This document shows positions 1 through 64,000 of a stretch of DNA of 64,000 bases, piece by piece (the stretch's first letter is position 1; each line of letters opens with the position of its first letter). The stretch is taken from NCBI RefSeq assembly GCF_003634575.1, contig NZ_RBLJ01000002.1:744001-808000 (forward strand), given 5' to 3'. This stretch comes from Photorhabdus asymbiotica (GTDB lineage Bacteria > Pseudomonadota > Gammaproteobacteria > Enterobacterales > Enterobacteriaceae). The notes beneath the pieces were generated by a model. That model saw only the letters and a program-made list of their open reading frames with translations. It ran no database searches and was not told where the DNA came from. Made by a program: the position numbers and the translations under genes.

Positions 1-959
1 AGTAAGTAAAATAAGAAACCCAAAGTGATACCTGTTATTATCCTAACTCCCATCGGTACGGTACGCAGCGGCCCGAAGATGAAAGAGAGTGCCATCAACA
101 TCATTACCGCAACTGAAAGTGGTGCAAAAATCTTTTTCCACATATTCAGTTGATAACGTCCAGATTCCTGCTCACTCTGTTTAAGATAACTGATGTATTG
201 ATACAAGCCACTGATGGAAAGCGCTTCAGGATCAAGAGCAACAACCCCCAATTGCTCTGGCGTTAAGCGGGTTTTCCAATCAGCAGAAATACGCTGCGAC
301 CCAGTGATTTTTTTGCTGTCTGTCAGGTCAGATTCCTCCACCTGAGAAAGTTTCCACAGATCATTATTCTCATCATAAACAGCACTGTCTGCATACTTCA
401 CAGAGAGTAGTTTTTTATCATCATTAAAATGATAGATATTAACGCCTTTAATCTCTGTGTCGCTCATTACCCGCTGGATGTAGATAAAATCGGCACCATC
501 TTTCGCCCACATACCTTTGGTTGTTGAAACCAAAGAACCACCAAACATCTTCTGAGCCCGGTAGTTACGTGCCATCTGCTCACCTTGTGGCGCTACCCAT
601 TCACCGATAATCATTGTCAAGATCACCAGCGGAATAGCCGTTTTCATGACTGAGCCAGCAACTTGCATACGGGTAAAACCGGAAGCCTGCATAACCACCA
701 GCTCACTACGCGTCGCCAGTGCGCCAAGTCCCAGTAATGCACCAAGTAAAGCTGCCATTGGGAAGAATATCTGAATATCTTTCGGCACACTCAGCAAAGC
801 ATAAAGACCAGCGGAAATAGTGGTATATTCCCCTTGTCCCACTTTTCTCAACTGATCAACAAACTTAATAATGCCAGAGAGTGATACCAGCATAAACAAT
901 GTCATCAGAATAGTCTGAAGAATAGTTCGCCCAATATAACGATCTAATACACCAAACAT
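1..959 (-). CDS. lptG: LPS export ABC permease LptG (partial, C-terminus off window)
   Basis: Inner-membrane permease that with LptF and two LptB ATPases extracts lipopolysaccharide and feeds it to the LptC-A-D/E bridge. Reading leftward from the ATG at 957-959 the frame stays open to the window edge and starts MFGVLDRYIGRTIL, as in enterobacterial LptG. It shows N-terminal membrane segments, a periplasmic beta-jellyroll region and the beginning of the C-terminal membrane segments. About 319 residues are present of a usual ~360, so roughly 40 C-terminal residues lie outside the window. The start overlaps the lptF stop (TGATG), implying translational coupling. Confidence 0.95.
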   Translation of the reverse strand, partial: MFGVLDRYIGRTILQTILMTLFMLVSLSGIIKFVDQLRKVGQGEYTTISAGLYALLSVPKDIQIFFPMAALLGALLGLGALATRSELVVMQASGFTRMQVAGSVMKTAIPLVILTMIIGEWVAPQGEQMARNYRAQKMFGGSLVSTTKGMWAKDGADFIYIQRVMSDTEIKGVNIYHFNDDKKLLSVKYADSAVYDENNDLWKLSQVEESDLTDSKKITGSQRISADWKTRLTPEQLGVVALDPEALSISGLYQYISYLKQSEQESGRYQLNMWKKIFAPLSVAVMMLMALSFIFGPLRTVPMGVRIITGITLGFLFYL

Positions 960-2059
960 CAGGCTACTCCTCTGCCTTTGAGACGAGACCGAATCCTGCG
1001 TATCGGCACGGTGTCCCAGATATTGAGAACCAGCGCCAGCATCAGATAAGCTCCGTTAACCGTCCACATCCAGATCAACGGGTCCAATTTTCCTTTACCT
1101 CCGTTAGAGCGCAGAGAACTTTGCAGCAAGAAGAAAATTAGATAAAGCAGCATCGCAGGCAACATACTCAGCACCCGCCCTTGACGCGGATTTACCACAC
1201 TTAACGGTACCACCATCATGGCCATAATCAGTACCGAGAGTACTAGAGTCAGACGCCAATGGAACTCAGCACGGGAATCCTTGTCATTATCCCGCCATAA
1301 CTGAGCAATGGATTTTTGTTCAACTTTATCACCATCTACGACTGAAGCCTGATGCCCAACAACCGCCTGATAATCATTGAATTCAGTAATCCGAAAATCA
1401 CGCAGCATAGCAGTACCTTCGTAACGTGTACCATGATTAAGGATAACCACCTGTTTACCATCAGGCCGTTCCACCATATGGCCACCATCAGAAATAACAA
1501 CTGAAGGACGCTGATTATCCACCGGACGAAGCTGGGCGAGGAATACGTTTTTAAACTTATCGCCGTGTACGCTACCAATATAGAGTACCAGATTGCCATC
1601 ATTGGAAGGTTTGAACTTCCCTTCCATTATCGCTGCCAGGCTTGGGTTGGCCCTAGCGTCAGCCAGCACCTGCTCCTGATATTTAGAGGACCACGGCATC
1701 ATCCAAATAACATTCACTGCGGCCAATGCGGAAGTCAACAATGCGAGAATAAGTGCCGAAACCACCAACACACGTTTCCCCAAACCACACGCATGCATAA
1801 CAGTAATTTCACTTTCAGTATAAAGTTTACTGAAAGTCATCAACACCCCAAGAAAAAGACTCAGAGGTAAAATAAGCTGCGCCATTTCAGGCACGCCTAA
1901 TCCTAATAAGGATATAACCAAATTTGCCGGGACGTTCCCTTCCACTGCTGCACCCAAAATTTCTACTAACCTTTGGCAAAAAAAGATCAATAAAAGGATA
2001 AAGAGTATCGCAACTTGGCTTTTTAGGGTTTCCCGTACCAGATATCTAATGATGATCAC
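959..2059 (-). CDS. lptF: LPS export ABC permease LptF
   Basis: 366-residue inner-membrane partner of LptG in the LptB2FG lipopolysaccharide extractor; length matches the E. coli protein. It begins MIIIRYLVRETLKSQ, has N-terminal membrane helices (about residues 12-120), a periplasmic domain (about 130-265) and C-terminal helices (about 268-350). It is divergent from pepA across a 285-bp gap, as in E. coli, and its stop overlaps the lptG start by one base. Confidence 0.96.
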   Translation of the reverse strand: MIIIRYLVRETLKSQVAILFILLLIFFCQRLVEILGAAVEGNVPANLVISLLGLGVPEMAQLILPLSLFLGVLMTFSKLYTESEITVMHACGLGKRVLVVSALILALLTSALAAVNVIWMMPWSSKYQEQVLADARANPSLAAIMEGKFKPSNDGNLVLYIGSVHGDKFKNVFLAQLRPVDNQRPSVVISDGGHMVERPDGKQVVILNHGTRYEGTAMLRDFRITEFNDYQAVVGHQASVVDGDKVEQKSIAQLWRDNDKDSRAEFHWRLTLVLSVLIMAMMVVPLSVVNPRQGRVLSMLPAMLLYLIFFLLQSSLRSNGGKGKLDPLIWMWTVNGAYLMLALVLNIWDTVPIRRIRSRLKGRGVA

Positions 2060-2344
2060 GCTTATTACGCCTGTGAAAACTTGTTTTTTTGCAGGAAAAT
2101 CGCTAACTTCATTGTATATATACCATTTATTATGTGCATCAGTTTGGCTTCCTCGCTGCTAAAATGATATCGAAGCATTCCATAATTAAGGTCCCCAGTC
2201 AGAATATACTTATAGTTAGCTAAACAATAACAAATAGTGTGTTTAGCTTAGCATAAATAGTTAACTCTCTATGGGGTAGATTAATGCAGAACGTTATATT
2301 TTAGCGATAGCATCCGTCTTTGTCTTTAAGATTCAGGAGAACGC

Positions 2345-3865
2345 ATGGAGTTTAGTGTAAAAAGCGGTAGCCCGGAAAAACAACGCAGTGCGTGTATTAT
2401 TGTCGGCGTTTTCGAACCTCGCCGCCTATCCCCTATTGCCGAACAACTTGATAAAATAAGTGATGGTTATATCAGCGCCTTGTTGCGCCGTGGTGAATTG
2501 GAAGGCAAAGTTGGTCAATCACTGCTGCTCCACCATGTTCCCAATGTGTTATCTGAACGTATTTTGCTCATCGGCTGCGGTAAAGAGCGCGAGCTGGACG
2601 AACGTCAGTATAAACAAATTATCCAAAAAACTATCAATACCCTTAATGAAACCGGCTCAATGGAAGCAGTCTGTTTTTTAACAGAATTACATGTTAAAGG
2701 CCGGAATAATTACTGGAAAGTACGCCAAGCGGTAGAGACAGCAAAAGAGTCTCTTTATGTTTTCGACCAGCTTAAAAGTAATAAAAATGAGCTGCGCCGC
2801 CCACTGCGTAAAATGGTGTTCAATGTTCCTACCCGTCGGGAGCTAACCAGTGGTGAACGTGCAATCCAACACGGTCTTGCCATTGCTATCGGTATCAAAG
2901 CAGCTAAAGATCTTAGCAATATGCCACCAAACATCTGTAACGCAGCTTATCTGGCCTCTCAAGCCCGTCAGCTCGCAGATTCTGCTAATAGCCACATTAC
3001 AACAAAAGTAATTGGTGAAGAACAGATGAAAGAGTTGGGAATGAACGCTTATCTGGCCGTTGGTCAGGGTTCTCAGAATGAATCCCTGATGTCAGTCATG
3101 GAATATAAAGGCAGCTCTGATAAAAGTGCCAAACCGATCATCCTGGTTGGCAAGGGCCTGACTTTTGACTCCGGTGGTATTTCAATCAAACCTGCTGGTA
3201 GCATGGATGAGATGAAATACGATATGTGTGGCGCTGCAACAGTTTATGGTGTTATGCGTGTGGTTGCTGAACTACAGCTACCACTCAATGTCATCGGTGT
3301 CATGGCCGGCTGTGAGAATATGCCAGGAGGTCGTGCTTACCGACCAGGAGATATTTTAACCACCCTATCTGGTCAAACGGTCGAAGTGCTCAATACTGAT
3401 GCAGAAGGCCGTCTGGTTCTGTGTGATGCATTAACTTACGTCGAACGTTTTGATCCAGAATTGGTCATTGATATCGCCACACTGACCGGTGCTTGCATCA
3501 CCGCTCTTGGTAATCATTACAGTGGGTTACTATCCAACCATAATCCACTGGCTCACGAGCTACTAAATGCTTCAGAACAATCCGGTGATCGCGCATGGCG
3601 CCTGCCAATGACCGATGAATTTTTCGAGCAAATTGATTCCAATTTTGCCGATCTGGCAAATACTGGTGGCAGTGCGGGTGGTGCGATTACGGCTGCCTGC
3701 TTCCTGTCCCGCTTCGCAACAAAATATCATTGGGCACATCTGGATATCGCCGGTACTGCATGGCGTTCAGGTAAAGCGAAAGGTGCAACAGGTCGCCCAG
3801 TTGCACTATTGTCACAATTCCTGTTAAATCGTGCTGGTAGTACAGGTATCAATAACGACGATTGA
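2345..3865 (+). CDS. pepA: Leucyl aminopeptidase PepA
   Basis: Cytosolic M17 aminopeptidase, 506 residues (E. coli 503). Two-metal site residues appear at the classical positions: K270, D275, K282, D293, then D352, E354 and R356 in NTDAEGRL. In E. coli the same protein (XerA/CarP) also binds DNA as an accessory factor for Xer recombination at cer and as a carAB repressor; that second role is carried over from family knowledge. An SD (AGGAG) lies just upstream of the ATG. A hairpin separates it from holC. Confidence 0.97.
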
Positions 3866-3885
3866 TTTATACCCCGCTAATCAAA

Positions 3886-3908
3886 AAAGGGCATTAACAA
3901 TGCCCTTT
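3886..3908 (+). terminator. Short hairpin terminator between pepA and holC
   Basis: AAAGGGCAT / ATGCCCTTT arms (9 bp) around a TAACA loop, 20 nt after the pepA stop. There is only a short T tract within the arm, so it is probably a weak, partly read-through terminator before holC. Confidence 0.55.
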
Positions 3909-3926
3909 CCCCGTAATAGAGACATT

Positions 3927-4376
3927 ATGAAAAGCGCCACGTTTTATTTACTGGAACAGCCATCACCTCAGGCAGATTTGCAAGCTCACGAATGGCTGGC
4001 ATGTCAATTTGCGGCTGACCAATGGCGAGCCGGAAAACGGGTGCTAATTGCTTGTGAAGATCAGCAACAGGCAGAAAAGTTAGATGAAGCCTTATGGCAA
4101 AGGGAACCCCACCAGTTCGTCCCGCATAATCTTGCTGGTGAAGGGCCGAGATATGGTGCACCCGTTGAGTTATGTTGGCCACAAAAACGGGGAAATTCTC
4201 CCCGTGATATATTGATAAATCTGCTACCGCAATTTGCAGACTTTGCCACCGCTTTCCATGAAGTGATAGACTTCGTTCCTATAGACGAGAATTTGAAACA
4301 GTTGGCGCGTGAACGATATAAAACATATCGCAGCGTCGGCTTTAATTTGACCATGGCAACGCCGCCAACATACTAA
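3927..4376 (+). CDS. holC: DNA polymerase III chi subunit HolC
   Basis: 149 residues (E. coli 147). Chi binds psi and the C-terminus of SSB and links the clamp loader to SSB-coated DNA. The start [11 protein letters not shown] at 3927 was chosen by family agreement; the frame is open further upstream (3831) but that would run through the pepA-holC hairpin. The body carries the typical segment with [15 protein letters not shown]. It lies 13 nt before valS, the usual enterobacterial pepA-holC-valS order. Confidence 0.93.
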
Positions 4377-4389
4377 GTATCAAGATAAA

Positions 4390-7287
4390 ATGGAAAAAAC
4401 ACCCACTAATCAAACGCAATCTGAGCCATCTCTCGATAAAACTTACAATCCTAAAGAAATTGAGCAACCGCTTTACAGCCATTGGGAGAAAAGCGGTTAT
4501 TTCAAACCTAACGGTGATACCAGCCGCGAGAGCTTTTGTATTGTTATTCCACCGCCAAATGTGACTGGTAGCCTGCATATGGGCCATGCATTTCAGCAAA
4601 CCATTATGGATACCATGATCCGTTATCAGCGGATGCAGGGTAAAAATACTTTGTGGCAGTCTGGTACTGACCATGCAGGTATTGCTACTCAAATGGTAGT
4701 TGAGCGTAAAATCGCAGCAGAAGAAGGCAAAACGCGTCACGATTATGGCCGCGACGCTTTTATCGATAAAATCTGGCAATGGAAAGCCGAATCCGGCGGT
4801 ACGATTACCAATCAGATGCGTCGTCTGGGTAACTCGGTTGACTGGGAACGTGAGCGTTTTACCATGGATGAAGGTCTATCCAACGCGGTAAAAGAAGCTT
4901 TTGTTCGTTTGTATCAAGAAAACCTGATCTATCGTGGCAAACGTCTGGTTAACTGGGACCCGAAACTACACACTGCAATTTCTGATCTGGAAGTTGAAAA
5001 CCGTGAAGTGAAAGGCTCTATGTGGCACTTGCGTTATCCACTGGCTGACGGTGCAAAAACTGCCGAAGGTAAAGATTATCTGATCGTTGCAACCACCCGG
5101 CCTGAAACGATGTTAGGCGATACCGGCGTAGCAGTTAACCCAGAAGATCCGCGCTATAAGGATTTAATCGGCAAAGAGATCATTCTGCCATTGGTTAATC
5201 GCCGTATTCCTATTATCGGTGATGAACACGCGGATATGGAAAAAGGTACTGGCTGCGTGAAAATCACACCTGCCCATGACTTCAACGACTATGAAGTGGG
5301 TAAACGCCATGCTTTGCCAATGATCAATATCATGACACTTGATGGCAATATCCTTGATGAAGCAGAAGTTTTCGATACCAATGGCGAAATTTCTGATATT
5401 TACAGTTCTGATATTCCAGCTGAATACCGGGGCATGGAACGTTTTGCTGCCCGTAAAGCAATGGTTGCTGAATTTGAAAAATTGGGTCTACTAGTTGAAA
5501 TCAAAGCTCATGATCTCACTGTTCCTTACGGCGATCGGGGCGGTGTAGTGATTGAGCCAATGCTGACTGATCAGTGGTATGTCCGCACTGCACCTCTGGC
5601 AAAAGTCGCTATCGAAGCCGTTGAGAATGGCGATATCCAATTTGTACCTAAGCAATATGAAAATATGTACTACTCCTGGATGCGCGATATCCAAGATTGG
5701 TGTATTTCCCGTCAATTGTGGTGGGGCCATCGCATCCCGGCGTGGTATGACGCTGAAGGTAATGTCTATGTCGGTCGCAACGAAGAAGAAGTTCGCCGTG
5801 AAAATAATCTGAGTGCAAATATCATCCTCAACCAAGATGAAGATGTACTGGATACCTGGTTCTCTTCCGGTCTGTGGACATTCTCCACCCTTGGCTGGCC
5901 GGAACAAACCGAAGCACTGAAAACCTTCCATCCAACGGATGTGTTGGTTAGTGGCTTTGACATCATCTTTTTCTGGATTGCCCGCATGATCATGATGACC
6001 ATGCATTTCATCAAAGATGAAAATGGCAAGCCTCAGGTTCCATTTAAGACGGTCTACATGACTGGACTTATCCGGGATGAAGAAGGTCAGAAGATGTCCA
6101 AATCTAAAGGGAATGTCATTGATCCACTGGATATGGTTGATGGTATTGCCCTGGAAGATCTGCTGGAAAAACGCACCGGCAATATGATGCAACCACAGTT
6201 AGCCGAAAAAATCCGCAAGCGCACAGAAAAACAATTCCCGACAGGTATTGAAGCACATGGCACAGATGCCCTGCGCTTTACATTGGCAGCACTGGCCTCG
6301 ACAGGCCGTGATATCAACTGGGATATGAAACGTCTACAAGGCTACCGTAATTTCTGTAACAAACTGTGGAATGCCAGCCGTTTTGTTCTGATGAATACAG
6401 AAGGTCAGGATTGTGGACAAAATGGTGGCGAAATGATGCTGTCATTGGCTGATCGCTGGATTCTGGCTGAATTTAATCAGACAGTAAAAGCCTATCGTGA
6501 AGCTCTGGATACATATCGTTTTGATATGGCAGCCAATATTCTTTATGAGTTCACCTGGAACCAATTCTGTGACTGGTATCTTGAACTGTCTAAACCGGCG
6601 ATCAACAAAGGTTCAGAAGCAGAAGTCCGTGGTGCCCGTCATACTCTGATTGAAGTTCTGGAAGGATTATTGTGTCTGGCCCATCCTATTATTCCATTTA
6701 TCACTGAAACCATCTGGCAGCGAGTAAAAGTCGTTAAAGGGATTGAAGCCGATACCATCATGCTACAACCGTTCCCAGAATTTGATCAGGAAAAAACAGA
6801 TGAACTGGCTCTGAATGATCTGGAATGGATTAAAGAAGCAATTATTGCGGTACGTAATATTCGTGCTGAAATGAACATTGCGCCTGGCAAACCACTGGAA
6901 GTTCTATTGCGCAATGCTGACCCTGACGCACAACGCCGTGTAGCAGAAAATCTGAATTTTATTCAAGCAATGGGCCGCCTTTCTTCAGTTACTCTTCTGT
7001 CTGCGGGCGAAGAAGCCCCGGTTTCTGTGACCAAACTGATTGATGGCGCAGAGGTGCTAATCCCAATGGCTGGTTTAGTCGATAAAGAAGCCGAGCTGAA
7101 CCGTTTGGATAAAGAGATTGAGAAGTTGGACAAAGAGATTGGCAGCATCGAAGGTAAACTGTCGAATGAAGGCTTCGTCAGTCGTGCACCTGAAGCCGTT
7201 GTAGCTAAAGAACGTGAGCGTCTGGCAAACTGCAATACATCAAAAGAGAAGCTGCTGGCTCAAAAGGAAACCATTGCGGCGCTGTAA
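4390..7287 (+). CDS. valS: Valyl-tRNA synthetase
   Basis: Class Ia synthetase charging tRNA-Val with an editing (CP1) domain that hydrolyses Thr-tRNA-Val. 965 residues (E. coli 951). HIGH-type motif HMGH at 63-66 after [14 protein letters not shown] motif near residue 568 ([10 protein letters not shown]), editing domain between them, anticodon-binding domain (about 690-850) and a C-terminal coiled coil (about 898-965, ending [11 protein letters not shown]). Its terminator is split by the IS element downstream. Confidence 0.98.
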
Positions 7288-7376
7288 TATTCTCAATAGA
7301 TAAGTATTTCATCCAAAGCCACTACATTATGAAGTGACCCCCAATAGTTGGACAACCACTTACTGGGGGTTTTTTT

Positions 7377-7883
7377 ATGTCTAAATATAGTCGTGAACTA
7401 AAAATCATTATTGCTAAACGATGTCTAGCAGGTAACACATCGGATAAGCTATCAGCGGAATATTCAATCTCTTCTCGACAAATTCGATACTGGGCTCAAG
7501 TTGTTGCCATTCATGGCGATAACGCCTTTTTGCCAACGTCTCACTCTCTTTGTGCTGTAACAAAACTCCAAGCTTTAAAATTAATGTGGACACATGATTG
7601 GTCTCTCACTCACACTAGTGCAGTTCTCAATTTAACGACTCCAGGTACCTTATCAGTCTGGCTTGATAAGTATAATGAAACCGGTATCAAAGGACTCGAA
7701 AGTCATCAGCGAGGAAGACCCCCAATGAAATCCCGACCTAAAACCCCGCCGAAGTCTGATGACGAAATGACAGTTGAGGAACTTAAAGAAGAATTAGCTT
7801 ATTTGCGTGCAGAAAATGCTGTCCTAAAAAAGTTAGAAGAGCTGGAACAGAAGAAACGCCCACTAGCAAAGAAAAAGCGTTAA
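7377..7883 (+). CDS. IS150-group transposase OrfA (InsJ-like)
   Basis: 168 residues. Two helix-turn-helix regions (about 5-50 and 60-110) for binding the IS ends, then a C-terminal leucine-zipper-like helix (EELKEELAYLRAENAVLKKLEELEQ, split here as about residues 132-156). The only SD is GGGGG just before the ATG, which lies in a hairpin with the C run of the left end. The frame ends AKKKR-stop next to an A-rich slip site, so OrfA is also the N-terminal part of an OrfAB fusion. Confidence 0.9.
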   Translation: MSKYSRELKIIIAKRCLAGNTSDKLSAEYSISSRQIRYWAQVVAIHGDNAFLPTSHSLCAVTKLQALKLMWTHDWSLTHTSAVLNLTTPGTLSVWLDKYNETGIKGLESHQRGRPPMKSRPKTPPKSDDEMTVEELKEELAYLRAENAVLKKLEELEQKKRPLAKKKR

Positions 7884-7951
7884 TTGTTTTAGCTCTTAAA
7901 AAGAAATATCCATTAAAGCACTTACTTTGTGCCATTAATCTTGCAAGAATC

Positions 7952-8725
7952 GTGTTTTACTATCAATGCCAAGCGCTTAAAAAAACGCGTGCTTATGAAC
8001 AAGAAATAGAGATGATTAAAACTATCTATCATGAGCATAAAGGTCGTTATGGCTATCGCCGCATTCATTTAGCATTGAGAAAAAATGGCTTTAAAATCAA
8101 TCATAAAACAGTCCAACGATTAATGGGGCAATTAAACCTAAAATCCACGGTAAGGCCGAAGAAATATCGTTCTTATCGTGGGGAAGTTGGAAAAACAGCA
8201 CCGAATTGGTTGGCAAGAGATTTTCGCGCGACAAAACCTAATGAGAAATGGGTAACGGATGTGACGGAATTTAAAGTGAATGAACAAAAAGTCTATCTAT
8301 CACCTATTATTGACTTATTTAATCAAGAAGTTATCGCTTACAACGTGGCGAAAAAGGCGAGTCTGCCTTTAGTGACAGAGATGCTAAAAGGGGCATTAGA
8401 TGGGCTAGATGCTCACTCTAAGCCACTCATTCACAGTGATCAAGGTTGGCAATATCGGCATAGGGCTTATCAAAAGCAACTTGCTGATAAAGATATTAAA
8501 CAAAGTATGTCGAGGAAAGGGAACTGTTTGGATAATGCGATGGCAGAAAACTTTTTTGCCTTACTCAAAACAGAAATGTATCACCAGCAGCACTTTAAAA
8601 GTGCGGATGAACTGATTGAAAAAATAGAAGAATACATTGAATATTACAATACAAAACGGATCAAGGTGAAATTAAAAGGCCTAACTCCGATAGAATATCG
8701 AAACCAGGCCTTACACGCCGTTTAA
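7952..8725 (+). CDS. IS150-group transposase OrfB (InsK-like, DDE integrase core)
   Basis: 257 residues from a GTG at 7952. The -1 frame is open well upstream, through the end of orfA: 7877 onward reads ALIVLALKKKYPLKHLLCA, which matches the InsK N-terminus, so the real product is probably an OrfAB fusion made by -1 frameshifting near GAAAAAG (7871-7877). RNase H-fold integrase with DDE residues in TDVTEF, HSDQGWQY and NAMAENFF; GYRRIHLALRK and the C-terminal GLTPIEYRNQ are typical of the group. Confidence 0.9.
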   Translation: MFYYQCQALKKTRAYEQEIEMIKTIYHEHKGRYGYRRIHLALRKNGFKINHKTVQRLMGQLNLKSTVRPKKYRSYRGEVGKTAPNWLARDFRATKPNEKWVTDVTEFKVNEQKVYLSPIIDLFNQEVIAYNVAKKASLPLVTEMLKGALDGLDAHSKPLIHSDQGWQYRHRAYQKQLADKDIKQSMSRKGNCLDNAMAENFFALLKTEMYHQQHFKSADELIEKIEEYIEYYNTKRIKVKLKGLTPIEYRNQALHAV

Positions 8726-8779
8726 CTAAAATGTCCAACTTTCTGGGGTCAGTTCAATTATTAGTGGCTTTTTAGTTTA

Positions 8780-8862
8780 TATACCCTTCATCTTTCAAGT
8801 TGCTGCTTTGTTGGCGGCTTTCCACTTGCAGCCGCGCTGCAACTCGAAATATATTAGGTATA
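8780..8862 (-). repeat. ERIC element, internally deleted (83 bp)
   Basis: Ends TATACCC and (G)GGTATA with the imperfect inverted arms CAAGTTGC / GCAACTCG. Compared with the 127-bp copy at 36305-36431 it has the same ends and orientation but lacks about 44 bp of the centre, including the conserved GTGACTGGGGTG-type core. The strand is given by comparison with the usual ERIC consensus. Confidence 0.85.
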
Positions 8863-9017
8863 AACCAAACGGTAGAATTTAGAATAAAACGTAATTTCAA
8901 CTAATTTTATATAAATATCATCGAATATATTGAAAATAATAATCCTTATTTTCTTAATATGAAAATATCTCATAATTATTTATTTCATTAATTTCTAACC
9001 TTTATATATTTAAAATT

Positions 9018-9047
9018 ACAATATGATATAATTTTATTTTATATATA
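9018..9047. repeat. Leader/promoter repeat, copy 1
   Basis: A 30-bp block starting ACAATATGATATAA matches 29 of 30 positions at 10254-10283; looser similarity continues about 40 bp downstream. One copy precedes the first binding-protein gene, the other the permease gene, suggesting a duplicated regulatory region. Confidence 0.6.
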
Positions 9048-9317
9048 AATCATTAGAATTGGCATATTATATTGAAAATAAATTCACAAAAATAAATATT
9101 TATTACTAATAACGAGTTTAATCATCATGTATTTTGGTTTTATTTAACAGTCGATTATTTTATTAATCTTAACAATCTATTCCGATAGACATTATTAGGT
9201 AACAATAAATAGTGAGCCCGAACAACATACAGAAACTACAGCATACACGTAATACATGATGACCACGTATTTCCAGATAAATTGCTTCACTAAATTCTAA
9301 TAACCCGGAGAAATAAA

Positions 9318-10091
9318 ATGAAAATACTTCTTACCCTATTATTAGCAAGTACTATTCAATTCGGTATTGTACATTCAGCCAATGCTGAATCAACTTTTGA
9401 TAAAATTAAATCAACGGGTGTATTCAGGATTTCAACCGAAGGGGCTTATTCACCGTTCACCTATCACGATACTTCAGGTGCTTTAACGGGCTTCGATGTT
9501 GATATCGGTCGTGAAATTGCACGGCGACTAAATGTAAGACCAACATTTATTGAAGGAAAATGGGATGGGCTTATAGCCGGGCTGGATGCTGGACGCTCTG
9601 ATGCGGTAATTAATCAAATTGCAATTACACCTGAGCGCAAGAAAAAATATGATTTTTCCATTCCATACATCACATCTCAAGCCGTACTTATCACCCATAA
9701 AGATAACAACAGTATAAAAACATTCAGTGACTTACGAGGAAAAACCTCAGCACATACTCTGACCAATAACTTCGCCCAAATTGCAAGACATAACGGCGCA
9801 GAAATTATTGGCACTAATGGGTTTAGCCAGGAAATCGAACTGGTTAGTACAGGCAGAGCCAATGCCACAATCAACGATAACCTATCTTATCTGGATTATA
9901 AGAAGCACAAGCCAAATGCGCCGGTGAAAATTGTTTCTTCCCATCCCAACACAGGGCAGACAGCCATTTTACTCCGCAAAGGAGAATCCGAACTCAAAGC
10001 TGCTATTGATCAAGCAATAACTGATATCAAAGCTGATGGCACCTACCAACGCATCTGGATTCAATACTTTGGCGTCAATACTCCCGAATAA
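9318..10091 (+). CDS. Cystine/polar amino acid ABC transporter, periplasmic binding protein 1
   Basis: 257 residues, SBP family 3 (TcyJ/FliY-like). Sec signal peptide to about residue 23 (ANA before ESTFDKIKSTG); then the family features TEGAYSPFTYHD, GFDVDIGREIA, KWDGLIAGLD and the TPERKKKYDFS segment. It resembles the E. coli cystine-binding TcyJ in length and motifs, so cystine or a related polar amino acid is a reasonable substrate guess, not proven. It is roughly 70% identical by eye to the second binding protein at 11898, suggesting local duplication with diverged ligand sites (for instance SIP/SAP, HP/EP differences). Confidence 0.9.
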   Translation: MKILLTLLLASTIQFGIVHSANAESTFDKIKSTGVFRISTEGAYSPFTYHDTSGALTGFDVDIGREIARRLNVRPTFIEGKWDGLIAGLDAGRSDAVINQIAITPERKKKYDFSIPYITSQAVLITHKDNNSIKTFSDLRGKTSAHTLTNNFAQIARHNGAEIIGTNGFSQEIELVSTGRANATINDNLSYLDYKKHKPNAPVKIVSSHPNTGQTAILLRKGESELKAAIDQAITDIKADGTYQRIWIQYFGVNTPE

Positions 10092-10253
10092 GTGAAACAT
10101 CTCTTACTTAAGTGTCCTCGTTCCCTAAAAGTCGGATACAAACTCTGACCTGGGAACTTTATCGTTAATCTCGTTTAATCGAACAATTAGGCAATATTTT
10201 AATCAAATATAAAATATATTAATTTATACAATTTTTTCGATATATCGAAAAAT

Positions 10254-10283
10254 ACAATATGATATAACTTTATTTTATATATA
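10254..10283. repeat. Leader/promoter repeat, copy 2
   Basis: Second copy of the 30-bp AT-rich block of 9018-9047, within the 270-bp gap upstream of the permease gene. The gap also has a perfect short palindrome TTTTTCGATATATCGAAAAA (10232-10251). Together they suggest a separate promoter for the permease-ATPase pair. Confidence 0.6.
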
Positions 10284-10361
10284 TAAACTACCAGCTTGCC
10301 ATATGATATTTAAAAAATTACATATAAATATATTCTTATATTCACACAATAGGGAAAATAT

Positions 10362-11063
10362 ATGGAACCCTCCTGGTTCACTTTAGTACTCGATTCTTTT
10401 TGGCCTATGCTTTATGCCGGTTTTACTTTCACTATTCCACTCACTCTGATTACCTTTACCCTTGGTATCATACTGGGTTTTATCGTTGCACTAATCCGGC
10501 TTTACGGTCCGAAACCCTTTGTTGCTGTCGCTAAATTCTATGTATGGCTGATCCGTGGTACGCCACTGCTTGTACAACTGTTTCTTATTTTTTATGCTTT
10601 ACCCAGCGTCGGTATTACGCTAGGCGCATTTACCTCAGCCGTTATCGGTTTCACTCTGAATATCGGTGCCTATACATCTGAGGTAATCCGCGCTACTTTA
10701 TTATCCGTGCCAAAAGGGCAGTGGGAAGCCGCTTATTCTATCGGCATGAGCTGGACACAATCATTACGCCGGATCATTCTGCCTCAAGCCGCTAGAATCG
10801 CTATTCCACCTCTCTCAAACACATTTATTTCACTGGTGAAAGATACTTCGCTGGCCTCAGTAATCACAGTACCGGAACTTTTCCTTGCCGCACAACGTAT
10901 TGCCGCAGTGACTTATCAACCTCTCATTCTTTACACCGAAGCTGCAATAATTTATCTGATAATCAGTTCAGTATTATCATCATTACAAGCCCGCCTGGAA
11001 AAGAAGTTTTCGCAAAAGAGTGATACAAAGGAATTAGAAAATGATACAGCTCAACGGCATTGA
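10362..11063 (+). CDS. Cystine/polar amino acid ABC transporter permease
   Basis: 233-residue inner-membrane permease of the HisM/YecS (TcyL) type. About five membrane segments; the EAA loop reads EAAYSIGMSWTQSLRRIILP, the ATPase contact. N-terminal part includes WLIRGTPLLVQLFLIFY, diagnostic of polar amino acid permeases. The C-terminus overlaps the ATPase start by 23 bp, so the two are translationally coupled. The product probably forms a homodimer, as no second permease is present. Confidence 0.9.
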   Translation: MEPSWFTLVLDSFWPMLYAGFTFTIPLTLITFTLGIILGFIVALIRLYGPKPFVAVAKFYVWLIRGTPLLVQLFLIFYALPSVGITLGAFTSAVIGFTLNIGAYTSEVIRATLLSVPKGQWEAAYSIGMSWTQSLRRIILPQAARIAIPPLSNTFISLVKDTSLASVITVPELFLAAQRIAAVTYQPLILYTEAAIIYLIISSVLSSLQARLEKKFSQKSDTKELENDTAQRH

Positions 11064-11805
11064 AAAAAGTTTTAACGGGCAAAAGGTCCTGCAAAATATC
11101 GATCTTACCATTGAGGAAGGCAGCCTTACCGCATTAATCGGTCCATCAGGAAGCGGCAAAAGCACGCTGTTACGCTGTATCAACTTATTAGAAATTCCTC
11201 AGTCCGGGAAGCTGCAAATTGGTAATGAAAGTATGACCTTCATCGGTAAAGAACGAATTGCTCACAAGGACGTACAACGAATCCGTCAGCAAACCGGCAT
11301 GGTGTTTCAAAACTTCCAGCTTTTTCCTCACCTCACCGTCATTGAAAACATTATGGAAGGGTTGATCTGGGTTCAAAAATGGTCACATGAACAGGCAAAA
11401 AAACGGGCGCTCGAACTGCTGGAAAAGGTGGGTATGTTACATAAAGCTGATGTCTTGCCAGCCACTCTATCCGGTGGTCAGCAGCAGCGTGTCGCGATTG
11501 CCAGGGCACTGGCACCTTCGCCCAAAGTGTTATTATGCGACGAGCCAACTTCCGCGCTTGATCCAGAATTATCCCAGGAAGTTGTCGCCGTATTAAAGCA
11601 GTTAGCTAAAGAAGGAACCACTATGTTAATGGCCACCCATGATCTGCGTCTGGCTGCTAATCTTGCTCACAACGTCATATTTTTAGAATCTGGGGAAATT
11701 ATCGAATCGGGAACATCGAAAACGATTTTTACCCGGGCCCTTAAACAACGTACTGTGGAATTTGTTTCAACCTTAACCAATACCTTACCGGATTGGGAAA
11801 TATAA
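11041..11805 (+). CDS. Cystine/polar amino acid ABC transporter ATP-binding protein
   Basis: 254 residues, GlnQ/HisP/YecC (TcyN) class ATPase. Walker A GPSGSGKST (about 33-41), Q-loop MVFQNFQLFPH, signature LSGGQQQRVAIARA, Walker B VLLCDEPTSALDPE, H-loop ATHDL. It couples ATP hydrolysis to the permease just upstream, whose gene it overlaps. Confidence 0.94.
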   Translation: MIQLNGIEKSFNGQKVLQNIDLTIEEGSLTALIGPSGSGKSTLLRCINLLEIPQSGKLQIGNESMTFIGKERIAHKDVQRIRQQTGMVFQNFQLFPHLTVIENIMEGLIWVQKWSHEQAKKRALELLEKVGMLHKADVLPATLSGGQQQRVAIARALAPSPKVLLCDEPTSALDPELSQEVVAVLKQLAKEGTTMLMATHDLRLAANLAHNVIFLESGEIIESGTSKTIFTRALKQRTVEFVSTLTNTLPDWEI

Positions 11806-11897
11806 TCCACCGTTAAAAATACCTTGTCATCATTGCTCCTTACATCAAATCAATGATGATCAAATAAATAAATTTTTTGACAGATTGGAGAAACAAA

Positions 11898-12671
11898 ATG
11901 AAAGTATTCTTTACCGCATTATTAGCTGGTGTCATTCAATTCGGCATTGTACATTCTGCCAGTGCAGAATCTAGCCTTGATAAGATTAAATCAACGGGTG
12001 TATTCAAAATCGCTACCGAAGGAACCTATCCACCCTTTACCTATCACGATGCTTCAGGAACTTTAACCGGTTTTGATGTTGAGATTGGCCGCGAAATTGC
12101 CCATCGCCTAAATGTCAAAGCAGAGTTCACTGAAGGAAAATGGGATGGGCTTATTGCCGGCCTGGATGCTAAACGCTACGACGCTGTAATCAATCAAGTC
12201 GCTATTACGCCAGAACGCAAGAAAAAATATGACTTTTCCGCTCCGTATATTATCTCCAAGGCCGTACTTATCACCCGCCAAAACAATGACAGTATCAAGA
12301 CGTTTAGTGACCTTAAAGGTAAAACATCAAGCCATAGCTTAACCAGCAACTATGCGCAGTTAGCAAAACGTTTTGGTGCTGAAATCGTCCCTACCGAAGG
12401 ATTTAATCAGGCAATCGATCTGGTTGCTACAGGCAGGGCTGATGCAACCATCAATGATAATTTGTCCTATCTGGATTTTAAAAAACACAAACCTAATGCG
12501 CCGGTAAAAGTTGTCGCATCTGAACCCAATGGCGATCAGGTCGGTATTCTAATCCGTAAAGGCGAACCAGAATTACAAGCGGCTATCGATAAGGCACTCA
12601 CCGACATTAAAGCTGATGGCACCTATCTGCAAATTTCTACCAAGTATTTCGGTACCGACGTTTCCAAATAA
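11898..12671 (+). CDS. Cystine/polar amino acid ABC transporter, periplasmic binding protein 2
   Basis: 257 residues, SBP family 3, paralogue of the protein at 9318. I chose the ATG at 11898 (MKVFFTALLAG), which follows TTGGAG by a good spacing and gives the same length as the paralogue; an earlier in-frame start at 11877 would spoil the signal peptide. Cleavage is likely after residue 23 (ASA before ESSLDKIK). It keeps TEGTYPPFTYHD and the TPERKKKYDFS segment and has the TYPPF form seen in TcyJ. Placed 92 nt after the ATPase, it probably shares the transporter with binding protein 1. Confidence 0.9.
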   Translation: MKVFFTALLAGVIQFGIVHSASAESSLDKIKSTGVFKIATEGTYPPFTYHDASGTLTGFDVEIGREIAHRLNVKAEFTEGKWDGLIAGLDAKRYDAVINQVAITPERKKKYDFSAPYIISKAVLITRQNNDSIKTFSDLKGKTSSHSLTSNYAQLAKRFGAEIVPTEGFNQAIDLVATGRADATINDNLSYLDFKKHKPNAPVKVVASEPNGDQVGILIRKGEPELQAAIDKALTDIKADGTYLQISTKYFGTDVSK

Positions 12672-12762
12672 GAAAGTGACCCTCTTTTCTTTCAAGAGAT
12701 GGTTTCTCTTAATACCTGGAATATTGTACAGTACTTAAAATATGGGTAGCGAAGGTCTGACA

Positions 12763-12811
12763 CAGAATTCTGAACACATTCAACCATGCAACGGAAGCGT
12801 TCAGAATTCTG
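12763..12811. repeat. 13-bp perfect inverted repeat, each arm itself palindromic
   Basis: CAGAATTCTGAAC (12763-12775) and GTTCAGAATTCTG (12799-12811) are exact complements with a 23-nt spacer. Each arm includes the 10-bp palindrome CAGAATTCTG. No T run follows at once, so it is more like a protein-binding pair or a cruciform than a terminator. Confidence 0.7.
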
Positions 12812-13146
12812 CACTTCTGTTTATTAAATTACGCTAAATTTTACCACTGATAATATTTCATTTTATCCTTATTTAAAATATATTCCTTTTGGAAAGTATT
12901 GTCTGATGAAATTATTGATATTCTCATTTATCCCTCTTCCCCATAGAAGATAGAATTTAAGGCTATAAATTGAATCTGGTTGCTCACCTAATTCAAGTTC
13001 ACAGAAACATTATCAGATAAAACAGTACAGTATCTGAATTCACCGCCTGAATTATGTTTAATAAATTATTATTTATTTCCAGACGGGATTAAAACAATCT
13101 GTCACAGAAAAATACCATTAATATTTCCCTTAAAATATTGAAACCG

Positions 13147-13170
13147 GCATCTTCAAGTTGAATGGGTATA
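13147..13170. repeat. Decayed ERIC terminus
   Basis: GCATCTTCAAGTTGAATGGGTATA-like 24-nt end matches about 17 of 24 positions of the terminal segment of the ERIC copy at 19861 (reverse complement), ending in GGGTATA. Only one end is recognisable. Confidence 0.45.
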
Positions 13171-13533
13171 AATAATCACAAAAACCTTATCAAAAATACT
13201 TCCTCAATTAATAATTGGCGGCTTATTACGATTTATTATTACTCCATTATTAAGGATGGCAAATAATATATAGCATTGCTGAATCAACTAATCATAATTT
13301 TATATTTGAAATTCGTATCGATATTTGAGAGTATCCTTCCCGCATGCATTATAGATGAAATAATTTAATTAATAGGCAGAAATTTCATCCATAAATATTA
13401 TCTTTAATAAATAGTGTTTGGGAGCTAACAATATATTTCAGGAACCAAAATCTTTGGTTCTTAAAGAAGGGCATTTGATCTACACCCCCTTCTGATATCA
13501 CTCAGAATAAATTATGGAAGAGCTTTAAATTAA

Positions 13534-13665
13534 GCGGAGATAAATGTAGAACCCTTATCTCAATTTCATCGTTATAAGAGGTAAATATAATGCAAGTTCA
13601 TTATCTTAATATTATTACTAGCGGAGATAAGTATAATGCGAAACCATTATCCTAATATTATCATC
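13534..13665 (+). repeat. Degenerate triple repeat of ribosome-binding site and start region
   Basis: Three consecutive units of about 43-45 bp begin GCGGAGATAAATGTAG (13534), GAGGTAAATATAATGC (13578) and GCGGAGATAAGTATAATGC (13621). Each has an SD and an ATG, followed by a CATTATC-TAATATTATT-like stretch in units 2 and 3. Unit 1 reads ATG TAG, unit 2 opens a 21-codon ORF (13590-13655), and unit 3 is the actual start of the flavoprotein gene. Confidence 0.7.
13590..13655 (+). CDS. Possible 21-residue upstream ORF overlapping the flavoprotein start
   Basis: ATG at 13590 preceded by GAGGT gives MQVHYLNIITSGDKYNAKPLS and stops 18 nt inside the next gene in another frame. Its first residues (MQVHYLNIIT) mirror those of the main gene (MRNHYPNIII), so it may be a broken duplicate start. 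If translated it could modulate initiation at 13636. Confidence 0.3.
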   Translation: MQVHYLNIITSGDKYNAKPLS

Positions 13666-15450
13666 GGTGGAGGTCCTGCTGGGCTAAATATGGCCCTTGA
13701 ATTTAGTAAACGCGGGATTGAATATCTCTTACTTGAAGCAAACGAGACTGTTGGTGGTCAATGGGATCGATTTCCCGTATGTGGAGAACTGATCTCACTC
13801 AACAAAAAATATGTTCCCGGAGACAATCATACCTACCGGATGCGCTATGACTGGCACACCCTCAGCACCATTGACGCTGAAGATGTGGCAAATGATCCAA
13901 AACTTCGATTTACAGAATGGACATCAGCGCATTGGCCATCAGCAAGAATCTATAAAGAATACCTAAAATACGTGGCTGAAAAAATGGGGCTCGTAAAGTG
14001 TATACGCACCAATATGCGCGTTCGGCGTATAACGAAAGAGAATGAACATTTTATTATCGAAATTTCTGATTCTCTGCATATCTCAGCGGATCGGATATTT
14101 TGTGCTACCGGCGTATCAAAGCCGATTGTGCCAGATATCAAAGGACTTAATACTGAGACCTGTACCTTTTACGAGAACTTCGATCCAAATACCGCTACTG
14201 AGCGCTATAGAAATAAAATTGTTGTGGTACTTGGACGAGGTAATTCTGCTTTCGAAATTGCACACCACCTTATCGATATCACAGCCGAAACGCGTGTTGT
14301 CACGAGATCATTACCGCTATTCGCCCGACAAACTCATAACGTGCATGATTTGCGAGCTCAAGTCTCAGATGTTTTCGATTTAATGCAACTCAAATCCAAC
14401 AATAATATTGTCAGTGACCGCATTGTTGAAATTCGTCGAATTGCTAGTGGGAAGCATAAAGGGCGGTTATTAGTCAGCTACGAGACACCCTGCCCACATT
14501 GGTCTCCACCAAGATGGATGAAGCGAACAGGTATCGTTGACGATGTCATTGTATGCTGTGGATTCAACTATACCTTATCAGATATTTTCGACATGGATAC
14601 TGTTCGACCAGATGTTGATGAAAAAGGCAAATACTGTTTACTCACATCAAGTTGGGAATCAGTGAACGTACCTGGGCTCTATTTTATTGGTGCCCCTATG
14701 CGAGTCAATGATCCAGATGCCGCCTCCGGATTTGTGCATGGCTTCCGATGTAATATTCAAGCGCTTGGAAATATCATCGCTGAGAAATATCACAGCATAG
14801 CTCTCAAGCCAATATTTGAATGCAGAATACCTCTTAACAATCCTTCTGACGCGCTGGTATCTCTCTCCAAGTTTCTCGTAGACCTTGTCAGTACAAGCAT
14901 GCCACTATTTGAGCTTTTCAGTTATTTTGGAAACATTGTTACATTCGAAGAGTGTGATGATGAAAATGTTGTATGCGCGCGCGTATGGCCTCCATTTTCA
15001 CGAGAATATAACAACGAGCGTTGGGGAGATAAGCAAAATCGCCTTGAGGTAGTATTCGAGTATGGATTCTATCGATATGGCAATGGCCAGCTCCCGACAC
15101 ATTACTTTACGTTACCCGCTGATCATTTCGACACTTCTCAAAGTGCTTATATCCACCCCGTGTTTCATGTTTTCCGCGAGGGTGTAGAAGTGAACTCCTT
15201 TCATATGCAAGAAAGTCTTATTGGTCGTTGGGACCTTGATGACTATGTAAATGCCGAGACTAATGTTGATCAGTACAGGAACGTCGCTTTCAATGCCTGC
15301 GCCTGCGCACTTGGCATTGAAGAGCGCAGAAGCATGTTGCCCGTGCTTGATGAGTTTGTCGATAAGTGCTACCCCCTCATGAGCGAAAAGGAGATCGCAG
15401 AAGCGCTTCGGATTCAACCAAACTTGGCATTACTTGCTAAGCAATCATGA
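13636..15450 (+). CDS. FOXRED2-like FAD/NAD(P)-dependent oxidoreductase
   Basis: 604 residues. FAD-binding GGGPAG at 11-16 with the acidic strand end LLLEANETVGGQW, a second dinucleotide site LGRGNSAFE (199-207), an ATG-type motif FCATG (155-159), and a C-terminal FAD segment ASGFVHGFR. The order and the features LISLNKKY, RYDWHTL, LGRGNSAFE and GFVHGFR resemble eukaryotic FOXRED2/ERFAD, a flavoprotein of the FMO superfamily; I do not see the FxGxxxH fingerprint of classical FMOs. The C-terminal 170 residues are not a known fold to me. No signal peptide, so probably cytosolic. The substrate is unknown; an amine or thiol oxidation is a guess. The following gene is a LysE-type exporter, suggesting production and export of a modified amino acid. 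Confidence 0.75.
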   Translation: MRNHYPNIIIGGGPAGLNMALEFSKRGIEYLLLEANETVGGQWDRFPVCGELISLNKKYVPGDNHTYRMRYDWHTLSTIDAEDVANDPKLRFTEWTSAHWPSARIYKEYLKYVAEKMGLVKCIRTNMRVRRITKENEHFIIEISDSLHISADRIFCATGVSKPIVPDIKGLNTETCTFYENFDPNTATERYRNKIVVVLGRGNSAFEIAHHLIDITAETRVVTRSLPLFARQTHNVHDLRAQVSDVFDLMQLKSNNNIVSDRIVEIRRIASGKHKGRLLVSYETPCPHWSPPRWMKRTGIVDDVIVCCGFNYTLSDIFDMDTVRPDVDEKGKYCLLTSSWESVNVPGLYFIGAPMRVNDPDAASGFVHGFRCNIQALGNIIAEKYHSIALKPIFECRIPLNNPSDALVSLSKFLVDLVSTSMPLFELFSYFGNIVTFEECDDENVVCARVWPPFSREYNNERWGDKQNRLEVVFEYGFYRYGNGQLPTHYFTLPADHFDTSQSAYIHPVFHVFREGVEVNSFHMQESLIGRWDLDDYVNAETNVDQYRNVAFNACACALGIEERRSMLPVLDEFVDKCYPLMSEKEIAEALRIQPNLALLAKQS

Positions 15451-15560
15451 TTATATTGTACTAGATGTATACTGCGAAATTTAACTAACACGGCAGGGGC
15501 AGGATAACAATTTTTATCTAAAAAATTCATGTCCCTGCATCAGATGACGAAGGCTACTTT

Positions 15561-16202
15561 ATGTTCACAGATTTTACTACACTTCAAGGTCTGTTAGGAC
15601 TCTTACTGACTAGCTCAATACTAATCGCTATTCCTGGCCCAAGTATCATGTTTATTGTGGGGCAAGCGCTGTCAGTAGGACGGGCCAACGCATTACGTGG
15701 AGTGATTGGTAATGCAATCGGAACCTATTGCGTTGCCGTGGTCCTTGCCTTGGGAATTGGCTCTTTGCTCACACAATCCAGCACAGCTTTGATGGTTATT
15801 CGTTTGCTGGGTGCTATTGCCTTACTGGTCATCGGTTTTCAATATATTTTTTTCTCGAAGCCGCTGCAAGCTGGGGAGAATATTAGTTCCAAGAAAAATA
15901 AACAAACATTGGCACTAGGAATAATCGTTGGTGCAACAAATCCGAAAGCATTGATTATGTTTGGTACGATAGTTCCAAGCTTTTTAACCGAAGGAATAGA
16001 CAGCCCTATTTTATCCCTGCTCAGTTTTTCATTGATACCGATTGGCTTAGGCTTGGTGATAGATACAGCATGGGTCGCTGCCGCGCATGCGGTGAGTTTG
16101 CGCGCATCTTTTACTGAAAAAAGAATGAAGTTAGTGAATATACTGGGTGGAGGAATGATAATCATAATGGCTATTTTTTTAGCAATGGGAGCTCTACTTT
16201 GA
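15561..16202 (+). CDS. LysE/RhtB family amino acid exporter
   Basis: 213 residues, about six membrane helices. The N-terminal region (LIAIPGPSIMFIVGQALSVGR) carries the PGP motif of the LysE superfamily, followed by RANALRGVIGNAIG and the central TNPKALIMFG. It starts at an ATG after GAAGG. Members export amino acids or derivatives such as homoserine and threonine; the substrate here is unknown. It lies 110 nt downstream of the FOXRED2-like gene on the same strand and ends convergent to rraB. Confidence 0.85.
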   Translation: MFTDFTTLQGLLGLLLTSSILIAIPGPSIMFIVGQALSVGRANALRGVIGNAIGTYCVAVVLALGIGSLLTQSSTALMVIRLLGAIALLVIGFQYIFFSKPLQAGENISSKKNKQTLALGIIVGATNPKALIMFGTIVPSFLTEGIDSPILSLLSFSLIPIGLGLVIDTAWVAAAHAVSLRASFTEKRMKLVNILGGGMIIIMAIFLAMGALL

Positions 16203-16353
16203 AAAATCAGCAGATATTAACGTTCAGTTCAATTGGAATATAAATTCCTATAAAAAGGAAATAAGAATTAACCACTGCTTTAAATTAATAAAGGGTAACT
16301 TACAGAGTGGAAACCTGTAAGCTATCCCTCTATTTATTTCTTACTTCGATACC

Positions 16354-16770
16354 TTAATGAAGCCTATCTCCTCCGTGCTCTGATAGATCGTCTTCATCAT
16401 CTTCATCTTGTTCATCAGGATCTTCAAAGTAAGTACCCCAGCCATCATAATTGACACCGATTTTTTCGGCCAGATTCATCAGTTGTTCAACTTGGGTATC
16501 GATCAGCTCTGCATTCAATCCACATTCACTGATAGCATCACAACACATAAGGATAGTGCCATCCTCAATCTCCAATTCTTCCGCATCGGTCACTTCATAA
16601 CCTAGTTTAAAGGCTTCAACAGCAGCCTTTTCCAATAGATTAAAATCTTCTGCAGAAAAGTGGTGTTCAATGGCATAAAGCGCATCTGGGTCACTACCAT
16701 CTTCCAATAACTCTTCAATAATAAGGCGCGTTTCTTCGCGCTGTTCTTCTAAGTCTTTTTGATTTGCCAT
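16354..16770 (-). CDS. rraB: Ribonuclease E inhibitor RraB
   Basis: 138 residues, the same length as E. coli RraB (YjgD), which binds the C-terminal scaffold of RNase E and lowers mRNA decay. Start at [16 protein letters not shown] (16770) by family agreement; an earlier in-frame codon (16785) is less likely. Very acidic C-terminus ([12 protein letters not shown]) as in the family. Divergent from argI, as in E. coli. Confidence 0.95.
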
Positions 16771-16871
16771 ACCCAATACCCTCAATCAGTTGGCTGTCCT
16801 GGCGTTCATTCTCCCACACCACAGTCAGCCTAACCACTGTTTACATCAAAGAAATCTAACACGGAGTTGAA

Positions 16872-16910
16872 ATTGAATTTTTATAGATATAAATTGAATA
16901 TAAATGCATA
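16872..16910 (+). promoter_or_regulatory. Two ARG boxes (ArgR operator) for argI
   Basis: Box 1 (16872-16889) TGAAT-TTTT-ATAGA and box 2 (16893-16910) TGAAT-ATAA-ATGCA fit the ARG-box consensus TGAATwwwwATTCA. Box starts are 21 bp apart (18 plus 3), the classic spacing for an ArgR hexamer. They overlap a likely promoter (TTGAAA at 16867, TATAAA near 16888), so arginine-loaded ArgR should block transcription. Confidence 0.85.
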
Positions 16911-16934
16911 AAGTGAATACAGAGGTACCCAATA

Positions 16935-17951
16935 ATGAATCCATTATATCAACGTAATTTCCTAAGGTTACTTGATTTTTCTTCAACAGAAATCCACTCC
17001 TTTCTAAAACTGGCTGCTGAATTAAAATCGACCAAAAAATCTGGTGCTGAAAAAGCTTTATTAACAGGCAAAAATATTGTGTTGATCTTTGAAAAAGATT
17101 CCACCCGTACCCGCTGTTCATTTGAAGTAGCTGCTTTTGACCAGGGGGCAAATATCACTTACCTCAGCTCTAGTGGCAGCCAGATTGGCCACAAAGAATC
17201 AATTAAAGATACCGCTCGTATACTTGGTCGCATGTATGACGGTATTCAATATCGCGGCTATGCTCAAAAAGTCGTCGAAACACTAGCAGAACACGCCGGC
17301 ATCCCCGTATGGAATGGCCTGACAAATGAGTTTCATCCTACCCAGTTACTGGCAGATTTACTCACTATCCAAGAACATCAACCAGAGAAACCGCTATCAG
17401 AAATCAAATTTGCCTATCTGGGTGATGCCCGTAACAATATGGGGAATAGTATGCTAGAAGCCGCTGCATTGATCGGTATGGATGTTCGACTAGTTGCTCC
17501 TAAAGAATACTGGCCAGATGCAACACTGGTTGCTGAATGCCAAAAGCTGACTGAAAAAATCGGTGGTAAAATTACGCTAACTGAAAATATCGCCGAGGGT
17601 GTTAAAGATGCTGATTTTCTTTATACCGATGTCTGGGTTTCGATGGGAGAGCCAAAAGAAATTTGGCAACAGCGAATTAGTCTACTGAAACCTTATCAGG
17701 TCAATATGGATGTAGTGAAAATGACAGGTAATTCACAGGTAAAATTCCTGCACTGCTTGCCTGCATTCCATGATGAAGAAACAGCATTAGGTAAGCAACT
17801 GGCGGCCGAGTTTGATATGTATGGCGGACTGGAAGTCACCAATGAAGTTTTTGAGTCAAAACACAGTATTGTATTTGATCAGGCAGAAAATCGCCTACAT
17901 ACCATTAAAGCAGTAATGGTAGCAACACTGGCAAAGGATTTGAAAATCTGA
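16935..17951 (+). CDS. argI: Ornithine carbamoyltransferase
   Basis: 338 residues (E. coli ArgI 334). Makes citrulline from ornithine and carbamoyl phosphate in arginine synthesis; cytosolic trimer. Carbamoyl-phosphate site STRTR at 56-60, FHPTQ motif, ornithine/catalytic HCLPAFHD near the C-terminus. The GAGGT SD stands before the ATG. Repressed by ArgR through the upstream boxes. Confidence 0.97.
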
Positions 17952-18024
17952 TTACTTAAGATATCTGTAAGATTATGTCTATAAAGGCGAATGCTGCCAA
18001 TATCATTTTTCTTCCGGCAAGTAC

Positions 18025-18052
18025 TTGCTGTGAGATTTTTCACGAGTATAAT
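18025..18052 (+). promoter_or_regulatory. Likely pyrBI promoter
   Basis: TTGCTG (18025-18030) and TATAAT (18047-18052) with a 16-bp spacer, 26 nt upstream of the pyrL start. Position relative to the leader peptide and attenuator matches the E. coli pyrBI arrangement. Confidence 0.7.
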
Positions 18053-18077
18053 GCGCCGCAATTTGCCGGGAGAAATC

Positions 18078-18191
18078 ATGGAAAACAACGCTTATTTTCG
18101 TCAAGCTAAAATACGAGTGCAACTGCCCGAAGGCAGCCAGCAGCCATTGTTTTTCCCGCAGCTAAACCGATCATTTAATGCCCCTCAATGA
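18078..18191 (+). CDS. pyrL: pyrBI operon leader peptide PyrL
   Basis: 37-residue leader starting MENNAYFRQAK after GGGAG. Its coding sequence ends inside the attenuator hairpin, with the stop at 18189-18191 in the 3' arm, and it includes TTGTTTTTCCC, the U-rich pause tract. At low UTP RNA polymerase pauses there, the ribosome catches up and blocks the terminator. The E. coli PyrL is 44 residues with little sequence conservation, so the call rests on position and architecture. Confidence 0.85.
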   Translation: MENNAYFRQAKIRVQLPEGSQQPLFFPQLNRSFNAPQ

Positions 18192-18204
18192 GGGGCTTTT
18201 TTTT
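18180..18204 (+). terminator. UTP-sensitive attenuator of pyrBI
   Basis: GCCCCTC-AAT-GAGGGGC (18180-18196, 7-bp GC-rich stem, 3-nt loop) followed by eight T. The pyrL stop lies in the 3' arm, so translating ribosomes can prevent the hairpin, as known for pyrBI. Confidence 0.92.
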
Positions 18205-18262
18205 GCCCGGTAATCAATTGAGATCGCTACACCCGGATGTCAGCATTAGAGGAGAGTGAAAA

Positions 18263-19186
18263 ATGGCTAATCCGTTATATCGCAAACATATCATCTCGAT
18301 AAATGATTTGAACCGCGAAGAGCTGGAATTGGTATTGCAAACTGCCGCCGCCCTGAAAACCAGACCACAGCCTGAATTGCTGAAACACAAGGTTATCGCC
18401 AGTTGTTTCTTTGAAGCATCTACTCGTACTCGCCTCTCTTTCGAAACAGCAATTCACCGTCTTGGTGCTTCAGTAGTCGGTTTTTCGGATAGTAGTAATA
18501 CTTCCCTGGGAAAGAAAGGCGAAACACTGGCAGATACTATTTCCGTTATCAGCCAATATGTTGACGCTATCGTGATACGCCATCCACAAGAAGGTGCACC
18601 GCGTCTGGCTTCTGAATTTTCCGGTCATACTCCGATTATCAATGCTGGTGACGGTGCAAATCAGCATCCGACTCAAACCTTGCTGGATCTATTCACTATT
18701 CAGGAAACCCAGCAACGGCTGGATAGTCTGAATATCGCCATGGTTGGTGACCTAAAATATGGTCGCACCGTTCATTCTCTGTCACAAGCACTGGCGAAAT
18801 TTAATGGCAACCATTTTTATTTTATCGCCCCAGAAGCACTAGCAATGCCAAATCATATTCTGCATATGCTGAACGAAAAAGGGGCTACTTATAGTCTGCA
18901 TACCAATATTGAAGAAGTCTTACCCGAGTTGGATATTCTTTACATGACTCGCGTACAAAAAGAACGCCTTGATCCATCCGAATACGCCAATGTAAAAGCA
19001 CAATTTGTCCTACGTGCTACTGATTTAACTGGAGCAAAAGAGAACCTCAAAATTCTGCATCCGCTACCACGTATTGATGAGATTACTGTTGATGTAGATA
19101 AAACACCTTATGCTTATTATTTCCAACAGGCAGAAAATGGTATTTATGCTCGTCAAGCACTATTATCTTTAGTTTTAAGTGAATGA
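18263..19186 (+). CDS. pyrB: Aspartate carbamoyltransferase catalytic chain
   Basis: 307 residues (E. coli about 311). Makes carbamoyl-aspartate from aspartate and carbamoyl phosphate, the committed pyrimidine step. Carbamoyl-phosphate site STRTR at 53-57, [10 protein letters not shown], and HPLPRIDEI near the C-terminus. Forms the dodecamer with PyrI. Strong GAGGAGAG SD. Controlled by the pyrL attenuator. Confidence 0.97.
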
Positions 19187-19329
19187 TTAAGACAAAGAAA
19201 ATACTTGTTAATCCGCGAACATAACCGGTTATTATTTTCTTTCTAGAATGGAAGGAATATCGATTCTTAATAATTGTCTGGAGGGTGAATACAGAAAAGT
19301 TTTACCAAAATGTATTCACAAAAAATACT

Positions 19330-19794
19330 ATGACCCAAGATCATAAACTACAAGTCGAAGCCATTAGATGCGGTACCGTGATTGACCATATCCCAGCTCA
19401 AGTAGGCTTCAAATTACTCTCTTTATTTAAACTGACTGAAACTGATCAACGTATCACCATCGGCCTGAACTTGCCTTCCAATCAATTAGGTAAGAAAGAT
19501 CTCATCAAAATCGAGAACACATTTCTTACAGAACAACAGGCTAACCAACTTGCTATGTATGCGCCTAACGCAACCGTGAACTGTATTGAAGACTATGAAG
19601 TTGTCAAGAAACTGCCAATTAACTTGCCCGAGCGCATTGATAGCGTGTTAGTCTGCCCTAATAGCAACTGCATTAGCCACAATGAGCCAGTAGAAAGTAG
19701 TTTTCGGGTTAAAGTCACATCCGAAGACGTGGTGCTAACCTGCAAATACTGTGAGAAAGAGTTCGACCGCAACGTGGTGATACTCAACGATTAA
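19330..19794 (+). CDS. pyrI: Aspartate carbamoyltransferase regulatory chain
   Basis: 154 residues (E. coli 153). Allosteric chain binding ATP and CTP at the N-terminal domain and zinc through C-terminal cysteines (CPNSNC and CKYC). I start at [12 protein letters not shown] (19330) by family agreement. This ATG has no clear SD; GGAGG at 19280 directly abuts a GTG at 19285 in the same frame that would add 15 residues. A 7-codon ORF (19310-19333) ends TGA overlapping this ATG, so coupled initiation is possible. The pyrB-pyrI gap of 143 nt is far longer than in E. coli. Confidence 0.93.
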
Positions 19795-19860
19795 ACGATC
19801 TATGTCAGTTGCTGAGGCAGATACGGGCACTATAATAGTACCTTTAATGAAATATTCATT

Positions 19861-19987
19861 TATACCCTATGGATTTCAAGATGCATCGCGACGGCAAGGG
19901 AGCGAATCCCCGGGAGCATAGAGAACTATGTGACCGGGGTGAGTGAGTGCAGCCAACAAAGAGGCAACTTGAAAGATAACGGGTATA
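19861..19987 (+). repeat. ERIC element (127 bp, full length)
   Basis: TATACCC...GGGTATA ends and the central GAATCCCCGGGAGCATAGA and CTATGTGACCGGGGTGAG segments of the ERIC/IRU consensus. It ends only 24 bp before the ridA start, so it lies in the ridA leader or promoter and could fold in the transcript. Confidence 0.92.
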
Positions 19988-20011
19988 GTTATCACATTAA
20001 CAGGAGAACCT

Positions 20012-20398
20012 ATGTCATACGAGATTAATACCGATAAAGCCCCAGCTGCAATTGGTCCATATGTTCAGGGGGTTGATTTGGGTAGCATGGTAATCACTTC
20101 CGGACAGATCCCGGTAAATTCAAAAACAGGTGATGTTGCAGAAGATATTGCTGCTCAGACTCGTCAATCATTGGAAAACGTTAAAGCCATTGTTGAAAAA
20201 GCAGGTTTGACTGTAGGTGACATTGTTAAAACAACCGTTTTCGTTAAGGACCTGAATGACTTCAGCACCGTTAACGCAACCTATGAAGCATTCTTCAAAG
20301 AACACAATGCATCTTTCCCAGCTCGTTCCTGTGTTGAAGTAGCCCGTTTGCCAAAAGACGTTAAAATCGAAATCGAAGCTATCGCGATTCGTAGATAA
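20012..20398 (+). CDS. ridA: 2-iminobutanoate/2-iminopropanoate deaminase RidA
   Basis: 128 residues (YjgF/YER057c/UK114 family). Hydrolyses reactive 2-aminoacrylate-derived imines from PLP enzymes, protecting for example IlvE and GlyA. The substrate-binding arginine is R105 in FPARSCVEV, and the family signature ARLPKDVKIEIEAIA is at the C-terminus. ACAGGAGA SD. Follows pyrBI as in E. coli and is closed by a strong terminator. Confidence 0.97.
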   Translation: MSYEINTDKAPAAIGPYVQGVDLGSMVITSGQIPVNSKTGDVAEDIAAQTRQSLENVKAIVEKAGLTVGDIVKTTVFVKDLNDFSTVNATYEAFFKEHNASFPARSCVEVARLPKDVKIEIEAIAIRR

Positions 20399-20420
20399 TC
20401 TCCCCTGCTCCGTTTTCTAC

Positions 20421-20454
20421 AAACCCTTAGTTAGTCGCTAACTAAGGGTTTTTA
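20421..20454 (+). terminator. Strong terminator after ridA
   Basis: AAACCCTTAGTTAG / CTAACTAAGGGTTT arms (14 bp, perfect) with a TCG loop and a T tract, 22 nt after the ridA stop. Confidence 0.93.
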
Positions 20455-20489
20455 CTTTTCTCCGCCTTCTAAACCTAGTTGACTATTCT

Positions 20490-20503
20490 TTGTCTTAGAT
20501 CAA
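20490..20503 (+). promoter_or_regulatory. Possible FNR site upstream of nrdDG
   Basis: TTGTC-TTAG-ATCAA against the FNR consensus TTGAT-N4-ATCAA: the right half is perfect and the left has two mismatches. E. coli nrdDG is FNR-activated, which makes it plausible. Confidence 0.55.
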
Positions 20504-20530
20504 ATCAGCTGGTTATTATCTTGCTTCGAA

Positions 20531-20577
20531 TTACCATATATTGTGTTTAAATATTAAATTAAATCTATATATAGATT
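20531..20577 (+). promoter_or_regulatory. Pair of NrdR-box-like sites upstream of nrdDG
   Basis: Box 1 TTACCATATATTGTGT (20531-20546) and box 2 AATCTATATATAGATT (20562-20577) share the ATATAT core of the NrdR consensus ACACwATATATwGTGT; their centres are 31 bp apart, about three helical turns, the spacing known for NrdR operators. Box 1 fits well in its right half; box 2 is weaker. Confidence 0.65.
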
Positions 20578-20650
20578 TATCCATATTTAAGTTAATTATC
20601 CGAACGGGTATGGCTGATATCTATGGATAATATTCTCAAGGAGCTATATT

Positions 20651-22789
20651 GTGAAAACTGTTGTGATAAAACGAGATGGTCATCAGGTACCATTTGATGG
20701 AGAGCGTATCAGGGATGCTGTAAAACGGGCCGCCTCTGCTGCTGGTGTCACAGATGATGAATATTGTGCTCAAGTTGCATCCGTAGTGACACAATTAATG
20801 ACTAATCACAGCCAAGTTGATATACGGGATATTCAAAACGCAGTAGAAAATCAATTAATGGCTGGCAACTATAAGCACCTTGCCCGTATCTACATTGAAT
20901 ATCGTCACGACAGAGATATTGCCCGCGAGCTACATAGCCATCTTAATCAGGAAATCCGTGGCTTGGTTGAACAAAGTAATGTTTCCCTACTCAACGAAAA
21001 TGCCAATAAAGACAGTAAAGTTATCCCAACTCAACGCGACCTGCTGGCAGGAATTGTTGCTAAAAATTATGCCAAACAACACATTCTGCCGCGTAACGTA
21101 GTATCAGCTCACGAAAAGGGGGAAATCCACTATCACGATCTCGATTATTCCCCCTTTTTCCCAATGTTTAACTGTATGCTGATTGACCTGAAAAACATGC
21201 TAACCAACGGGTTCAAAATGGGTAATGCTGAGATAGAACCGCCAAAATCTATTGCAACCGCAACGGCGGTAACGGCACAAATTATTGCTCAAGTTGCCAG
21301 CCATATTTATGGCGGTACCACCATCAACCGTATAGATGAAGTATTGGCCCCTTTCGTTAAAGCCAGCTATGAAAAACACTTGGCAATTGCCGAACAGTGG
21401 GATATCAGCGATAAAAAATCTTACGCCGAAGCACGAACAGAAAAAGAGTGTTACGACGCTTTCCAATCACTGGAATATGAAGTTAATACACTGCATACCG
21501 CCAATGGGCAGACTCCTTTTGTCACTTTTGGCTTTGGTTTGGGGCTGTCAAAAGAGTCCCGACTAATCCAGCAATCTATTCTGCGTAACCGCATTGCGGG
21601 TTTGGGTAAGAACCACAAAACAGCGGTATTCCCCAAACTGGTATTTGCTATCCGCAATGGTCTAAATCACAAGCTTGGTGATCCTAACTACGATATCAAA
21701 CAATTGGCTCTCGAGTGTGCTAGCAAGCGGATGTATCCTGATATTCTTAACTACGATCAGGTTGTCAAAGTGACAGGCTCCTTTAAAACTCCAATGGGTT
21801 GCCGTAGTTTCCTCAATGTTTATGAAGAAAATGGTGAGCAAATTCATGAAGGACGCAATAATCTGGGAGTTATCAGCTTAAATCTCCCTCGTATTGCTAT
21901 CGAAGCCAAAAGAGATGAAAAATACTTCTGGCAATTGCTAGATAAACGTCTGACATTGGTGAAACAAGCATTGATGACCCGTATCAGTCGTCTGGAAGGG
22001 GTCAAAGCACGAGTTGCTCCAATCCTTTATATGGAAGGTGCCTGCGGGGTTCGCCTGAAAGCTGATGATAATATCGCTGAAATCTTTAAACATGGCCGGG
22101 CTTCTATCTCTCTGGGCTATATTGGCATTCACGAAACCATTAACGCATTGTATGGCGACCAAGTTCATCTATTTGATGATCAACAATTACGTGCAAAAGC
22201 ACTCTCAATTGTTAAACGTCTGCGAGAAGCCACTGATCAATGGAAGAAAGAAACTGGTTATGGTTTCAGCCTATACAGTACACCAAGTGAAAATCTATGT
22301 TACCGTTTCTGCCGCCTTGATACCGCTGAATTTGGTGTTATCAAAGGCGTGACAGACAAAGGCTATTACACCAATAGCTTTCATTTAGACGTTGAAAAGA
22401 AGGTCAATCCTTACGATAAACTGGATTTTGAAGCACCTTATCCACCACTGGCAAATGGCGGTTTTATCTGTTACGGCGAATATCCTAATCTGCAACATAA
22501 TCTGAAAGCATTGGAAGATGTCTGGGATTACAGCTACCTACATGTGCCTTATTACGGAACCAATACTCCCATTGACGAGTGCTATAACTGCGGATTTACG
22601 GGTGAATTCTCCTGTACCAGTAAAGGGTTTACCTGCCCACGTTGCGGCAACCATGAATCTTCAAGAGTATCAGTAACCCGCCGCGTCTGCGGTTATTTGG
22701 GGAGTCCTGATGCTCGCCCATTCAATGTAGGTAAACAAGAAGAAGTAAAACGCAGGGTAAAACACCTGAAAAATGGGCAGTTAGGCTAA
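20651..22789 (+). CDS. nrdD: Anaerobic ribonucleoside-triphosphate reductase NrdD
   Basis: 712 residues (class III RNR, E. coli also 712). Reduces NTPs to dNTPs without oxygen using a glycyl radical and formate. N-terminal ATP-cone (about 3-95), ten-stranded barrel, zinc cysteines starting C644-x2-C647 and CPRC, and the radical glycine G681 in RVCGYLG. Activated by NrdG, encoded 17 nt downstream. Start GTG at 20651 follows AAGGAG. Confidence 0.97.
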   Translation: MKTVVIKRDGHQVPFDGERIRDAVKRAASAAGVTDDEYCAQVASVVTQLMTNHSQVDIRDIQNAVENQLMAGNYKHLARIYIEYRHDRDIARELHSHLNQEIRGLVEQSNVSLLNENANKDSKVIPTQRDLLAGIVAKNYAKQHILPRNVVSAHEKGEIHYHDLDYSPFFPMFNCMLIDLKNMLTNGFKMGNAEIEPPKSIATATAVTAQIIAQVASHIYGGTTINRIDEVLAPFVKASYEKHLAIAEQWDISDKKSYAEARTEKECYDAFQSLEYEVNTLHTANGQTPFVTFGFGLGLSKESRLIQQSILRNRIAGLGKNHKTAVFPKLVFAIRNGLNHKLGDPNYDIKQLALECASKRMYPDILNYDQVVKVTGSFKTPMGCRSFLNVYEENGEQIHEGRNNLGVISLNLPRIAIEAKRDEKYFWQLLDKRLTLVKQALMTRISRLEGVKARVAPILYMEGACGVRLKADDNIAEIFKHGRASISLGYIGIHETINALYGDQVHLFDDQQLRAKALSIVKRLREATDQWKKETGYGFSLYSTPSENLCYRFCRLDTAEFGVIKGVTDKGYYTNSFHLDVEKKVNPYDKLDFEAPYPPLANGGFICYGEYPNLQHNLKALEDVWDYSYLHVPYYGTNTPIDECYNCGFTGEFSCTSKGFTCPRCGNHESSRVSVTRRVCGYLGSPDARPFNVGKQEEVKRRVKHLKNGQLG

Positions 22790-22806
22790 TAAAACAGGCT
22801 AAGAAA

Positions 22807-23271
22807 GTGAATTATCACCAATATTACTCCGTTGATGTGGTCAACGGTCCCGGAACTCGCTGCACACTATTCGTCGCGGGATGCGAACACCAATGCCACG
22901 GTTGCTATAACAAAAACACCTGGCGAATTAACTCTGGCCACCCATTTACGCAAGAAATAGAAGACCATATTATTGCTGATTTACAGGATAACCGCATTAA
23001 ACGACAAGGATTGTCACTGTCTGGAGGCGACCCTCTCCATCCACACAACATTCCTGCAATCCTAACATTAGTAAGACGGGTCAAAACAGAATGTCCTGGA
23101 AAAGATATTTGGCTCTGGACTGGCTATCTGTTAGATAACCTTAACGAAGCTCAGCAGGAAATTGTCAGTCATATTAACGTACTGGTGGATGGGAAATTCG
23201 TACAAGCTCTTCATGATCCCGGTTTACTATGGCGTGGCAGCTATAACCAGATTATTCATAAATTAAGATAA
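22807..23271 (+). CDS. nrdG: Anaerobic RNR-activating radical SAM protein NrdG
   Basis: 154 residues (E. coli 154). Generates the glycyl radical on NrdD from S-adenosylmethionine and a [4Fe-4S] cluster bound by the CEHQCHGCYN cysteines (CxxxCxxC); SGGDPL is the SAM-binding GGE-like motif. GTG start, weak SD. Same operon as nrdD. Confidence 0.96.
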   Translation: MNYHQYYSVDVVNGPGTRCTLFVAGCEHQCHGCYNKNTWRINSGHPFTQEIEDHIIADLQDNRIKRQGLSLSGGDPLHPHNIPAILTLVRRVKTECPGKDIWLWTGYLLDNLNEAQQEIVSHINVLVDGKFVQALHDPGLLWRGSYNQIIHKLR

Positions 23272-23273
23272 TT

Positions 23274-23705
23274 TCATCGCTGCCAATAGATTTTCTTACC
23301 AAATCCCAGCGTGTTATCAGTCATTTTTATCTCTCTGAGATTCAGTTGCCAAATAGGCGTTTCAGCCGCCATTGCCACTGGAAAGCGGCGACAATAACGT
23401 ACTCTGGCAACTTTATCTTTTTCACCCTCAAGACGAATGACTTCCCCTTTAAACTGAATCCCTTTTATCTGAGCAATATTTCGAATTTGTCCAGCAACAG
23501 TACCTGCAACCTGTGGGTTTATTTGCATCATTCTCCCATGCCGAGTATGGGATTCCGTCATAAACAAAAAGGCTACGTTATCGACATCGAAAATATAAAA
23601 ACAACTCGCACACCAAATATCATCATCGGCGACGGTACAAAGCGTAAGGACATGTTGTCTTGCGAGGTATTGACGGATAAGTAGGAAGTTTTCAGTAGTA
23701 TTCAC
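23274..23705 (-). CDS. yhbP: YhbP family protein (split-barrel flavin-binding fold)
   Basis: 143 residues (E. coli YhbP 147), UPF0306. Resembles pyridoxamine 5'-phosphate oxidase-like FMN-binding split barrels: an N-terminal helix, then HVLTLCTVADDDIWCASCFYIFD, a central VAGTVAGQ segment and the conserved DNTLGFGKKI at the end. Biochemical function is unknown. It faces nrdG with only 2 bp between stops, a junction not seen in E. coli, where yhbP belongs to the yhbQ-yhbS cluster that continues here. Confidence 0.88.
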   Translation of the reverse strand: MNTTENFLLIRQYLARQHVLTLCTVADDDIWCASCFYIFDVDNVAFLFMTESHTRHGRMMQINPQVAGTVAGQIRNIAQIKGIQFKGEVIRLEGEKDKVARVRYCRRFPVAMAAETPIWQLNLREIKMTDNTLGFGKKIYWQR

Positions 23706-23828
23706 ACTCCCTCCGATAGGAGGATTTTATCTGCCTGGATACCCAGAACCACGCCCGGACAAATATTACCCCGCGGCGTGTTCTGACATCTCCTGACAGA
23801 ATCAGGGTTCAGTATGCTCTACTATAAA

Positions 23829-24080
23829 TTAGTTATAGATTTCAGCAACACCTGATAATTGGTTCTTACCACTAGCAGAGATAATACGGAAAGAAGATGC
23901 ACCAGCTTTGTCAGCTTTTTTGGACAATTCGGTACTCAAGCTTTCCAAGGTATCAGCTCCAGTTACAGAAACCACACCAACTTTAGGAGATGAAGAAGAT
24001 TGAACTTCAGTTGCCGCCATACTACCAAAAGAGATAGCACTTAAAGCTAAAACAGCAGCGATATATTTTACGTTTTTCAT
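23829..24080 (-). CDS. yhcN: YhcN/BhsA family (DUF1471) periplasmic stress protein
   Basis: 83 residues from the ATG at 24080, preceded by AAGGATC; an in-frame ATG at 24098 would add MIKDHI and lacks an SD. Sec signal peptide to about residue 23 (SFGSMAA before TEVQ), then one DUF1471 domain with GVVSVTGADTLESLSTELSKKADKAGAS and the terminal GVAEIY. E. coli relatives (YhcN, BhsA, McbA) act in acid, peroxide or biofilm responses. The exact paralogue cannot be assigned by eye, so the symbol is tentative. Confidence 0.8.
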   Translation of the reverse strand: MKNVKYIAAVLALSAISFGSMAATEVQSSSSPKVGVVSVTGADTLESLSTELSKKADKAGASSFRIISASGKNQLSGVAEIYN

Positions 24081-24356
24081 AATATGATCCTTAATCAATT
24101 TTTAACGGAATGAGTTACTCTCTGTGATGTGGATCATAGTATGCTCTAACGGCCAGAATAAAAATTAGCAATTATTGCTATTTATTTTCAAATTTTTTGA
24201 ACAAATAGCGCTATATCTATGAAATTGATATGTAACAATTTTTAACAAAGTTGTTATATAATAATAACTTAAAATAAATTATTCCAAAAAATAATATAGA
24301 ATGAGCACTTGAGTAAAACATAGATATCAAAAGTAAAAAATTAAGAAAAAAGTTAT

Positions 24357-24668
24357 ATGACTAAAAATCAGTGGGTTCTTTATTTGCTAAAAACGAGAAC
24401 AGGAATGCTGTACACAGGAATAACGACAGATATCAACCGCCGTTTTGCGCAGCATGAAAATGGTAAAGGAGCAAAAGCGCTAAGAGGGAAAGGACCATTG
24501 CAACTGGTTTTCAGCAGTCATATCGGTGATAAAGCCAACGCCTCACGATTGGAATATCAGGTAAAACAGTTGAGTAAACAACAAAAAGAAAGGCTGGTCA
24601 TTTGCCAGCCTATCTGTATAGCAGAATATTTAGCATCAATTCAGAAACGATTAAAAGGTGGAGAGTAA
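24357..24668 (+). CDS. yhbQ: GIY-YIG nuclease-like protein YhbQ
   Basis: 103 residues (E. coli YhbQ 100). GIY-YIG superfamily (UPF0213): [37 protein letters not shown] with the Tyr, Arg and Glu-region features of the family. Reported nuclease activity is weak; function is uncertain. Its 3' end overlaps the convergent yhbS gene by 28 bp. Confidence 0.93.
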
Positions 24669-25144
24669 GTAACCAGGCCAGTATGGTCAGCCAAGAAGCT
24701 GTCAGCTAATTCGTATACCTGAAAATAGGGTTCAAATGCTGGCCACTGACTACGCAACTGATGTTGACTCGCAAGCATAAAACCAAACCGACGGTAATAA
24801 CGAGGATCACCTAAAACAACGACTGCGCCATAGCCAAATTCATTCAGACTATCCAGACCTTCATAAACCAATCTTTCTCCAATCCCCTGCCTGCGATACT
24901 CTTCAGCAACTGCCAATGGTGCCAAACCGACCCACTGGTGATCCTCACCATTAATATCTACCGGACTGAATGCCACGTAACCGATTACCTGACCTTCGTC
25001 ATCTGTGGCAACCATGCCTAGTGTCAACAATCCATCCTCTCGTAATTGCTGCACCAATTCCGCTTCTACCGGGGTATCAAACGATTTCCGTAATAACCGA
25101 TCTATCCCGACTGCATCTACCGGAATCTCTACCCTAATCAACAT
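24641..25144 (-). CDS. yhbS: GNAT acetyltransferase YhbS
   Basis: 167 residues (E. coli YhbS 167). GNAT fold with the acetyl-CoA loop [14 protein letters not shown] (about 79-92) and the [15 protein letters not shown] signature of this subfamily. Substrate not established from sequence. Its start overlaps the end of the ubiT remnant by 7 bp, matching the ubiT-yhbS order of E. coli. Confidence 0.93.
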
Positions 25145-25410
25145 GATAATCGCGCATGATCGTATTGATCCGCGCCCTCCAGGGGACCGATTTTAATATA
25201 AAACTTTAGTCCAGCCTCTTCTGCGATACACAAACAACGACGCAGAAAGGACGGAGTATCAGGGTCTTCTTTACGGGTAGCTATCAATACCAGACCATTG
25301 GTTTCGTTGCTAAGACCAATATTTTTCTGCTCACACTGACTGATAACCCAATGATTATCACGGACAGTAACAAACCAACGCAGATTGAGATCGCAGATTT
25401 TTCCTAACAC
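25138..25410 (-). pseudogene. ubiT: ubiT (yhbT) remnant, SCP2-domain lipid-binding protein, truncated
   Basis: 90 codons from a GTG. The segment DLNLRWFVTVRDNHWVIS and then ATRKEDPDTPSFLRRCLCI aligns with the middle of E. coli UbiT (DIDLQWF..., AARKQDPDTLFFQRRLVI). The ~65 N-terminal residues are missing, with an in-frame stop just upstream, and the C-terminus diverges after FYIK. UbiT (174 aa in E. coli) carries ubiquinone intermediates in the oxygen-independent Q pathway with UbiUV. ubiU and ubiV, divergent neighbours in E. coli, are absent here. A shortened functional protein cannot be excluded. Confidence 0.65.
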
Positions 25411-26033
25411 AGCTCAGACTCCTTACTCGACAAAGTAATGTAGCTATTCTGCCAGAATACATCGGTATTTCTCCGATCCTACATCAAGAATCCAATGCAG
25501 AACCAGCTGTAAATTTTACCTTTCAGTTATTAAAGTAACATTTGCTTATAAACTGCTCTAAATCAAAACATCGCCCCTTTAATTCAATTAAAATTACTAA
25601 TCATTATTACTTTATTCCGGTATTTTATATCGGGAAACTTTATCCCACAAAAAACCTATATGAGGAATAAAATCGTTGCAGATAACAGGGCCGATACCAT
25701 CGATATCATTCTAAAGTAGGAGATCAAGGCCCGTTATTCTCTCAATCTTATAACAAAATAAAAACACAGATAAACATACAGTTACAAATAAAATTGTAAA
25801 CATAAGTTGCATGTTAAGATCTAAATTTACACATCTTGATTATAGCGGATTGCAAATTTTTAGCTTAACGTATGACATCAGTCCATACGTATTCCTTACG
25901 GTTATTCTTAGGAATAATGCTAAAAGCACGTATAGATTTCATTAAGTATTGCTTCTGGATTTACTATCCTTAGGCTGTCATTTGTCACAAACGTATATTA
26001 GTTCGATCTTTATACAGTAAATAGGAATGGTAT
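25411..26033. other. 623-bp gene-free stretch at the left edge of the lipid-type island
   Basis: Occupies the place where ubiT's 5' part and divergent ubiUV would lie. I see no ORF or recognisable remnant of ubiU. It holds the inverted repeat at 25868-25890 and presumably the promoter of the operon starting at 26034 (SD AGGAA). Confidence 0.6.
25868..25890 (+). promoter_or_regulatory. Operator-like inverted repeat upstream of the island operon
   Basis: ACGTATG and CATACGT (7 bp, perfect) with a 9-nt spacer. A second, overlapping pair TATTCC (25889-25894) / GGAATA (25911-25916) follows. Such IRs often bind dimeric repressors; no regulator gene lies nearby. Confidence 0.4.
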
Positions 26034-26978
26034 ATGGAAAGCCAAGATATTTATTCAAAATCCATTGGTAAGAGGATAAAGCTATGGATGGATGAACGCT
26101 TCCCGCTACAAAACGCGCCACTTTTCTTTATCTTTTATATTATCAGCTATTCCGTAGCTTTTTATTCGATAGGGGAAAAGCCCGTTTTATCATGGGAAAT
26201 CCTGCTCGGTTGCTTAATGTCCTTTTCTTATTTTTTACTATTACGGATATTTGATGAGCATAAAGATTATCAGTTGGATTGTGAACACCACCCACAGCGG
26301 ATATTACAGCGAGGTATTATTACGCTGAAAAATCTACGGGTACTTGGTATCTGCTGTATTGCCCTGCAATTGGGAGGGAGTTTATTTTTAGATCAGGGAA
26401 TTGGCTCAGTCACTTTTGCCTGGCTGTCAGTCTTTATTTGGACCTGTCTGATGGGGAAAGAATTCTTTATCAGTGAATGGTTAAACCAGCACCTCACTTG
26501 GTATGCCATTTCCCATATGTTGGTCATGCCACTCATTATCTGGTGGCTGGTTAACATCGCCAGTCCCAACCTCACACTCACTTTCCCAATATGGATTTTG
26601 ATGGGGTTATGCTTTTTCTCTGGATTTAGTTTTGAAATTACACGCAAATGTAAAGGTCCAGATGAAGAACGCCCGGAAATACCGACCTATTCATCTATTT
26701 TCGGCAAAAAAGGGGCTGTCGCTATTATCGCGGCACTACTCACCATAATGTTAGTGTTACAAATTTGGCTCATTAACATCACCACTGATGACATAGCATT
26801 ATGGGCAGTAATTATCTTGGTAGTTTGTTATGCATTGTGTCTGTGGCAATTGGGTAAATTTCTCCGCCACCCCACCATTCAAAATCGCAAACGCGATGAA
26901 GCTGTCGTGGGAATATTTATGGTTCTGGGTTATTCAGTTTGCGCTGCCAGTATTTTAATAAAGCTTGGGTTTGCTTAA
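26034..26978 (+). CDS. UbiA-superfamily prenyltransferase-like membrane protein
   Basis: 314 residues, about nine membrane helices. First aspartate motif D74-x3-D78-x3-D82 (RIFDEHKDYQLD), aligned with NxxxDxxxD of UbiA, followed by HPQRILQRG, the counterpart of RPLPSG. A second site is PDEER...TYSSIFG (about 209-224). Members transfer polyprenyl chains from diphosphates to aromatic or other acceptors; archaeal DGGGP synthase also belongs here. The replacement of the first Asn by Asp and the divergent second motif make the acceptor unknown. First gene of the seven-gene operon, 20 nt before the HMG-CoA reductase gene. Confidence 0.75.
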   Translation: MESQDIYSKSIGKRIKLWMDERFPLQNAPLFFIFYIISYSVAFYSIGEKPVLSWEILLGCLMSFSYFLLLRIFDEHKDYQLDCEHHPQRILQRGIITLKNLRVLGICCIALQLGGSLFLDQGIGSVTFAWLSVFIWTCLMGKEFFISEWLNQHLTWYAISHMLVMPLIIWWLVNIASPNLTLTFPIWILMGLCFFSGFSFEITRKCKGPDEERPEIPTYSSIFGKKGAVAIIAALLTIMLVLQIWLINITTDDIALWAVIILVVCYALCLWQLGKFLRHPTIQNRKRDEAVVGIFMVLGYSVCAASILIKLGFA

Positions 26979-26998
26979 GTATTGAAGGAAATATAGTT

Positions 26999-29527
26999 AT
27001 GTTGCAAAAAAATATCCAATCATATGTGAGTAATATCTCAGATAATACCACAACTCATATAGAAAGCTGTGCACTGGGTTCAATTCCAGAATTATCACGT
27101 GACATATTCAGCAATAAACGCCAAGAGGTGTCTGCCGTTCATACAACAGCAGCCCAGGTAAAATTATTACCCCGCCGCCATCTTTATACATATACCGAGG
27201 AAGCCCGGCAAAAACGTCTGGATTATTTGGCAAAACATACCGGGCATGCATTGGAGCATGTAGCAAATACCCATCTGGACGCGACGAAACTAACAAAAAC
27301 TCTTGAGGGATTTATTGGTTCAATAGAAATTCCTGTGGGGATCGCCGGCCCTCTCTTAATAAAGGGACAATACGCTCAAGGGGTATATTATGCACCACTT
27401 GCCACCACGGAAGCCGCTTTAATTGCATCGGTATCCCGTGGCTCCTCAGCCATTATGCAATCAGGGGGTACGACTGCCCGTATGCTCGGCCAACGCATGA
27501 TACGAGCTCCCCGTTTTGAATTCTATAGCGTCTCACATAGCATGATGTTCAGTGATTGGATCAACGAACATATCAGCGAACTACGGTATGAAATTGGACG
27601 TCACTCCAAACATGCACAATTGATGGACATAAAACCACACATCATTGGACGCAGCGTCCATCTGCAATTTATCTACAATACTGCCGCGGCTGCCGGTCAA
27701 AACATGACCACCATCTGCACTTGGTATGCATGTCAATGGATACAACAACAGCTAGCTAAAATGGCGTTTATCCCACTGCGTCATTTTATGATCGATGGTA
27801 ATACATCCAGCGATAAAAAAGTGTCTTATCAACCTTTCATCGAAGGACGTGGAACTCGTGTGGTGGCTGAGGTTTATCTAAATGCTGAATCCTGCCAGCA
27901 GATCTTGAGGGTCACTCCACAACAACTAGTCACGGCTTATCATCATGTCTGCGAGGGAGCCATCGCTTCAGGGATGGTCGGCATAAACATTAATGCAGCA
28001 AATGTTATTGCCGGGATGTTTACCGCTCTAGGTCAGGACATCGCCTGTGTACATGAATCGTCAGTCGCACATTTACACATGACATTAACTGCCGATAACC
28101 GCGTCTATTGCAGTATCACACTGCCTTCATTGATCGTAGGTACAGTCGGCGGTGGTACCTATTTGCCACATCAACGCGAATGCCTGAACATGTTGGGCTG
28201 TACCGATGAAAACGGTACTGCTCGCCTGGCTGAAATCATCGCTAGTTATTGCCTGGCCCTTGATATTTCAACACTATCAGCCATTGCTGCGGATGAGTTC
28301 GCTCAATCGCATGAAAAACTTAGCCGTAACCATCCAGCTCCCACCGGTGGCATTATTCCGCGTACCCCACAAGAGCTTGACCTGTCATTCTTCCAACAAG
28401 CAAATTTTAATCCGGTGTTACAAGGGGCGCACCCGACCACCATCAAACCCAAGTTTTCTGGGGATGATGGACACAGCATGCTGACACATTTGAGCTCAAA
28501 CTATGCGGAACGTTTAATTGGTCTATTTCCCTTTGCGATGACCACATCCGCACAGAGTACTCTGCCAGTGATACTGAAGCTAAAACCATTGGGGAGTGAA
28601 GTCGTTAATATGGTCCTGGATATCGCCAAACACTGTTCCCCTGAGTTGTTTGCCGTTTTTCAGGATTTCGCGCATCAGCTTGAATTTAACCAAAGCCATA
28701 CCCGCGAGCTAGCCATTATGAACCAGCGGGTTCCACGGCTCATGCGCTATATTCCAATTATCTATGGTGTGATTGAAAACGAAGCAACCGGAACCTATGC
28801 CCTGATTGAAGAATTACTTCACGATATGGTGTTAATGAACAATATTAATCTGGAAATACCTTGGGAACAGCATCACTTTGAAGCTGCCATCCGAGGAATT
28901 GCCGATGTTCACGCCATCTGGTTAGGGCAAGAAGAAGAGCTTATGTGGAAATTCCCACAACTGCAAATTTCGAACGCTGACACGGTTTCACAAACGAAAC
29001 CTCTATGGCAAAAACTTGGCAATTTTGTTCACCAAGTGTTCCCGGATTTGTTGACCGCCGAGGAACACCAAGATTTCCAGCACTGGGTAGATAACTCAGC
29101 CATCTGGTGGCAAGAGATCGAACAGATGCCTCGGACACTGATCCATGGTGATTTCAACCCACGTAACATCGCTTTTCGACAGCAGGAAGAAGGATTACGT
29201 TTATGTGCCTGGGATTGGGAGTTGTCTACTTTACATCTGCCACAACGTGACCTTGTCGAACTATTAGCCTTTAGCTTAGACCACCAGCAAATCGATGCAA
29301 ACAGTGTGGCCTATTATATTGAATTACACCGAATTGAACTTGAGCAAAAATCGGGAGTTTCTCTTGATCCGATAAATTGGCATCGCGGCTATGAGCTCGC
29401 GCTACGTGATTTCTGGATGAGAAGAATCCCGCTTTATATGATGGCACATAATGTTATTGGCTACCCATTTATGGAGCGCACGATGAAAACTATCCGATGG
29501 CTTATTTCATTAACGCGGAATCAATAG
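26999..29527 (+). CDS. HMG-CoA reductase fused to an APH-like kinase domain
   Basis: 842 residues from the ATG at 26999 (AAGGAA SD; a 20-codon earlier start at 26939 overlaps the previous gene). Residues about 55-450 are a class I-type HMG-CoA reductase: IPVGIAGPLL, PLATTEAALIAS with catalytic E138, DKK with K273/K274, GQD with D347, VGTVGGGTYLP and H438 in SHEKLSRN. No membrane anchor. Residues about 480-842 look like an aminoglycoside/choline-kinase-type phosphotransferase: VILKLKP (K527/K529), HGDFNPRN (H716, D718, N723) and the metal Asp in WDWE (D739). Expected chemistry is reduction of an HMG-CoA-like thioester and phosphorylation of an alcohol, perhaps the product. I know no such fusion in enterobacteria. 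Confidence 0.85.
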   Translation: MLQKNIQSYVSNISDNTTTHIESCALGSIPELSRDIFSNKRQEVSAVHTTAAQVKLLPRRHLYTYTEEARQKRLDYLAKHTGHALEHVANTHLDATKLTKTLEGFIGSIEIPVGIAGPLLIKGQYAQGVYYAPLATTEAALIASVSRGSSAIMQSGGTTARMLGQRMIRAPRFEFYSVSHSMMFSDWINEHISELRYEIGRHSKHAQLMDIKPHIIGRSVHLQFIYNTAAAAGQNMTTICTWYACQWIQQQLAKMAFIPLRHFMIDGNTSSDKKVSYQPFIEGRGTRVVAEVYLNAESCQQILRVTPQQLVTAYHHVCEGAIASGMVGININAANVIAGMFTALGQDIACVHESSVAHLHMTLTADNRVYCSITLPSLIVGTVGGGTYLPHQRECLNMLGCTDENGTARLAEIIASYCLALDISTLSAIAADEFAQSHEKLSRNHPAPTGGIIPRTPQELDLSFFQQANFNPVLQGAHPTTIKPKFSGDDGHSMLTHLSSNYAERLIGLFPFAMTTSAQSTLPVILKLKPLGSEVVNMVLDIAKHCSPELFAVFQDFAHQLEFNQSHTRELAIMNQRVPRLMRYIPIIYGVIENEATGTYALIEELLHDMVLMNNINLEIPWEQHHFEAAIRGIADVHAIWLGQEEELMWKFPQLQISNADTVSQTKPLWQKLGNFVHQVFPDLLTAEEHQDFQHWVDNSAIWWQEIEQMPRTLIHGDFNPRNIAFRQQEEGLRLCAWDWELSTLHLPQRDLVELLAFSLDHQQIDANSVAYYIELHRIELEQKSGVSLDPINWHRGYELALRDFWMRRIPLYMMAHNVIGYPFMERTMKTIRWLISLTRNQ

Positions 29528-29690
29528 TAAATCGAATTAGGTTACTTAATTTACTCTTCCTCTAATAATAAAGGGTGCAGCAATAGCTTGTAATTCATGC
29601 GTATCTTATTGATCTATTAACCCACAAATATTATGTGCAAATAAGACCATGATATATATACGTGTACTATTGCTGCATTGGTGGAATAAC

Positions 29691-32435
29691 ATGAAATATC
29701 TCTATACTCAAGATAACGCTATTAAATTAGCGGAGCATTCCTTAGGTGGCAAAGCGGCTAATTTATTATGGCTGACACAAAATGGTTTTCCTGTGCCTAA
29801 TTATTGGGTCATCAGCAGCGAGGTGCTAAACAGCTTATTAGCTAACGATACATTTGCGATCAACATCGTGGAACAGTTAGCCGCCGTGCCACATGATATC
29901 AGCCAGGAAAAACTCGACGCTATTGCCGCCCCTTTGCGCCAATGGTTAAAATCACTCCCTCTGCCTGAGGAATTAGAAGAAGAGCTGGCTCTATTGTCAG
30001 AGAATCACCCGGATACGTTTTTTGCTGTTCGCTCATCCGCTATTGGAGAGGACGCCGCCAATGCATCTTTTGCCGGGCAGATGGATAGCTACCTATTTCA
30101 GCGTGGCAAATCCGCACTTGCCGACAGTCTACGAGCTGTGATGGCTTCAGCCTTTAATACCCGCGCGTTACAATATCGCCTACACAAACGACTGCCGATG
30201 GGTAATATCCGTAGCGCAGTCATCATTCAGGACATGGTTGCCGGTGAAGTTTCTGGTGTCATGTTTACCGCACACCCAGTTACCGGCAGCAGGCAACATT
30301 ACTTAATCTCATCCGCTTGGGGCACTGGGGAAGGCGTGGTTTCTGGTGAATGTGATACCGATGAGTTTTCGGTTCATCTCACCATGCCAAAGATCGAACA
30401 CCATATCACACAAAAAGGAACAGCAAGTATCTTCGATACTGCTAACGGCAGCGGTACAGTGACAGTACCTGTTGCGGAGGAAAAACAGTGGGTGCCAACC
30501 TTATCCGATGATGAAATATATGCATTGCGGGATATTGGCAAAAAAATTGCGGCAGCACGTGGTTGCCCACAAGATATCGAGTGGACGGTTCAAGACCATC
30601 AAATATTTATTCTACAGACCCGGCCAATAACCAGATTACCCCGTCTGGATGATAAGAATGAACATCGTATTATCTTCGATAACTCTAATATTCAGGAATC
30701 TTATTGTGGAATAACAACGCCACTAACTTTCTCTTTTGCACGTGCTGGTTATGCCACTGTTTATGAACAGACAATACGTGCATTGGGTTGCTCAGATAAA
30801 CAAGTTAATCAACATCGTTCCATGCTGGAAAATATGCTCGGCTTAATTAAAGGCCGGATCTATTACAACATCAACAATTGGTATAAAGGGCTATTATTAC
30901 TCCCCTCTTTCCAAACTAATAAGAAAGATATGGAAAGAATGATGGGGCTGGAAGATCCCGTCGATTTCATTGAAGATAAAGAGCTTTCATTAGGCGATAA
31001 AATAAAAAGACTGCCCAAAATGGGGTGGGCACTGCTGCGATTGCTATATGCTTTCAGAACGATGGATCAACGAGTAGAGTTGTTTTTAGCACAGTTTAAA
31101 CAGCATGCCGCTGCTATAAAACGAACAGAACTGCATACCTGCAACAGCGGCCAACTGATCGAGAAATTAAAATATCTAGATGAGTACCTGCTACGACGCT
31201 GGACGACGCCAATTCTGAATGACTTCTACGTAATGATGTTTAATGGCCGGGTACACCGGGGGCTAGCTGCTGCTGGCATAGAAAACCCGACGGCATTATT
31301 GGGTGATCTCCTCTCAGGGGATGAAGATATTGAAAGTACCCAACCGACCAAGGTACTGTTAAGGATGTGCCAATATGCGCGCCAGCGTCCTGAATTATGC
31401 ACCCTGCTAACGAACGGCGATGCACGTACTTTGCTAACCCAAGTACGCCAGCTTGATGAACCATTCTACCAACAGTGCATTGATTATATTGAAAAATATG
31501 GCGATCGTACTATGGGTGAACTGAAGCTGGAAACCATTACACTAAAACAAGATCCCAGTTTTCTGTTTCTGATAATAAAAAACTACCTTGCTATCGATAA
31601 CCTCACACCAGAGACGTTATCCAGCCGGGAAAGAAAATTGCGTACTCAGGCAGAAAATACCGCATTTCAGCAAATACGCGAGCGACTTGGCTCCAAACGT
31701 ATGGGCACCTTTAAAAAGAATTTGCAGAAATTGCGCCAGGCAATACGCCACCGGGAAAATATGCGCTTCACCCGGACGCGTATGTTTGGGCTATACCGGG
31801 ATATTTTCATACAACTTGGTCAGGCATATGCACTAGAAGGACTCCTTGCTGAACCCCGCGATATTTTCTATCTGACGCTAGAAGAGATCTACAGCGGCTA
31901 CGAAGGGACAACAGTACAAACCCAACTTAAGCCTTTAGTTGCTATACGCAAACAAGAATATGCCAGCTACGAAACAGAGGATGAACCTGCTCACCACTTT
32001 TTCACTAGAGGTTCACTATATCAACAACAAGATTACAGTTACCCCTACCAAGAGCAACAACTCCCGACCGATAGCAGCGTGCTGCAAGGCATAGGTTGTT
32101 ACCCAGGGCAAGTTGAAACGACTATCCGCTTGATTAAAAACCCACAGGATGAAATGTCATTGGCAGGGCAGATCCTTTGTACCGTGCGTACCGATCCTGG
32201 CTGGGCTCCATTATTCCCTACAGCAGGCGGATTATTAATCGAGCGCGGTTCCACACTCTCACACTCCGCCGTTGTCGCTCGTGAACTTGGGATACCCGCA
32301 ATTGTCGGTATTCCCGCCATTACACAAATTTTGAAAGATGGCGATCGAGTACGCATGGATGGCGCAACAGGGAGCGTTATCCGCTTGCACGACACCACAA
32401 CAGAAGAGCTGACACCAAGGAGTGAACATGTCTGA
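29691..32435 (+). CDS. Rifampin-phosphotransferase-like dikinase (PEP-synthase superfamily)
   Basis: 914 residues from the ATG at 29691 (GGTGGA SD; an ATG at 29649 has none). N-terminal ATP-grasp/PPDK_N domain (1-317): GGKAANL (19-25), FAVRSSAIGED (111-121), SGVMFTAHPVTG, QDIEW and QTRP (309-312). A divergent middle domain (about 320-800) probably binds the acceptor. The C-terminal swivelling domain has the phospho-carrier histidine H858 in TLSHSAVVARELGIPAIVG. The PEP-binding TIM barrel of true PEP synthase is absent; domain order equals rifampin phosphotransferase, which transfers the beta phosphate of ATP to a small alcohol. Here it likely phosphorylates a pathway intermediate. Confidence 0.8.
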   Translation: MKYLYTQDNAIKLAEHSLGGKAANLLWLTQNGFPVPNYWVISSEVLNSLLANDTFAINIVEQLAAVPHDISQEKLDAIAAPLRQWLKSLPLPEELEEELALLSENHPDTFFAVRSSAIGEDAANASFAGQMDSYLFQRGKSALADSLRAVMASAFNTRALQYRLHKRLPMGNIRSAVIIQDMVAGEVSGVMFTAHPVTGSRQHYLISSAWGTGEGVVSGECDTDEFSVHLTMPKIEHHITQKGTASIFDTANGSGTVTVPVAEEKQWVPTLSDDEIYALRDIGKKIAAARGCPQDIEWTVQDHQIFILQTRPITRLPRLDDKNEHRIIFDNSNIQESYCGITTPLTFSFARAGYATVYEQTIRALGCSDKQVNQHRSMLENMLGLIKGRIYYNINNWYKGLLLLPSFQTNKKDMERMMGLEDPVDFIEDKELSLGDKIKRLPKMGWALLRLLYAFRTMDQRVELFLAQFKQHAAAIKRTELHTCNSGQLIEKLKYLDEYLLRRWTTPILNDFYVMMFNGRVHRGLAAAGIENPTALLGDLLSGDEDIESTQPTKVLLRMCQYARQRPELCTLLTNGDARTLLTQVRQLDEPFYQQCIDYIEKYGDRTMGELKLETITLKQDPSFLFLIIKNYLAIDNLTPETLSSRERKLRTQAENTAFQQIRERLGSKRMGTFKKNLQKLRQAIRHRENMRFTRTRMFGLYRDIFIQLGQAYALEGLLAEPRDIFYLTLEEIYSGYEGTTVQTQLKPLVAIRKQEYASYETEDEPAHHFFTRGSLYQQQDYSYPYQEQQLPTDSSVLQGIGCYPGQVETTIRLIKNPQDEMSLAGQILCTVRTDPGWAPLFPTAGGLLIERGSTLSHSAVVARELGIPAIVGIPAITQILKDGDRVRMDGATGSVIRLHDTTTEELTPRSEHV

Positions 32436-33483
32436 CATATTCATGGGAGAATGGTCTCCGACCAATCCACTGCCTAAAGGCTTTCTTGAGCTTCCATCAA
32501 TCATTTACCGCGATTGGCCGCTTTGGCCTGGTGAAGATCAGGAAAAGATACAACAGCAGTTCAGCCTGACCAATCCTTGGTTTAATCACAGTAAAGCTTG
32601 GATTGGTTGTATTCCAGGGAAAACCCGTCTTGCCGGCTTTTTGGTGCCTCATAGCGTTGATGGACAACCTGCCGCATTCTTCGGCTTTTGGGAAACCGAT
32701 CATGACCTGGCAAGCAACACCATGCTGTTTAGCGCCCTGGAACAATGGGCTAAGGAAAATGGTGCGCGCGCGCTCTACGGGCCAATCAACTTTTCAACCT
32801 TCGGGCATTATCGTGTCCGGCTTGATCATTTTGATGTCCCTCCCTTTGAGCATGAACCTTATAATCCTCCTTATTATTCCCTGTTATTAGAAGGGTTGGG
32901 ATTTGGTACCCGTTACCGCTATACCTCGTTATTCAATGACACCCGAGCAATAGCAAACAACTTTCGACAAGATTATCTACGCGCACAAAAACTCCCTGAT
33001 CCCCAAGCAACATTACTGCCGTTAACACCGGAATTATGGATGCAGGAACAAGTTAGGCTCTATTCTTTTATTGACTCGGTATTTGGCGAGAATTTCGCTT
33101 ATACCACGCCATCCTGGCCAACGTTTCAACAATATTGTGGTGAGGAATTTATTAAACCGTTTTGTCGCTATCCTGCGTCATTCCTGGCTAAAACCACCAG
33201 CGGCGAGATTGCTGGGTTAATTCTTAGTCTATCGGTCCTGCAAGAAGGTCAACCCGCAATCGGATTGTTGAAAACTGTGGCCGTCGCACCGCAATACAGA
33301 GGCAGCCGGCTGTATAACACGCTATATGACTCATTTGAGCGGAGCGCCAGCCGCGTTCATCCCCGTTTAGGGGGCGCTCTGATGCGTGAAGATAACAAAT
33401 CATTAAAGACCGCAGAACGGCTCTTCAGTACCCCTACTTCCACCAAACATCAATATGCGCTTTATTACAGGAGGATCGCATGA
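32428..33483 (+). CDS. GNAT-fold acyltransferase-like protein
   Basis: 351 residues from the ATG at 32428 after AAGGAG, overlapping the previous gene by 8 bp. The C-terminal part has the GNAT acyl-CoA loop KTVAVAPQYRGSRLYNTLY (about 274-292). The N-terminal half with ALYGPINFSTFGHYRVRLD and EPYNPPYYSLLLEGLGF resembles uncharacterised GNAT-like proteins often placed beside acyl or lipid enzymes. It may transfer an acyl group supplied by the adjacent AMP ligase. The acceptor is unknown. Confidence 0.65.
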   Translation: MSDIFMGEWSPTNPLPKGFLELPSIIYRDWPLWPGEDQEKIQQQFSLTNPWFNHSKAWIGCIPGKTRLAGFLVPHSVDGQPAAFFGFWETDHDLASNTMLFSALEQWAKENGARALYGPINFSTFGHYRVRLDHFDVPPFEHEPYNPPYYSLLLEGLGFGTRYRYTSLFNDTRAIANNFRQDYLRAQKLPDPQATLLPLTPELWMQEQVRLYSFIDSVFGENFAYTTPSWPTFQQYCGEEFIKPFCRYPASFLAKTTSGEIAGLILSLSVLQEGQPAIGLLKTVAVAPQYRGSRLYNTLYDSFERSASRVHPRLGGALMREDNKSLKTAERLFSTPTSTKHQYALYYRRIA

Positions 33484-35066
33484 CAAATATTTGTCAGCCA
33501 ATTGTCGATGCAGCCCAAAAACATCCTGAACATTTAGCCCTGCAAGCGCCACATCCACTGGATAACGGCTGTAGTTTAAGTTTTCGGGACTTCTTTTCTC
33601 ATGCGTCCCATTTCCAGAGTCTGTTAACTCAAGCTGGATTCGTGGCCGGTGATCGCTTGTTAGTCATTGTTCAGCCTGGCCTGATACTTTACCCATTACT
33701 TATCGCCATTTTAGGATTGGGACTCGTTCCGGTTATGCTTGAGCGCGGGCTTTCTAAAAAGCAATTTAGAAAGATACTGCGTCACAGTAAATTATCAGCA
33801 GTGATCACCCAACCTACATTAGGAAAATTCTGGTTTCTGATCCCCGAACTGTGGCGACTGCGTCGTTTTGTCATTGGACAACGTATCTGGGGCATGAAAG
33901 TGCTGGAAACCCCCAGCCAACATTTACCGCTAAATAGTTTTATCTGCCGTGATTTACCACCTGATACGACAGGGTTAATTACCTTTACCTCGGGTTCCAC
34001 CGGCATGCCCAAAGGTGCAAACCGCACCCATGACAGCCTGTTAGCACAACTTTACGCTATAAAGGCGCTTTTTCCCGAAGAAAAGAATGAGATTGACCTG
34101 CACAGTTTTCCCGTTATGGTGCTGCATTCATTGTGCTGCGGTAACGGCAGTATTCTGCCAAACTTTGACTTTGCCCATCCCGCAACCGTCGATCCGCAAA
34201 AAATCGTTAAGCAATTGCAAGATAAAGGCATCACATGTCTCAGCGGTGCCCCTGCCTATATGAACAAGGTCACTAACTATGCCAGAAACAACAAGTTGTC
34301 ATTCCCCAATGTACGGACGGTTATCGTAGGTGGTGCGCCTGCCAACAAGTCACTGCTCGAAAACTGTCTGGCCGTTTTCCCACATGCACGGCATTTAGTC
34401 GTCTATGGCTCTACCGAAGTCGAACCAATCAGTACAGTCGAAATGTCAATTCAGTTAAACCAATGGGCAACACATGATGGCTATCTGGTCGGAAAACCGG
34501 TTACACAAGCAGAAATATGTATCCGGGAGATAACCACCAATCCCCAGCAAATTACTCCACTCACCACCGGTAATGTCGGTGAAATCCTGGTTGCTGGACC
34601 TCATGTACTTAAAGACTATATTGATAATCCTCAAGCAACGAAAGAAAACAAACTTCCACGAAAACAGGGAGGTATCTGGCACTGTACCGGTGACGTTGGC
34701 TACATAGACGCCACAGAACAACTTTGGTTGCTTGGGCGGGTAAAAGACAAAGTAGTGTTAGATGATGGGCGAATTATCCATCCCTATATGGTAGAAAAAA
34801 GAATCAATGAACTCCCCGATGTCACTCGGAGCGCATTCGTGTTGCATCCTTTGGGAGGAGCCGCTCTAATACTGGAAAGCACTACCACACCGGCAGATTT
34901 ACCCGTCATTTTAGACGAACTGAATATTACGTTAGTTACCCGTCTTTATTATATCAATCCTATCCCTGTCGACATTCGTCATAACAGCAAAATAAACCGC
35001 ATTGAGCTGATAAATATGCTCAGGAAAGGCCAATTATCCTCCATTGCATACAAGGAAAAATTATGA
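33480..35066 (+). CDS. AMP-binding acyl ligase, OleC-like
   Basis: 528 residues, ANL superfamily. P-loop TFTSGSTGMPKGA (168-180), A5 YGSTEVEP, A7 TGDVGYID, A8 LLGRVKDKVV, and a C-terminal lysine region VDIRHNSKINRIEL that resembles OleC-type enzymes, which close beta-hydroxy acids to beta-lactones; ordinary acyl-CoA or acyl-AMP ligase activity is the alternative. Overlaps both neighbours by 4 bp (ATGA type), so translation is coupled. The likely substrate is a hydroxylated or branched acid made upstream. Confidence 0.8.
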   Translation: MTNICQPIVDAAQKHPEHLALQAPHPLDNGCSLSFRDFFSHASHFQSLLTQAGFVAGDRLLVIVQPGLILYPLLIAILGLGLVPVMLERGLSKKQFRKILRHSKLSAVITQPTLGKFWFLIPELWRLRRFVIGQRIWGMKVLETPSQHLPLNSFICRDLPPDTTGLITFTSGSTGMPKGANRTHDSLLAQLYAIKALFPEEKNEIDLHSFPVMVLHSLCCGNGSILPNFDFAHPATVDPQKIVKQLQDKGITCLSGAPAYMNKVTNYARNNKLSFPNVRTVIVGGAPANKSLLENCLAVFPHARHLVVYGSTEVEPISTVEMSIQLNQWATHDGYLVGKPVTQAEICIREITTNPQQITPLTTGNVGEILVAGPHVLKDYIDNPQATKENKLPRKQGGIWHCTGDVGYIDATEQLWLLGRVKDKVVLDDGRIIHPYMVEKRINELPDVTRSAFVLHPLGGAALILESTTTPADLPVILDELNITLVTRLYYINPIPVDIRHNSKINRIELINMLRKGQLSSIAYKEKL

Positions 35067-35686
35067 ACAATAATCATTTTATTATCCAATTAAACAAAGC
35101 AGACTATATTACTATTGGTGGAGCGGTATTTAGCGCTCTGGCTGTAGCCGCAGCGTTACAACATTGGTATTACTTAGCTATTGCGTTTTTATATCTTGCC
35201 ATGCTTGGTGACGCGCTCGATGGCATTCTCGCCAGAAATTTAGATATTGTTCGCCCGTTTGGTCGTTATCTTGATGGATTTATGGATCAACTTATTTACT
35301 TGATCTCTCCAGCCATTATTCTCTACCTTTCCGGTTATCAATCTTGGTATTCCCTGTTCATTATCTTAATGATAATTAGCGGTTGTCTGCGATTATCTGT
35401 ATTTAATGAAGTCGGGAATATTCAGAATGAAAATCAGCTCTCCTATCTTGGTATGCCTGTATTCTGGAGCTTATTTATTATCAGTGGTTACGCTTTGGTA
35501 AACCTGGTAATCGAGCCGTGGTTAAGCCATTTCTTACTGACATTAGCGCTCCTTACATTCAGTATCGCCATGCTATGGGATCGCCCGTTTTATAAGTTCA
35601 AGAGTCTCAATACTATCATCAGTACAACACTTGCAGGGTTTGTTTTATTTACCGGTCTTCATTTCTGGAGTCTTTATGCTCAATAG
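35063..35686 (+). CDS. CDP-alcohol phosphatidyltransferase (PssA-like)
   Basis: 207 residues, about six membrane helices. Complete signature D50-x2-D53-G54-x2-A57-R58-x8-G67-x3-D71-x3-D75 (GDALDGILARNLD...GRYLDGFMD). CLRLSVFN after it resembles LRLARFN of phosphatidylserine/archaetidylserine synthases. The family swaps CMP on a CDP-activated lipid for an alcohol such as serine, inositol or glycerol phosphate. The next gene is a CarS-like enzyme that would make the CDP-lipid, so the two form a pair. Confidence 0.88.
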   Translation: MNNNHFIIQLNKADYITIGGAVFSALAVAAALQHWYYLAIAFLYLAMLGDALDGILARNLDIVRPFGRYLDGFMDQLIYLISPAIILYLSGYQSWYSLFIILMIISGCLRLSVFNEVGNIQNENQLSYLGMPVFWSLFIISGYALVNLVIEPWLSHFLLTLALLTFSIAMLWDRPFYKFKSLNTIISTTLAGFVLFTGLHFWSLYAQ

Positions 35687-36218
35687 TTTTTATCACGGAT
35701 GGATTCTAATGATCCCCATCATCCTTGGTGGCTGTTTACATATGGTGATTGTGACGAAAAACTATTTTGCCCGCTGGGCTATCCCAATACATCAACGTTA
35801 TTTCGGCCGTAACAAAACCTGGCGCGGTTTTATTACTGTACCCATCGTTACCGCGCTATCTTCACTATTGTGGTTAGTTCTCGACACCGGAACACAAGAC
35901 ACGACTATTCCCCAGACTATTTCCTCCTGCTTATTTACCGGTTTTCTGGCAGGTTTCGGCTATGTTATTTTCGAACTACCAAACTCCTGGCTAAAAAGGA
36001 GGCTCGGCGCACCACCGGGGCAACACCCAGAGAAAAATAAACGATTGTTTATTTTATTCGATCAACTTGATTCCGCTATTGGTGTCACAATAACCTATTT
36101 TATTTATCTTAATCTTACTTATATCGATGCACTTTTCTTTTTCCTCTGTTTTTTAATCAGTGCCTTTGTTGTTAAAAATATACTATTTTTGCTTTCGCTG
36201 AAGAAAACGAGATTTTAG
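35676..36218 (+). CDS. CarS-like CDP-archaeol synthase family protein (DUF46)
   Basis: 180 residues from the ATG at 35676 (TGGAG SD), overlapping the previous gene by 11 bp; about five membrane helices. Carries N46-K-T-W-R-G51, the KR of SWLKRRLG (about 104-111) and DQLD (129-132), the core signature of CarS, which transfers CMP from CTP to an ether lipid phosphate in archaea. Bacterial CdsA is longer and different. It should activate the lipid used by the preceding phosphatidyltransferase. Last gene of the operon. Confidence 0.82.
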   Translation: MLNSFYHGWILMIPIILGGCLHMVIVTKNYFARWAIPIHQRYFGRNKTWRGFITVPIVTALSSLLWLVLDTGTQDTTIPQTISSCLFTGFLAGFGYVIFELPNSWLKRRLGAPPGQHPEKNKRLFILFDQLDSAIGVTITYFIYLNLTYIDALFFFLCFLISAFVVKNILFLLSLKKTRF

Positions 36219-36239
36219 GTAGGAAACTCGACGTAAATA

Positions 36240-36262
36240 CCGCAGCAAAACAGCTGCGGTTT
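36240..36262 (+). terminator. Candidate terminator of the island operon
   Basis: CCGCAGC / GCTGCGG (7 bp, perfect) with loop AAAACA, then TTT, 21 nt after the last stop. The T tract is short, so strength is uncertain. Confidence 0.55.
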
Positions 36263-36304
36263 CGCAGCTTATATAATAAAATTCAATTATATGAAAAATA
36301 GAAA

Positions 36305-36431
36305 TATACCCTTCATCCTTCAAGTTGCTGCTTTGTTGGCTGCTTTCACACACCCCAGTCACATAGTTATCTATGCTCCTGGGGATGCGTTCACTTGCCG
36401 TCGCGCTGCAACTCGAAATCTATTGGGTATA
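36305..36431 (-). repeat. ERIC element (127 bp, full length)
   Basis: TATACCC...GGGTATA ends; reverse complement matches the copy at 19861-19987 along its whole length, including AGGAGCATAGAT and GTGACTGGGGTG. Sits between the convergent ends of the island operon and the ABC permease gene. Confidence 0.93.
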
Positions 36432-36439
36432 TAGAATTA

Positions 36440-37585
36440 TTACCTAAATATTTTACGCAAATAATAAGTTATTTTCCTGAATTCACCATTTCGAACCATC
36501 CCGATCATAATTCCTAGTAGCATATAAACCACACCAAGGATCAGCATCATAGCAATATCTCCCAAAATATTCTGTAATGACAGCCCCATCTGGTTAATAC
36601 CGGCAATCGCTTTTGTCGCCCAAGTAGAGGGTAAAGCAAAAGAGATGGCTCTTACCCAATCAGGCATCGCTTGTACAGGCCAAATTGTGCCGGAAATATA
36701 GAACACAGGCGTTGTCAGAAGAGCGATCGTCAAATAGATCATTTCTACACTGCGCATACATTCTGTCACCAATTTCCCCAATCCGAGTACTGCCAACATA
36801 AACAGGAAAGTCAGCATTAATAACAGCGGAATTGACGCTTCCTGTCGATATCCCAACACCCACGGCCAAAGCACGAAAAATATGATGGAGAGAAAAATCC
36901 AAATTGGTAATAACGCCGACAATGCTCCCAAGTAGACAGGTAATGGAGGTTTACCTTTCGGCGTTCCTCGCATCGTAATACTGACCCGCACACAAGATAT
37001 CAACAATGAATGTTGTAATAACATCACCAACAAACCGGGAAAAACAATTGCAGCAAAACTAACACCTGGGTTAAATAACCCAACCGTTTCACTACGAATT
37101 GGCATCAGTAATAATTTTGTCTGCTCTGGACTGAAACCATATTTCAGTAATAATTTGTTGTTATATTCATTCAACAGTTGCCGGTGAGCAAAGGTCAACT
37201 CTTGCTGAATTTGCCCATTGGCAAGACGACTCGTTGCATCTCCATAAATCGGGAAAGTAATATTTTTTCCATTAAGGATATTTTTCTCCAGATCCGCCGG
37301 TATGATAATGATCGCGAAAATTTCACGTAATAGTAGATCGTGACGAGCATCAGCCAAATTGTCATAGCTGTGGACAGCAATTTTAGCCGTGGAATTAAGC
37401 TGACGTATTAGAGCACGACTGGCAAAGCTGTGATCCTGATCGATCACGGCAACGGGCAGATCCCATACTGTTGGCCGGACATACACCAGACTCATTAGAC
37501 ACAGGGAAGCCAACATTAACATCCACATGGGTTTTTCCAGCATCCCCATTAGCACCCGACGGAAAGTTTGCCAATACATTCGCAT
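36440..37585 (-). CDS. ABC-2 type exporter permease, second subunit
   Basis: 381 residues. One N-terminal helix (about 18-35), a large periplasmic loop (about 40-165, starting PVAVIDQDHSFASRALIRQ) and five to six C-terminal helices, the ABC2_membrane_3 layout of YhhJ/YbhR. It overlaps the upstream permease by one base. With the HlyD protein it should form a tripartite exporter, but no ATPase gene is next to them. Confidence 0.85.
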   Translation of the reverse strand: MRMYWQTFRRVLMGMLEKPMWMLMLASLCLMSLVYVRPTVWDLPVAVIDQDHSFASRALIRQLNSTAKIAVHSYDNLADARHDLLLREIFAIIIIPADLEKNILNGKNITFPIYGDATSRLANGQIQQELTFAHRQLLNEYNNKLLLKYGFSPEQTKLLLMPIRSETVGLFNPGVSFAAIVFPGLLVMLLQHSLLISCVRVSITMRGTPKGKPPLPVYLGALSALLPIWIFLSIIFFVLWPWVLGYRQEASIPLLLMLTFLFMLAVLGLGKLVTECMRSVEMIYLTIALLTTPVFYISGTIWPVQAMPDWVRAISFALPSTWATKAIAGINQMGLSLQNILGDIAMMLILGVVYMLLGIMIGMVRNGEFRKITYYLRKIFR

Positions 37586-38730
37586 TATTCACCGCCTTGT
37601 AGCAGGCTAAGTCGTTTCAATAACCGATTGCGCACAAGCAGGGAGCAAATGAGCGGGTAGATCAGTAACAAGGCACAAACAGATAAGATACCCAGTAAAG
37701 AAACTTCACGCAGAAAAATATCAAACATCGCATTCAAAGCATGCGTCAAAGGCTCGATATTAGCAATTATCCTCGCCGGTAATATCATTGATAATTCTGG
37801 TACTGACATACCTGAAAAGGTCATCGCGATACTCACTAGTACCCCAATAAGGCTATAAGCAGTCAGTGTGCTATTGGTGAAAGTAAACAGTAGCAGGCCA
37901 ATACTTTGAGCAGCAATGACATAGAAGAAACCCACTATCACCATATATATTGGATTACCATTCACTTTTGCATCAAATACGCCGATCAGCGCCGCCAGTT
38001 CTACAATCAACAAAAGAGTAAAAAACAAGGTATAAGGTGCCAGTTTTCCCAGTAGAGCACAGGTAAACGGCTTCATTGTCATCAGCATATTGCCACGTGC
38101 CATGCTATAAATCGTGCAGGTTACGACAAAAAGCTGTAACAAATGGATTGTGGCCGCAAACTGCTGATAATAGATGTAACTACCGCTGGCGTTAAAAAGA
38201 CTGTCATAAACGAGCGTAACATTAGCTAACGGAGGTAACTGATGACCCATTTCTGTCGCCAATATGGAACGATACTTCGTATTAATCTCCGCCATTACTC
38301 CACTGAAATCCTGAATAGAATAACTTCCCGCGCCATAAAACAACGCGTTGTAATACATACGCACTGTTGGCTGGTACCCCCGGAGAGCATCAGCCTCAAA
38401 ATCATTCGGGATATAAAGCAGAGAGTAATCCTTAGCATTACCAAGCCGCTCAAGAGATTCCTGCAATCCACCATCGTAGGATTTAATTTGCGCATGAGAA
38501 GCTGCATCCAAGTTACGGATCAGAGTACGTGACAATGAACTATGATCATTATCTACCACCGATACTGGCAGATTGAGCAACGTCCCTTCTGAGAAATTAG
38601 CGCTGATCAGCACAAATAGCATCAAAGGGAATAGCCAGCTTAGCCAGTGAAAAACCGGACTACGAATCGTAGCCCGAATTTCTTGACTAAAAGCGCGTTC
38701 GAAACTACGCCATGCAACCTTGCTCCGCAT
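37585..38730 (-). CDS. ABC-2 type exporter permease, first subunit
   Basis: 381 residues, same layout as its neighbour: one N-terminal helix, a periplasmic loop starting LPVSVVDNDHSSLSRTLIRN and C-terminal helices. The two share the VxVxDxDHSxxSRxLIR segment, pointing to an ancient gene duplication and a heterodimeric channel. It lies 7 nt after the HlyD-type gene. Confidence 0.85.
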   Translation of the reverse strand: MRSKVAWRSFERAFSQEIRATIRSPVFHWLSWLFPLMLFVLISANFSEGTLLNLPVSVVDNDHSSLSRTLIRNLDAASHAQIKSYDGGLQESLERLGNAKDYSLLYIPNDFEADALRGYQPTVRMYYNALFYGAGSYSIQDFSGVMAEINTKYRSILATEMGHQLPPLANVTLVYDSLFNASGSYIYYQQFAATIHLLQLFVVTCTIYSMARGNMLMTMKPFTCALLGKLAPYTLFFTLLLIVELAALIGVFDAKVNGNPIYMVIVGFFYVIAAQSIGLLLFTFTNSTLTAYSLIGVLVSIAMTFSGMSVPELSMILPARIIANIEPLTHALNAMFDIFLREVSLLGILSVCALLLIYPLICSLLVRNRLLKRLSLLQGGE

Positions 38731-38737
38731 CCGTTAC

Positions 38738-39709
38738 CTACTCATCCCAATGCCATAAAGCACTCATACCAGGACGTAAACCTTCAATAGGCTGTACAGG
38801 ATACAAACGAACTTCAAAAGTTCTTAAGTCGAAATCACCAGTCGCACGAGTTGCGCGTTTAGTCGCATAATCTCCCATCGAGGAGATATAACGAACTTCT
38901 GCTTCAATTTCTTTATCACCTAATGCCGGAACACAGAGTTTGACTTTATCCCCTTTGCGCACTTTGGCCAGAATATCTTCCCTCAGGTTATAAACAAAAT
39001 AAGCTTCTGGTACACGGACTAACGTCACCAGCGGGCTATTGGCATTAAATAATTCCCCGACTTCTGCCGGAATCGGCCCAACTTCACCCGCTACAGGCGC
39101 TTTAACCAGCAAATCATCACTTTGGGTCTGTAATTCAATCAGTTGTTGTTCAGCCTGACGTAGAGCGGCTTCATATTTCTGACGTATTTCAATCCTGTCA
39201 CCATGCATACCCTCATCCAATGCAGCTTTTGCTCCTTGCATTTTCTGATAGGCAACATCCCTGCTTCTACGGGCATTATCCAGTTCATTTGGTGAAACAT
39301 AGCCTTTAGATGCTATGTTCTGGATACGGTTGTACTCGCGCATCGCATTATCATATTCGGCCTGAGCTTGCGCCAGACCGGCTTCCAAATTCCGGATACT
39401 TTCTTCACGAGTACCATGGAGAGACTGCTCTAACTGGGCTTTAGCCTGATCACGGGCAGCTTCCAGTGAGGCCACCTGAGCCAGTAATTCAGGATTTTCA
39501 AGCGTAATCAACAACTGACCCGCCTTAACATCATCCCCTCGTTCTACATGGCGCGCGATCACCCGACCTTTGGCTTTAGATGCCACAATCACTTCCGGCG
39601 CATCAACTTCACCTTGCAACAATAAGTATTGGTTATGAGAACGGAATAACACAGCCATTGCTGTGAGCAAAATAACCAATAAGATCGTAAAAAGTGTTCT
39701 TTTTTTCAT
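38738..39709 (-). CDS. HlyD/YbhG-type periplasmic adaptor (membrane fusion protein)
   Basis: 323 residues. N-terminal anchor (about 7-23), lipoyl half-motifs around GRVIARHVERGDDVKAGQLLITLENPEL and VKAPVAGEVG, a long helical hairpin (about 75-195, with QAKAQLEQSLHG) and a beta-barrel ending IEGLRPGMSALWHWDE. It bridges an inner-membrane ABC exporter to TolC. First gene of the three-gene exporter operon; divergent from btsS. Confidence 0.9.
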   Translation of the reverse strand: MKKRTLFTILLVILLTAMAVLFRSHNQYLLLQGEVDAPEVIVASKAKGRVIARHVERGDDVKAGQLLITLENPELLAQVASLEAARDQAKAQLEQSLHGTREESIRNLEAGLAQAQAEYDNAMREYNRIQNIASKGYVSPNELDNARRSRDVAYQKMQGAKAALDEGMHGDRIEIRQKYEAALRQAEQQLIELQTQSDDLLVKAPVAGEVGPIPAEVGELFNANSPLVTLVRVPEAYFVYNLREDILAKVRKGDKVKLCVPALGDKEIEAEVRYISSMGDYATKRATRATGDFDLRTFEVRLYPVQPIEGLRPGMSALWHWDE

Positions 39710-39878
39710 TATGCCTTACACACCCAAAATCGCCCGGCCTGAAACTAATAGCATAGTCTCGCATTGTTTTACGGAAAATTTCTTATATGTTTGTGCGTAT
39801 AATCACTGACAGAAAGGAAAAATTTTTACCATAGTGGAATGGTTTATAGCTCTTGTCAAATATTGCTCTACTTAAACC

Positions 39879-39906
39879 AAATTGTTAATAATATTATTAA
39901 CAATTT
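39879..39906. promoter_or_regulatory. Perfect 28-bp palindrome between the exporter and btsS
   Basis: Left half AAATTGTTAATAAT (39879-39892) is followed directly by its exact reverse complement (39893-39906). It lies 40 bp before the btsS start and 170 bp before the divergent adaptor gene. All but four base pairs are A/T, so a strong terminator is unlikely; an operator for a dimeric regulator is more plausible. Confidence 0.6.
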
Positions 39907-39945
39907 CTATACACTGGTAACATTAATAATCTTCCCAGAAAGCCT

Positions 39946-41631
39946 ATGTACGAATTTAACCTCGTGTTGTTATTACTACAGCAGATGTGTGTCTATCTAG
40001 TCATCGCCTGGCTACTCAGTAAAACGCCGCTATTTATTCCACTCTTACAGGTCACAGTGCGCTTACCTCACAAGTTACTATGCTACGTCATTTTCTCTAT
40101 TTTCTGCATTATGGGGACTTACTTTGGTCTACATGTAGGTGATTCCATTGCCAATACTCGTGCTATTGGTGCCATCCTTGGCGGGTTGTTGGGTGGGCCT
40201 AGCGTTGGCATGCTGGTTGGATTAACAGGTGGACTACACCGTTATTCTCTTGGTGGGATGACCGCTTTTAGCTGCATGATATCGACTATTGTCGAAGGTT
40301 TGATCGGTGGAATTATTCACAGCTACCTAATAAAACGCGGTCAAATAAACCGACTAATTAATCCCTGGACAGCTGCTATCGTAACGTTCTGTGCTGAAAT
40401 AATGCAAATGGGAATTTTACTACTACTTGCTCGCCCATATAGTGAAGCATTAGCGTTGGTAAAAAATATCGCCTCTCCAATGATTGTCACCAATAGTATC
40501 GGCTCAGCAATGTTCATACGTATTCTGCTCGACCGGCGCGCTATATTTGAAAAATACACCAGTGCATTTTCTGCTCAGGCACTCAAGATCGCCGTCTATA
40601 CTGAAGGTATTCTGCGGAAAGGATTTAATGAAAATAACAGCATGCGAGTAGCAAAAGTTATTTATCAGCAATTGGAAATCGGCGCAGTTGCCATTACAGA
40701 TAGGGAAAAACTACTGGCGTTTATTGGTATCGGTTCAGATCATCATCTTCCCGGAACACCTATCGCCTCAGCTCTATCCCGTCGGGCAATTGAAAATAAC
40801 GAGGTCGTTTATGCCGACGGCAATGAAATACCTTACCGCTGCTCAATCAACCCAACCTGCAAACTGGGTTCCACCTTGGTTATTCCACTACGGGGAGAAA
40901 ATCAACAAGTGATCGGAACGATTAAACTTTACGAGGCTAAAAATCGTTTGTTCAGCTCGATCAACCGGACTCTTGGGGAAGGTATTGCCAGCCTGTTATC
41001 TGCCCAAATCCTCGCCGGACAATATGAACGTAATAAACAATCACTGCTCCAATCAGAAATTAAGTTGCTTCACGCGCAAGTGAACCCTCACTTTTTATTC
41101 AATGCCCTAAATACCCTGCAAGCCGTAATCCGCCGGGACAGTAATCAAGCTTGTCAGTTAGTACAATATCTCTCAACTTTCTTCCGTAAGAACCTGAAAC
41201 GATCAGAAGAAATTGTCAGCCTGACTGATGAAATCGAACATGTGAATGCTTACCTACAAATTGAGAAAGCCCGATTCCGTGATCATCTGCAAATGCGTAT
41301 TGAACTACCTGATTCTCTACTTGATGCCAGACTCCCTGCTTTTTCTCTCCAGCCGATAGTAGAAAATGCCATCAAACACGGCACATCACAATTACTGGAA
41401 ACCGGCAAAATTACTATCCGAGCCCACCAGCAAGATCAATTGCTGATAATGGAAGTAGAAGATAATGCCGGTCTTTATAAACCAGTTTCCATGGGAGATG
41501 GATTAGGAATGAGTCTGGTGGATAAACGACTGCGACTTCGCTATGGTGAAAATTATGGTGTGCAAATAGATTGCCAGCCAGAACAATTCACCCGCGTAAC
41601 TTTATGTTTACCACTAGAATACAGAGGCTGA
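39946..41631 (+). CDS. btsS: Pyruvate-sensing histidine kinase BtsS (YehU)
   Basis: 561 residues, close to E. coli BtsS along its length. Six N-terminal helices of the 5TM-5TMR_LYT type (about 1-200), a GAF-like domain (about 215-340) and a HisKA_7TM/LytS-type kinase with the phospho-histidine in AQVNPHFLFNALNT and the ATP site VENAIKHGTS...EVEDNAGLY. E. coli BtsS responds to extracellular pyruvate. It is followed 15 nt later by btsR. Confidence 0.95.
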   Translation: MYEFNLVLLLLQQMCVYLVIAWLLSKTPLFIPLLQVTVRLPHKLLCYVIFSIFCIMGTYFGLHVGDSIANTRAIGAILGGLLGGPSVGMLVGLTGGLHRYSLGGMTAFSCMISTIVEGLIGGIIHSYLIKRGQINRLINPWTAAIVTFCAEIMQMGILLLLARPYSEALALVKNIASPMIVTNSIGSAMFIRILLDRRAIFEKYTSAFSAQALKIAVYTEGILRKGFNENNSMRVAKVIYQQLEIGAVAITDREKLLAFIGIGSDHHLPGTPIASALSRRAIENNEVVYADGNEIPYRCSINPTCKLGSTLVIPLRGENQQVIGTIKLYEAKNRLFSSINRTLGEGIASLLSAQILAGQYERNKQSLLQSEIKLLHAQVNPHFLFNALNTLQAVIRRDSNQACQLVQYLSTFFRKNLKRSEEIVSLTDEIEHVNAYLQIEKARFRDHLQMRIELPDSLLDARLPAFSLQPIVENAIKHGTSQLLETGKITIRAHQQDQLLIMEVEDNAGLYKPVSMGDGLGMSLVDKRLRLRYGENYGVQIDCQPEQFTRVTLCLPLEYRG

Positions 41632-41646
41632 TAAAACTGTGTGAAT

Positions 41647-42363
41647 ATGAATATATTAATTGTTGATGACGAACCACTAGCGCGAGAGAACCTGCGCTGT
41701 TTACTAGAAGAAGAACAAGATATCCAAATCATTGGCGAATGCGCCAACGCCATTGAAGCTATTGGTGCGATCCATCGCCTGAAGCCAGATGTTGTGTTTC
41801 TAGATATCCAGATGCCACGTATTACCGGATTAGAAATGGTCGGGATGCTCGATCCAGAGCATCGCCCCGATATTGTTTTCCTGACGGCATTTGATGAATA
41901 CGCAATACAAGCGTTTGAAGAACACGCATTCGACTATTTATTAAAACCACCGGAAAAAAACCGCCTAACCAAAACCTTACAACGATTACGTCAAGGGCAT
42001 CAGAAACAAAATATTTCCATCCTGAAAGCAGAAGAACCACTAAAATATATACCATGCACTGGCTATAGTCGCATATGGCTTGTTCAACTGGATGAAATAC
42101 TTTATGTTACCTCCCGTCCTAGTGGAGTTTACGTTATGTGTACCAATGGCCAAGAAGGATTTACTGAACTGACACTTCGTACACTGGAAACTCGTACATC
42201 ACTGATGAGAAATCATCGTCAATATCTGGTTAATATGACCCATCTGCGCGAAATCCTATTTGGTGATCACGGACAGGCTGAACTGATTTTACGTAATGGT
42301 AAAACTATTCCTATTAGCCGTCGCTACCTAAAGCCATTGAAAGAGGCGTTAGGATTAAAATAA
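41647..42363 (+). CDS. btsR: LytTR-family response regulator BtsR (YehT)
   Basis: 238 residues from the ATG at 41647 ([10 protein letters not shown]); a GTG two codons upstream (41641) is an equal option, and neither has a good SD. N-terminal receiver domain with VDDEP, phospho-Asp in VVFLDIQMP and K of LLKPPEK; C-terminal LytTR DNA-binding domain (about 135-238) with [10 protein letters not shown] and [14 protein letters not shown]. Expected to act on the repeat sites just upstream of the cstA gene. Confidence 0.94.
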
Positions 42364-42365
42364 TA

Positions 42366-42381
42366 AGTGATATCCATCACA
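42366..42381 (+). promoter_or_regulatory. CRP-cAMP site upstream of the CstA-family gene
   Basis: AGTGA-TATCCA-TCACA differs at one base from TGTGA-N6-TCACA and is flanked by AA and TTTT. It lies about 155 bp before the transporter start. CRP control of cstA and btsT is established in E. coli. Confidence 0.75.
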
Positions 42382-42409
42382 TTTTCAGCAGGTTAGTCAA
42401 TTTTTGCTA

Positions 42410-42458
42410 ACCACTTACCTGCTGAATCTAACCACTCAACCCACCATACAACCACTCA
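42410..42458 (+). promoter_or_regulatory. Three BtsR-type direct repeats
   Basis: ACCACTTA (42410-42417), ACCACTCA (42431-42438) and ACCACTCA (42451-42458). Spacers are 13 and 12 nt. The E. coli BtsR target is ACC(G/A)CT(C/T)A repeated with a 13-nt spacer, so the first pair is an exact fit and the third unit is extra. Confidence 0.82.
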
Positions 42459-42533
42459 CTCAGACACTCCCCTATTACTTCCTTTACCTGTGACAAGATT
42501 GAGTAAAAACTTACCGATCTCAGGAGAAGAGAA

Positions 42534-44336
42534 ATGCAACACGCTCTTACATTTGTTATTGCGACGTTGTGTATCCTGGTCATCTGCTACCGCTTGTATG
42601 GTGTATTTTTCGTTAAGAAGGTACTGAAAGCCGATGACAATGAGGTTACACCTTCGCATTTACTGGAAGATGGCAAAAATTATGTACCTACAAAGAAATG
42701 GGTCAATTTCGGCAGTCACTTCGCTGCAATTGCTGCGGCCGGCCCGTTGGTTGGCCCCGTATTAGCAGCTCAATACGGTTATCTGCCCAGCATGTTATGG
42801 CTATTAATCGGCTGTGTCATTGGTGGTGCAGTACACGATACCGTTATTCTGTTCGCTTCAATGAAACATAGCGGTAAATCCCTGTCAGAAGTTACCAAAG
42901 CAGAGCTTGGTCCGATTGCTGGATGGTGTACAGGTCTTGCAATGCTATTCATCATCACTATCACCATGTCAGGTCTCTGCATGGTGGTAGTTCACGCTTT
43001 GGAACGTAACCCCTGGGGTACATTTGCAGTATTTATGACCATTCCGGTAGCGATTGGTGTCGGTCTGTGGGAACGCTTTACCGGTAATATGCGCGGTGCA
43101 ACCTGGGTAGGTATTATCACCATTATGGTATGCGTGATCGCCGGCCCTTACATTCAGACATCCTCTTTCGGTGAATGGTTGAGTTTGCGTACATCAACCG
43201 TCAGCATGGCACTGCCAATCTACGCATTCTTCGCAACTGCTCTGCCTGTATGGATGCTACTAACTCCACGTGGCTATCTTTCCAGCTTTATGAAAATCGG
43301 GGTATTCGGTGCGCTGGTTGTGGGCGTGATCTTTATTAACCCAGAGATACAATTCCCGGCAGTCACTGAATTTATTCATGGCAATGGCCCTGTGCTGGCA
43401 GGTCCGGTATGGCCATTTATCTCTATCACTATTGCTTGTGGCGCAATCTCTGGTTTCCACGCATTTATCGGCTCTGGTACAACTCCTAAACAGATCGATA
43501 AATGGAGTGATATCTTGCCAGTTGGCTTCGGTGCAATGCTAGCAGAATGTGTCGTTGGTGTAATGGCCCTGATCGCTGCCACTTCCCTGTATCCTGCTGA
43601 CTACTTCGCGATTAATGCCTCTCCAGAAGTCTTTGCCACATTGGGTATGGACGTTGTTCACCTACCAACGCTAAGTCAAGAAATCGGCCTCGATCTGAAT
43701 GGCCGTACTGGTGGCGCAGTAACACTAGCAGTAGGTATGGCAGATATATTCACTCGTATCCCTTGGTTTAACCAGTTAACGTCCTATTTCTTCCAGTTCG
43801 TTGTCATGTTCGAAGCAGTATTCATCCTGACAGCCGTTGATTCCGGTACGCGTGTTGCCCGTTACCTACTGCAAGATTTCCTGGGCGATATCTGGGCACC
43901 GCTAAAACGCATCGACTGGTTACCGGGTTCCATTGGTTGCAGCATCATTGCTTGTTTACTATGGGGCTACCTACTGAATTCCGGCGACATCAACTCAGTC
44001 TGGGCACTATTCGGGGTATCCAATCAACTGATGGCATCTATCGGCCTGATGATTGGTGCAACAGTTATCCTACGCCTGTCTGAAAAACGCTGGTATATGT
44101 TGACCTGTCTGATCCCATTAGCTTATCTGTATGTTACTGTGAACTATGCTGCTTACTGGATGGTGAAGCACGTTTATTTCAACTCCACAGCAAAAGGTTT
44201 CAACATTTTTAATGGCACTATCTCAATTGCGATGGTTATCCTTGGTGCCGTAATTCTGGCTGCTTCTATTATGCAATGGCTGAAACTATGGCACGCGCGT
44301 AGTGCCAGCAATCCAATTAACGCTCTAAATAATTGA
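42534..44336 (+). CDS. CstA-family transporter (pyruvate/peptide), probable BtsSR target
   Basis: 600 residues, about 15-16 membrane helices. CstA signature features: NFGSHFAAIAAAGPLVGPVLAAQYGYLP, GAVHDTVILFASMKHSGKS, SGFHAFIGSGTTPKQI, and DSGTRVARYLLQD. E. coli CstA (701) and BtsT (716) are longer, and this protein lacks their C-terminal extension. It sits right after btsSR and its BtsR sites, so high-affinity pyruvate uptake (BtsT role) fits; CstA-like peptide or pyruvate uptake is the alternative. GGAGAAGAG SD. Confidence 0.88.
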   Translation: MQHALTFVIATLCILVICYRLYGVFFVKKVLKADDNEVTPSHLLEDGKNYVPTKKWVNFGSHFAAIAAAGPLVGPVLAAQYGYLPSMLWLLIGCVIGGAVHDTVILFASMKHSGKSLSEVTKAELGPIAGWCTGLAMLFIITITMSGLCMVVVHALERNPWGTFAVFMTIPVAIGVGLWERFTGNMRGATWVGIITIMVCVIAGPYIQTSSFGEWLSLRTSTVSMALPIYAFFATALPVWMLLTPRGYLSSFMKIGVFGALVVGVIFINPEIQFPAVTEFIHGNGPVLAGPVWPFISITIACGAISGFHAFIGSGTTPKQIDKWSDILPVGFGAMLAECVVGVMALIAATSLYPADYFAINASPEVFATLGMDVVHLPTLSQEIGLDLNGRTGGAVTLAVGMADIFTRIPWFNQLTSYFFQFVVMFEAVFILTAVDSGTRVARYLLQDFLGDIWAPLKRIDWLPGSIGCSIIACLLWGYLLNSGDINSVWALFGVSNQLMASIGLMIGATVILRLSEKRWYMLTCLIPLAYLYVTVNYAAYWMVKHVYFNSTAKGFNIFNGTISIAMVILGAVILAASIMQWLKLWHARSASNPINALNN

Positions 44337-44353
44337 TCTATTTCTATAGATCA

Positions 44354-44383
44354 AAAACGGCTCCTGTAAAAAGGAGCCGTTTT
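44354..44383. terminator. Bidirectional terminator between cstA-type gene and deaD
   Basis: AAAACGGCTCCT / AGGAGCCGTTTT (12 bp, perfect) with loop GTAAAA, flanked by A and T runs on both strands, between convergent genes. Confidence 0.94.
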
Positions 44384-44403
44384 ATCATTTAAATATCAGT
44401 CAA

Positions 44404-46296
44404 TTACTGCGCGTTACTATTGCTATAACGGCGGCGTGGGGCAGCAGATGGGCCATGGTCATCACTACGACCACGGAAATTGCTACGGCTTTGGCCTTCA
44501 CCACCACGACGTTCACCACTGAAGCGACGACCACCACCATTGAAGCTTTCACGATCACGACGAGGAGCATTGCCATTACCGTTACGTCCTCCACCACGAC
44601 GTTCGCGACGTTCAAATGGCTGTGCATCACCCATTAACTGCATATTCATTGGCTTATTCAGAATACGGGTACGGGTAAAGTGGGATAACAAATCACCTGG
44701 CATACCTTTTGGCAATTCAATCGTAGAATGTGTTGCAAACAGTTTAATATTACCAATATAACGGCTGCTGATATCACCTTCATTAGCAATTGCACCAACG
44801 ATATGACGAACTTCAACACCATCATCGCGGCCCACTTCAATACGGTACAGTTCCATTTCCCCAACATCACGACGTTCACGGCGAGGACGATCACCTCGTT
44901 CGCCGCGATCATCAAAGCCATTACGACGACGATCATCACGTTCGTTGAACTCACGGCGAGGGCGACGAACCGGATCTGGTGGTAGAATCAACGGACGTTC
45001 ACCCTGCGCCATTTTCAATAATGCTGCAGCCAGAGTTTCTATATCCAGATCTTCCGCAGGTTGCAATTTGGACAACAGAGCACGGTACTGATCCAGATCG
45101 CTACTTTCCAATTGCTGTTGTACATTAGCTGCAAATTTTTCCAGGCGACGCTGACTCAACAACTCAGCATTTGGCAGTTCAACTTCCGGGATAGTCAGCT
45201 TCATTGTACGTTCAACATTACGTAACAAGCGGCGCTCACGGTTTTCTACAAACAATAACGCACGACCAGCACGTCCCGCACGACCAGTACGACCAATACG
45301 GTGAACATAAGATTCTGCATCCATTGGAATATCATAGTTAACAACCAAGCTGATACGCTCTACATCCAAGCCACGCGCAGCAACATCAGTTGCAATCAAA
45401 ATATCCAAACGACCATCTTTCAAGCGTTCCAGAGTCTGTTCACGCAGTGCCTGGTTCATGTCGCCATTCAAAGCGGCGCTGTTGTAACCATTACGCTCCA
45501 GTGCTTCAGCCACTTCCAGGGTTGCGTTTTTAGTACGCACAAAAATAATCGCAGCATCAAAATCTTCAGCTTCAAGGAAACGCACTAGTGCTTCATTTTT
45601 ACGCATACCGTAAACAGACCAGTAACTCTGGCTAATATCAGGACGAGTAGTTACGCTCGCTTGAATACGTACTTCCTGTGGGTCGTTCATAAAACGGCGA
45701 GTAATACGGCGGATAGCTTCCGGCATAGTTGCAGAGAACAACGCAGTTTGGTGCTCCGCAGGGATTTGACTCATGATGTTTTCAACATCTTCGATAAAGC
45801 CCATACGCAGCATTTCGTCAGCTTCATCCAAAACCAAACCGCTCAGATTAGACAGATCCAAAGTACCACGCTTCAGATGGTCCAGGAGACGGCCTGGTGT
45901 ACCCACAACAATTTGTGGCCCCTGACGCAAAGCACGTAATTGAACGTCATAACGTTGTCCACCATACAGTGCAACAACATTTACGTTACGCATATGCTTA
46001 GAAAAATCTGCGCATGCTTCAGCTACCTGTACCGCCAGTTCACGGGTCGGTGCCAGCACAAGGATCTGCGGAGCTTTCAGCTCAGCATTAATATTATGCA
46101 ATAAGGGCAAGCTAAACGCCGCAGTTTTACCACTGCCAGTCTGTGCCATACCCAGCACATCACGGCCGTTTAATAAGTGAGGAATACATTGTTGCTGAAT
46201 TGGAGATGGCTTTTCATAGCCAAGATCTTCCAGTGCAGAAAGAATAGGTGCTGATAAACCCAGATCAGCAAAAGAGATTTCAGTCTCAGTGGTCAT
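44404..46296 (-). CDS. deaD: ATP-dependent RNA helicase DeaD (CsdA)
   Basis: 630 residues (E. coli 629). Cold-shock DEAD-box helicase acting in 50S assembly and mRNA turnover. Q motif, Walker [13 protein letters not shown] in [11 protein letters not shown], and [11 protein letters not shown] motif VI; then the DbpA-like RNA-binding region and an Arg/Gly-rich tail ([15 protein letters not shown]). Start [14 protein letters not shown] at 46296 by family agreement; an earlier in-frame start at 46311 is less likely. The upstream yrbN frame overlaps this start by 11 bp. Confidence 0.96.
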
Positions 46297-46366
46297 GTAA
46301 TGGTGCCTCATTAGTTATGGCGGCCAGTCTACATAACGCATCGAAAAGAATTTCGGTCATTTTCAT
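46286..46366 (-). CDS. yrbN: Small protein YrbN
   Basis: 26 residues (the E. coli protein is also 26), starting [17 protein letters not shown]. It resembles E. coli YrbN, the experimentally detected small protein encoded between nlpI and deaD. Its end overlaps the deaD start, suggesting coupled translation. A second ATG two codons later is also usable. Confidence 0.8.
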
Positions 46367-46469
46367 TTAAAATGTGAACTGGCTCAAAGTATTTAATTAA
46401 ACGAACAAATAAGCCCTCATCGGTCAAGATGATGGACTTTGTTAATCGATCTCGAAAAATGTTCGTCAG

Positions 46470-47354
46470 CTATTGCTGGTCCGATTCTGATAGGTCGTCT
46501 TGTTCCTGGCCTAACAGCGCCAACTCCAACAATGCATAGCGGTGCTCAACAAAGTTATGTGCATTATTAGCTACCGTCAGTTTGAATAACGCAGATGCGC
46601 TATCCTTGTCCCCCAGACTTAGGTAATGCTTACCTAAATAGAAGTCAGTTTCACTGAGATGCTCAGCGAGCGAAGTGTTATCCGTTGCATTCTCTTTTAA
46701 GCGATCCATCAATGTATATTCACTGATTTTACCTAAGTAGAATTCAACTATATTCCAGCCCCATTGCCCCCGGTTCGCTTTTTCGTAGTGTTGCGACAAA
46801 TTTACCATCGCTCCTTTAGGATAAAATTCTTTTTCCACTAGGTACAACCACAACGAACGAAAAGGATCATTTGGATCGTCTTGATAAAACGCCTGCAGAT
46901 CATCCTGCGCTAACTTATACCGGCCACCGTAATACAACGCGATGCCACGGTTCAGACGCGCGTAATTGTAAGTTGGATCAAGCTCTAATACAGAATCAAA
47001 CGCTTCATAGGCGGCATCAAAATTGCCAGCCTGCGTAAAGTAAATCCCGAGATAATTAAAAATCTCGGGAATATTCGGGCGAATAGATAAGGCAGTAGAA
47101 AAATCATTCCGTGCCAAAGCTCTCAGCCCGAGACTATCATACAGCACACCTCTCTCATATAAAAGCTGTGCGTACTCATCTTCTGTCAATGACCGACTCG
47201 CAAGAATCTGTTCCATACGAGCCAGAATGACTTCCTGCTGCAATGAAGGTTGTAACGGAATAGCAAAAACTTCGTTTTTACGCCAATCCTTGCTGCTGCA
47301 TCCTGTTAAAATAAGTATTGCCACAGCATAACACCAGCGCAGAAAAAAATTCAT
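46470..47354 (-). CDS. nlpI: Outer-membrane lipoprotein NlpI
   Basis: 294 residues, the same length as E. coli NlpI. Lipobox LTGC with Cys at about 19, followed by Ser-Ser (outer-membrane sorting), then TPR repeats: [50 protein letters not shown] and [22 protein letters not shown]. In E. coli NlpI is the adaptor that presents MepS to the Prc protease and scaffolds peptidoglycan hydrolases. Follows pnp. Confidence 0.96.
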
Positions 47355-47438
47355 TTCCTACTCCCGAAAGTCAGACATTGATAAGAATGCCCTATCACCC
47401 ATATTGCATTTATTGGGCCTCCTGCCCTTGAGTCTATT

Positions 47439-47467
47439 AAACGGCGCTCTTTTACAAGACACCGTTT
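47439..47467 (-). terminator. Hairpin after pnp
   Basis: On the minus strand AAACGG ... CCGTTT with an inner TCTT / AGA pairing, in the 125-bp pnp-nlpI gap. Imperfect stem and weak T run, so partial read-through into nlpI is likely. Confidence 0.5.
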
Positions 47468-47479
47468 ATAGCATCAAAT

Positions 47480-49606
47480 TTATTCTGCTGATTGTGGTGC
47501 CTGTACTTCCTCAACAGTTGTACCCACTATTGCTTCTTTAATGCTCAAACGAACACGGCCTTGGCGATCAACTTCTAGTACTTTAACTGATACTTCCTGA
47601 CCAACCTGCAAATAATCAGCCACTTTCTCAACACGTTTATCAGCAATCTGAGAAATATGTACTAAACCTTCTTTACCACCACCGATAGCAACAAACGCAC
47701 CGAAATCAACAATACGGGTTACTTTACCAGTGTAAACACGACCAACTTCGATCTCCGCAGTAATTTCTTCAATACGACTGATTGCATGTTTCGCTTTTTC
47801 GCCATCAGTTGCAGCAATCTTCACTGTACCATCATCTTCAATTTCAATAGTAGTACCGGTTTCTTCAGTCAATGCACGGATAACTGAGCCACCTTTACCG
47901 ATAACATCTTTGATTTTGTCAGGATTAATTTTAATAGTGTGAATGCGTGGTGCAAATTCAGAAATATCATTACGTGGGCAATTAATCGCTTGCTCCATTA
48001 CACTCAGAATATGCAAACGTGCACCTTTTGCCTGATTTAGAGCAACTTGCATAATTTCACGAGTGATACCTTCAATTTTGATATCCATTTGCAGCGCGCT
48101 AACACCTTCACGGCTACCCGCTACTTTAAAGTCCATATCTCCCAAATGATCTTCATCACCCAGAATGTCAGACAGAACAACAAAATTGTCCCCTTCTTTC
48201 ACCAGCCCCATTGCAATACCAGCAACAGCAGCTTTAATCGGCACACCTGCGTCCATCAATGCAAGAGATGCACCACAAACAGATGCCATTGAAGATGAGC
48301 CGTTTGATTCAGTAATTTCAGAAACTACACGAACAGTATATGGGAATTCATTAGCTTTTGGCATGACTGCCAATACACCGCGTTTGGCCAGACGGCCATG
48401 ACCAATTTCACGACGTTTTGGAGAACCAATCATACCTGTTTCACCAACAGAGTATGGAGGGAAATTGTAATGCAACAGGAAGCGATCTGTACGTTCACCC
48501 ATCAGCTCATCAATGATTTGTGCATCACGCTCTGTACCCAAAGTCGCAGTAACCAAAGCCTGAGTTTCACCACGAGTAAACAGCGCAGAACCGTGGGTAC
48601 GAGGCAGAACACCAGTACGTACATCCAACGCACGAACCATATCCTTTTCACGACCATCAATACGTGGTTCACCACGCAAGACACGACTGCGAACAACATT
48701 TTTCTCTAAGTTACCCAAAATCTCATGGATTTCGGCTTCATCCAGCGCTTCATCCTGTTCCAGCAATGCTGCTATAACTTCATCTTTGATAACATCAACT
48801 TGAGCATAACGCTCTTGCTTCTCAGTGATACGATAAGCATCACCCAGACGGCTTTCGGCCAATGCAGCGACACGATCATGTAATTCTTGGTTAATAGGCT
48901 CTGGCGCCCAATCCCATTTTTCCTTGCCCGCTTCCGCAACCAACGCATTAATGTTATCAATAACCACCTGTTGTTGATCATGACCAAACACCACTGCGCC
49001 AAGCATTTGCTCTTCAGTTAACAGATCTGCTTCAGATTCAACCATCAGTACAGCGCCAGCAGTACCTGAAACCACTAGATCTAAACGGCTATTTTTCAGC
49101 TCATCACTGGTTGGGTTCAGTACATATTGATCATTAATATAACCAACACGAGCAGCACCAATTGGGCCATTGAATGGAATGCCAGAAAGTGCCAATGCGG
49201 CAGAAGCACCAATCATTGCAACAATATCAGGGTTAACTTGTGGATTAACAGAAACAACAGTTGCTACGATCTGAACCTCGTTCAGGAAGCCTTCTGGGAA
49301 TAAAGGTCGCAAAGGACGATCAATCAAACGAGCTACCAGCGTTTCACCTTCGCCGGGACGGCCCTCACGGCGGAAAAAACTACCTGGAACACGGCCAGCA
49401 GCGTAAGTACGCTCCTGATAATTAACAGTCAGTGGGAAAAAATCCTGACCAGCTTTTACTTTTTTCTGACCAACAACAGTGACGAATACAGCCGTGTCAT
49501 CCATATTTACCATAACAGCAGCTGTGGCCTGGCGAGCCATCATACCCGTTTCGATAGCGATGGTATGTTGGCCATATTGAAATTTACGAACAATCGGACT
49601 CAGCAA
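47480..49606 (-). CDS. pnp: Polynucleotide phosphorylase
   Basis: 708 residues (E. coli 711). 3'-to-5' phosphorolytic exonuclease and degradosome core. Two RNase PH domains (about 1-220 and 310-545) around an all-alpha linker, KH domain (about 553-620, with [17 protein letters not shown]) and S1 domain (about 622-690, [26 protein letters not shown]). The start is TTG ([12 protein letters not shown]) with GAAAGGA before it, as in E. coli, fitting tight autocontrol. Leader hairpin at 49680-49731. Confidence 0.97.
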
Positions 49607-49679
49607 AATAATATCCTTTCGTTAACGTTGCCTTTGATATTTAGCAGACAACAATGAATGATCTCTTCATGCCACATCC

Positions 49680-49731
49680 TCGCGACTAATGACAGAACTT
49701 ACCCCCTTAAGTACTCTCATTAGCCGCGCGA
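49680..49731 (-). promoter_or_regulatory. RNase III-type leader hairpin of pnp
   Basis: On the minus strand TCGCGCGGCTAATGA pairs with TCATTAGTCGCGA across a loop containing AAGGGGG. In E. coli RNase III cuts the matching pnp leader duplex and PNPase then removes the short arm, repressing its own synthesis. Confidence 0.75.
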
Positions 49732-49810
49732 ACCTCTGTAACCGAAGAGCCTTACCAAAAACCACCATCAGCATTCTTATGCTGTTACATAATGATGGCT
49801 TTTCAGAAGA

Positions 49811-49834
49811 AAAGGGGCCATATATGGCCCCTTT
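49811..49834. terminator. rpsO terminator
   Basis: AAAGGGGCCATA / TATGGCCCCTTT, a perfect 24-bp palindrome flanked by A and T runs, 18 nt after the rpsO stop on the minus strand. Because it is symmetric it would also stop plus-strand transcripts. Confidence 0.92.
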
Positions 49835-49852
49835 CCACTGAAACTTGCTTGA

Positions 49853-50122
49853 TTAGCGACGCAGGCCGAGACGCCCAATCAGCGCAGTGTAACTTGTTAC
49901 ATTTTTACGCTTCAGATAGTCCAGCAATTTACGGCGCTGAGAAACCATACGCAGCAGACCACGACGGCTGTGGTGATCTTTTTTATGCTCTGAAAAATGA
50001 CCTTGCAAGTGATTAATCTGCGCAGTCAGCAGAGCAATCTGTACTTCACTAGAACCGCTGTCATTCGCATCACGACCAAATTCAGCAATAATTTGCGCTT
50101 TTGCTTCAGTACTTAGAGACAT
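49853..50122 (-). CDS. rpsO: 30S ribosomal protein S15
   Basis: 89 residues, the family length. Primary 16S rRNA binder that organises the central domain. It carries the conserved [35 protein letters not shown] region (about 23-57). In E. coli S15 represses its own mRNA through a leader pseudoknot; the 123-bp upstream gap is long enough, but I did not fold it. Read-through links it to pnp. Confidence 0.97.
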
Positions 50123-50245
50123 ATTACAACTCCAAAAATATATAAATTAAAATCACAGGTGCCGATCTCTAATTCAGCCGCCCAACATATAGCTGCGCCA
50201 TTCTACGCCGCAAATAAGTTAAGCGCAAGATAACCCCCAAATACC

Positions 50246-51193
50246 CTAGTCCCTGCTTTCAACAACCAAACGACGGGGAGCGACAAGACCATCATCATTA
50301 ATAGCAGCAATGCCGATGAATTTCCTTTCATCACCTTCAGTTACACGCACCATACTTTCAACCAGAGCCGAAGATTTTGCACTTCGCACAGCTTGACCTT
50401 GTTTGAAATAAGACGCAACGACAGGAAGTAAATTAACTTCAGGAAAATGAGCAACTGCACTATCCATTGGCAATAACAATGGATCAATTAATTCTCCCAC
50501 AGGTATTTCCCGATCTTCAGCCTGATTTTGCAATTCATATAATTGCTCAAGTGTCACCATTCGATCATTTGGGTAATTTGCTACCTGTAAACGGCGTAAA
50601 TAAATAACGTGAGCACCACAACCTAATAACTCGCCTAAGTCATCAATAATAGTACGAATATAAGTTCCTTTCGAACAATGTATCTCCAATTCCAGCTCAT
50701 CCTCTACCCAACGGATAAACTGTAATTCATAAACCGTAATTGGCCGAGCTTCTCGTTCTACTTCAATACCCTGACGGGCATATTCATACAGTGGTTTCCC
50801 CTGATGTTTCAGTGCAGAATACATAGAGGGAATTTGCATGGTATTACCACGAAATTTATTCAAAGCTGTATCAAGTTGTGCCTGATTTAACAGGATTGCT
50901 CTTTCACTGATGATTTGCCCATGTGAATCAGATGTGTCAGTTCGCTGACCAAGGCGGGCTACCACCCGGTAACGCTTGTCGGAATCAAGTAAGAACTGGG
51001 AAAATTTAGTCGCTTCACCGAGGCAAACCGGCAGCATACCCGTTGCCAATGGGTCCAACGCACCAGTGTGACCAGCCTTGCTGGCATTGAAAATACGTTT
51101 TACTTTTTGCAGTGCATCATTAGAAGAAATGTCTTGCGGCTTATCCAGTAACAGCACACCATGTATATCGCGACCGCGACGACGACGCCCCAT
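50246..51193 (-). CDS. truB: tRNA pseudouridine-55 synthase TruB
   Basis: 315 residues (E. coli 314). Makes pseudouridine 55 in the T-loop of all tRNAs. Catalytic Asp D47 in [36 protein letters not shown] and a C-terminal PUA domain (about 250-315). Its ATG overlaps the rbfA stop (TAATG). Confidence 0.97.
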
Positions 51194-51603
51194 TAGTTCT
51201 CCTCTTTGTGATCCGCAGAAGCCCGACGTTGTTCATCATCCTTAACGACATTCGTGACCAGATTCGACATTCTCATCCCCTCTACCAAGGAATTGTCATA
51301 GGAGAATGTCAATTCTGGTACAACACGTAAACGCATTGCTTTACCTAGCAGAGAGCGAATAAAACCAGAAGCTTCACCCAACGCCTTAATACCGTTTTTC
51401 ACCACATCAGAATCATGCTCTTCAGTCAGCACATTTAGAAAAGTGACGAAAACTTTGGCGTAAGCCAAATCACGTGAAACTTCAACACCAGAAACAGTTG
51501 CCATACCGATCCGTGGATCTTTTACTTCTCGCTGCAAAATGATAGCAATTTCTTTTTGCATTTCCTGCGCAACACGCTGAGTACGACTGAATTCTCTTGC
51601 CAT
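51193..51603 (-). CDS. rbfA: 30S ribosome-binding factor RbfA
   Basis: 136 residues (E. coli 133). KH-fold factor for 16S 5' maturation and cold adaptation. Start [16 protein letters not shown] at 51603 by family match; an in-frame start at 51621 would add MSGDTT. Contains [12 protein letters not shown] and [10 protein letters not shown]. Ends with a basic-acidic tail. Confidence 0.96.
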
Positions 51604-51668
51604 TGTTGTATCTCCTGACATTTGGGGGGCCTAAGCCCCCCAACAATGAAATTAACCAGCGGTAGGAA

Positions 51669-54401
51669 TTAAGCGATAGAACGTTTAACTTCAATTATTT
51701 CAAATACTTCTATCATGTCACCAACACGAACATCATTGTAGTTCTTGACACCGATACCACATTCCATACCGTTACGGACTTCGTTAACATCATCTTTAAA
51801 GCGGCGCAGGGATTCCAATTCACCTTCATAAATTACCACGTTATCACGCAATACGCGGATCGGGTTATTACGCTTAATGGTACCTTCAGTCACCATACAA
51901 CCTGCAATTGCACCGAATTTCGGTGACTTAAACACATCACGAACTTCTGCAAGGCCCATGATCTGTTGTTTATATTCAGGTGCCAGCATACCACTCATTG
52001 CCTGTTTAACTTCATCAATCAAGCTATAGATGACAGAGTAATAACGAAGATCCAGGTTTTCATTTTCAACGACACGGCGCGCAGAAGCATCAGCTCGAAC
52101 GTTGAAACCTAGAATAATTGCATTAGAAGCAGCAGCCAGTGTAGCGTCAGTTTCAGTAATACCACCTACGCCAGAACCGATAATTTTCACTTTCACTTCA
52201 TTGGTAGACAGTTGTTCCAATGCTTCGCGAATCGCTTCACATGACCCCTGAACGTCAGATTTCAGAACGATATTCAATTCAGAAACTTCCCCTTCTTCCA
52301 TGTTAGCAAACATGTTTTCCAGTTTAGATTTCTGTTGACGAGCCAGTTTCACTTCACGGAATTTACCCTGACGATACAAAGCCACCTCGCGGGCTTTTTT
52401 CTCGTCACGTACAACGGTTGCTTCATCACCAGCCGCAGGTACGTTGGACAAACCAAGGATTTCCACAGGAATAGATGGACCTGCGGAGAATATTTCACGA
52501 CCCAACTCATCACGCATTGCGCGAACTCGCCCATACTCAAAACCACAAAGTACAATATCACCTTTGTTCAAAGTACCTTCTTGAACCAGTACTGTCGCGA
52601 CTGGGCCACGACCTTTGTCCAAGAATGACTCGATAACAACACCGCTGGCCATACCAGAACGAACAGCGTTCAGTTCAAGAACTTCAGCCTGTAATAAGAT
52701 TGCGTCTAACAGCTCATCAATACCGATACCTGCTTTAGCAGATACATTGATAAACTGAGTTTCACCGCCCCACTCTTCAGGCTGAACACCGTGCTGAGAA
52801 AGTTCGTTTTTAACACGATCTGGATCGGCTTCTGGTTTATCAATTTTATTAACTGCAACAACCACAGGAACATTCGCTGCTTTTGCATGTTGGATAGCTT
52901 CAATCGTCTGAGGCATCACACCATCATCAGCAGCAACAACCAGAACTACAATATCAGTAGCTTTCGCACCACGTGCACGCATTGAAGTAAACGCAGCATG
53001 TCCCGGGGTATCCAGGAAAGTAATCATGCCACTTTCAGTCTCAACATGGTAAGCACCGATATGCTGGGTAATCCCACCAGCCTCACCAGAAGCAACTTTC
53101 GTAGAACGAATATAATCCAGAAGAGAAGTTTTACCGTGGTCAACATGGCCCATGATGGTAACAACCGGTGCTCGAGGTTCTGCTACAGCTTCACCTGTAT
53201 CACGGTCGCTCATCAGCGCCTCTTCTAACTCATTCTCACGACGAAGGATAACCTTATGGCCCATTTCTTCAGCAACCAGTTGAGCTGTTTCCTGATCAAT
53301 CACCTGGTTGATAGTTGCCATTGCCCCCATTTTCATCATGACTTTGATGACCTGAGAACCTTTAACCGCCATTTTGTTAGCCAGCTCAGCAACAGTAATA
53401 GTTTCACCAATCACAACATCACGGTTAACCGCTGCTACCGGCTTATTGAAGCTCTGTTGTAATGTACTGGTTTTACGCTGTTTGCCTTTTGTACGGCCAA
53501 CTGCACGGGCTTCCTCACGATCGGCTTTAGATTCTGAATGTTTATTATTTTTCTTCTGGCGAGTAGTTTTACCACTACGACTGCGAGTACGACGATCACC
53601 TTCAACTTTGGCATCGTTTTCATCTTCTGCAGCACGGGCGTGGCGAGAGGTAGTCATATGATAATCATCGTTATCGCTGGAATCTGAATCATTTAACCAT
53701 TTATCCTGATTCTCCTCAGCCATACGACGAGCTTCCTCAGCAACGCGCCTAGCTTCCTCTTCTACCTTACGGCGCATCTCTTCTTCTGCTTTACGCTTCA
53801 GGTCAGCAGCTTCTGCTTCACGACGCGCTTTTTCATTTTGGACTGTTTTATCAGTCTGAGCTGGTTTTTGTCTATGTTCGGTATGTTGATTGGTCACTTT
53901 TTCATTTTCCGCTGCCTGGCGCTTAGCTTTTTCAGCCGCTTCACGTTTGGCTTTTTCCTCTGCCTCACGTTTAGCCTGATCTTCAGCGAGTTTCTTCACT
54001 GCAGCTTCTTCGGCTTCGCGTTGCGCTTTTTCTTCTGCTTCACGCCGTGCTTGCTCTTCCGCTTCACGCTTCGCCTGTTCTTCCGCTTTAGCCTGTTCAA
54101 TTGCATCGCGGTTCACATATGTGCGCTTTTTGCGGACCTCAACGGCTACCGGTTTACTTTTACCATCGGTGCCTGAAACATTCAGTGTACTACGTGTTTT
54201 ACGCTGTAATGTTAATTTATCAGGTTTACCAGCTAAACCACCTTGTTCGCGGTTCAAATGTGCCAGTAAAGCTTCTTTTTCTTTCTGGGAAACAAAATCA
54301 GCTTCGGTTTTTTTAATCCCTGCATCAGCAAATTGCTGTACCAGGCGATCAACCGATGTCTGGATCTCTTCTGCCAGTGATTTTACAGTTACATCTGTCA
54401 T
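51669..54401 (-). CDS. infB: Translation initiation factor IF-2
   Basis: 910 residues (E. coli 890). Places fMet-tRNA on the 30S P site and drives subunit joining. N-terminal IF2N domain (1-50), a charged Ala/Glu/Arg/Lys coiled linker (about 100-310; the linker is the variable part of IF-2), second IF2N (about 330-385), GTPase with G1 GHVDHGKT (418-425), DTPGHA and NKID, then the C-terminal fMet-tRNA-binding domains. E. coli makes shorter forms from internal starts; I could not place these here with confidence. Confidence 0.97.
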
Positions 54402-54425
54402 ACTGTTCCTTCCTGCTACAGTTTA

Positions 54426-55955
<1,530 letters not shown>

Positions 55956-56408
55956 TTAAAAGTGGGGTACCAGGTTCGCTTTCTGGATGTTGCTCAGTGC
56001 GAACACTTCATCTTTTCCATCCACCGTAACCGTGATCATTTCGCCGTCGACAGTTTTGATAACACCCAGCCATTTCCGACGGTTTTGCATTGCTAGACGT
56101 AAAACCAGACTGACTTCCTCACCAATAAAACGCTGGTAATGTTCAGCAGTGAACAACGGACGCTCCAAGCCAGGTGAAGAAATTTCCAGGTTATAAAGCA
56201 CTGAGATAGGATCTTCGACATCCAATACCGCACTGACCTGGTGGCTAACATCAGCACAATCATCAACAGTGATACCATTCTCACTATCAATATAGATCCG
56301 CAGTGTAGAAACACGCGCACGAATAAACTCTAAGCCGACTAATTCAAAGCCTAAAGCTTCAACTGGTGCTGAAATCATCGCTGTTAATTTTTGTTCTAAT
56401 GTGGACAA
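55956..56408 (-). CDS. rimP: Ribosome maturation factor RimP
   Basis: 150 residues from a TTG at 56408 ([12 protein letters not shown]), the E. coli length; a TTG four codons upstream (56420) is possible, but GGGGGTGGG fits the later start. Needed for early 30S assembly. The [32 protein letters not shown] segment and [11 protein letters not shown] are family hallmarks. First protein gene after two terminators of the metY-rimP-nusA operon. Confidence 0.93.
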
Positions 56409-56425
56409 GCCCACCCCCAAGACAT

Positions 56426-56446
56426 AAAAAAAGGGCTTATTAGCCC
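56426..56446 (-). terminator. Second attenuating terminator before rimP
   Basis: Minus-strand GGGCTAATAAGCCC followed by seven T, ending about 18 nt before the rimP start. Confidence 0.75.
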
Positions 56447-56468
56447 AGTAGTTCTGTTGTCAAATAAC

Positions 56469-56489
56469 AAAAAACCCCGAAATTCGGGG
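56469..56489 (-). terminator. First terminator after metY
   Basis: Minus-strand CCCCGAATTTCGGGG followed by six T, the 3' end of the tRNA transcription unit. Together with the next hairpin it resembles the tandem terminators known in the E. coli metY-rimP interval that antitermination must pass. Confidence 0.82.
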
Positions 56490-56622
56490 CTTTATGCAAC
56501 TGGACCCTGTTTGCTGCCAGTGGCTTCAACCACTCACTTCATGCACCTTTCAAATCAGGATCAATATCTTAAATATTGCTGAATTATTTCATTCAAAAAG
56601 GTGCATCTTATTCGTTAAGAAG

Positions 56623-56699
<77 letters not shown>

Positions 56700-56757
56700 T
56701 TCGAAAACGTGGCAAATATTACGCCGATAACCGCAAAAACGCAAGTTATCTGAATAA

Positions 56758-56846
56758 TGGTACCGAGGACGGGACTTGAACCCGTAAGCCCTAGTGTGGG
56801 CACTACCACCTCAAGGTAGCGTGTCTACCAATTTCACCACCTCGGC
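56758..56846 (-). tRNA. leuU: tRNA-Leu (GAG)
   Basis: 89 nt on the minus strand. Starts GCCGAGGTGGTGAAATTGG, anticodon GAG in CTACCTTGAGGTGGTAG, long variable arm, GGTTCAAGTCC T-loop and genomic CCA. Same place as E. coli leuU, downstream of secG. E. coli argG, which lies between leuU and metY there, is absent. Confidence 0.97.
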
Positions 56847-56902
56847 ACTGATATGAGGCCATCTACCTAAACTGACAACCCCACCTTAATTCTTCGTGAC
56901 GA

Positions 56903-57247
56903 TTACTGAGGAATGTCACTATTTGGTGTTGGTGCTGCTGGCGCTGTCGGAACTTCTGTTGATTTCTCGACTTTAGCAGGCTCACCAATATTTTCCCACT
57001 TACTACTCGTACCAGTTTGGTTACTAGTCATATTACCGAGCACTAGACTAATAATGAAAAACAGAGCGGCAAAAATCGCCGTCATGCGGGTCATAAAGTT
57101 ACCCGAACCCGACGAACCAAACAGTGTTGCAGACGCACCCGCACCAAAGGAAGCACCCATATCAGCACCTTTACCCTGCTGTAGCATGACTAAGGCAATC
57201 AGCCCGATAGCTACTAGCAAGAAAACAATTAAAAGAGCTTCATACAT
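56903..57247 (-). CDS. secG: Preprotein translocase subunit SecG
   Basis: 114 residues (E. coli 110) from the ATG at 57247 ([11 protein letters not shown]); an upstream in-frame start (57280) lacks family support. Two membrane helices (about 3-22 and 55-73) joined by [18 protein letters not shown], the family signature. It completes SecYEG. Pro/Ala-rich C-terminal tail. Confidence 0.96.
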
Positions 57248-57308
57248 ATGTTGTACCTGTGTCCTCGTGGGGTTTACCACAATCTACGTGGTTACCTTAA
57301 TACTGATC

Positions 57309-57345
57309 ACCCACTCAAACAGATTAATCACCTGACTGAGTGGGT
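57309..57345. repeat. 9-bp perfect hairpin in the secG-glmM gap
   Basis: ACCCACTCA / TGAGTGGGT with a 19-nt loop and no T run. It lies in the leader of secG or the end of the glmM transcript, so it could be a weak terminator or processing site. Confidence 0.5.
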
Positions 57346-57423
57346 CTGAATACTAACCAAACCACATCTGATACGCAAGGTTAATTTCAATAATCAGAAT
57401 CACTTGAAGAAAAAAACAACAAA

Positions 57424-58761
57424 TTAACCTGCGTGTTTCACTGCATCAGCAATACGATGCGCCAACGCAGTTACCTGCTCATTATCTTCACCTTCTACCA
57501 TGACACGAATTAATGGCTCAGTACCAGACTTACGTAACAATACCCGTCCACAACCATTTAATTCAGCTTCAACAGACTTGGTAACATTAATTACATTTTC
57601 TGATTGAAGTGGATCATATGAGCCGGAGAAACGAACATTTACCAACACCTGTGGTAAAAGTTTCATACCACTACACAAATCATGCAAGTTCATATGGTTG
57701 CGTACCATTGCACTCAGGACCTGAAGGCCAGCAACAATGCCATCACCTGTAGTCGTTTTATCAAGTAGGATAATATGACCAGAGTTTTCTGCACCTAAGC
57801 GCCAGCCTTCTTCCTGTAGTTTTTCCAGTACATATCGGTCCCCCACTTTAGCACGCAAGAATGGGATACCAAGCTGTTTCAATGCCAACTCTAATCCCAT
57901 ATTACTCATCAACGTGCCAACAACACCACCACGCAATTGTCCCTGTCTCAACGCTTCACGAGCAATAATATAAAGGATCTGGTCGCCATCAACTTTCTGC
58001 CCTAAATGGTCAACCATAATAACGCGATCACCATCACCGTCGAATGCCAAACCAACGTCTGCTTTCTCCTCAACAACACGTTGCTGCAACAAACGGACAT
58101 CGGTAGCACCACATTTTTCGTTAATATTAATACCGTTTGGCTCGCAGCCAATCGTCACAACGTTAGCCCCCAATTCTCTAAGTACATTTGGAGCAATGTG
58201 ATAAGTCGCACCATTAGCGCAATCAAGTACAATTTTCAATCCATTGAGACTTTGCTCACTTGGAAATGTGCCTTTACAGAATTCAATATAGCGACCTGCC
58301 GCATCGACAATACGGTTTGCACGCCCCAATTCAGCAGATTCTACGCAAGTCAGGGATTTTTCCATTTCCGCTTCGATAGCTTCTTCCACATCATCTGGCA
58401 GTTTTGTGCCGTCGATAGAGAAGAATTTAATACCATTATCGTAATAAGGGTTATGAGAAGCAGAGATAACAATTCCCGCTTCAGCACGGAAAGTACGGGT
58501 CAGGTAAGCAACAGCAGGTGTTGGCATAGGGCCAGTGAATGAAGCAGACAAACCAGCCGCCGCCAAACCCGCCTCTAAAGAAGACTCCAACATATAGCCA
58601 GAAATACGGGTATCCTTACCGATAATGATCTTACGAGAACCATGACGGGCCAATACCTTACCTGCCGCCCAACCGAGCTTTAACACAAAATCCGGTGTAA
58701 TCGGACTGTCACCCACTTTGCCACGGATGCCATCAGTGCCAAAATATTTACGATTACTCAT
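57424..58761 (-). CDS. glmM: Phosphoglucosamine mutase GlmM
   Basis: 445 residues, the family length. Turns glucosamine-6-phosphate to glucosamine-1-phosphate for UDP-GlcNAc. Start [14 protein letters not shown] at 58761; the frame is open further upstream only because it runs into folP. Phospho-serine S102 in [15 protein letters not shown], metal loop DGDGDR, and [15 protein letters not shown] at the end. The start overlaps the folP end by 8 bp. Confidence 0.97.
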
Positions 58762-59602
58762 AATTTTTCTCTTCCTTTGCTGAAAGTGTTGCTTCGACAA
58801 TTCGCATTGCCTGCACGGTTTCTCTAACGTCATGTACCCGGATAATCTGCGCTCCTTGCATAGCAGCAATAACAGCACAGGCCACACTACCGGCAACCCT
58901 TTCTTGTGGCGGTACATTAAGTAATTGACCTATCATAGACTTACGAGACATTCCTGCTAGCACAGGCAAGCCAAATTGATGAAATTCATTTAAATGCGCT
59001 AATAATTGATAATTATGTGTCAAGCTCTTACCAAAACCGAAGCCCGGATCAATAATAAGCTTATTTTTTCCTATCCCTGCCGCAACACAACGTTCAATTT
59101 GTTTAGTAAAAAATTGTTTCACTTCACTTAATACGTTTTCATAATGTGGCGCATCCTGCATAGTCCGTGGCTGCCCCTTCATATGCATCAAACAAATAGG
59201 TAAGCCAGATTGAGCAGCACTTTCTAAGGCACCAGGCTCCCGCAATGAACGAATATCATTAATCAAACAAGCACCGGCTTTTGCCGATTCACTCATAACC
59301 AATGCTTTTGATGTATCAACAGAAATCCAGATATCAAAGCGCTGAGCTAAAGCTTCAACAATCGGTACAACCCGATCTACTTCTTCCTGTTCACTGATTT
59401 CATCAGCGCCAGGACGAGTAGATTCTCCGCCGATATCAATGATCGCAGCTCCTTCAGTAATCATTTTTTCCACATGTCGTAAGGCCATATCAAAAGTATT
59501 GTAAGCACCACCATCAGAGAATGAATCTGGAGTAACATTCAAAATGCCCATCACTTGTGGACAAGAAAGATCGAGAACACTATTTCTGGCTATGAGTTGC
59601 AT
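58754..59602 (-). CDS. folP: Dihydropteroate synthase FolP
   Basis: 282 residues (E. coli 282). TIM-barrel enzyme joining pABA to the pterin diphosphate; sulfonamide target. Signature [15 protein letters not shown] (about 18-32), [11 protein letters not shown], and the pterin-site DPGFGFGKS. It is followed by glmM with overlap and preceded by ftsH across a terminator. Confidence 0.97.
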
Positions 59603-59623
59603 TTTGGTCCACCTTTAATGTCA

Positions 59624-59648
59624 AAACCCCAGGGTTTACCTGGGGTTT
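59624..59648 (-). terminator. Terminator after ftsH
   Basis: AAACCCCAGG / CCTGGGGTTT (10 bp, perfect), loop GTTTA, with a T run on the minus strand, 32 nt after the ftsH stop. Confidence 0.85.
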
Positions 59649-59679
59649 GAGGAGTATATCTACCAGACTCAGGGAACAA

Positions 59680-61641
59680 TTACCGATCATTGCTTCCTGG
59701 TTTCCCTGACTGTTCTCCACCTTGTACCGATGTATCGACATCACCAGTTGATTTTACAGGCTGTAACGGAGATGTATTATCTGCTGGACGGCTGCTATTG
59801 TTGCTACCATTACCATTTTCCCATCCTGCCGGTGGGCGCACATTTGTGCGATTCATTAAATCGTCAATCTGAGGTGCATCAATGGTTTCATACTTCATCA
59901 ATGCATCTTTCATTGAATGCAGGATATCAAGGTTATCCATCAGAATCTGGCGGGCACGTTGATAATTATTATCAACAATTGCCTTAACTTCCTGATCAAT
60001 CAAACGAGCTGTTTCATCAGACATATGTTTAGCTTTAGCAACTGAACGCCCGAGGAATACTTCACCTTCTTCCTCCGCATAAAGCAATGGACCAAGTCTT
60101 TCCGAGAATCCCCACTGCGTCACCATGTTTCGGGCAATTGAGGTCGCGACTTTGATATCGTTAGATGCACCAGTAGAAACATTGTCCGGACCGTAAATAA
60201 TCTCTTCTGCCAAACGCCCACCGTACAAGGTTGAAATCTGACTTTCCAGTTTCTGACGGCTGGCACTAATCTGATCACCTTCCGGCAAGAAGAACGTCAC
60301 ACCCAAAGCTCGGCCACGCGGAATAATGGTAACTTTATGAACTGGGTCATGCTCAGGAACCAGACGACCGATAATCGCATGGCCTGCCTCATGATAAGCA
60401 GTTGATTCTTTTTGCTCTTCCGTCATCACCATGGAGCGACGTTCCGCACCCATCATGATTTTGTCTTTCGCTTTTTCGAATTCAACCATAGAAACCACAC
60501 GTCTGTTGCCACGAGCAGCAAACAAAGCAGCTTCATTTACCAAATTCGCCAAATCAGCACCAGAAAATCCTGGAGTACCACGAGCAATGACCGAAGCATC
60601 AACATCAGTATCCAGAGGAACACGACGCATATGAACTTTTAAAATCTGCTCACGACCACGTACATCTGGCAGACCAACAACAACCTGGCGGTCAAAACGG
60701 CCAGGACGCAGTAACGCCGGATCAAGTACGTCAGGACGGTTAGTCGCAGCAATAACAATAATACCTTCGTTACCTTCAAAACCATCCATCTCAACCAGCA
60801 TCTGGTTTAAAGTCTGCTCACGCTCATCGTGGCCTCCCCCCAAACCAGCACCACGCTGACGACCTACGGCATCAATCTCATCGATAAAGATGATACAAGG
60901 TGCGGCTTTCTTCGCTTGTTCGAACATATCACGAACACGGGATGCACCAACACCGACAAACATTTCAACAAAGTCAGAACCAGAGATAGTAAAGAACGGA
61001 ACCTTCGCCTCACCAGCAATTGCCTTTGCCAGCAAGGTCTTACCAGTACCTGGTGGCCCGACCATCAGAATACCTTTTGGAATTTTCCCACCCAATTTCT
61101 GGAAACGGCCTGGTTCACGTAGGTATTCCACCAACTCACCAACCTCTTCTTTCGCTTCGTCACAACCAGCAACATCCGCAAAAGTGGTTTTAATCTGGTC
61201 TTCTGTCAGCATACGAGCTTTGCTTTTACCAAATGACATTGCTCCTTTACCACCACCACCTTGCATCTGGCGCATAAAGAAAATCCAGACCCCGATAAGC
61301 AGCAACATCGGGAACCAAGAAATAAAAATAGAAGTAAGCAAGCTTGGTTCTTCCGGCGGCTCACCAACTACTTTCACATTCTTATTTAGTAAGGTATCTA
61401 ACAACTTTTCATCCTGTACTGGCAGGTAAGTGGTATATCTGCTGTTATCTTTCTTACTAACATTAATCTCACGACCTGAGATACGAACTTCGCGCACCTG
61501 ATCCTGGGCTAACTCATTGATGAAGGTAGAGTAATCCACCCTACGACTATTAGAATCGCTGGGGCCAAAACTCTGGAATAACGACATCAGCACAACTGCG
61601 ATAACTAACCAGAGAATCAGGTTTTTCGCCATGTCACTCAA
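59680..61641 (-). CDS. ftsH: ATP-dependent zinc metalloprotease FtsH
   Basis: 653 residues (E. coli 644-647). Inner-membrane AAA+ protease that degrades LpxC, sigma-32 and unassembled membrane proteins. Two membrane helices (about 5-24 and 100-120) flank a periplasmic domain; then Walker A GPPGTGKT, Walker [12 protein letters not shown], second region of homology RPGRFDRQ, and zinc HEAGH. The C-terminal tail ([10 protein letters not shown]...) is low complexity. Starts [12 protein letters not shown]. Confidence 0.97.
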
Positions 61642-61689
61642 GGGATTAACCTCATATTACAACTGTGTTAACAAATAGCATTCAGGGTA

Positions 61690-62319
61690 CTACAGTTTCC
61701 GCCCTGTCGCTACAATGTATACTTCACGCGATCGTGCCCGCGAAGCGTCTGGCTTACGAATTTTTACATTCGTAAACAGGGAGCGAATTTCCCTCAGGTA
61801 TTCATCAAAGCCTTCTCCCTGAAATACTTTGACAATGAAACTCCCCCCGGGGGCCAGCACATCACGACACATATCCAACGCCAATTCAACCAGATACATG
61901 GATCGAGGAATATCGACCGCAGGTGTTCCGCTCATATTGGGTGCCATATCCGACATGACTACCTGGACTTTATTATCACCTACTCGCTCAAGCAATGTTT
62001 TCAATACAAGTTCATCACGAAAATCACCCTGAAGGAAATCGACTCCAACAATGGGATCCATCGGTAAAAGATCACAGGCAATTACCCGCCCATTTTCATT
62101 AATTTGACTCACTGCGTACTGAGACCATCCACCAGGGGCTGCACCTAAATCGACAACGGTCATGCCAGGCTTAAAAATTTTGTCACTTTGTTGAATTTCA
62201 TCAAGTTTAAACCAAGCACGAGAACGAAGCCCTTTTTTCTGTGCCTGAAGAACATATTTATCACTAAAGTGTTCTTGTAACCAGCGACTGGAACTTGCCG
62301 AACGTTTTTTATTGGCCAT
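61690..62319 (-). CDS. rlmE: 23S rRNA 2'-O-methyltransferase RlmE (FtsJ)
   Basis: 209 residues, the E. coli length, from the ATG at 62319 ([17 protein letters not shown]). Methylates U2552 in the A-loop of 23S rRNA. SAM motif [11 protein letters not shown], catalytic K-D-K-E pattern in the context [15 protein letters not shown] and [14 protein letters not shown]. Cotranscribed with ftsH. Confidence 0.96.
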
Positions 62320-62454
62320 TGTCCTTTCCAACTATACTAATAAAGAGCCAGACATCTATTGCTCGACATACCAAACACAACACACTATTTATGGTGATAG
62401 ATATGAGATGGCGGTAGAATGTCCCGTTTTCAATCCTAACTAAGCAAAAAAACA

Positions 62455-62748
62455 ATGACTCTTAACAAAAAACAAGTGCAACACCTAAAAAGTCTCGCTC
62501 ACCCGTTAAAACCTGTCGTCATGATTGGAAACAACGGTCTGACTGAAGGCGTGTTGGCTGAAATTGAACAAACGCTGGCACACCATGAGCTTATCAAAGT
62601 CAAAATCGCAGGCGAAGATCGTGAAATCAAAAATTTGATCGCCGATGCAATTGTCCGTGAGACCGGCGCATATAATGTGCAAATTATCGGAAAAACTCTG
62701 GTTCTTTACCGCCAATCGGAAGAGCGCAGAATTATTTTACCGAAATAA
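62455..62748 (+). CDS. yhbY: Ribosome assembly RNA-binding protein YhbY
   Basis: 97 residues (E. coli 97), CRM domain. Binds the 50S precursor. Carries MIGNNGLTEGVLAEIEQTLAHHELIKVKIAG with the GxxG motif. Divergent from rlmE and convergent to greA. Confidence 0.96.
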   Translation: MTLNKKQVQHLKSLAHPLKPVVMIGNNGLTEGVLAEIEQTLAHHELIKVKIAGEDREIKNLIADAIVRETGAYNVQIIGKTLVLYRQSEERRIILPK

Positions 62749-62791
62749 TCAAATCACATTTATATAAAAATGCCATGCGCATTATTATGAT

Positions 62792-62817
62792 AAAAAAGGC
62801 CGCTTCTGGCCTTTTTT
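62792..62817. terminator. Bidirectional terminator yhbY/greA
   Basis: AAAAAAGGCC / GGCCTTTTTT with loop GCTTCT, between convergent genes. Confidence 0.93.
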
Positions 62818-62882
62818 ACTTTCTATACATCTAGTGTAACTTTACCTAACGAAAATCGACAGCAACAAGCTGATCCTAAAGT

Positions 62883-63359
62883 TTAAATATATTCAACTTT
62901 CAAGATTTCATATTCAACTTCACCACCAGGAGTCTTGATAGTGACAATGTCATCAACTTCTTTACCAATCAAGCCACGAGCAATCGGTGAATTCACGGAA
63001 ATTAAATTTTCTTTAATATCAGCCTCATCATCACCCACAATCCGGTAAGTCTGCTCTTCATCAGTGTTTACATTCAAAGCTGTAACTGTAGCACCAAAAA
63101 TAACACGTCCAGTCTTGGGCATTTTTGTGACATCAATCACTTGTGCATTAGAAAGCTTAGCTTCAATTTCCTGGATACGACCTTCGCAGAAACCTTGTTG
63201 TTCACGAGCTGCATGATATTCAGCATTTTCTTTCAGATCACCATGTTCACGCGCTTCAGCAATGTCTGAAATAATTTTTGGACGGCGTACGTTTTTCAGA
63301 TAATCTAACTCTTCACGCAACTTATCCGCGCCACGTACCGTCATTGGAATCTGTTTCAT
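62883..63359 (-). CDS. greA: Transcript cleavage factor GreA
   Basis: 158 residues, the E. coli length. Coiled-coil N-terminal half (about 1-75, with the acidic tip [20 protein letters not shown]) that enters the RNA polymerase secondary channel, then the C-terminal globular domain ending [12 protein letters not shown]. It rescues backtracked complexes. Confidence 0.97.
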
Positions 63360-63619
63360 TATATTAATCCTCTAAATCTTTCCTGAGCAAAAACCAAGCA
63401 TCATCCTGATGTTTTCAGATAACAGCACAATGCGCACGCCTTGTCGGGCGAGCTTCCAGACAATAAACAATCATGTAAACTACAGAGTTACCCAAAGTTC
63501 ACAATCATTTCTACATATTAATGTATCATTCTAACGTAGACTTGGTGATGGGTCATCGTTTACTTTTCCCCACTTTGCACCTTAGTATTGTGGCATGTCC
63601 ACATCCACATGCGAAATTT

Positions 63620-64000
63620 ATGTCCTTTTTTAAAATGGCTAGCAGATTAGTTTGCGTTACCAGTCTGTGTCTAACTATCACCAATGCAAACGCTACACCT
63701 GTTAAGGAATATGCACAATATTTACCTGATGGCACTAATCTAGCGTTAATCGCTCAAAAAGTTGGTTCCAACACACCGTTACTTGACTATCACGGCCAAC
63801 AAATGGCTCTACCAGCAAGTACTCTGAAAGTTGTCACAGCCCTTGCAGCATTGTTACAACTGGGCAAAGATTATCGCTTTATCACTACATTGGAAAGCAA
63901 TGGCAAAATTTCAAACAGTGTTTTGAAAGGAAATTTGACTGCTCGTTTTGTTGGAGATCCGACACTAACCCGTCAACAACTTCGCAATATGGTTACTGTT
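63620..64000 (+). CDS. dacB: D-alanyl-D-alanine carboxypeptidase/endopeptidase PBP4 (partial)
   Basis: 127 codons to the window edge. Start MSFFKMASRLV; signal peptide to about residue 25 (TNANA before TPVKEY). Nucleophile S67-x-x-K70 in LPASTLKVVTALAALL. Low-molecular-mass class C penicillin-binding protein that trims peptidoglycan. Divergent from greA, as in E. coli. Confidence 0.93.
   Translation, partial: MSFFKMASRLVCVTSLCLTITNANATPVKEYAQYLPDGTNLALIAQKVGSNTPLLDYHGQQMALPASTLKVVTALAALLQLGKDYRFITTLESNGKISNSVLKGNLTARFVGDPTLTRQQLRNMVTV

Follow-up and report, generated by a model that had tools for sequence, protein, structure and literature searches.

A Photorhabdus asymbiotica operon probably dedicated to the synthesis of an undescribed envelope lipid

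Gene content, conservation and distribution of the operon

Within the 64,000-nucleotide stretch of Photorhabdus asymbiotica DNA that was analysed (referred to here as the window), seven open reading frames (ORFs) follow one another over positions 26034-36218 of the + strand:

26034..26978, + strand: UbiA-family prenyltransferase, 314 aa (from the ORF, Pfam and a profile search against the PDB)
26999..29527, + strand: 842-aa fusion of an FcrA-like (HMGR-derived) acyl-CoA reductase with an APH-type kinase (start at ATG 26999)
29649..32435, + strand: PPDK/PEP-synthase-like dikinase or ligase, 928 aa
32422..33483, + strand: putative GNAT acyltransferase, 353 aa (YghO homologue over its full length)
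33480..35066, + strand: ANL-superfamily acyl-AMP ligase, 528 aa
35063..35686, + strand: putative CDP-alcohol phosphotransferase (PssA / archaetidylserine-synthase-like), 207 aa
35676..36218, + strand: CarS-like putative CTP:lipid-phosphate cytidylyltransferase, 180 aa (start at ATG 35676; ORF open from TTG 35631)

The ORFs and their Pfam families (UbiA, HMG-CoA_red with APH, PPDK_N with PEP-utilizers, AMP-binding, CDP-OH_P_transf, CarS-like and, as a borderline match at 21.0 vs 20.7 bits, GNAT) bear out an initial annotation of this DNA, which had proposed seven same-strand genes of these families. The frame of the second gene is open from TTG 26939; with ATG 26999 taken as its start, it lies 20 bp from the UbiA gene and 121 bp from the dikinase gene, its reductase domain spanning about 27185-28333 and its kinase domain about 28436-29524. 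Overlaps of 4-11 bp, as originally described for the last five genes, are found at the last three junctions (GNAT/ligase, 4 bp; ligase/PssA, 4 bp; PssA/CarS, 11 bp from ATG 35676); the dikinase and GNAT genes overlap by 14 bp, or by 8 bp if GNAT starts at ATG 32428.

The gene set and its order recur in three further genomes (G014, G046 and G067), in which the reductase-kinase protein shows 59, 46 and 40% identity, respectively; G046 and G067 have PssA and CarS as one fused protein, and in G014 and G046 some of the genes appear as two ORFs. In addition, the complete operon is present in 12 of the 12 Photorhabdus loci retrieved, and it is because of this recurrence that the arrangement cannot be put down to chance. 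Comparisons with three other Photorhabdus loci gave dN/dS values of 0.04-0.15, with a single exception of 0.30 (CarS versus locus L029), and a nearby comparison gene that was taken for housekeeping (ORF 20651-22789, presumably nrdD) gave 0.08-0.09. The operon is real and intact, and is under strong purifying selection.

Across the order the operon is rare, being found in 3 of 394 genomes of an even sample, that of P. asymbiotica included; the genus mates G001-G011 and G014, which are positive elsewhere, are not among the matching rows of that sample and presumably were not drawn. Genome contigs were also scanned for the locus with two peptide patterns, giving a distribution that is a lower bound and is biased toward close relatives. 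Among the best 80 of 103 confirmed stretches, 13 belong to Photorhabdus or Limnobaculum and the remainder to other bacteria, so that the cluster is not peculiar to an enterobacterium. With genes tallied anywhere within up to about 22.7 kb using iterated profiles, a procedure that may occasionally count an unrelated ligase or acyltransferase, four core genes (UbiA, PPDK, GNAT and ligase) were found together in 54 of the 71 listed non-Photorhabdus loci. The listed four-gene loci span six phyla (Pseudomonadota, Bacteroidota, Myxococcota, Hydrogenedentota, Spirochaetota and Actinomycetota; some are MAGs), and among the 54 we found the APH kinase in 49, an FcrA-like domain in 31 and an MMPL exporter in 37. 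Furthermore, fusions join FcrA to APH, PPDK to the ligase (L064), the ligase to PssA (L036) and PssA to CarS (12 loci, in one of which, L051, the ligase is fused too), linking the steps to each other. A search of open-access literature for the gene set and for the single families found no description of the operon, in agreement with the initial annotation, which had recognised no described cluster of such content; PMC12419801 and PMC11334938 describe other systems.

The reductase domain and the supposed mevalonate route

The second gene had been read as an HMG-CoA reductase (HMGR) supplying mevalonate from which an archaeal-type or prenylated lipid would be built. The domain does match PF00368 (381 bits), and the co-occurrence of UbiA, CarS and CDP-alcohol transferase families as in archaea, with a UbiA profile whose closest PDB entry is DGGGP synthase, would suit such a product. 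Against the canonical HMGR equivalog TIGR00533, however, it scores 297 bits versus a cut-off of 442. While the catalytic residues Glu559, Lys691, Asp767 and His866 (human numbering) are kept in the window protein and in 50 of 51 locus sequences (L042, a split ORF, is the sole exception), Ser684 is replaced by Asp or Glu, Lys735 is lost and Leu862 is replaced by the bulky Phe in 51 of 51; the window protein has Asp, Val and Phe at these positions. Moreover, the P. asymbiotica genome gave zero matches to HMG-CoA synthase and a best match to mevalonate kinase of 44.6 bits against a cut-off of 163, control genomes being positive in both cases, and the MEP enzyme Dxs was found at 1017 bits. Pocket residues and genome content together led us to reject the mevalonate route, contradicting the initial claim, and make a lipid built from HMGR-derived mevalonate very unlikely.

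The same signature is known from FcrA, a fatty acyl-CoA reductase derived from HMGR, which Grossi et al. (2025, PMC11948995) described as a wax-ester enzyme. Hallmarks of FcrA are the reduction of acyl-CoA of C14 or longer, but not of HMG-CoA, and insensitivity to statins. FcrA belongs to the class-I HMGR family, keeps the catalytic residues and is changed at the same three HMG-binding positions as the window reductase (the HMG-binding Lys is printed there as Lys795, which is taken here as Lys735). Residue 735 is given there as mostly small, and is Val in the window protein but Phe in many relatives, hence not always small; residue 862, which is Trp in N. pharaonis FcrA, is Phe in the window. 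Unlike FcrA, the window reductase is fused at its C-terminus to an APH kinase and sits inside a lipid head-group operon, and in the main text of PMC11948995 neither the word Photorhabdus nor the word kinase is present. Judged by its residues, the supposed mevalonate enzyme looks like a fatty-acid reductase instead.

The published role of FcrA would also be compatible with wax-ester storage, in which the enzyme supplies the fatty alcohol and its operon neighbours are passengers with no part in the process, but the conservation of gene order over large distances and the FcrA-APH fusion leave this explanation with hardly any likelihood. A search for WS/DGAT gave no match in the P. asymbiotica genome, but none in any of its 14 controls either, and so carries no weight here. 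In the tabulated Bacteroidota loci no FcrA-like domain was seen while the rest of the core is kept, implying that the alcohol-forming reduction is dispensable in some versions or is done elsewhere. A 439-aa gene of Roseinatronobacter, considered as a hidden kinase, was discarded for want of similarity.

Lipid enzymes, head-group modules and neighbouring genes

The archaeal ether phospholipid pathway includes a UbiA-family DGGGP synthase, CarS and archaetidylserine synthase (PMC9385802) and resembles the operon in bringing the UbiA, CarS and CDP-alcohol transferase families together. The UbiA motifs D-x3-D-x3-D and E-x2-RK-x6-E are invariant in an alignment of 35 sequences that includes the window, and in the PDB the UbiA profile comes closest, although remotely (E 1.6e-8), to an archaeal DGGGP synthase (6m31); among its NCBIfam matches there is no model named for DGGGP synthase. 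The PssA-like protein contains, as read from its sequence, a complete D-x2-DG-x2-AR-x8-G-x3-D-x3-D, which we take to be the CDP-alcohol phosphotransferase motif. Both downstream enzymes hold at the level of Pfam family but fall under the curated NCBIfam cut-offs for CarS (39 vs 148 bits) and archaetidylserine synthase (65 vs 200 and 240 bits), and the GNAT, PssA and CarS assignments are best read as weak similarities. The archaeal analogy first drawn for this operon has some footing in the nearest PDB relative of UbiA; the curated cut-offs for PssA, archaetidylserine synthase and CDP-archaeol synthase are not reached.

The operon also departs from the archaeal pathway in lacking a GGGP synthase and in adding FcrA, kinase, dikinase, GNAT and ligase; nor is there a glycerol-1-phosphate dehydrogenase among its seven genes. 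The sole PcrB/GGGPS-family match in the P. asymbiotica genome is MoeO5-like (E 6e-23) and lies on another contig, where it lies near glycosyltransferase, radical-SAM and NUDIX genes. It was dropped as a candidate for the missing GGGP synthase on these grounds, which also weigh against the mevalonate-based lipid considered above.

In the dikinase, both an ATP-grasp domain and a phospho-His domain were found (TLSHSAVVAREL), the best model being PRK06241.2-4 (2009 bits). It shares PPDK_N and PEP-utiliser domains with the prodigiosin ligases PigC and RedH and with rifampin phosphotransferase (Rph), but lies far under the NCBIfam cut-offs of all three (336/1300, 313/1350 and 357/999, respectively), which led us to reject both PigC membership and a role in rifampin resistance. 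Similarly, the AMP-ligase belongs to the PRK09274 family (549 bits vs a cut-off of 478) and, although OleC-like as first described, stays below the OleC (beta-lactone synthetase) cut-offs, scoring 223 vs 900 and 199 vs 850 against the curated Xanthomonas- and Shewanella-type models. The ligase ends in an RHNSKI-type motif that we take to be OleC-like, and no Ole-type thiolase or hydrolase was found among the other six operon genes.

The GNAT profile aligns with E. coli YghO over 344 columns (98.2% probability), and the predicted GNAT structure has a mean pLDDT of 93.7. We take the YghO family to be bacterial ceramide synthase (bCerS), although the link is one of homology within the broad GNAT family and not proof of ceramide-synthase activity. 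The family is found in sphingolipid-type operons, to judge from the surroundings of two out of three relatives that were examined. The first (L108, Pseudomonas plasmid) lies beside genes for an acyl-AMP ligase, an epimerase, a phosphopantetheine-binding protein and an aminotransferase I/II, and the second, from a Sphingomonas plasmid, lies near an aminotransferase I/II, an ACP and lptFG; sphingolipid genes were absent near the third, on a Chloroflexota plasmid. The pairing of a YghO-type GNAT with an acyl-AMP ligase, as in L108, might therefore point to a sphingolipid variant as the product. Bacterial sphingolipid operons encode Spt (a serine palmitoyltransferase), CerR and bCerS, and their lipids reach the outer membrane (PMC11087976). 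By contrast, the operon has CDP-dependent head-group enzymes, and Spt-type aminotransferase, ACP and CerR-like reductase are all absent from its seven genes. Furthermore, among unlabelled ORFs of at least 100 aa, only MMPL, DUF3419, 431-aa and LolA-like families recur in more than 7 non-Photorhabdus loci, which makes a sphingolipid product highly improbable.

One of these families, DUF3419, occupies in sister clusters the place of CarS and PssA, and is absent from the window. It is the family of BtaA, which puts a homoserine group on diacylglycerol in betaine-lipid synthesis (PMC10685587). Every one of the 54 listed core loci carries exactly one head-group module, either DUF3419/BtaA-like (27) or PssA and/or CarS (27), with none carrying both. 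The initial proposal of a dedicated lipid whose head group is CDP-activated is supported. On a quick PPDK tree of 73 rows (the window, 2 of the 12 Photorhabdus loci and the other loci with a dikinase ORF of at least 750 aa), a single module switch suffices over 58 module-bearing rows, the count leaving out 15 module-less rows that include L081 and L095, later found to be DUF3419-positive. Since one change is enough, the exclusivity of the modules was rejected as a case of repeated evolution and is not counted as repeated independent evidence. Neither module was seen in 13 of the 71 listed loci (L037, L049, L056, L057, L061, L064, L071, L072, L073, L074, L083, L086 and L093), some of which are short contigs and others different clusters; all are kept in the denominator. 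The actinobacterial L083, one of these other clusters, encodes a 1174-aa ligase-type protein and an FtsX-type protein.

In relatives, MMPL and LolA-like genes adjoin the operon. No MMPL gene lies beside it in the 12 Photorhabdus loci, neither these loci nor G014 have an MMPL/LolA module next to it, and a search of the P. asymbiotica genome for a relative of the HdN1 MMPL exporter, run without a positive control, found none. Photorhabdus, an insect-associated bacterium, has many secondary-metabolite clusters. This wealth, the missing module and the kinship of the dikinase with PigC and RedH would all fit a diffusible secondary metabolite, such as a prenylated N-acyl compound directed at insects or competitors, in place of a structural envelope lipid. 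We nevertheless regard such a product as unlikely, if worth keeping in mind, given core loci in six phyla that each carry a CarS/PssA or BtaA-like module, the frequency of MMPL among them, and an operon that is complete in all 12 Photorhabdus loci retrieved and whose dN/dS values are nearly as low as those of the presumed housekeeping neighbour.

A proposed pathway

Taken together, the seven genes are probably devoted to making an envelope lipid that has not been described. The best explanation of the genes would be a lipid with two chains, one derived from a fatty alcohol and the other N-acyl, and with a polar head resembling an amino acid, and one that is often exported. From the enzyme families we infer the following chemistry, step order and product. 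The FcrA-like domain, by its residue signature and the published enzyme, would reduce long-chain acyl-CoA with NADPH to a fatty alcohol, forming no mevalonate. The APH kinase fused to the reductase and the dikinase of PPDK type, by the chemistry of their families, may phosphorylate or activate this alcohol or an intermediate. The UbiA enzyme, whose nearest solved structure is the ether-forming archaeal DGGGP synthase, would attach a hydrophobic chain to the core, with farnesyl or octaprenyl diphosphate or the activated fatty alcohol as putative donor, and the AMP-ligase and the YghO/ceramide-synthase-like GNAT would attach a fatty acyl chain through an amide bond. The CarS-like enzyme could form a CDP-lipid, from which the PssA-like enzyme would displace CMP with a polar alcohol; serine or another amino alcohol is the probable choice. 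The head of the sister group would come from the DUF3419/BtaA-like enzyme as a 3-amino-3-carboxypropyl group. An MMPL-type exporter, in some cases accompanied by LolA-like and signal-peptide-bearing proteins, may move the product outward in many relatives, a module that Photorhabdus apparently lacks.

A more specific version, which we offer as speculative and rather improbable in its details, is a new class of bacterial lipid in which the fused kinase and the dikinase convert a fatty alcohol, in place of an isoprenoid, to a pseudo-prenyl (di)phosphate that the DGGGP-synthase-like UbiA joins in ether linkage, with a phospho-amino-alcohol head from CarS/PssA or a DUF3419 homoserine ether and an amide-linked acyl chain. 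If true, the archaeal ether-lipid pathway would have a mirror image built on fatty acids, present in several phyla and with exchangeable head-group modules.

If the broader proposal is right, a lipid class has been overlooked in quite different bacteria, with Photorhabdus, Marinobacter, Thalassolituus, Hymenobacter and Pedobacter among the loci, and many HMG-CoA reductase annotations are misnamed. The two head-group types would provide a natural experiment on the exchange of polar heads in membrane lipids, and the UbiA-CarS-PssA set may bear on how the divide between archaeal and bacterial lipids can be bridged.

Operon layout and constraint

Within a 5.1-Mb genome (window at G000:C2:744001-808000), we considered the following features:

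26034 to 36218, + strand: the operon, seven ORFs
20651 to 22789: nearby comparison ORF, which we take to be nrdD
16935 to 17951 and 18263 to 19186, on the same strand and near each other: two carbamoyltransferase genes (OTCace families)

Family matches bear out the families that the initial annotation had named for the seven genes, and the last five genes do overlap. Genes 1 and 2 are separated by 20 bp and genes 2 and 3 by 121 bp, so that a second promoter upstream of gene 3 is possible. Scans for promoter-like sites (19 seen against 28.0 expected from shuffles) and terminator-like sites (14 against 9.7) were of no help for the operon. Measured against three Photorhabdus loci, dN/dS was 0.04-0.15 for all seven genes with one exception, CarS, at 0.30 against locus L029; the comparison ORF gave 0.08-0.09. 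The operon is a functional unit.

The reductase domain

In class-I HMGRs, HMG is bound through, among other residues, Ser684 and Lys735 (human numbering; positions were anchored here on His866). Two reference HMGR chains have Ser, Lys and Leu at 684, 735 and 862, positions that align with Asp, Val and Phe in the window protein. In all 51 distinct locus sequences, among them that of the own genome (a count that omits identical copies, matches below 330 residues and a second HMGR-like gene of this genome, in L018), position 684 is Asp or Glu, lysine is absent from 735 and 862 is Phe; all four catalytic residues are kept in 50, the exception, L042, being a split ORF. Grossi et al. 2025 (PMC11948995) showed that the HMGR homologue FcrA turns acyl-CoA of long chain length into fatty alcohol, whereas HMG-CoA is not a substrate and 10 uM simvastatin does not inhibit the enzyme. 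They also describe retained catalytic residues, an acidic replacement of Ser684 (Glu in N. pharaonis), generally small residues for the conserved lysine (printed as Lys795, taken here as Lys735) and a bulky residue for Leu862, and state that FcrA must regularly serve pathways besides wax esters, with ether lipids suggested (PMC11948995). The lysine is also missing from five further HMGR-like genes of the order, which have Trp (four) or Phe (one) at 862; two of the five keep Ser684. Judged by these residues, the operon protein is probably not an HMGR.

A family search with positive controls detected no HMG-CoA synthase in the own genome, mevalonate kinase matches there lay far under the cut-off, and Dxs is clear. 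Together with the changed HMG-binding residues, these results make mevalonate a very unlikely product, contrary to the role first assigned to this domain.

The second HMGR-like gene (8975-10264, - strand, of L018, G000:C1:86000-105500) likewise departs from the canonical HMG-binding residues; biotin-dependent carboxylase genes flank it on both sides, an MmgE/PrpD gene is near, and the same stretch holds two ORFs of at least 1496 aa.

The remaining enzymes

UbiA motif residues are kept across 35 aligned sequences, a selection from the window protein and 60 relatives, and archaeal DGGGP synthase is the best, if remote (E 1.6e-8), of three solved-structure profile matches. The genome holds two polyprenyl synthase genes, presumably ispA and ispB, so that farnesyl and octaprenyl diphosphate would serve as ordinary donors. 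In the kinase domain the H-G/N-D and DWE motifs are intact, and ACAD11 is the sole non-HMGR solved structure matched at E <= 0.001 (3e-5). ATP-grasp and phospho-histidine parts are kept in the dikinase, which scores under the cut-offs for PigC, RedH and Rph. Read from sequence, the CDP-alcohol transferase shows every residue of the active-site motif that we assume for this family.

The GNAT protein shares homology with E. coli YghO (28% over 149 aa; profile comparison 344 columns, 98.2%). Three plasmid records were inspected out of 44 that hold a YghO relative. In Pseudomonas sp. BYT-5 the relative adjoins genes for aminotransferase I/II, phosphopantetheine-binding protein, epimerase and fatty acyl-AMP ligase as well as lptFG. 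The Sphingomonas parapaucimobilis relative lies near aminotransferase I/II, ACP and lptFG, and around the one from a Chloroflexota bacterium such neighbours are absent. The BYT-5 stretch (L108, 3551-13138 of plasmid pBYT5-2, typed conjugative) looks like a sphingolipid operon.

Elsewhere in the own genome, a MoeO5-like PcrB-family gene (9512-10255, - strand, of L111, G000:C1:1130000-1149900) is accompanied by three glycosyltransferase genes and by radical-SAM, NUDIX and FAD-binding genes; the group looks like a moenomycin-type phosphoglycolipid cluster.

The wider family and a proposed pathway

A genome-collection scan with two dikinase peptides yielded 103 confirmed stretches, of which the best 80 were kept. 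Adding L015-L017 and L019, the plasmid locus of Roseinatronobacter, gave a table of 84 loci, and 71 of them remained once the duplicate L062 and the 12 loci of Photorhabdus were taken out. A gene was counted wherever it lay in its locus, which spans up to about 22.7 kb, provided that it passed an iterated profile. UbiA, dikinase, GNAT and ligase occur together in 54 of the 71, and every one of these 54 carries a single head-group module, either DUF3419 (27 loci; the genes of L081 and L095, missed by the first clustering, were recovered by profile) or PssA and/or CarS (27 loci); no locus has both modules. DUF3419 is the family of the betaine-lipid synthase BtaA, which places a homoserine group onto diacylglycerol (PMC10685587). 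On the dikinase tree (58 rows with a module) the module switch is a single change. Among the 54, the APH kinase is found in 49, an MMPL exporter in 37 and the FcrA-like domain in 31, namely 26/27 PssA/CarS and 5/27 DUF3419 loci (in one of these five only as a fragment where the record ends). Fusion of PssA with CarS is seen in 12 loci, including a triple fusion with the ligase in L051; ligase-PssA and ligase-dikinase fusions occur in L036 and L064. A protein of ~431 aa is added in 14 loci and a LolA-like protein in 12, both with starts that by eye are signal-peptide-like. The modules, exporter, fusions and signal-peptide-like proteins are consistent with a lipid that is exported and whose polar head can vary.

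Several loci differ in content. L019 (Roseinatronobacter sp. S2 plasmid NZ_CP121116) is a plasmid-borne core of UbiA, dikinase, DUF3419, GNAT and ligase, with a 439-aa protein without family and a partial FcrA-like gene at the record edge. In L073, L083 and L086 (Antrihabitans, Rhodococcus and Gordonia by record title) a related dikinase is next to a ligase-type protein of very large size (1186 aa in L073, 1174 aa in L083), and UbiA and GNAT are lacking; these loci may represent a different lipid system sharing the dikinase family. L083 also has FtsX-type and NAD_binding_4 proteins. On a Streptomyces clavuligerus plasmid (L020) a distant dikinase adjoins an AfsA-related protein, an isoprenylcysteine methyltransferase-like gene and a UbiA-profile match.

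The full gene set is present in 12/12 Photorhabdus loci from the scan, and the HMGR-kinase in 12/12 genomes examined of the genus (own included) and one more of the family (G014). Across the order the operon is rare (3/394 genomes of an even sample, own included; E <= 1e-100). Photorhabdus australis is the closest named relative in the dikinase tree (96% identity), and the Photorhabdus/Limnobaculum branch is nested in a clade whose members are Pseudomonadales and Oceanospirillales-type bacteria, a position that, in one quick tree, suggests horizontal acquisition. UbiA (5702-6643) and dikinase (9134-11894) of the Limnobaculum allomyrinae locus L015 (duplicate L062), and UbiA of L016 (7668-8593), each appear as two ORFs, whether through frameshift, pseudogene formation or sequencing error.

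From these gene facts we propose that FcrA would reduce acyl-CoA to a fatty alcohol, that kinase and dikinase would activate the alcohol or an intermediate, and that UbiA would attach the chain; CarS would provide CDP activation, PssA would add an amino-alcohol head, and ligase and GNAT would install an amide-linked acyl chain. The FcrA-like domain is not seen in the tabulated Bacteroidota loci, whose alcohol, if any, would therefore come from elsewhere. With an amino alcohol as the putative PssA acceptor, both head modules would deliver an amino-acid-like group, an attractive idea because this would offer the amine needed by GNAT.

Each enzyme family of the operon is already known. The initial annotation recognised no described cluster of this kind; we found no description of the gene set in the open-access papers searched, and among the NCBIfam and Pfam matches of its proteins no name that fits the pathway; there is therefore a real chance that the operon, which would belong with bacterial envelope-lipid operons, makes a new lipid class.
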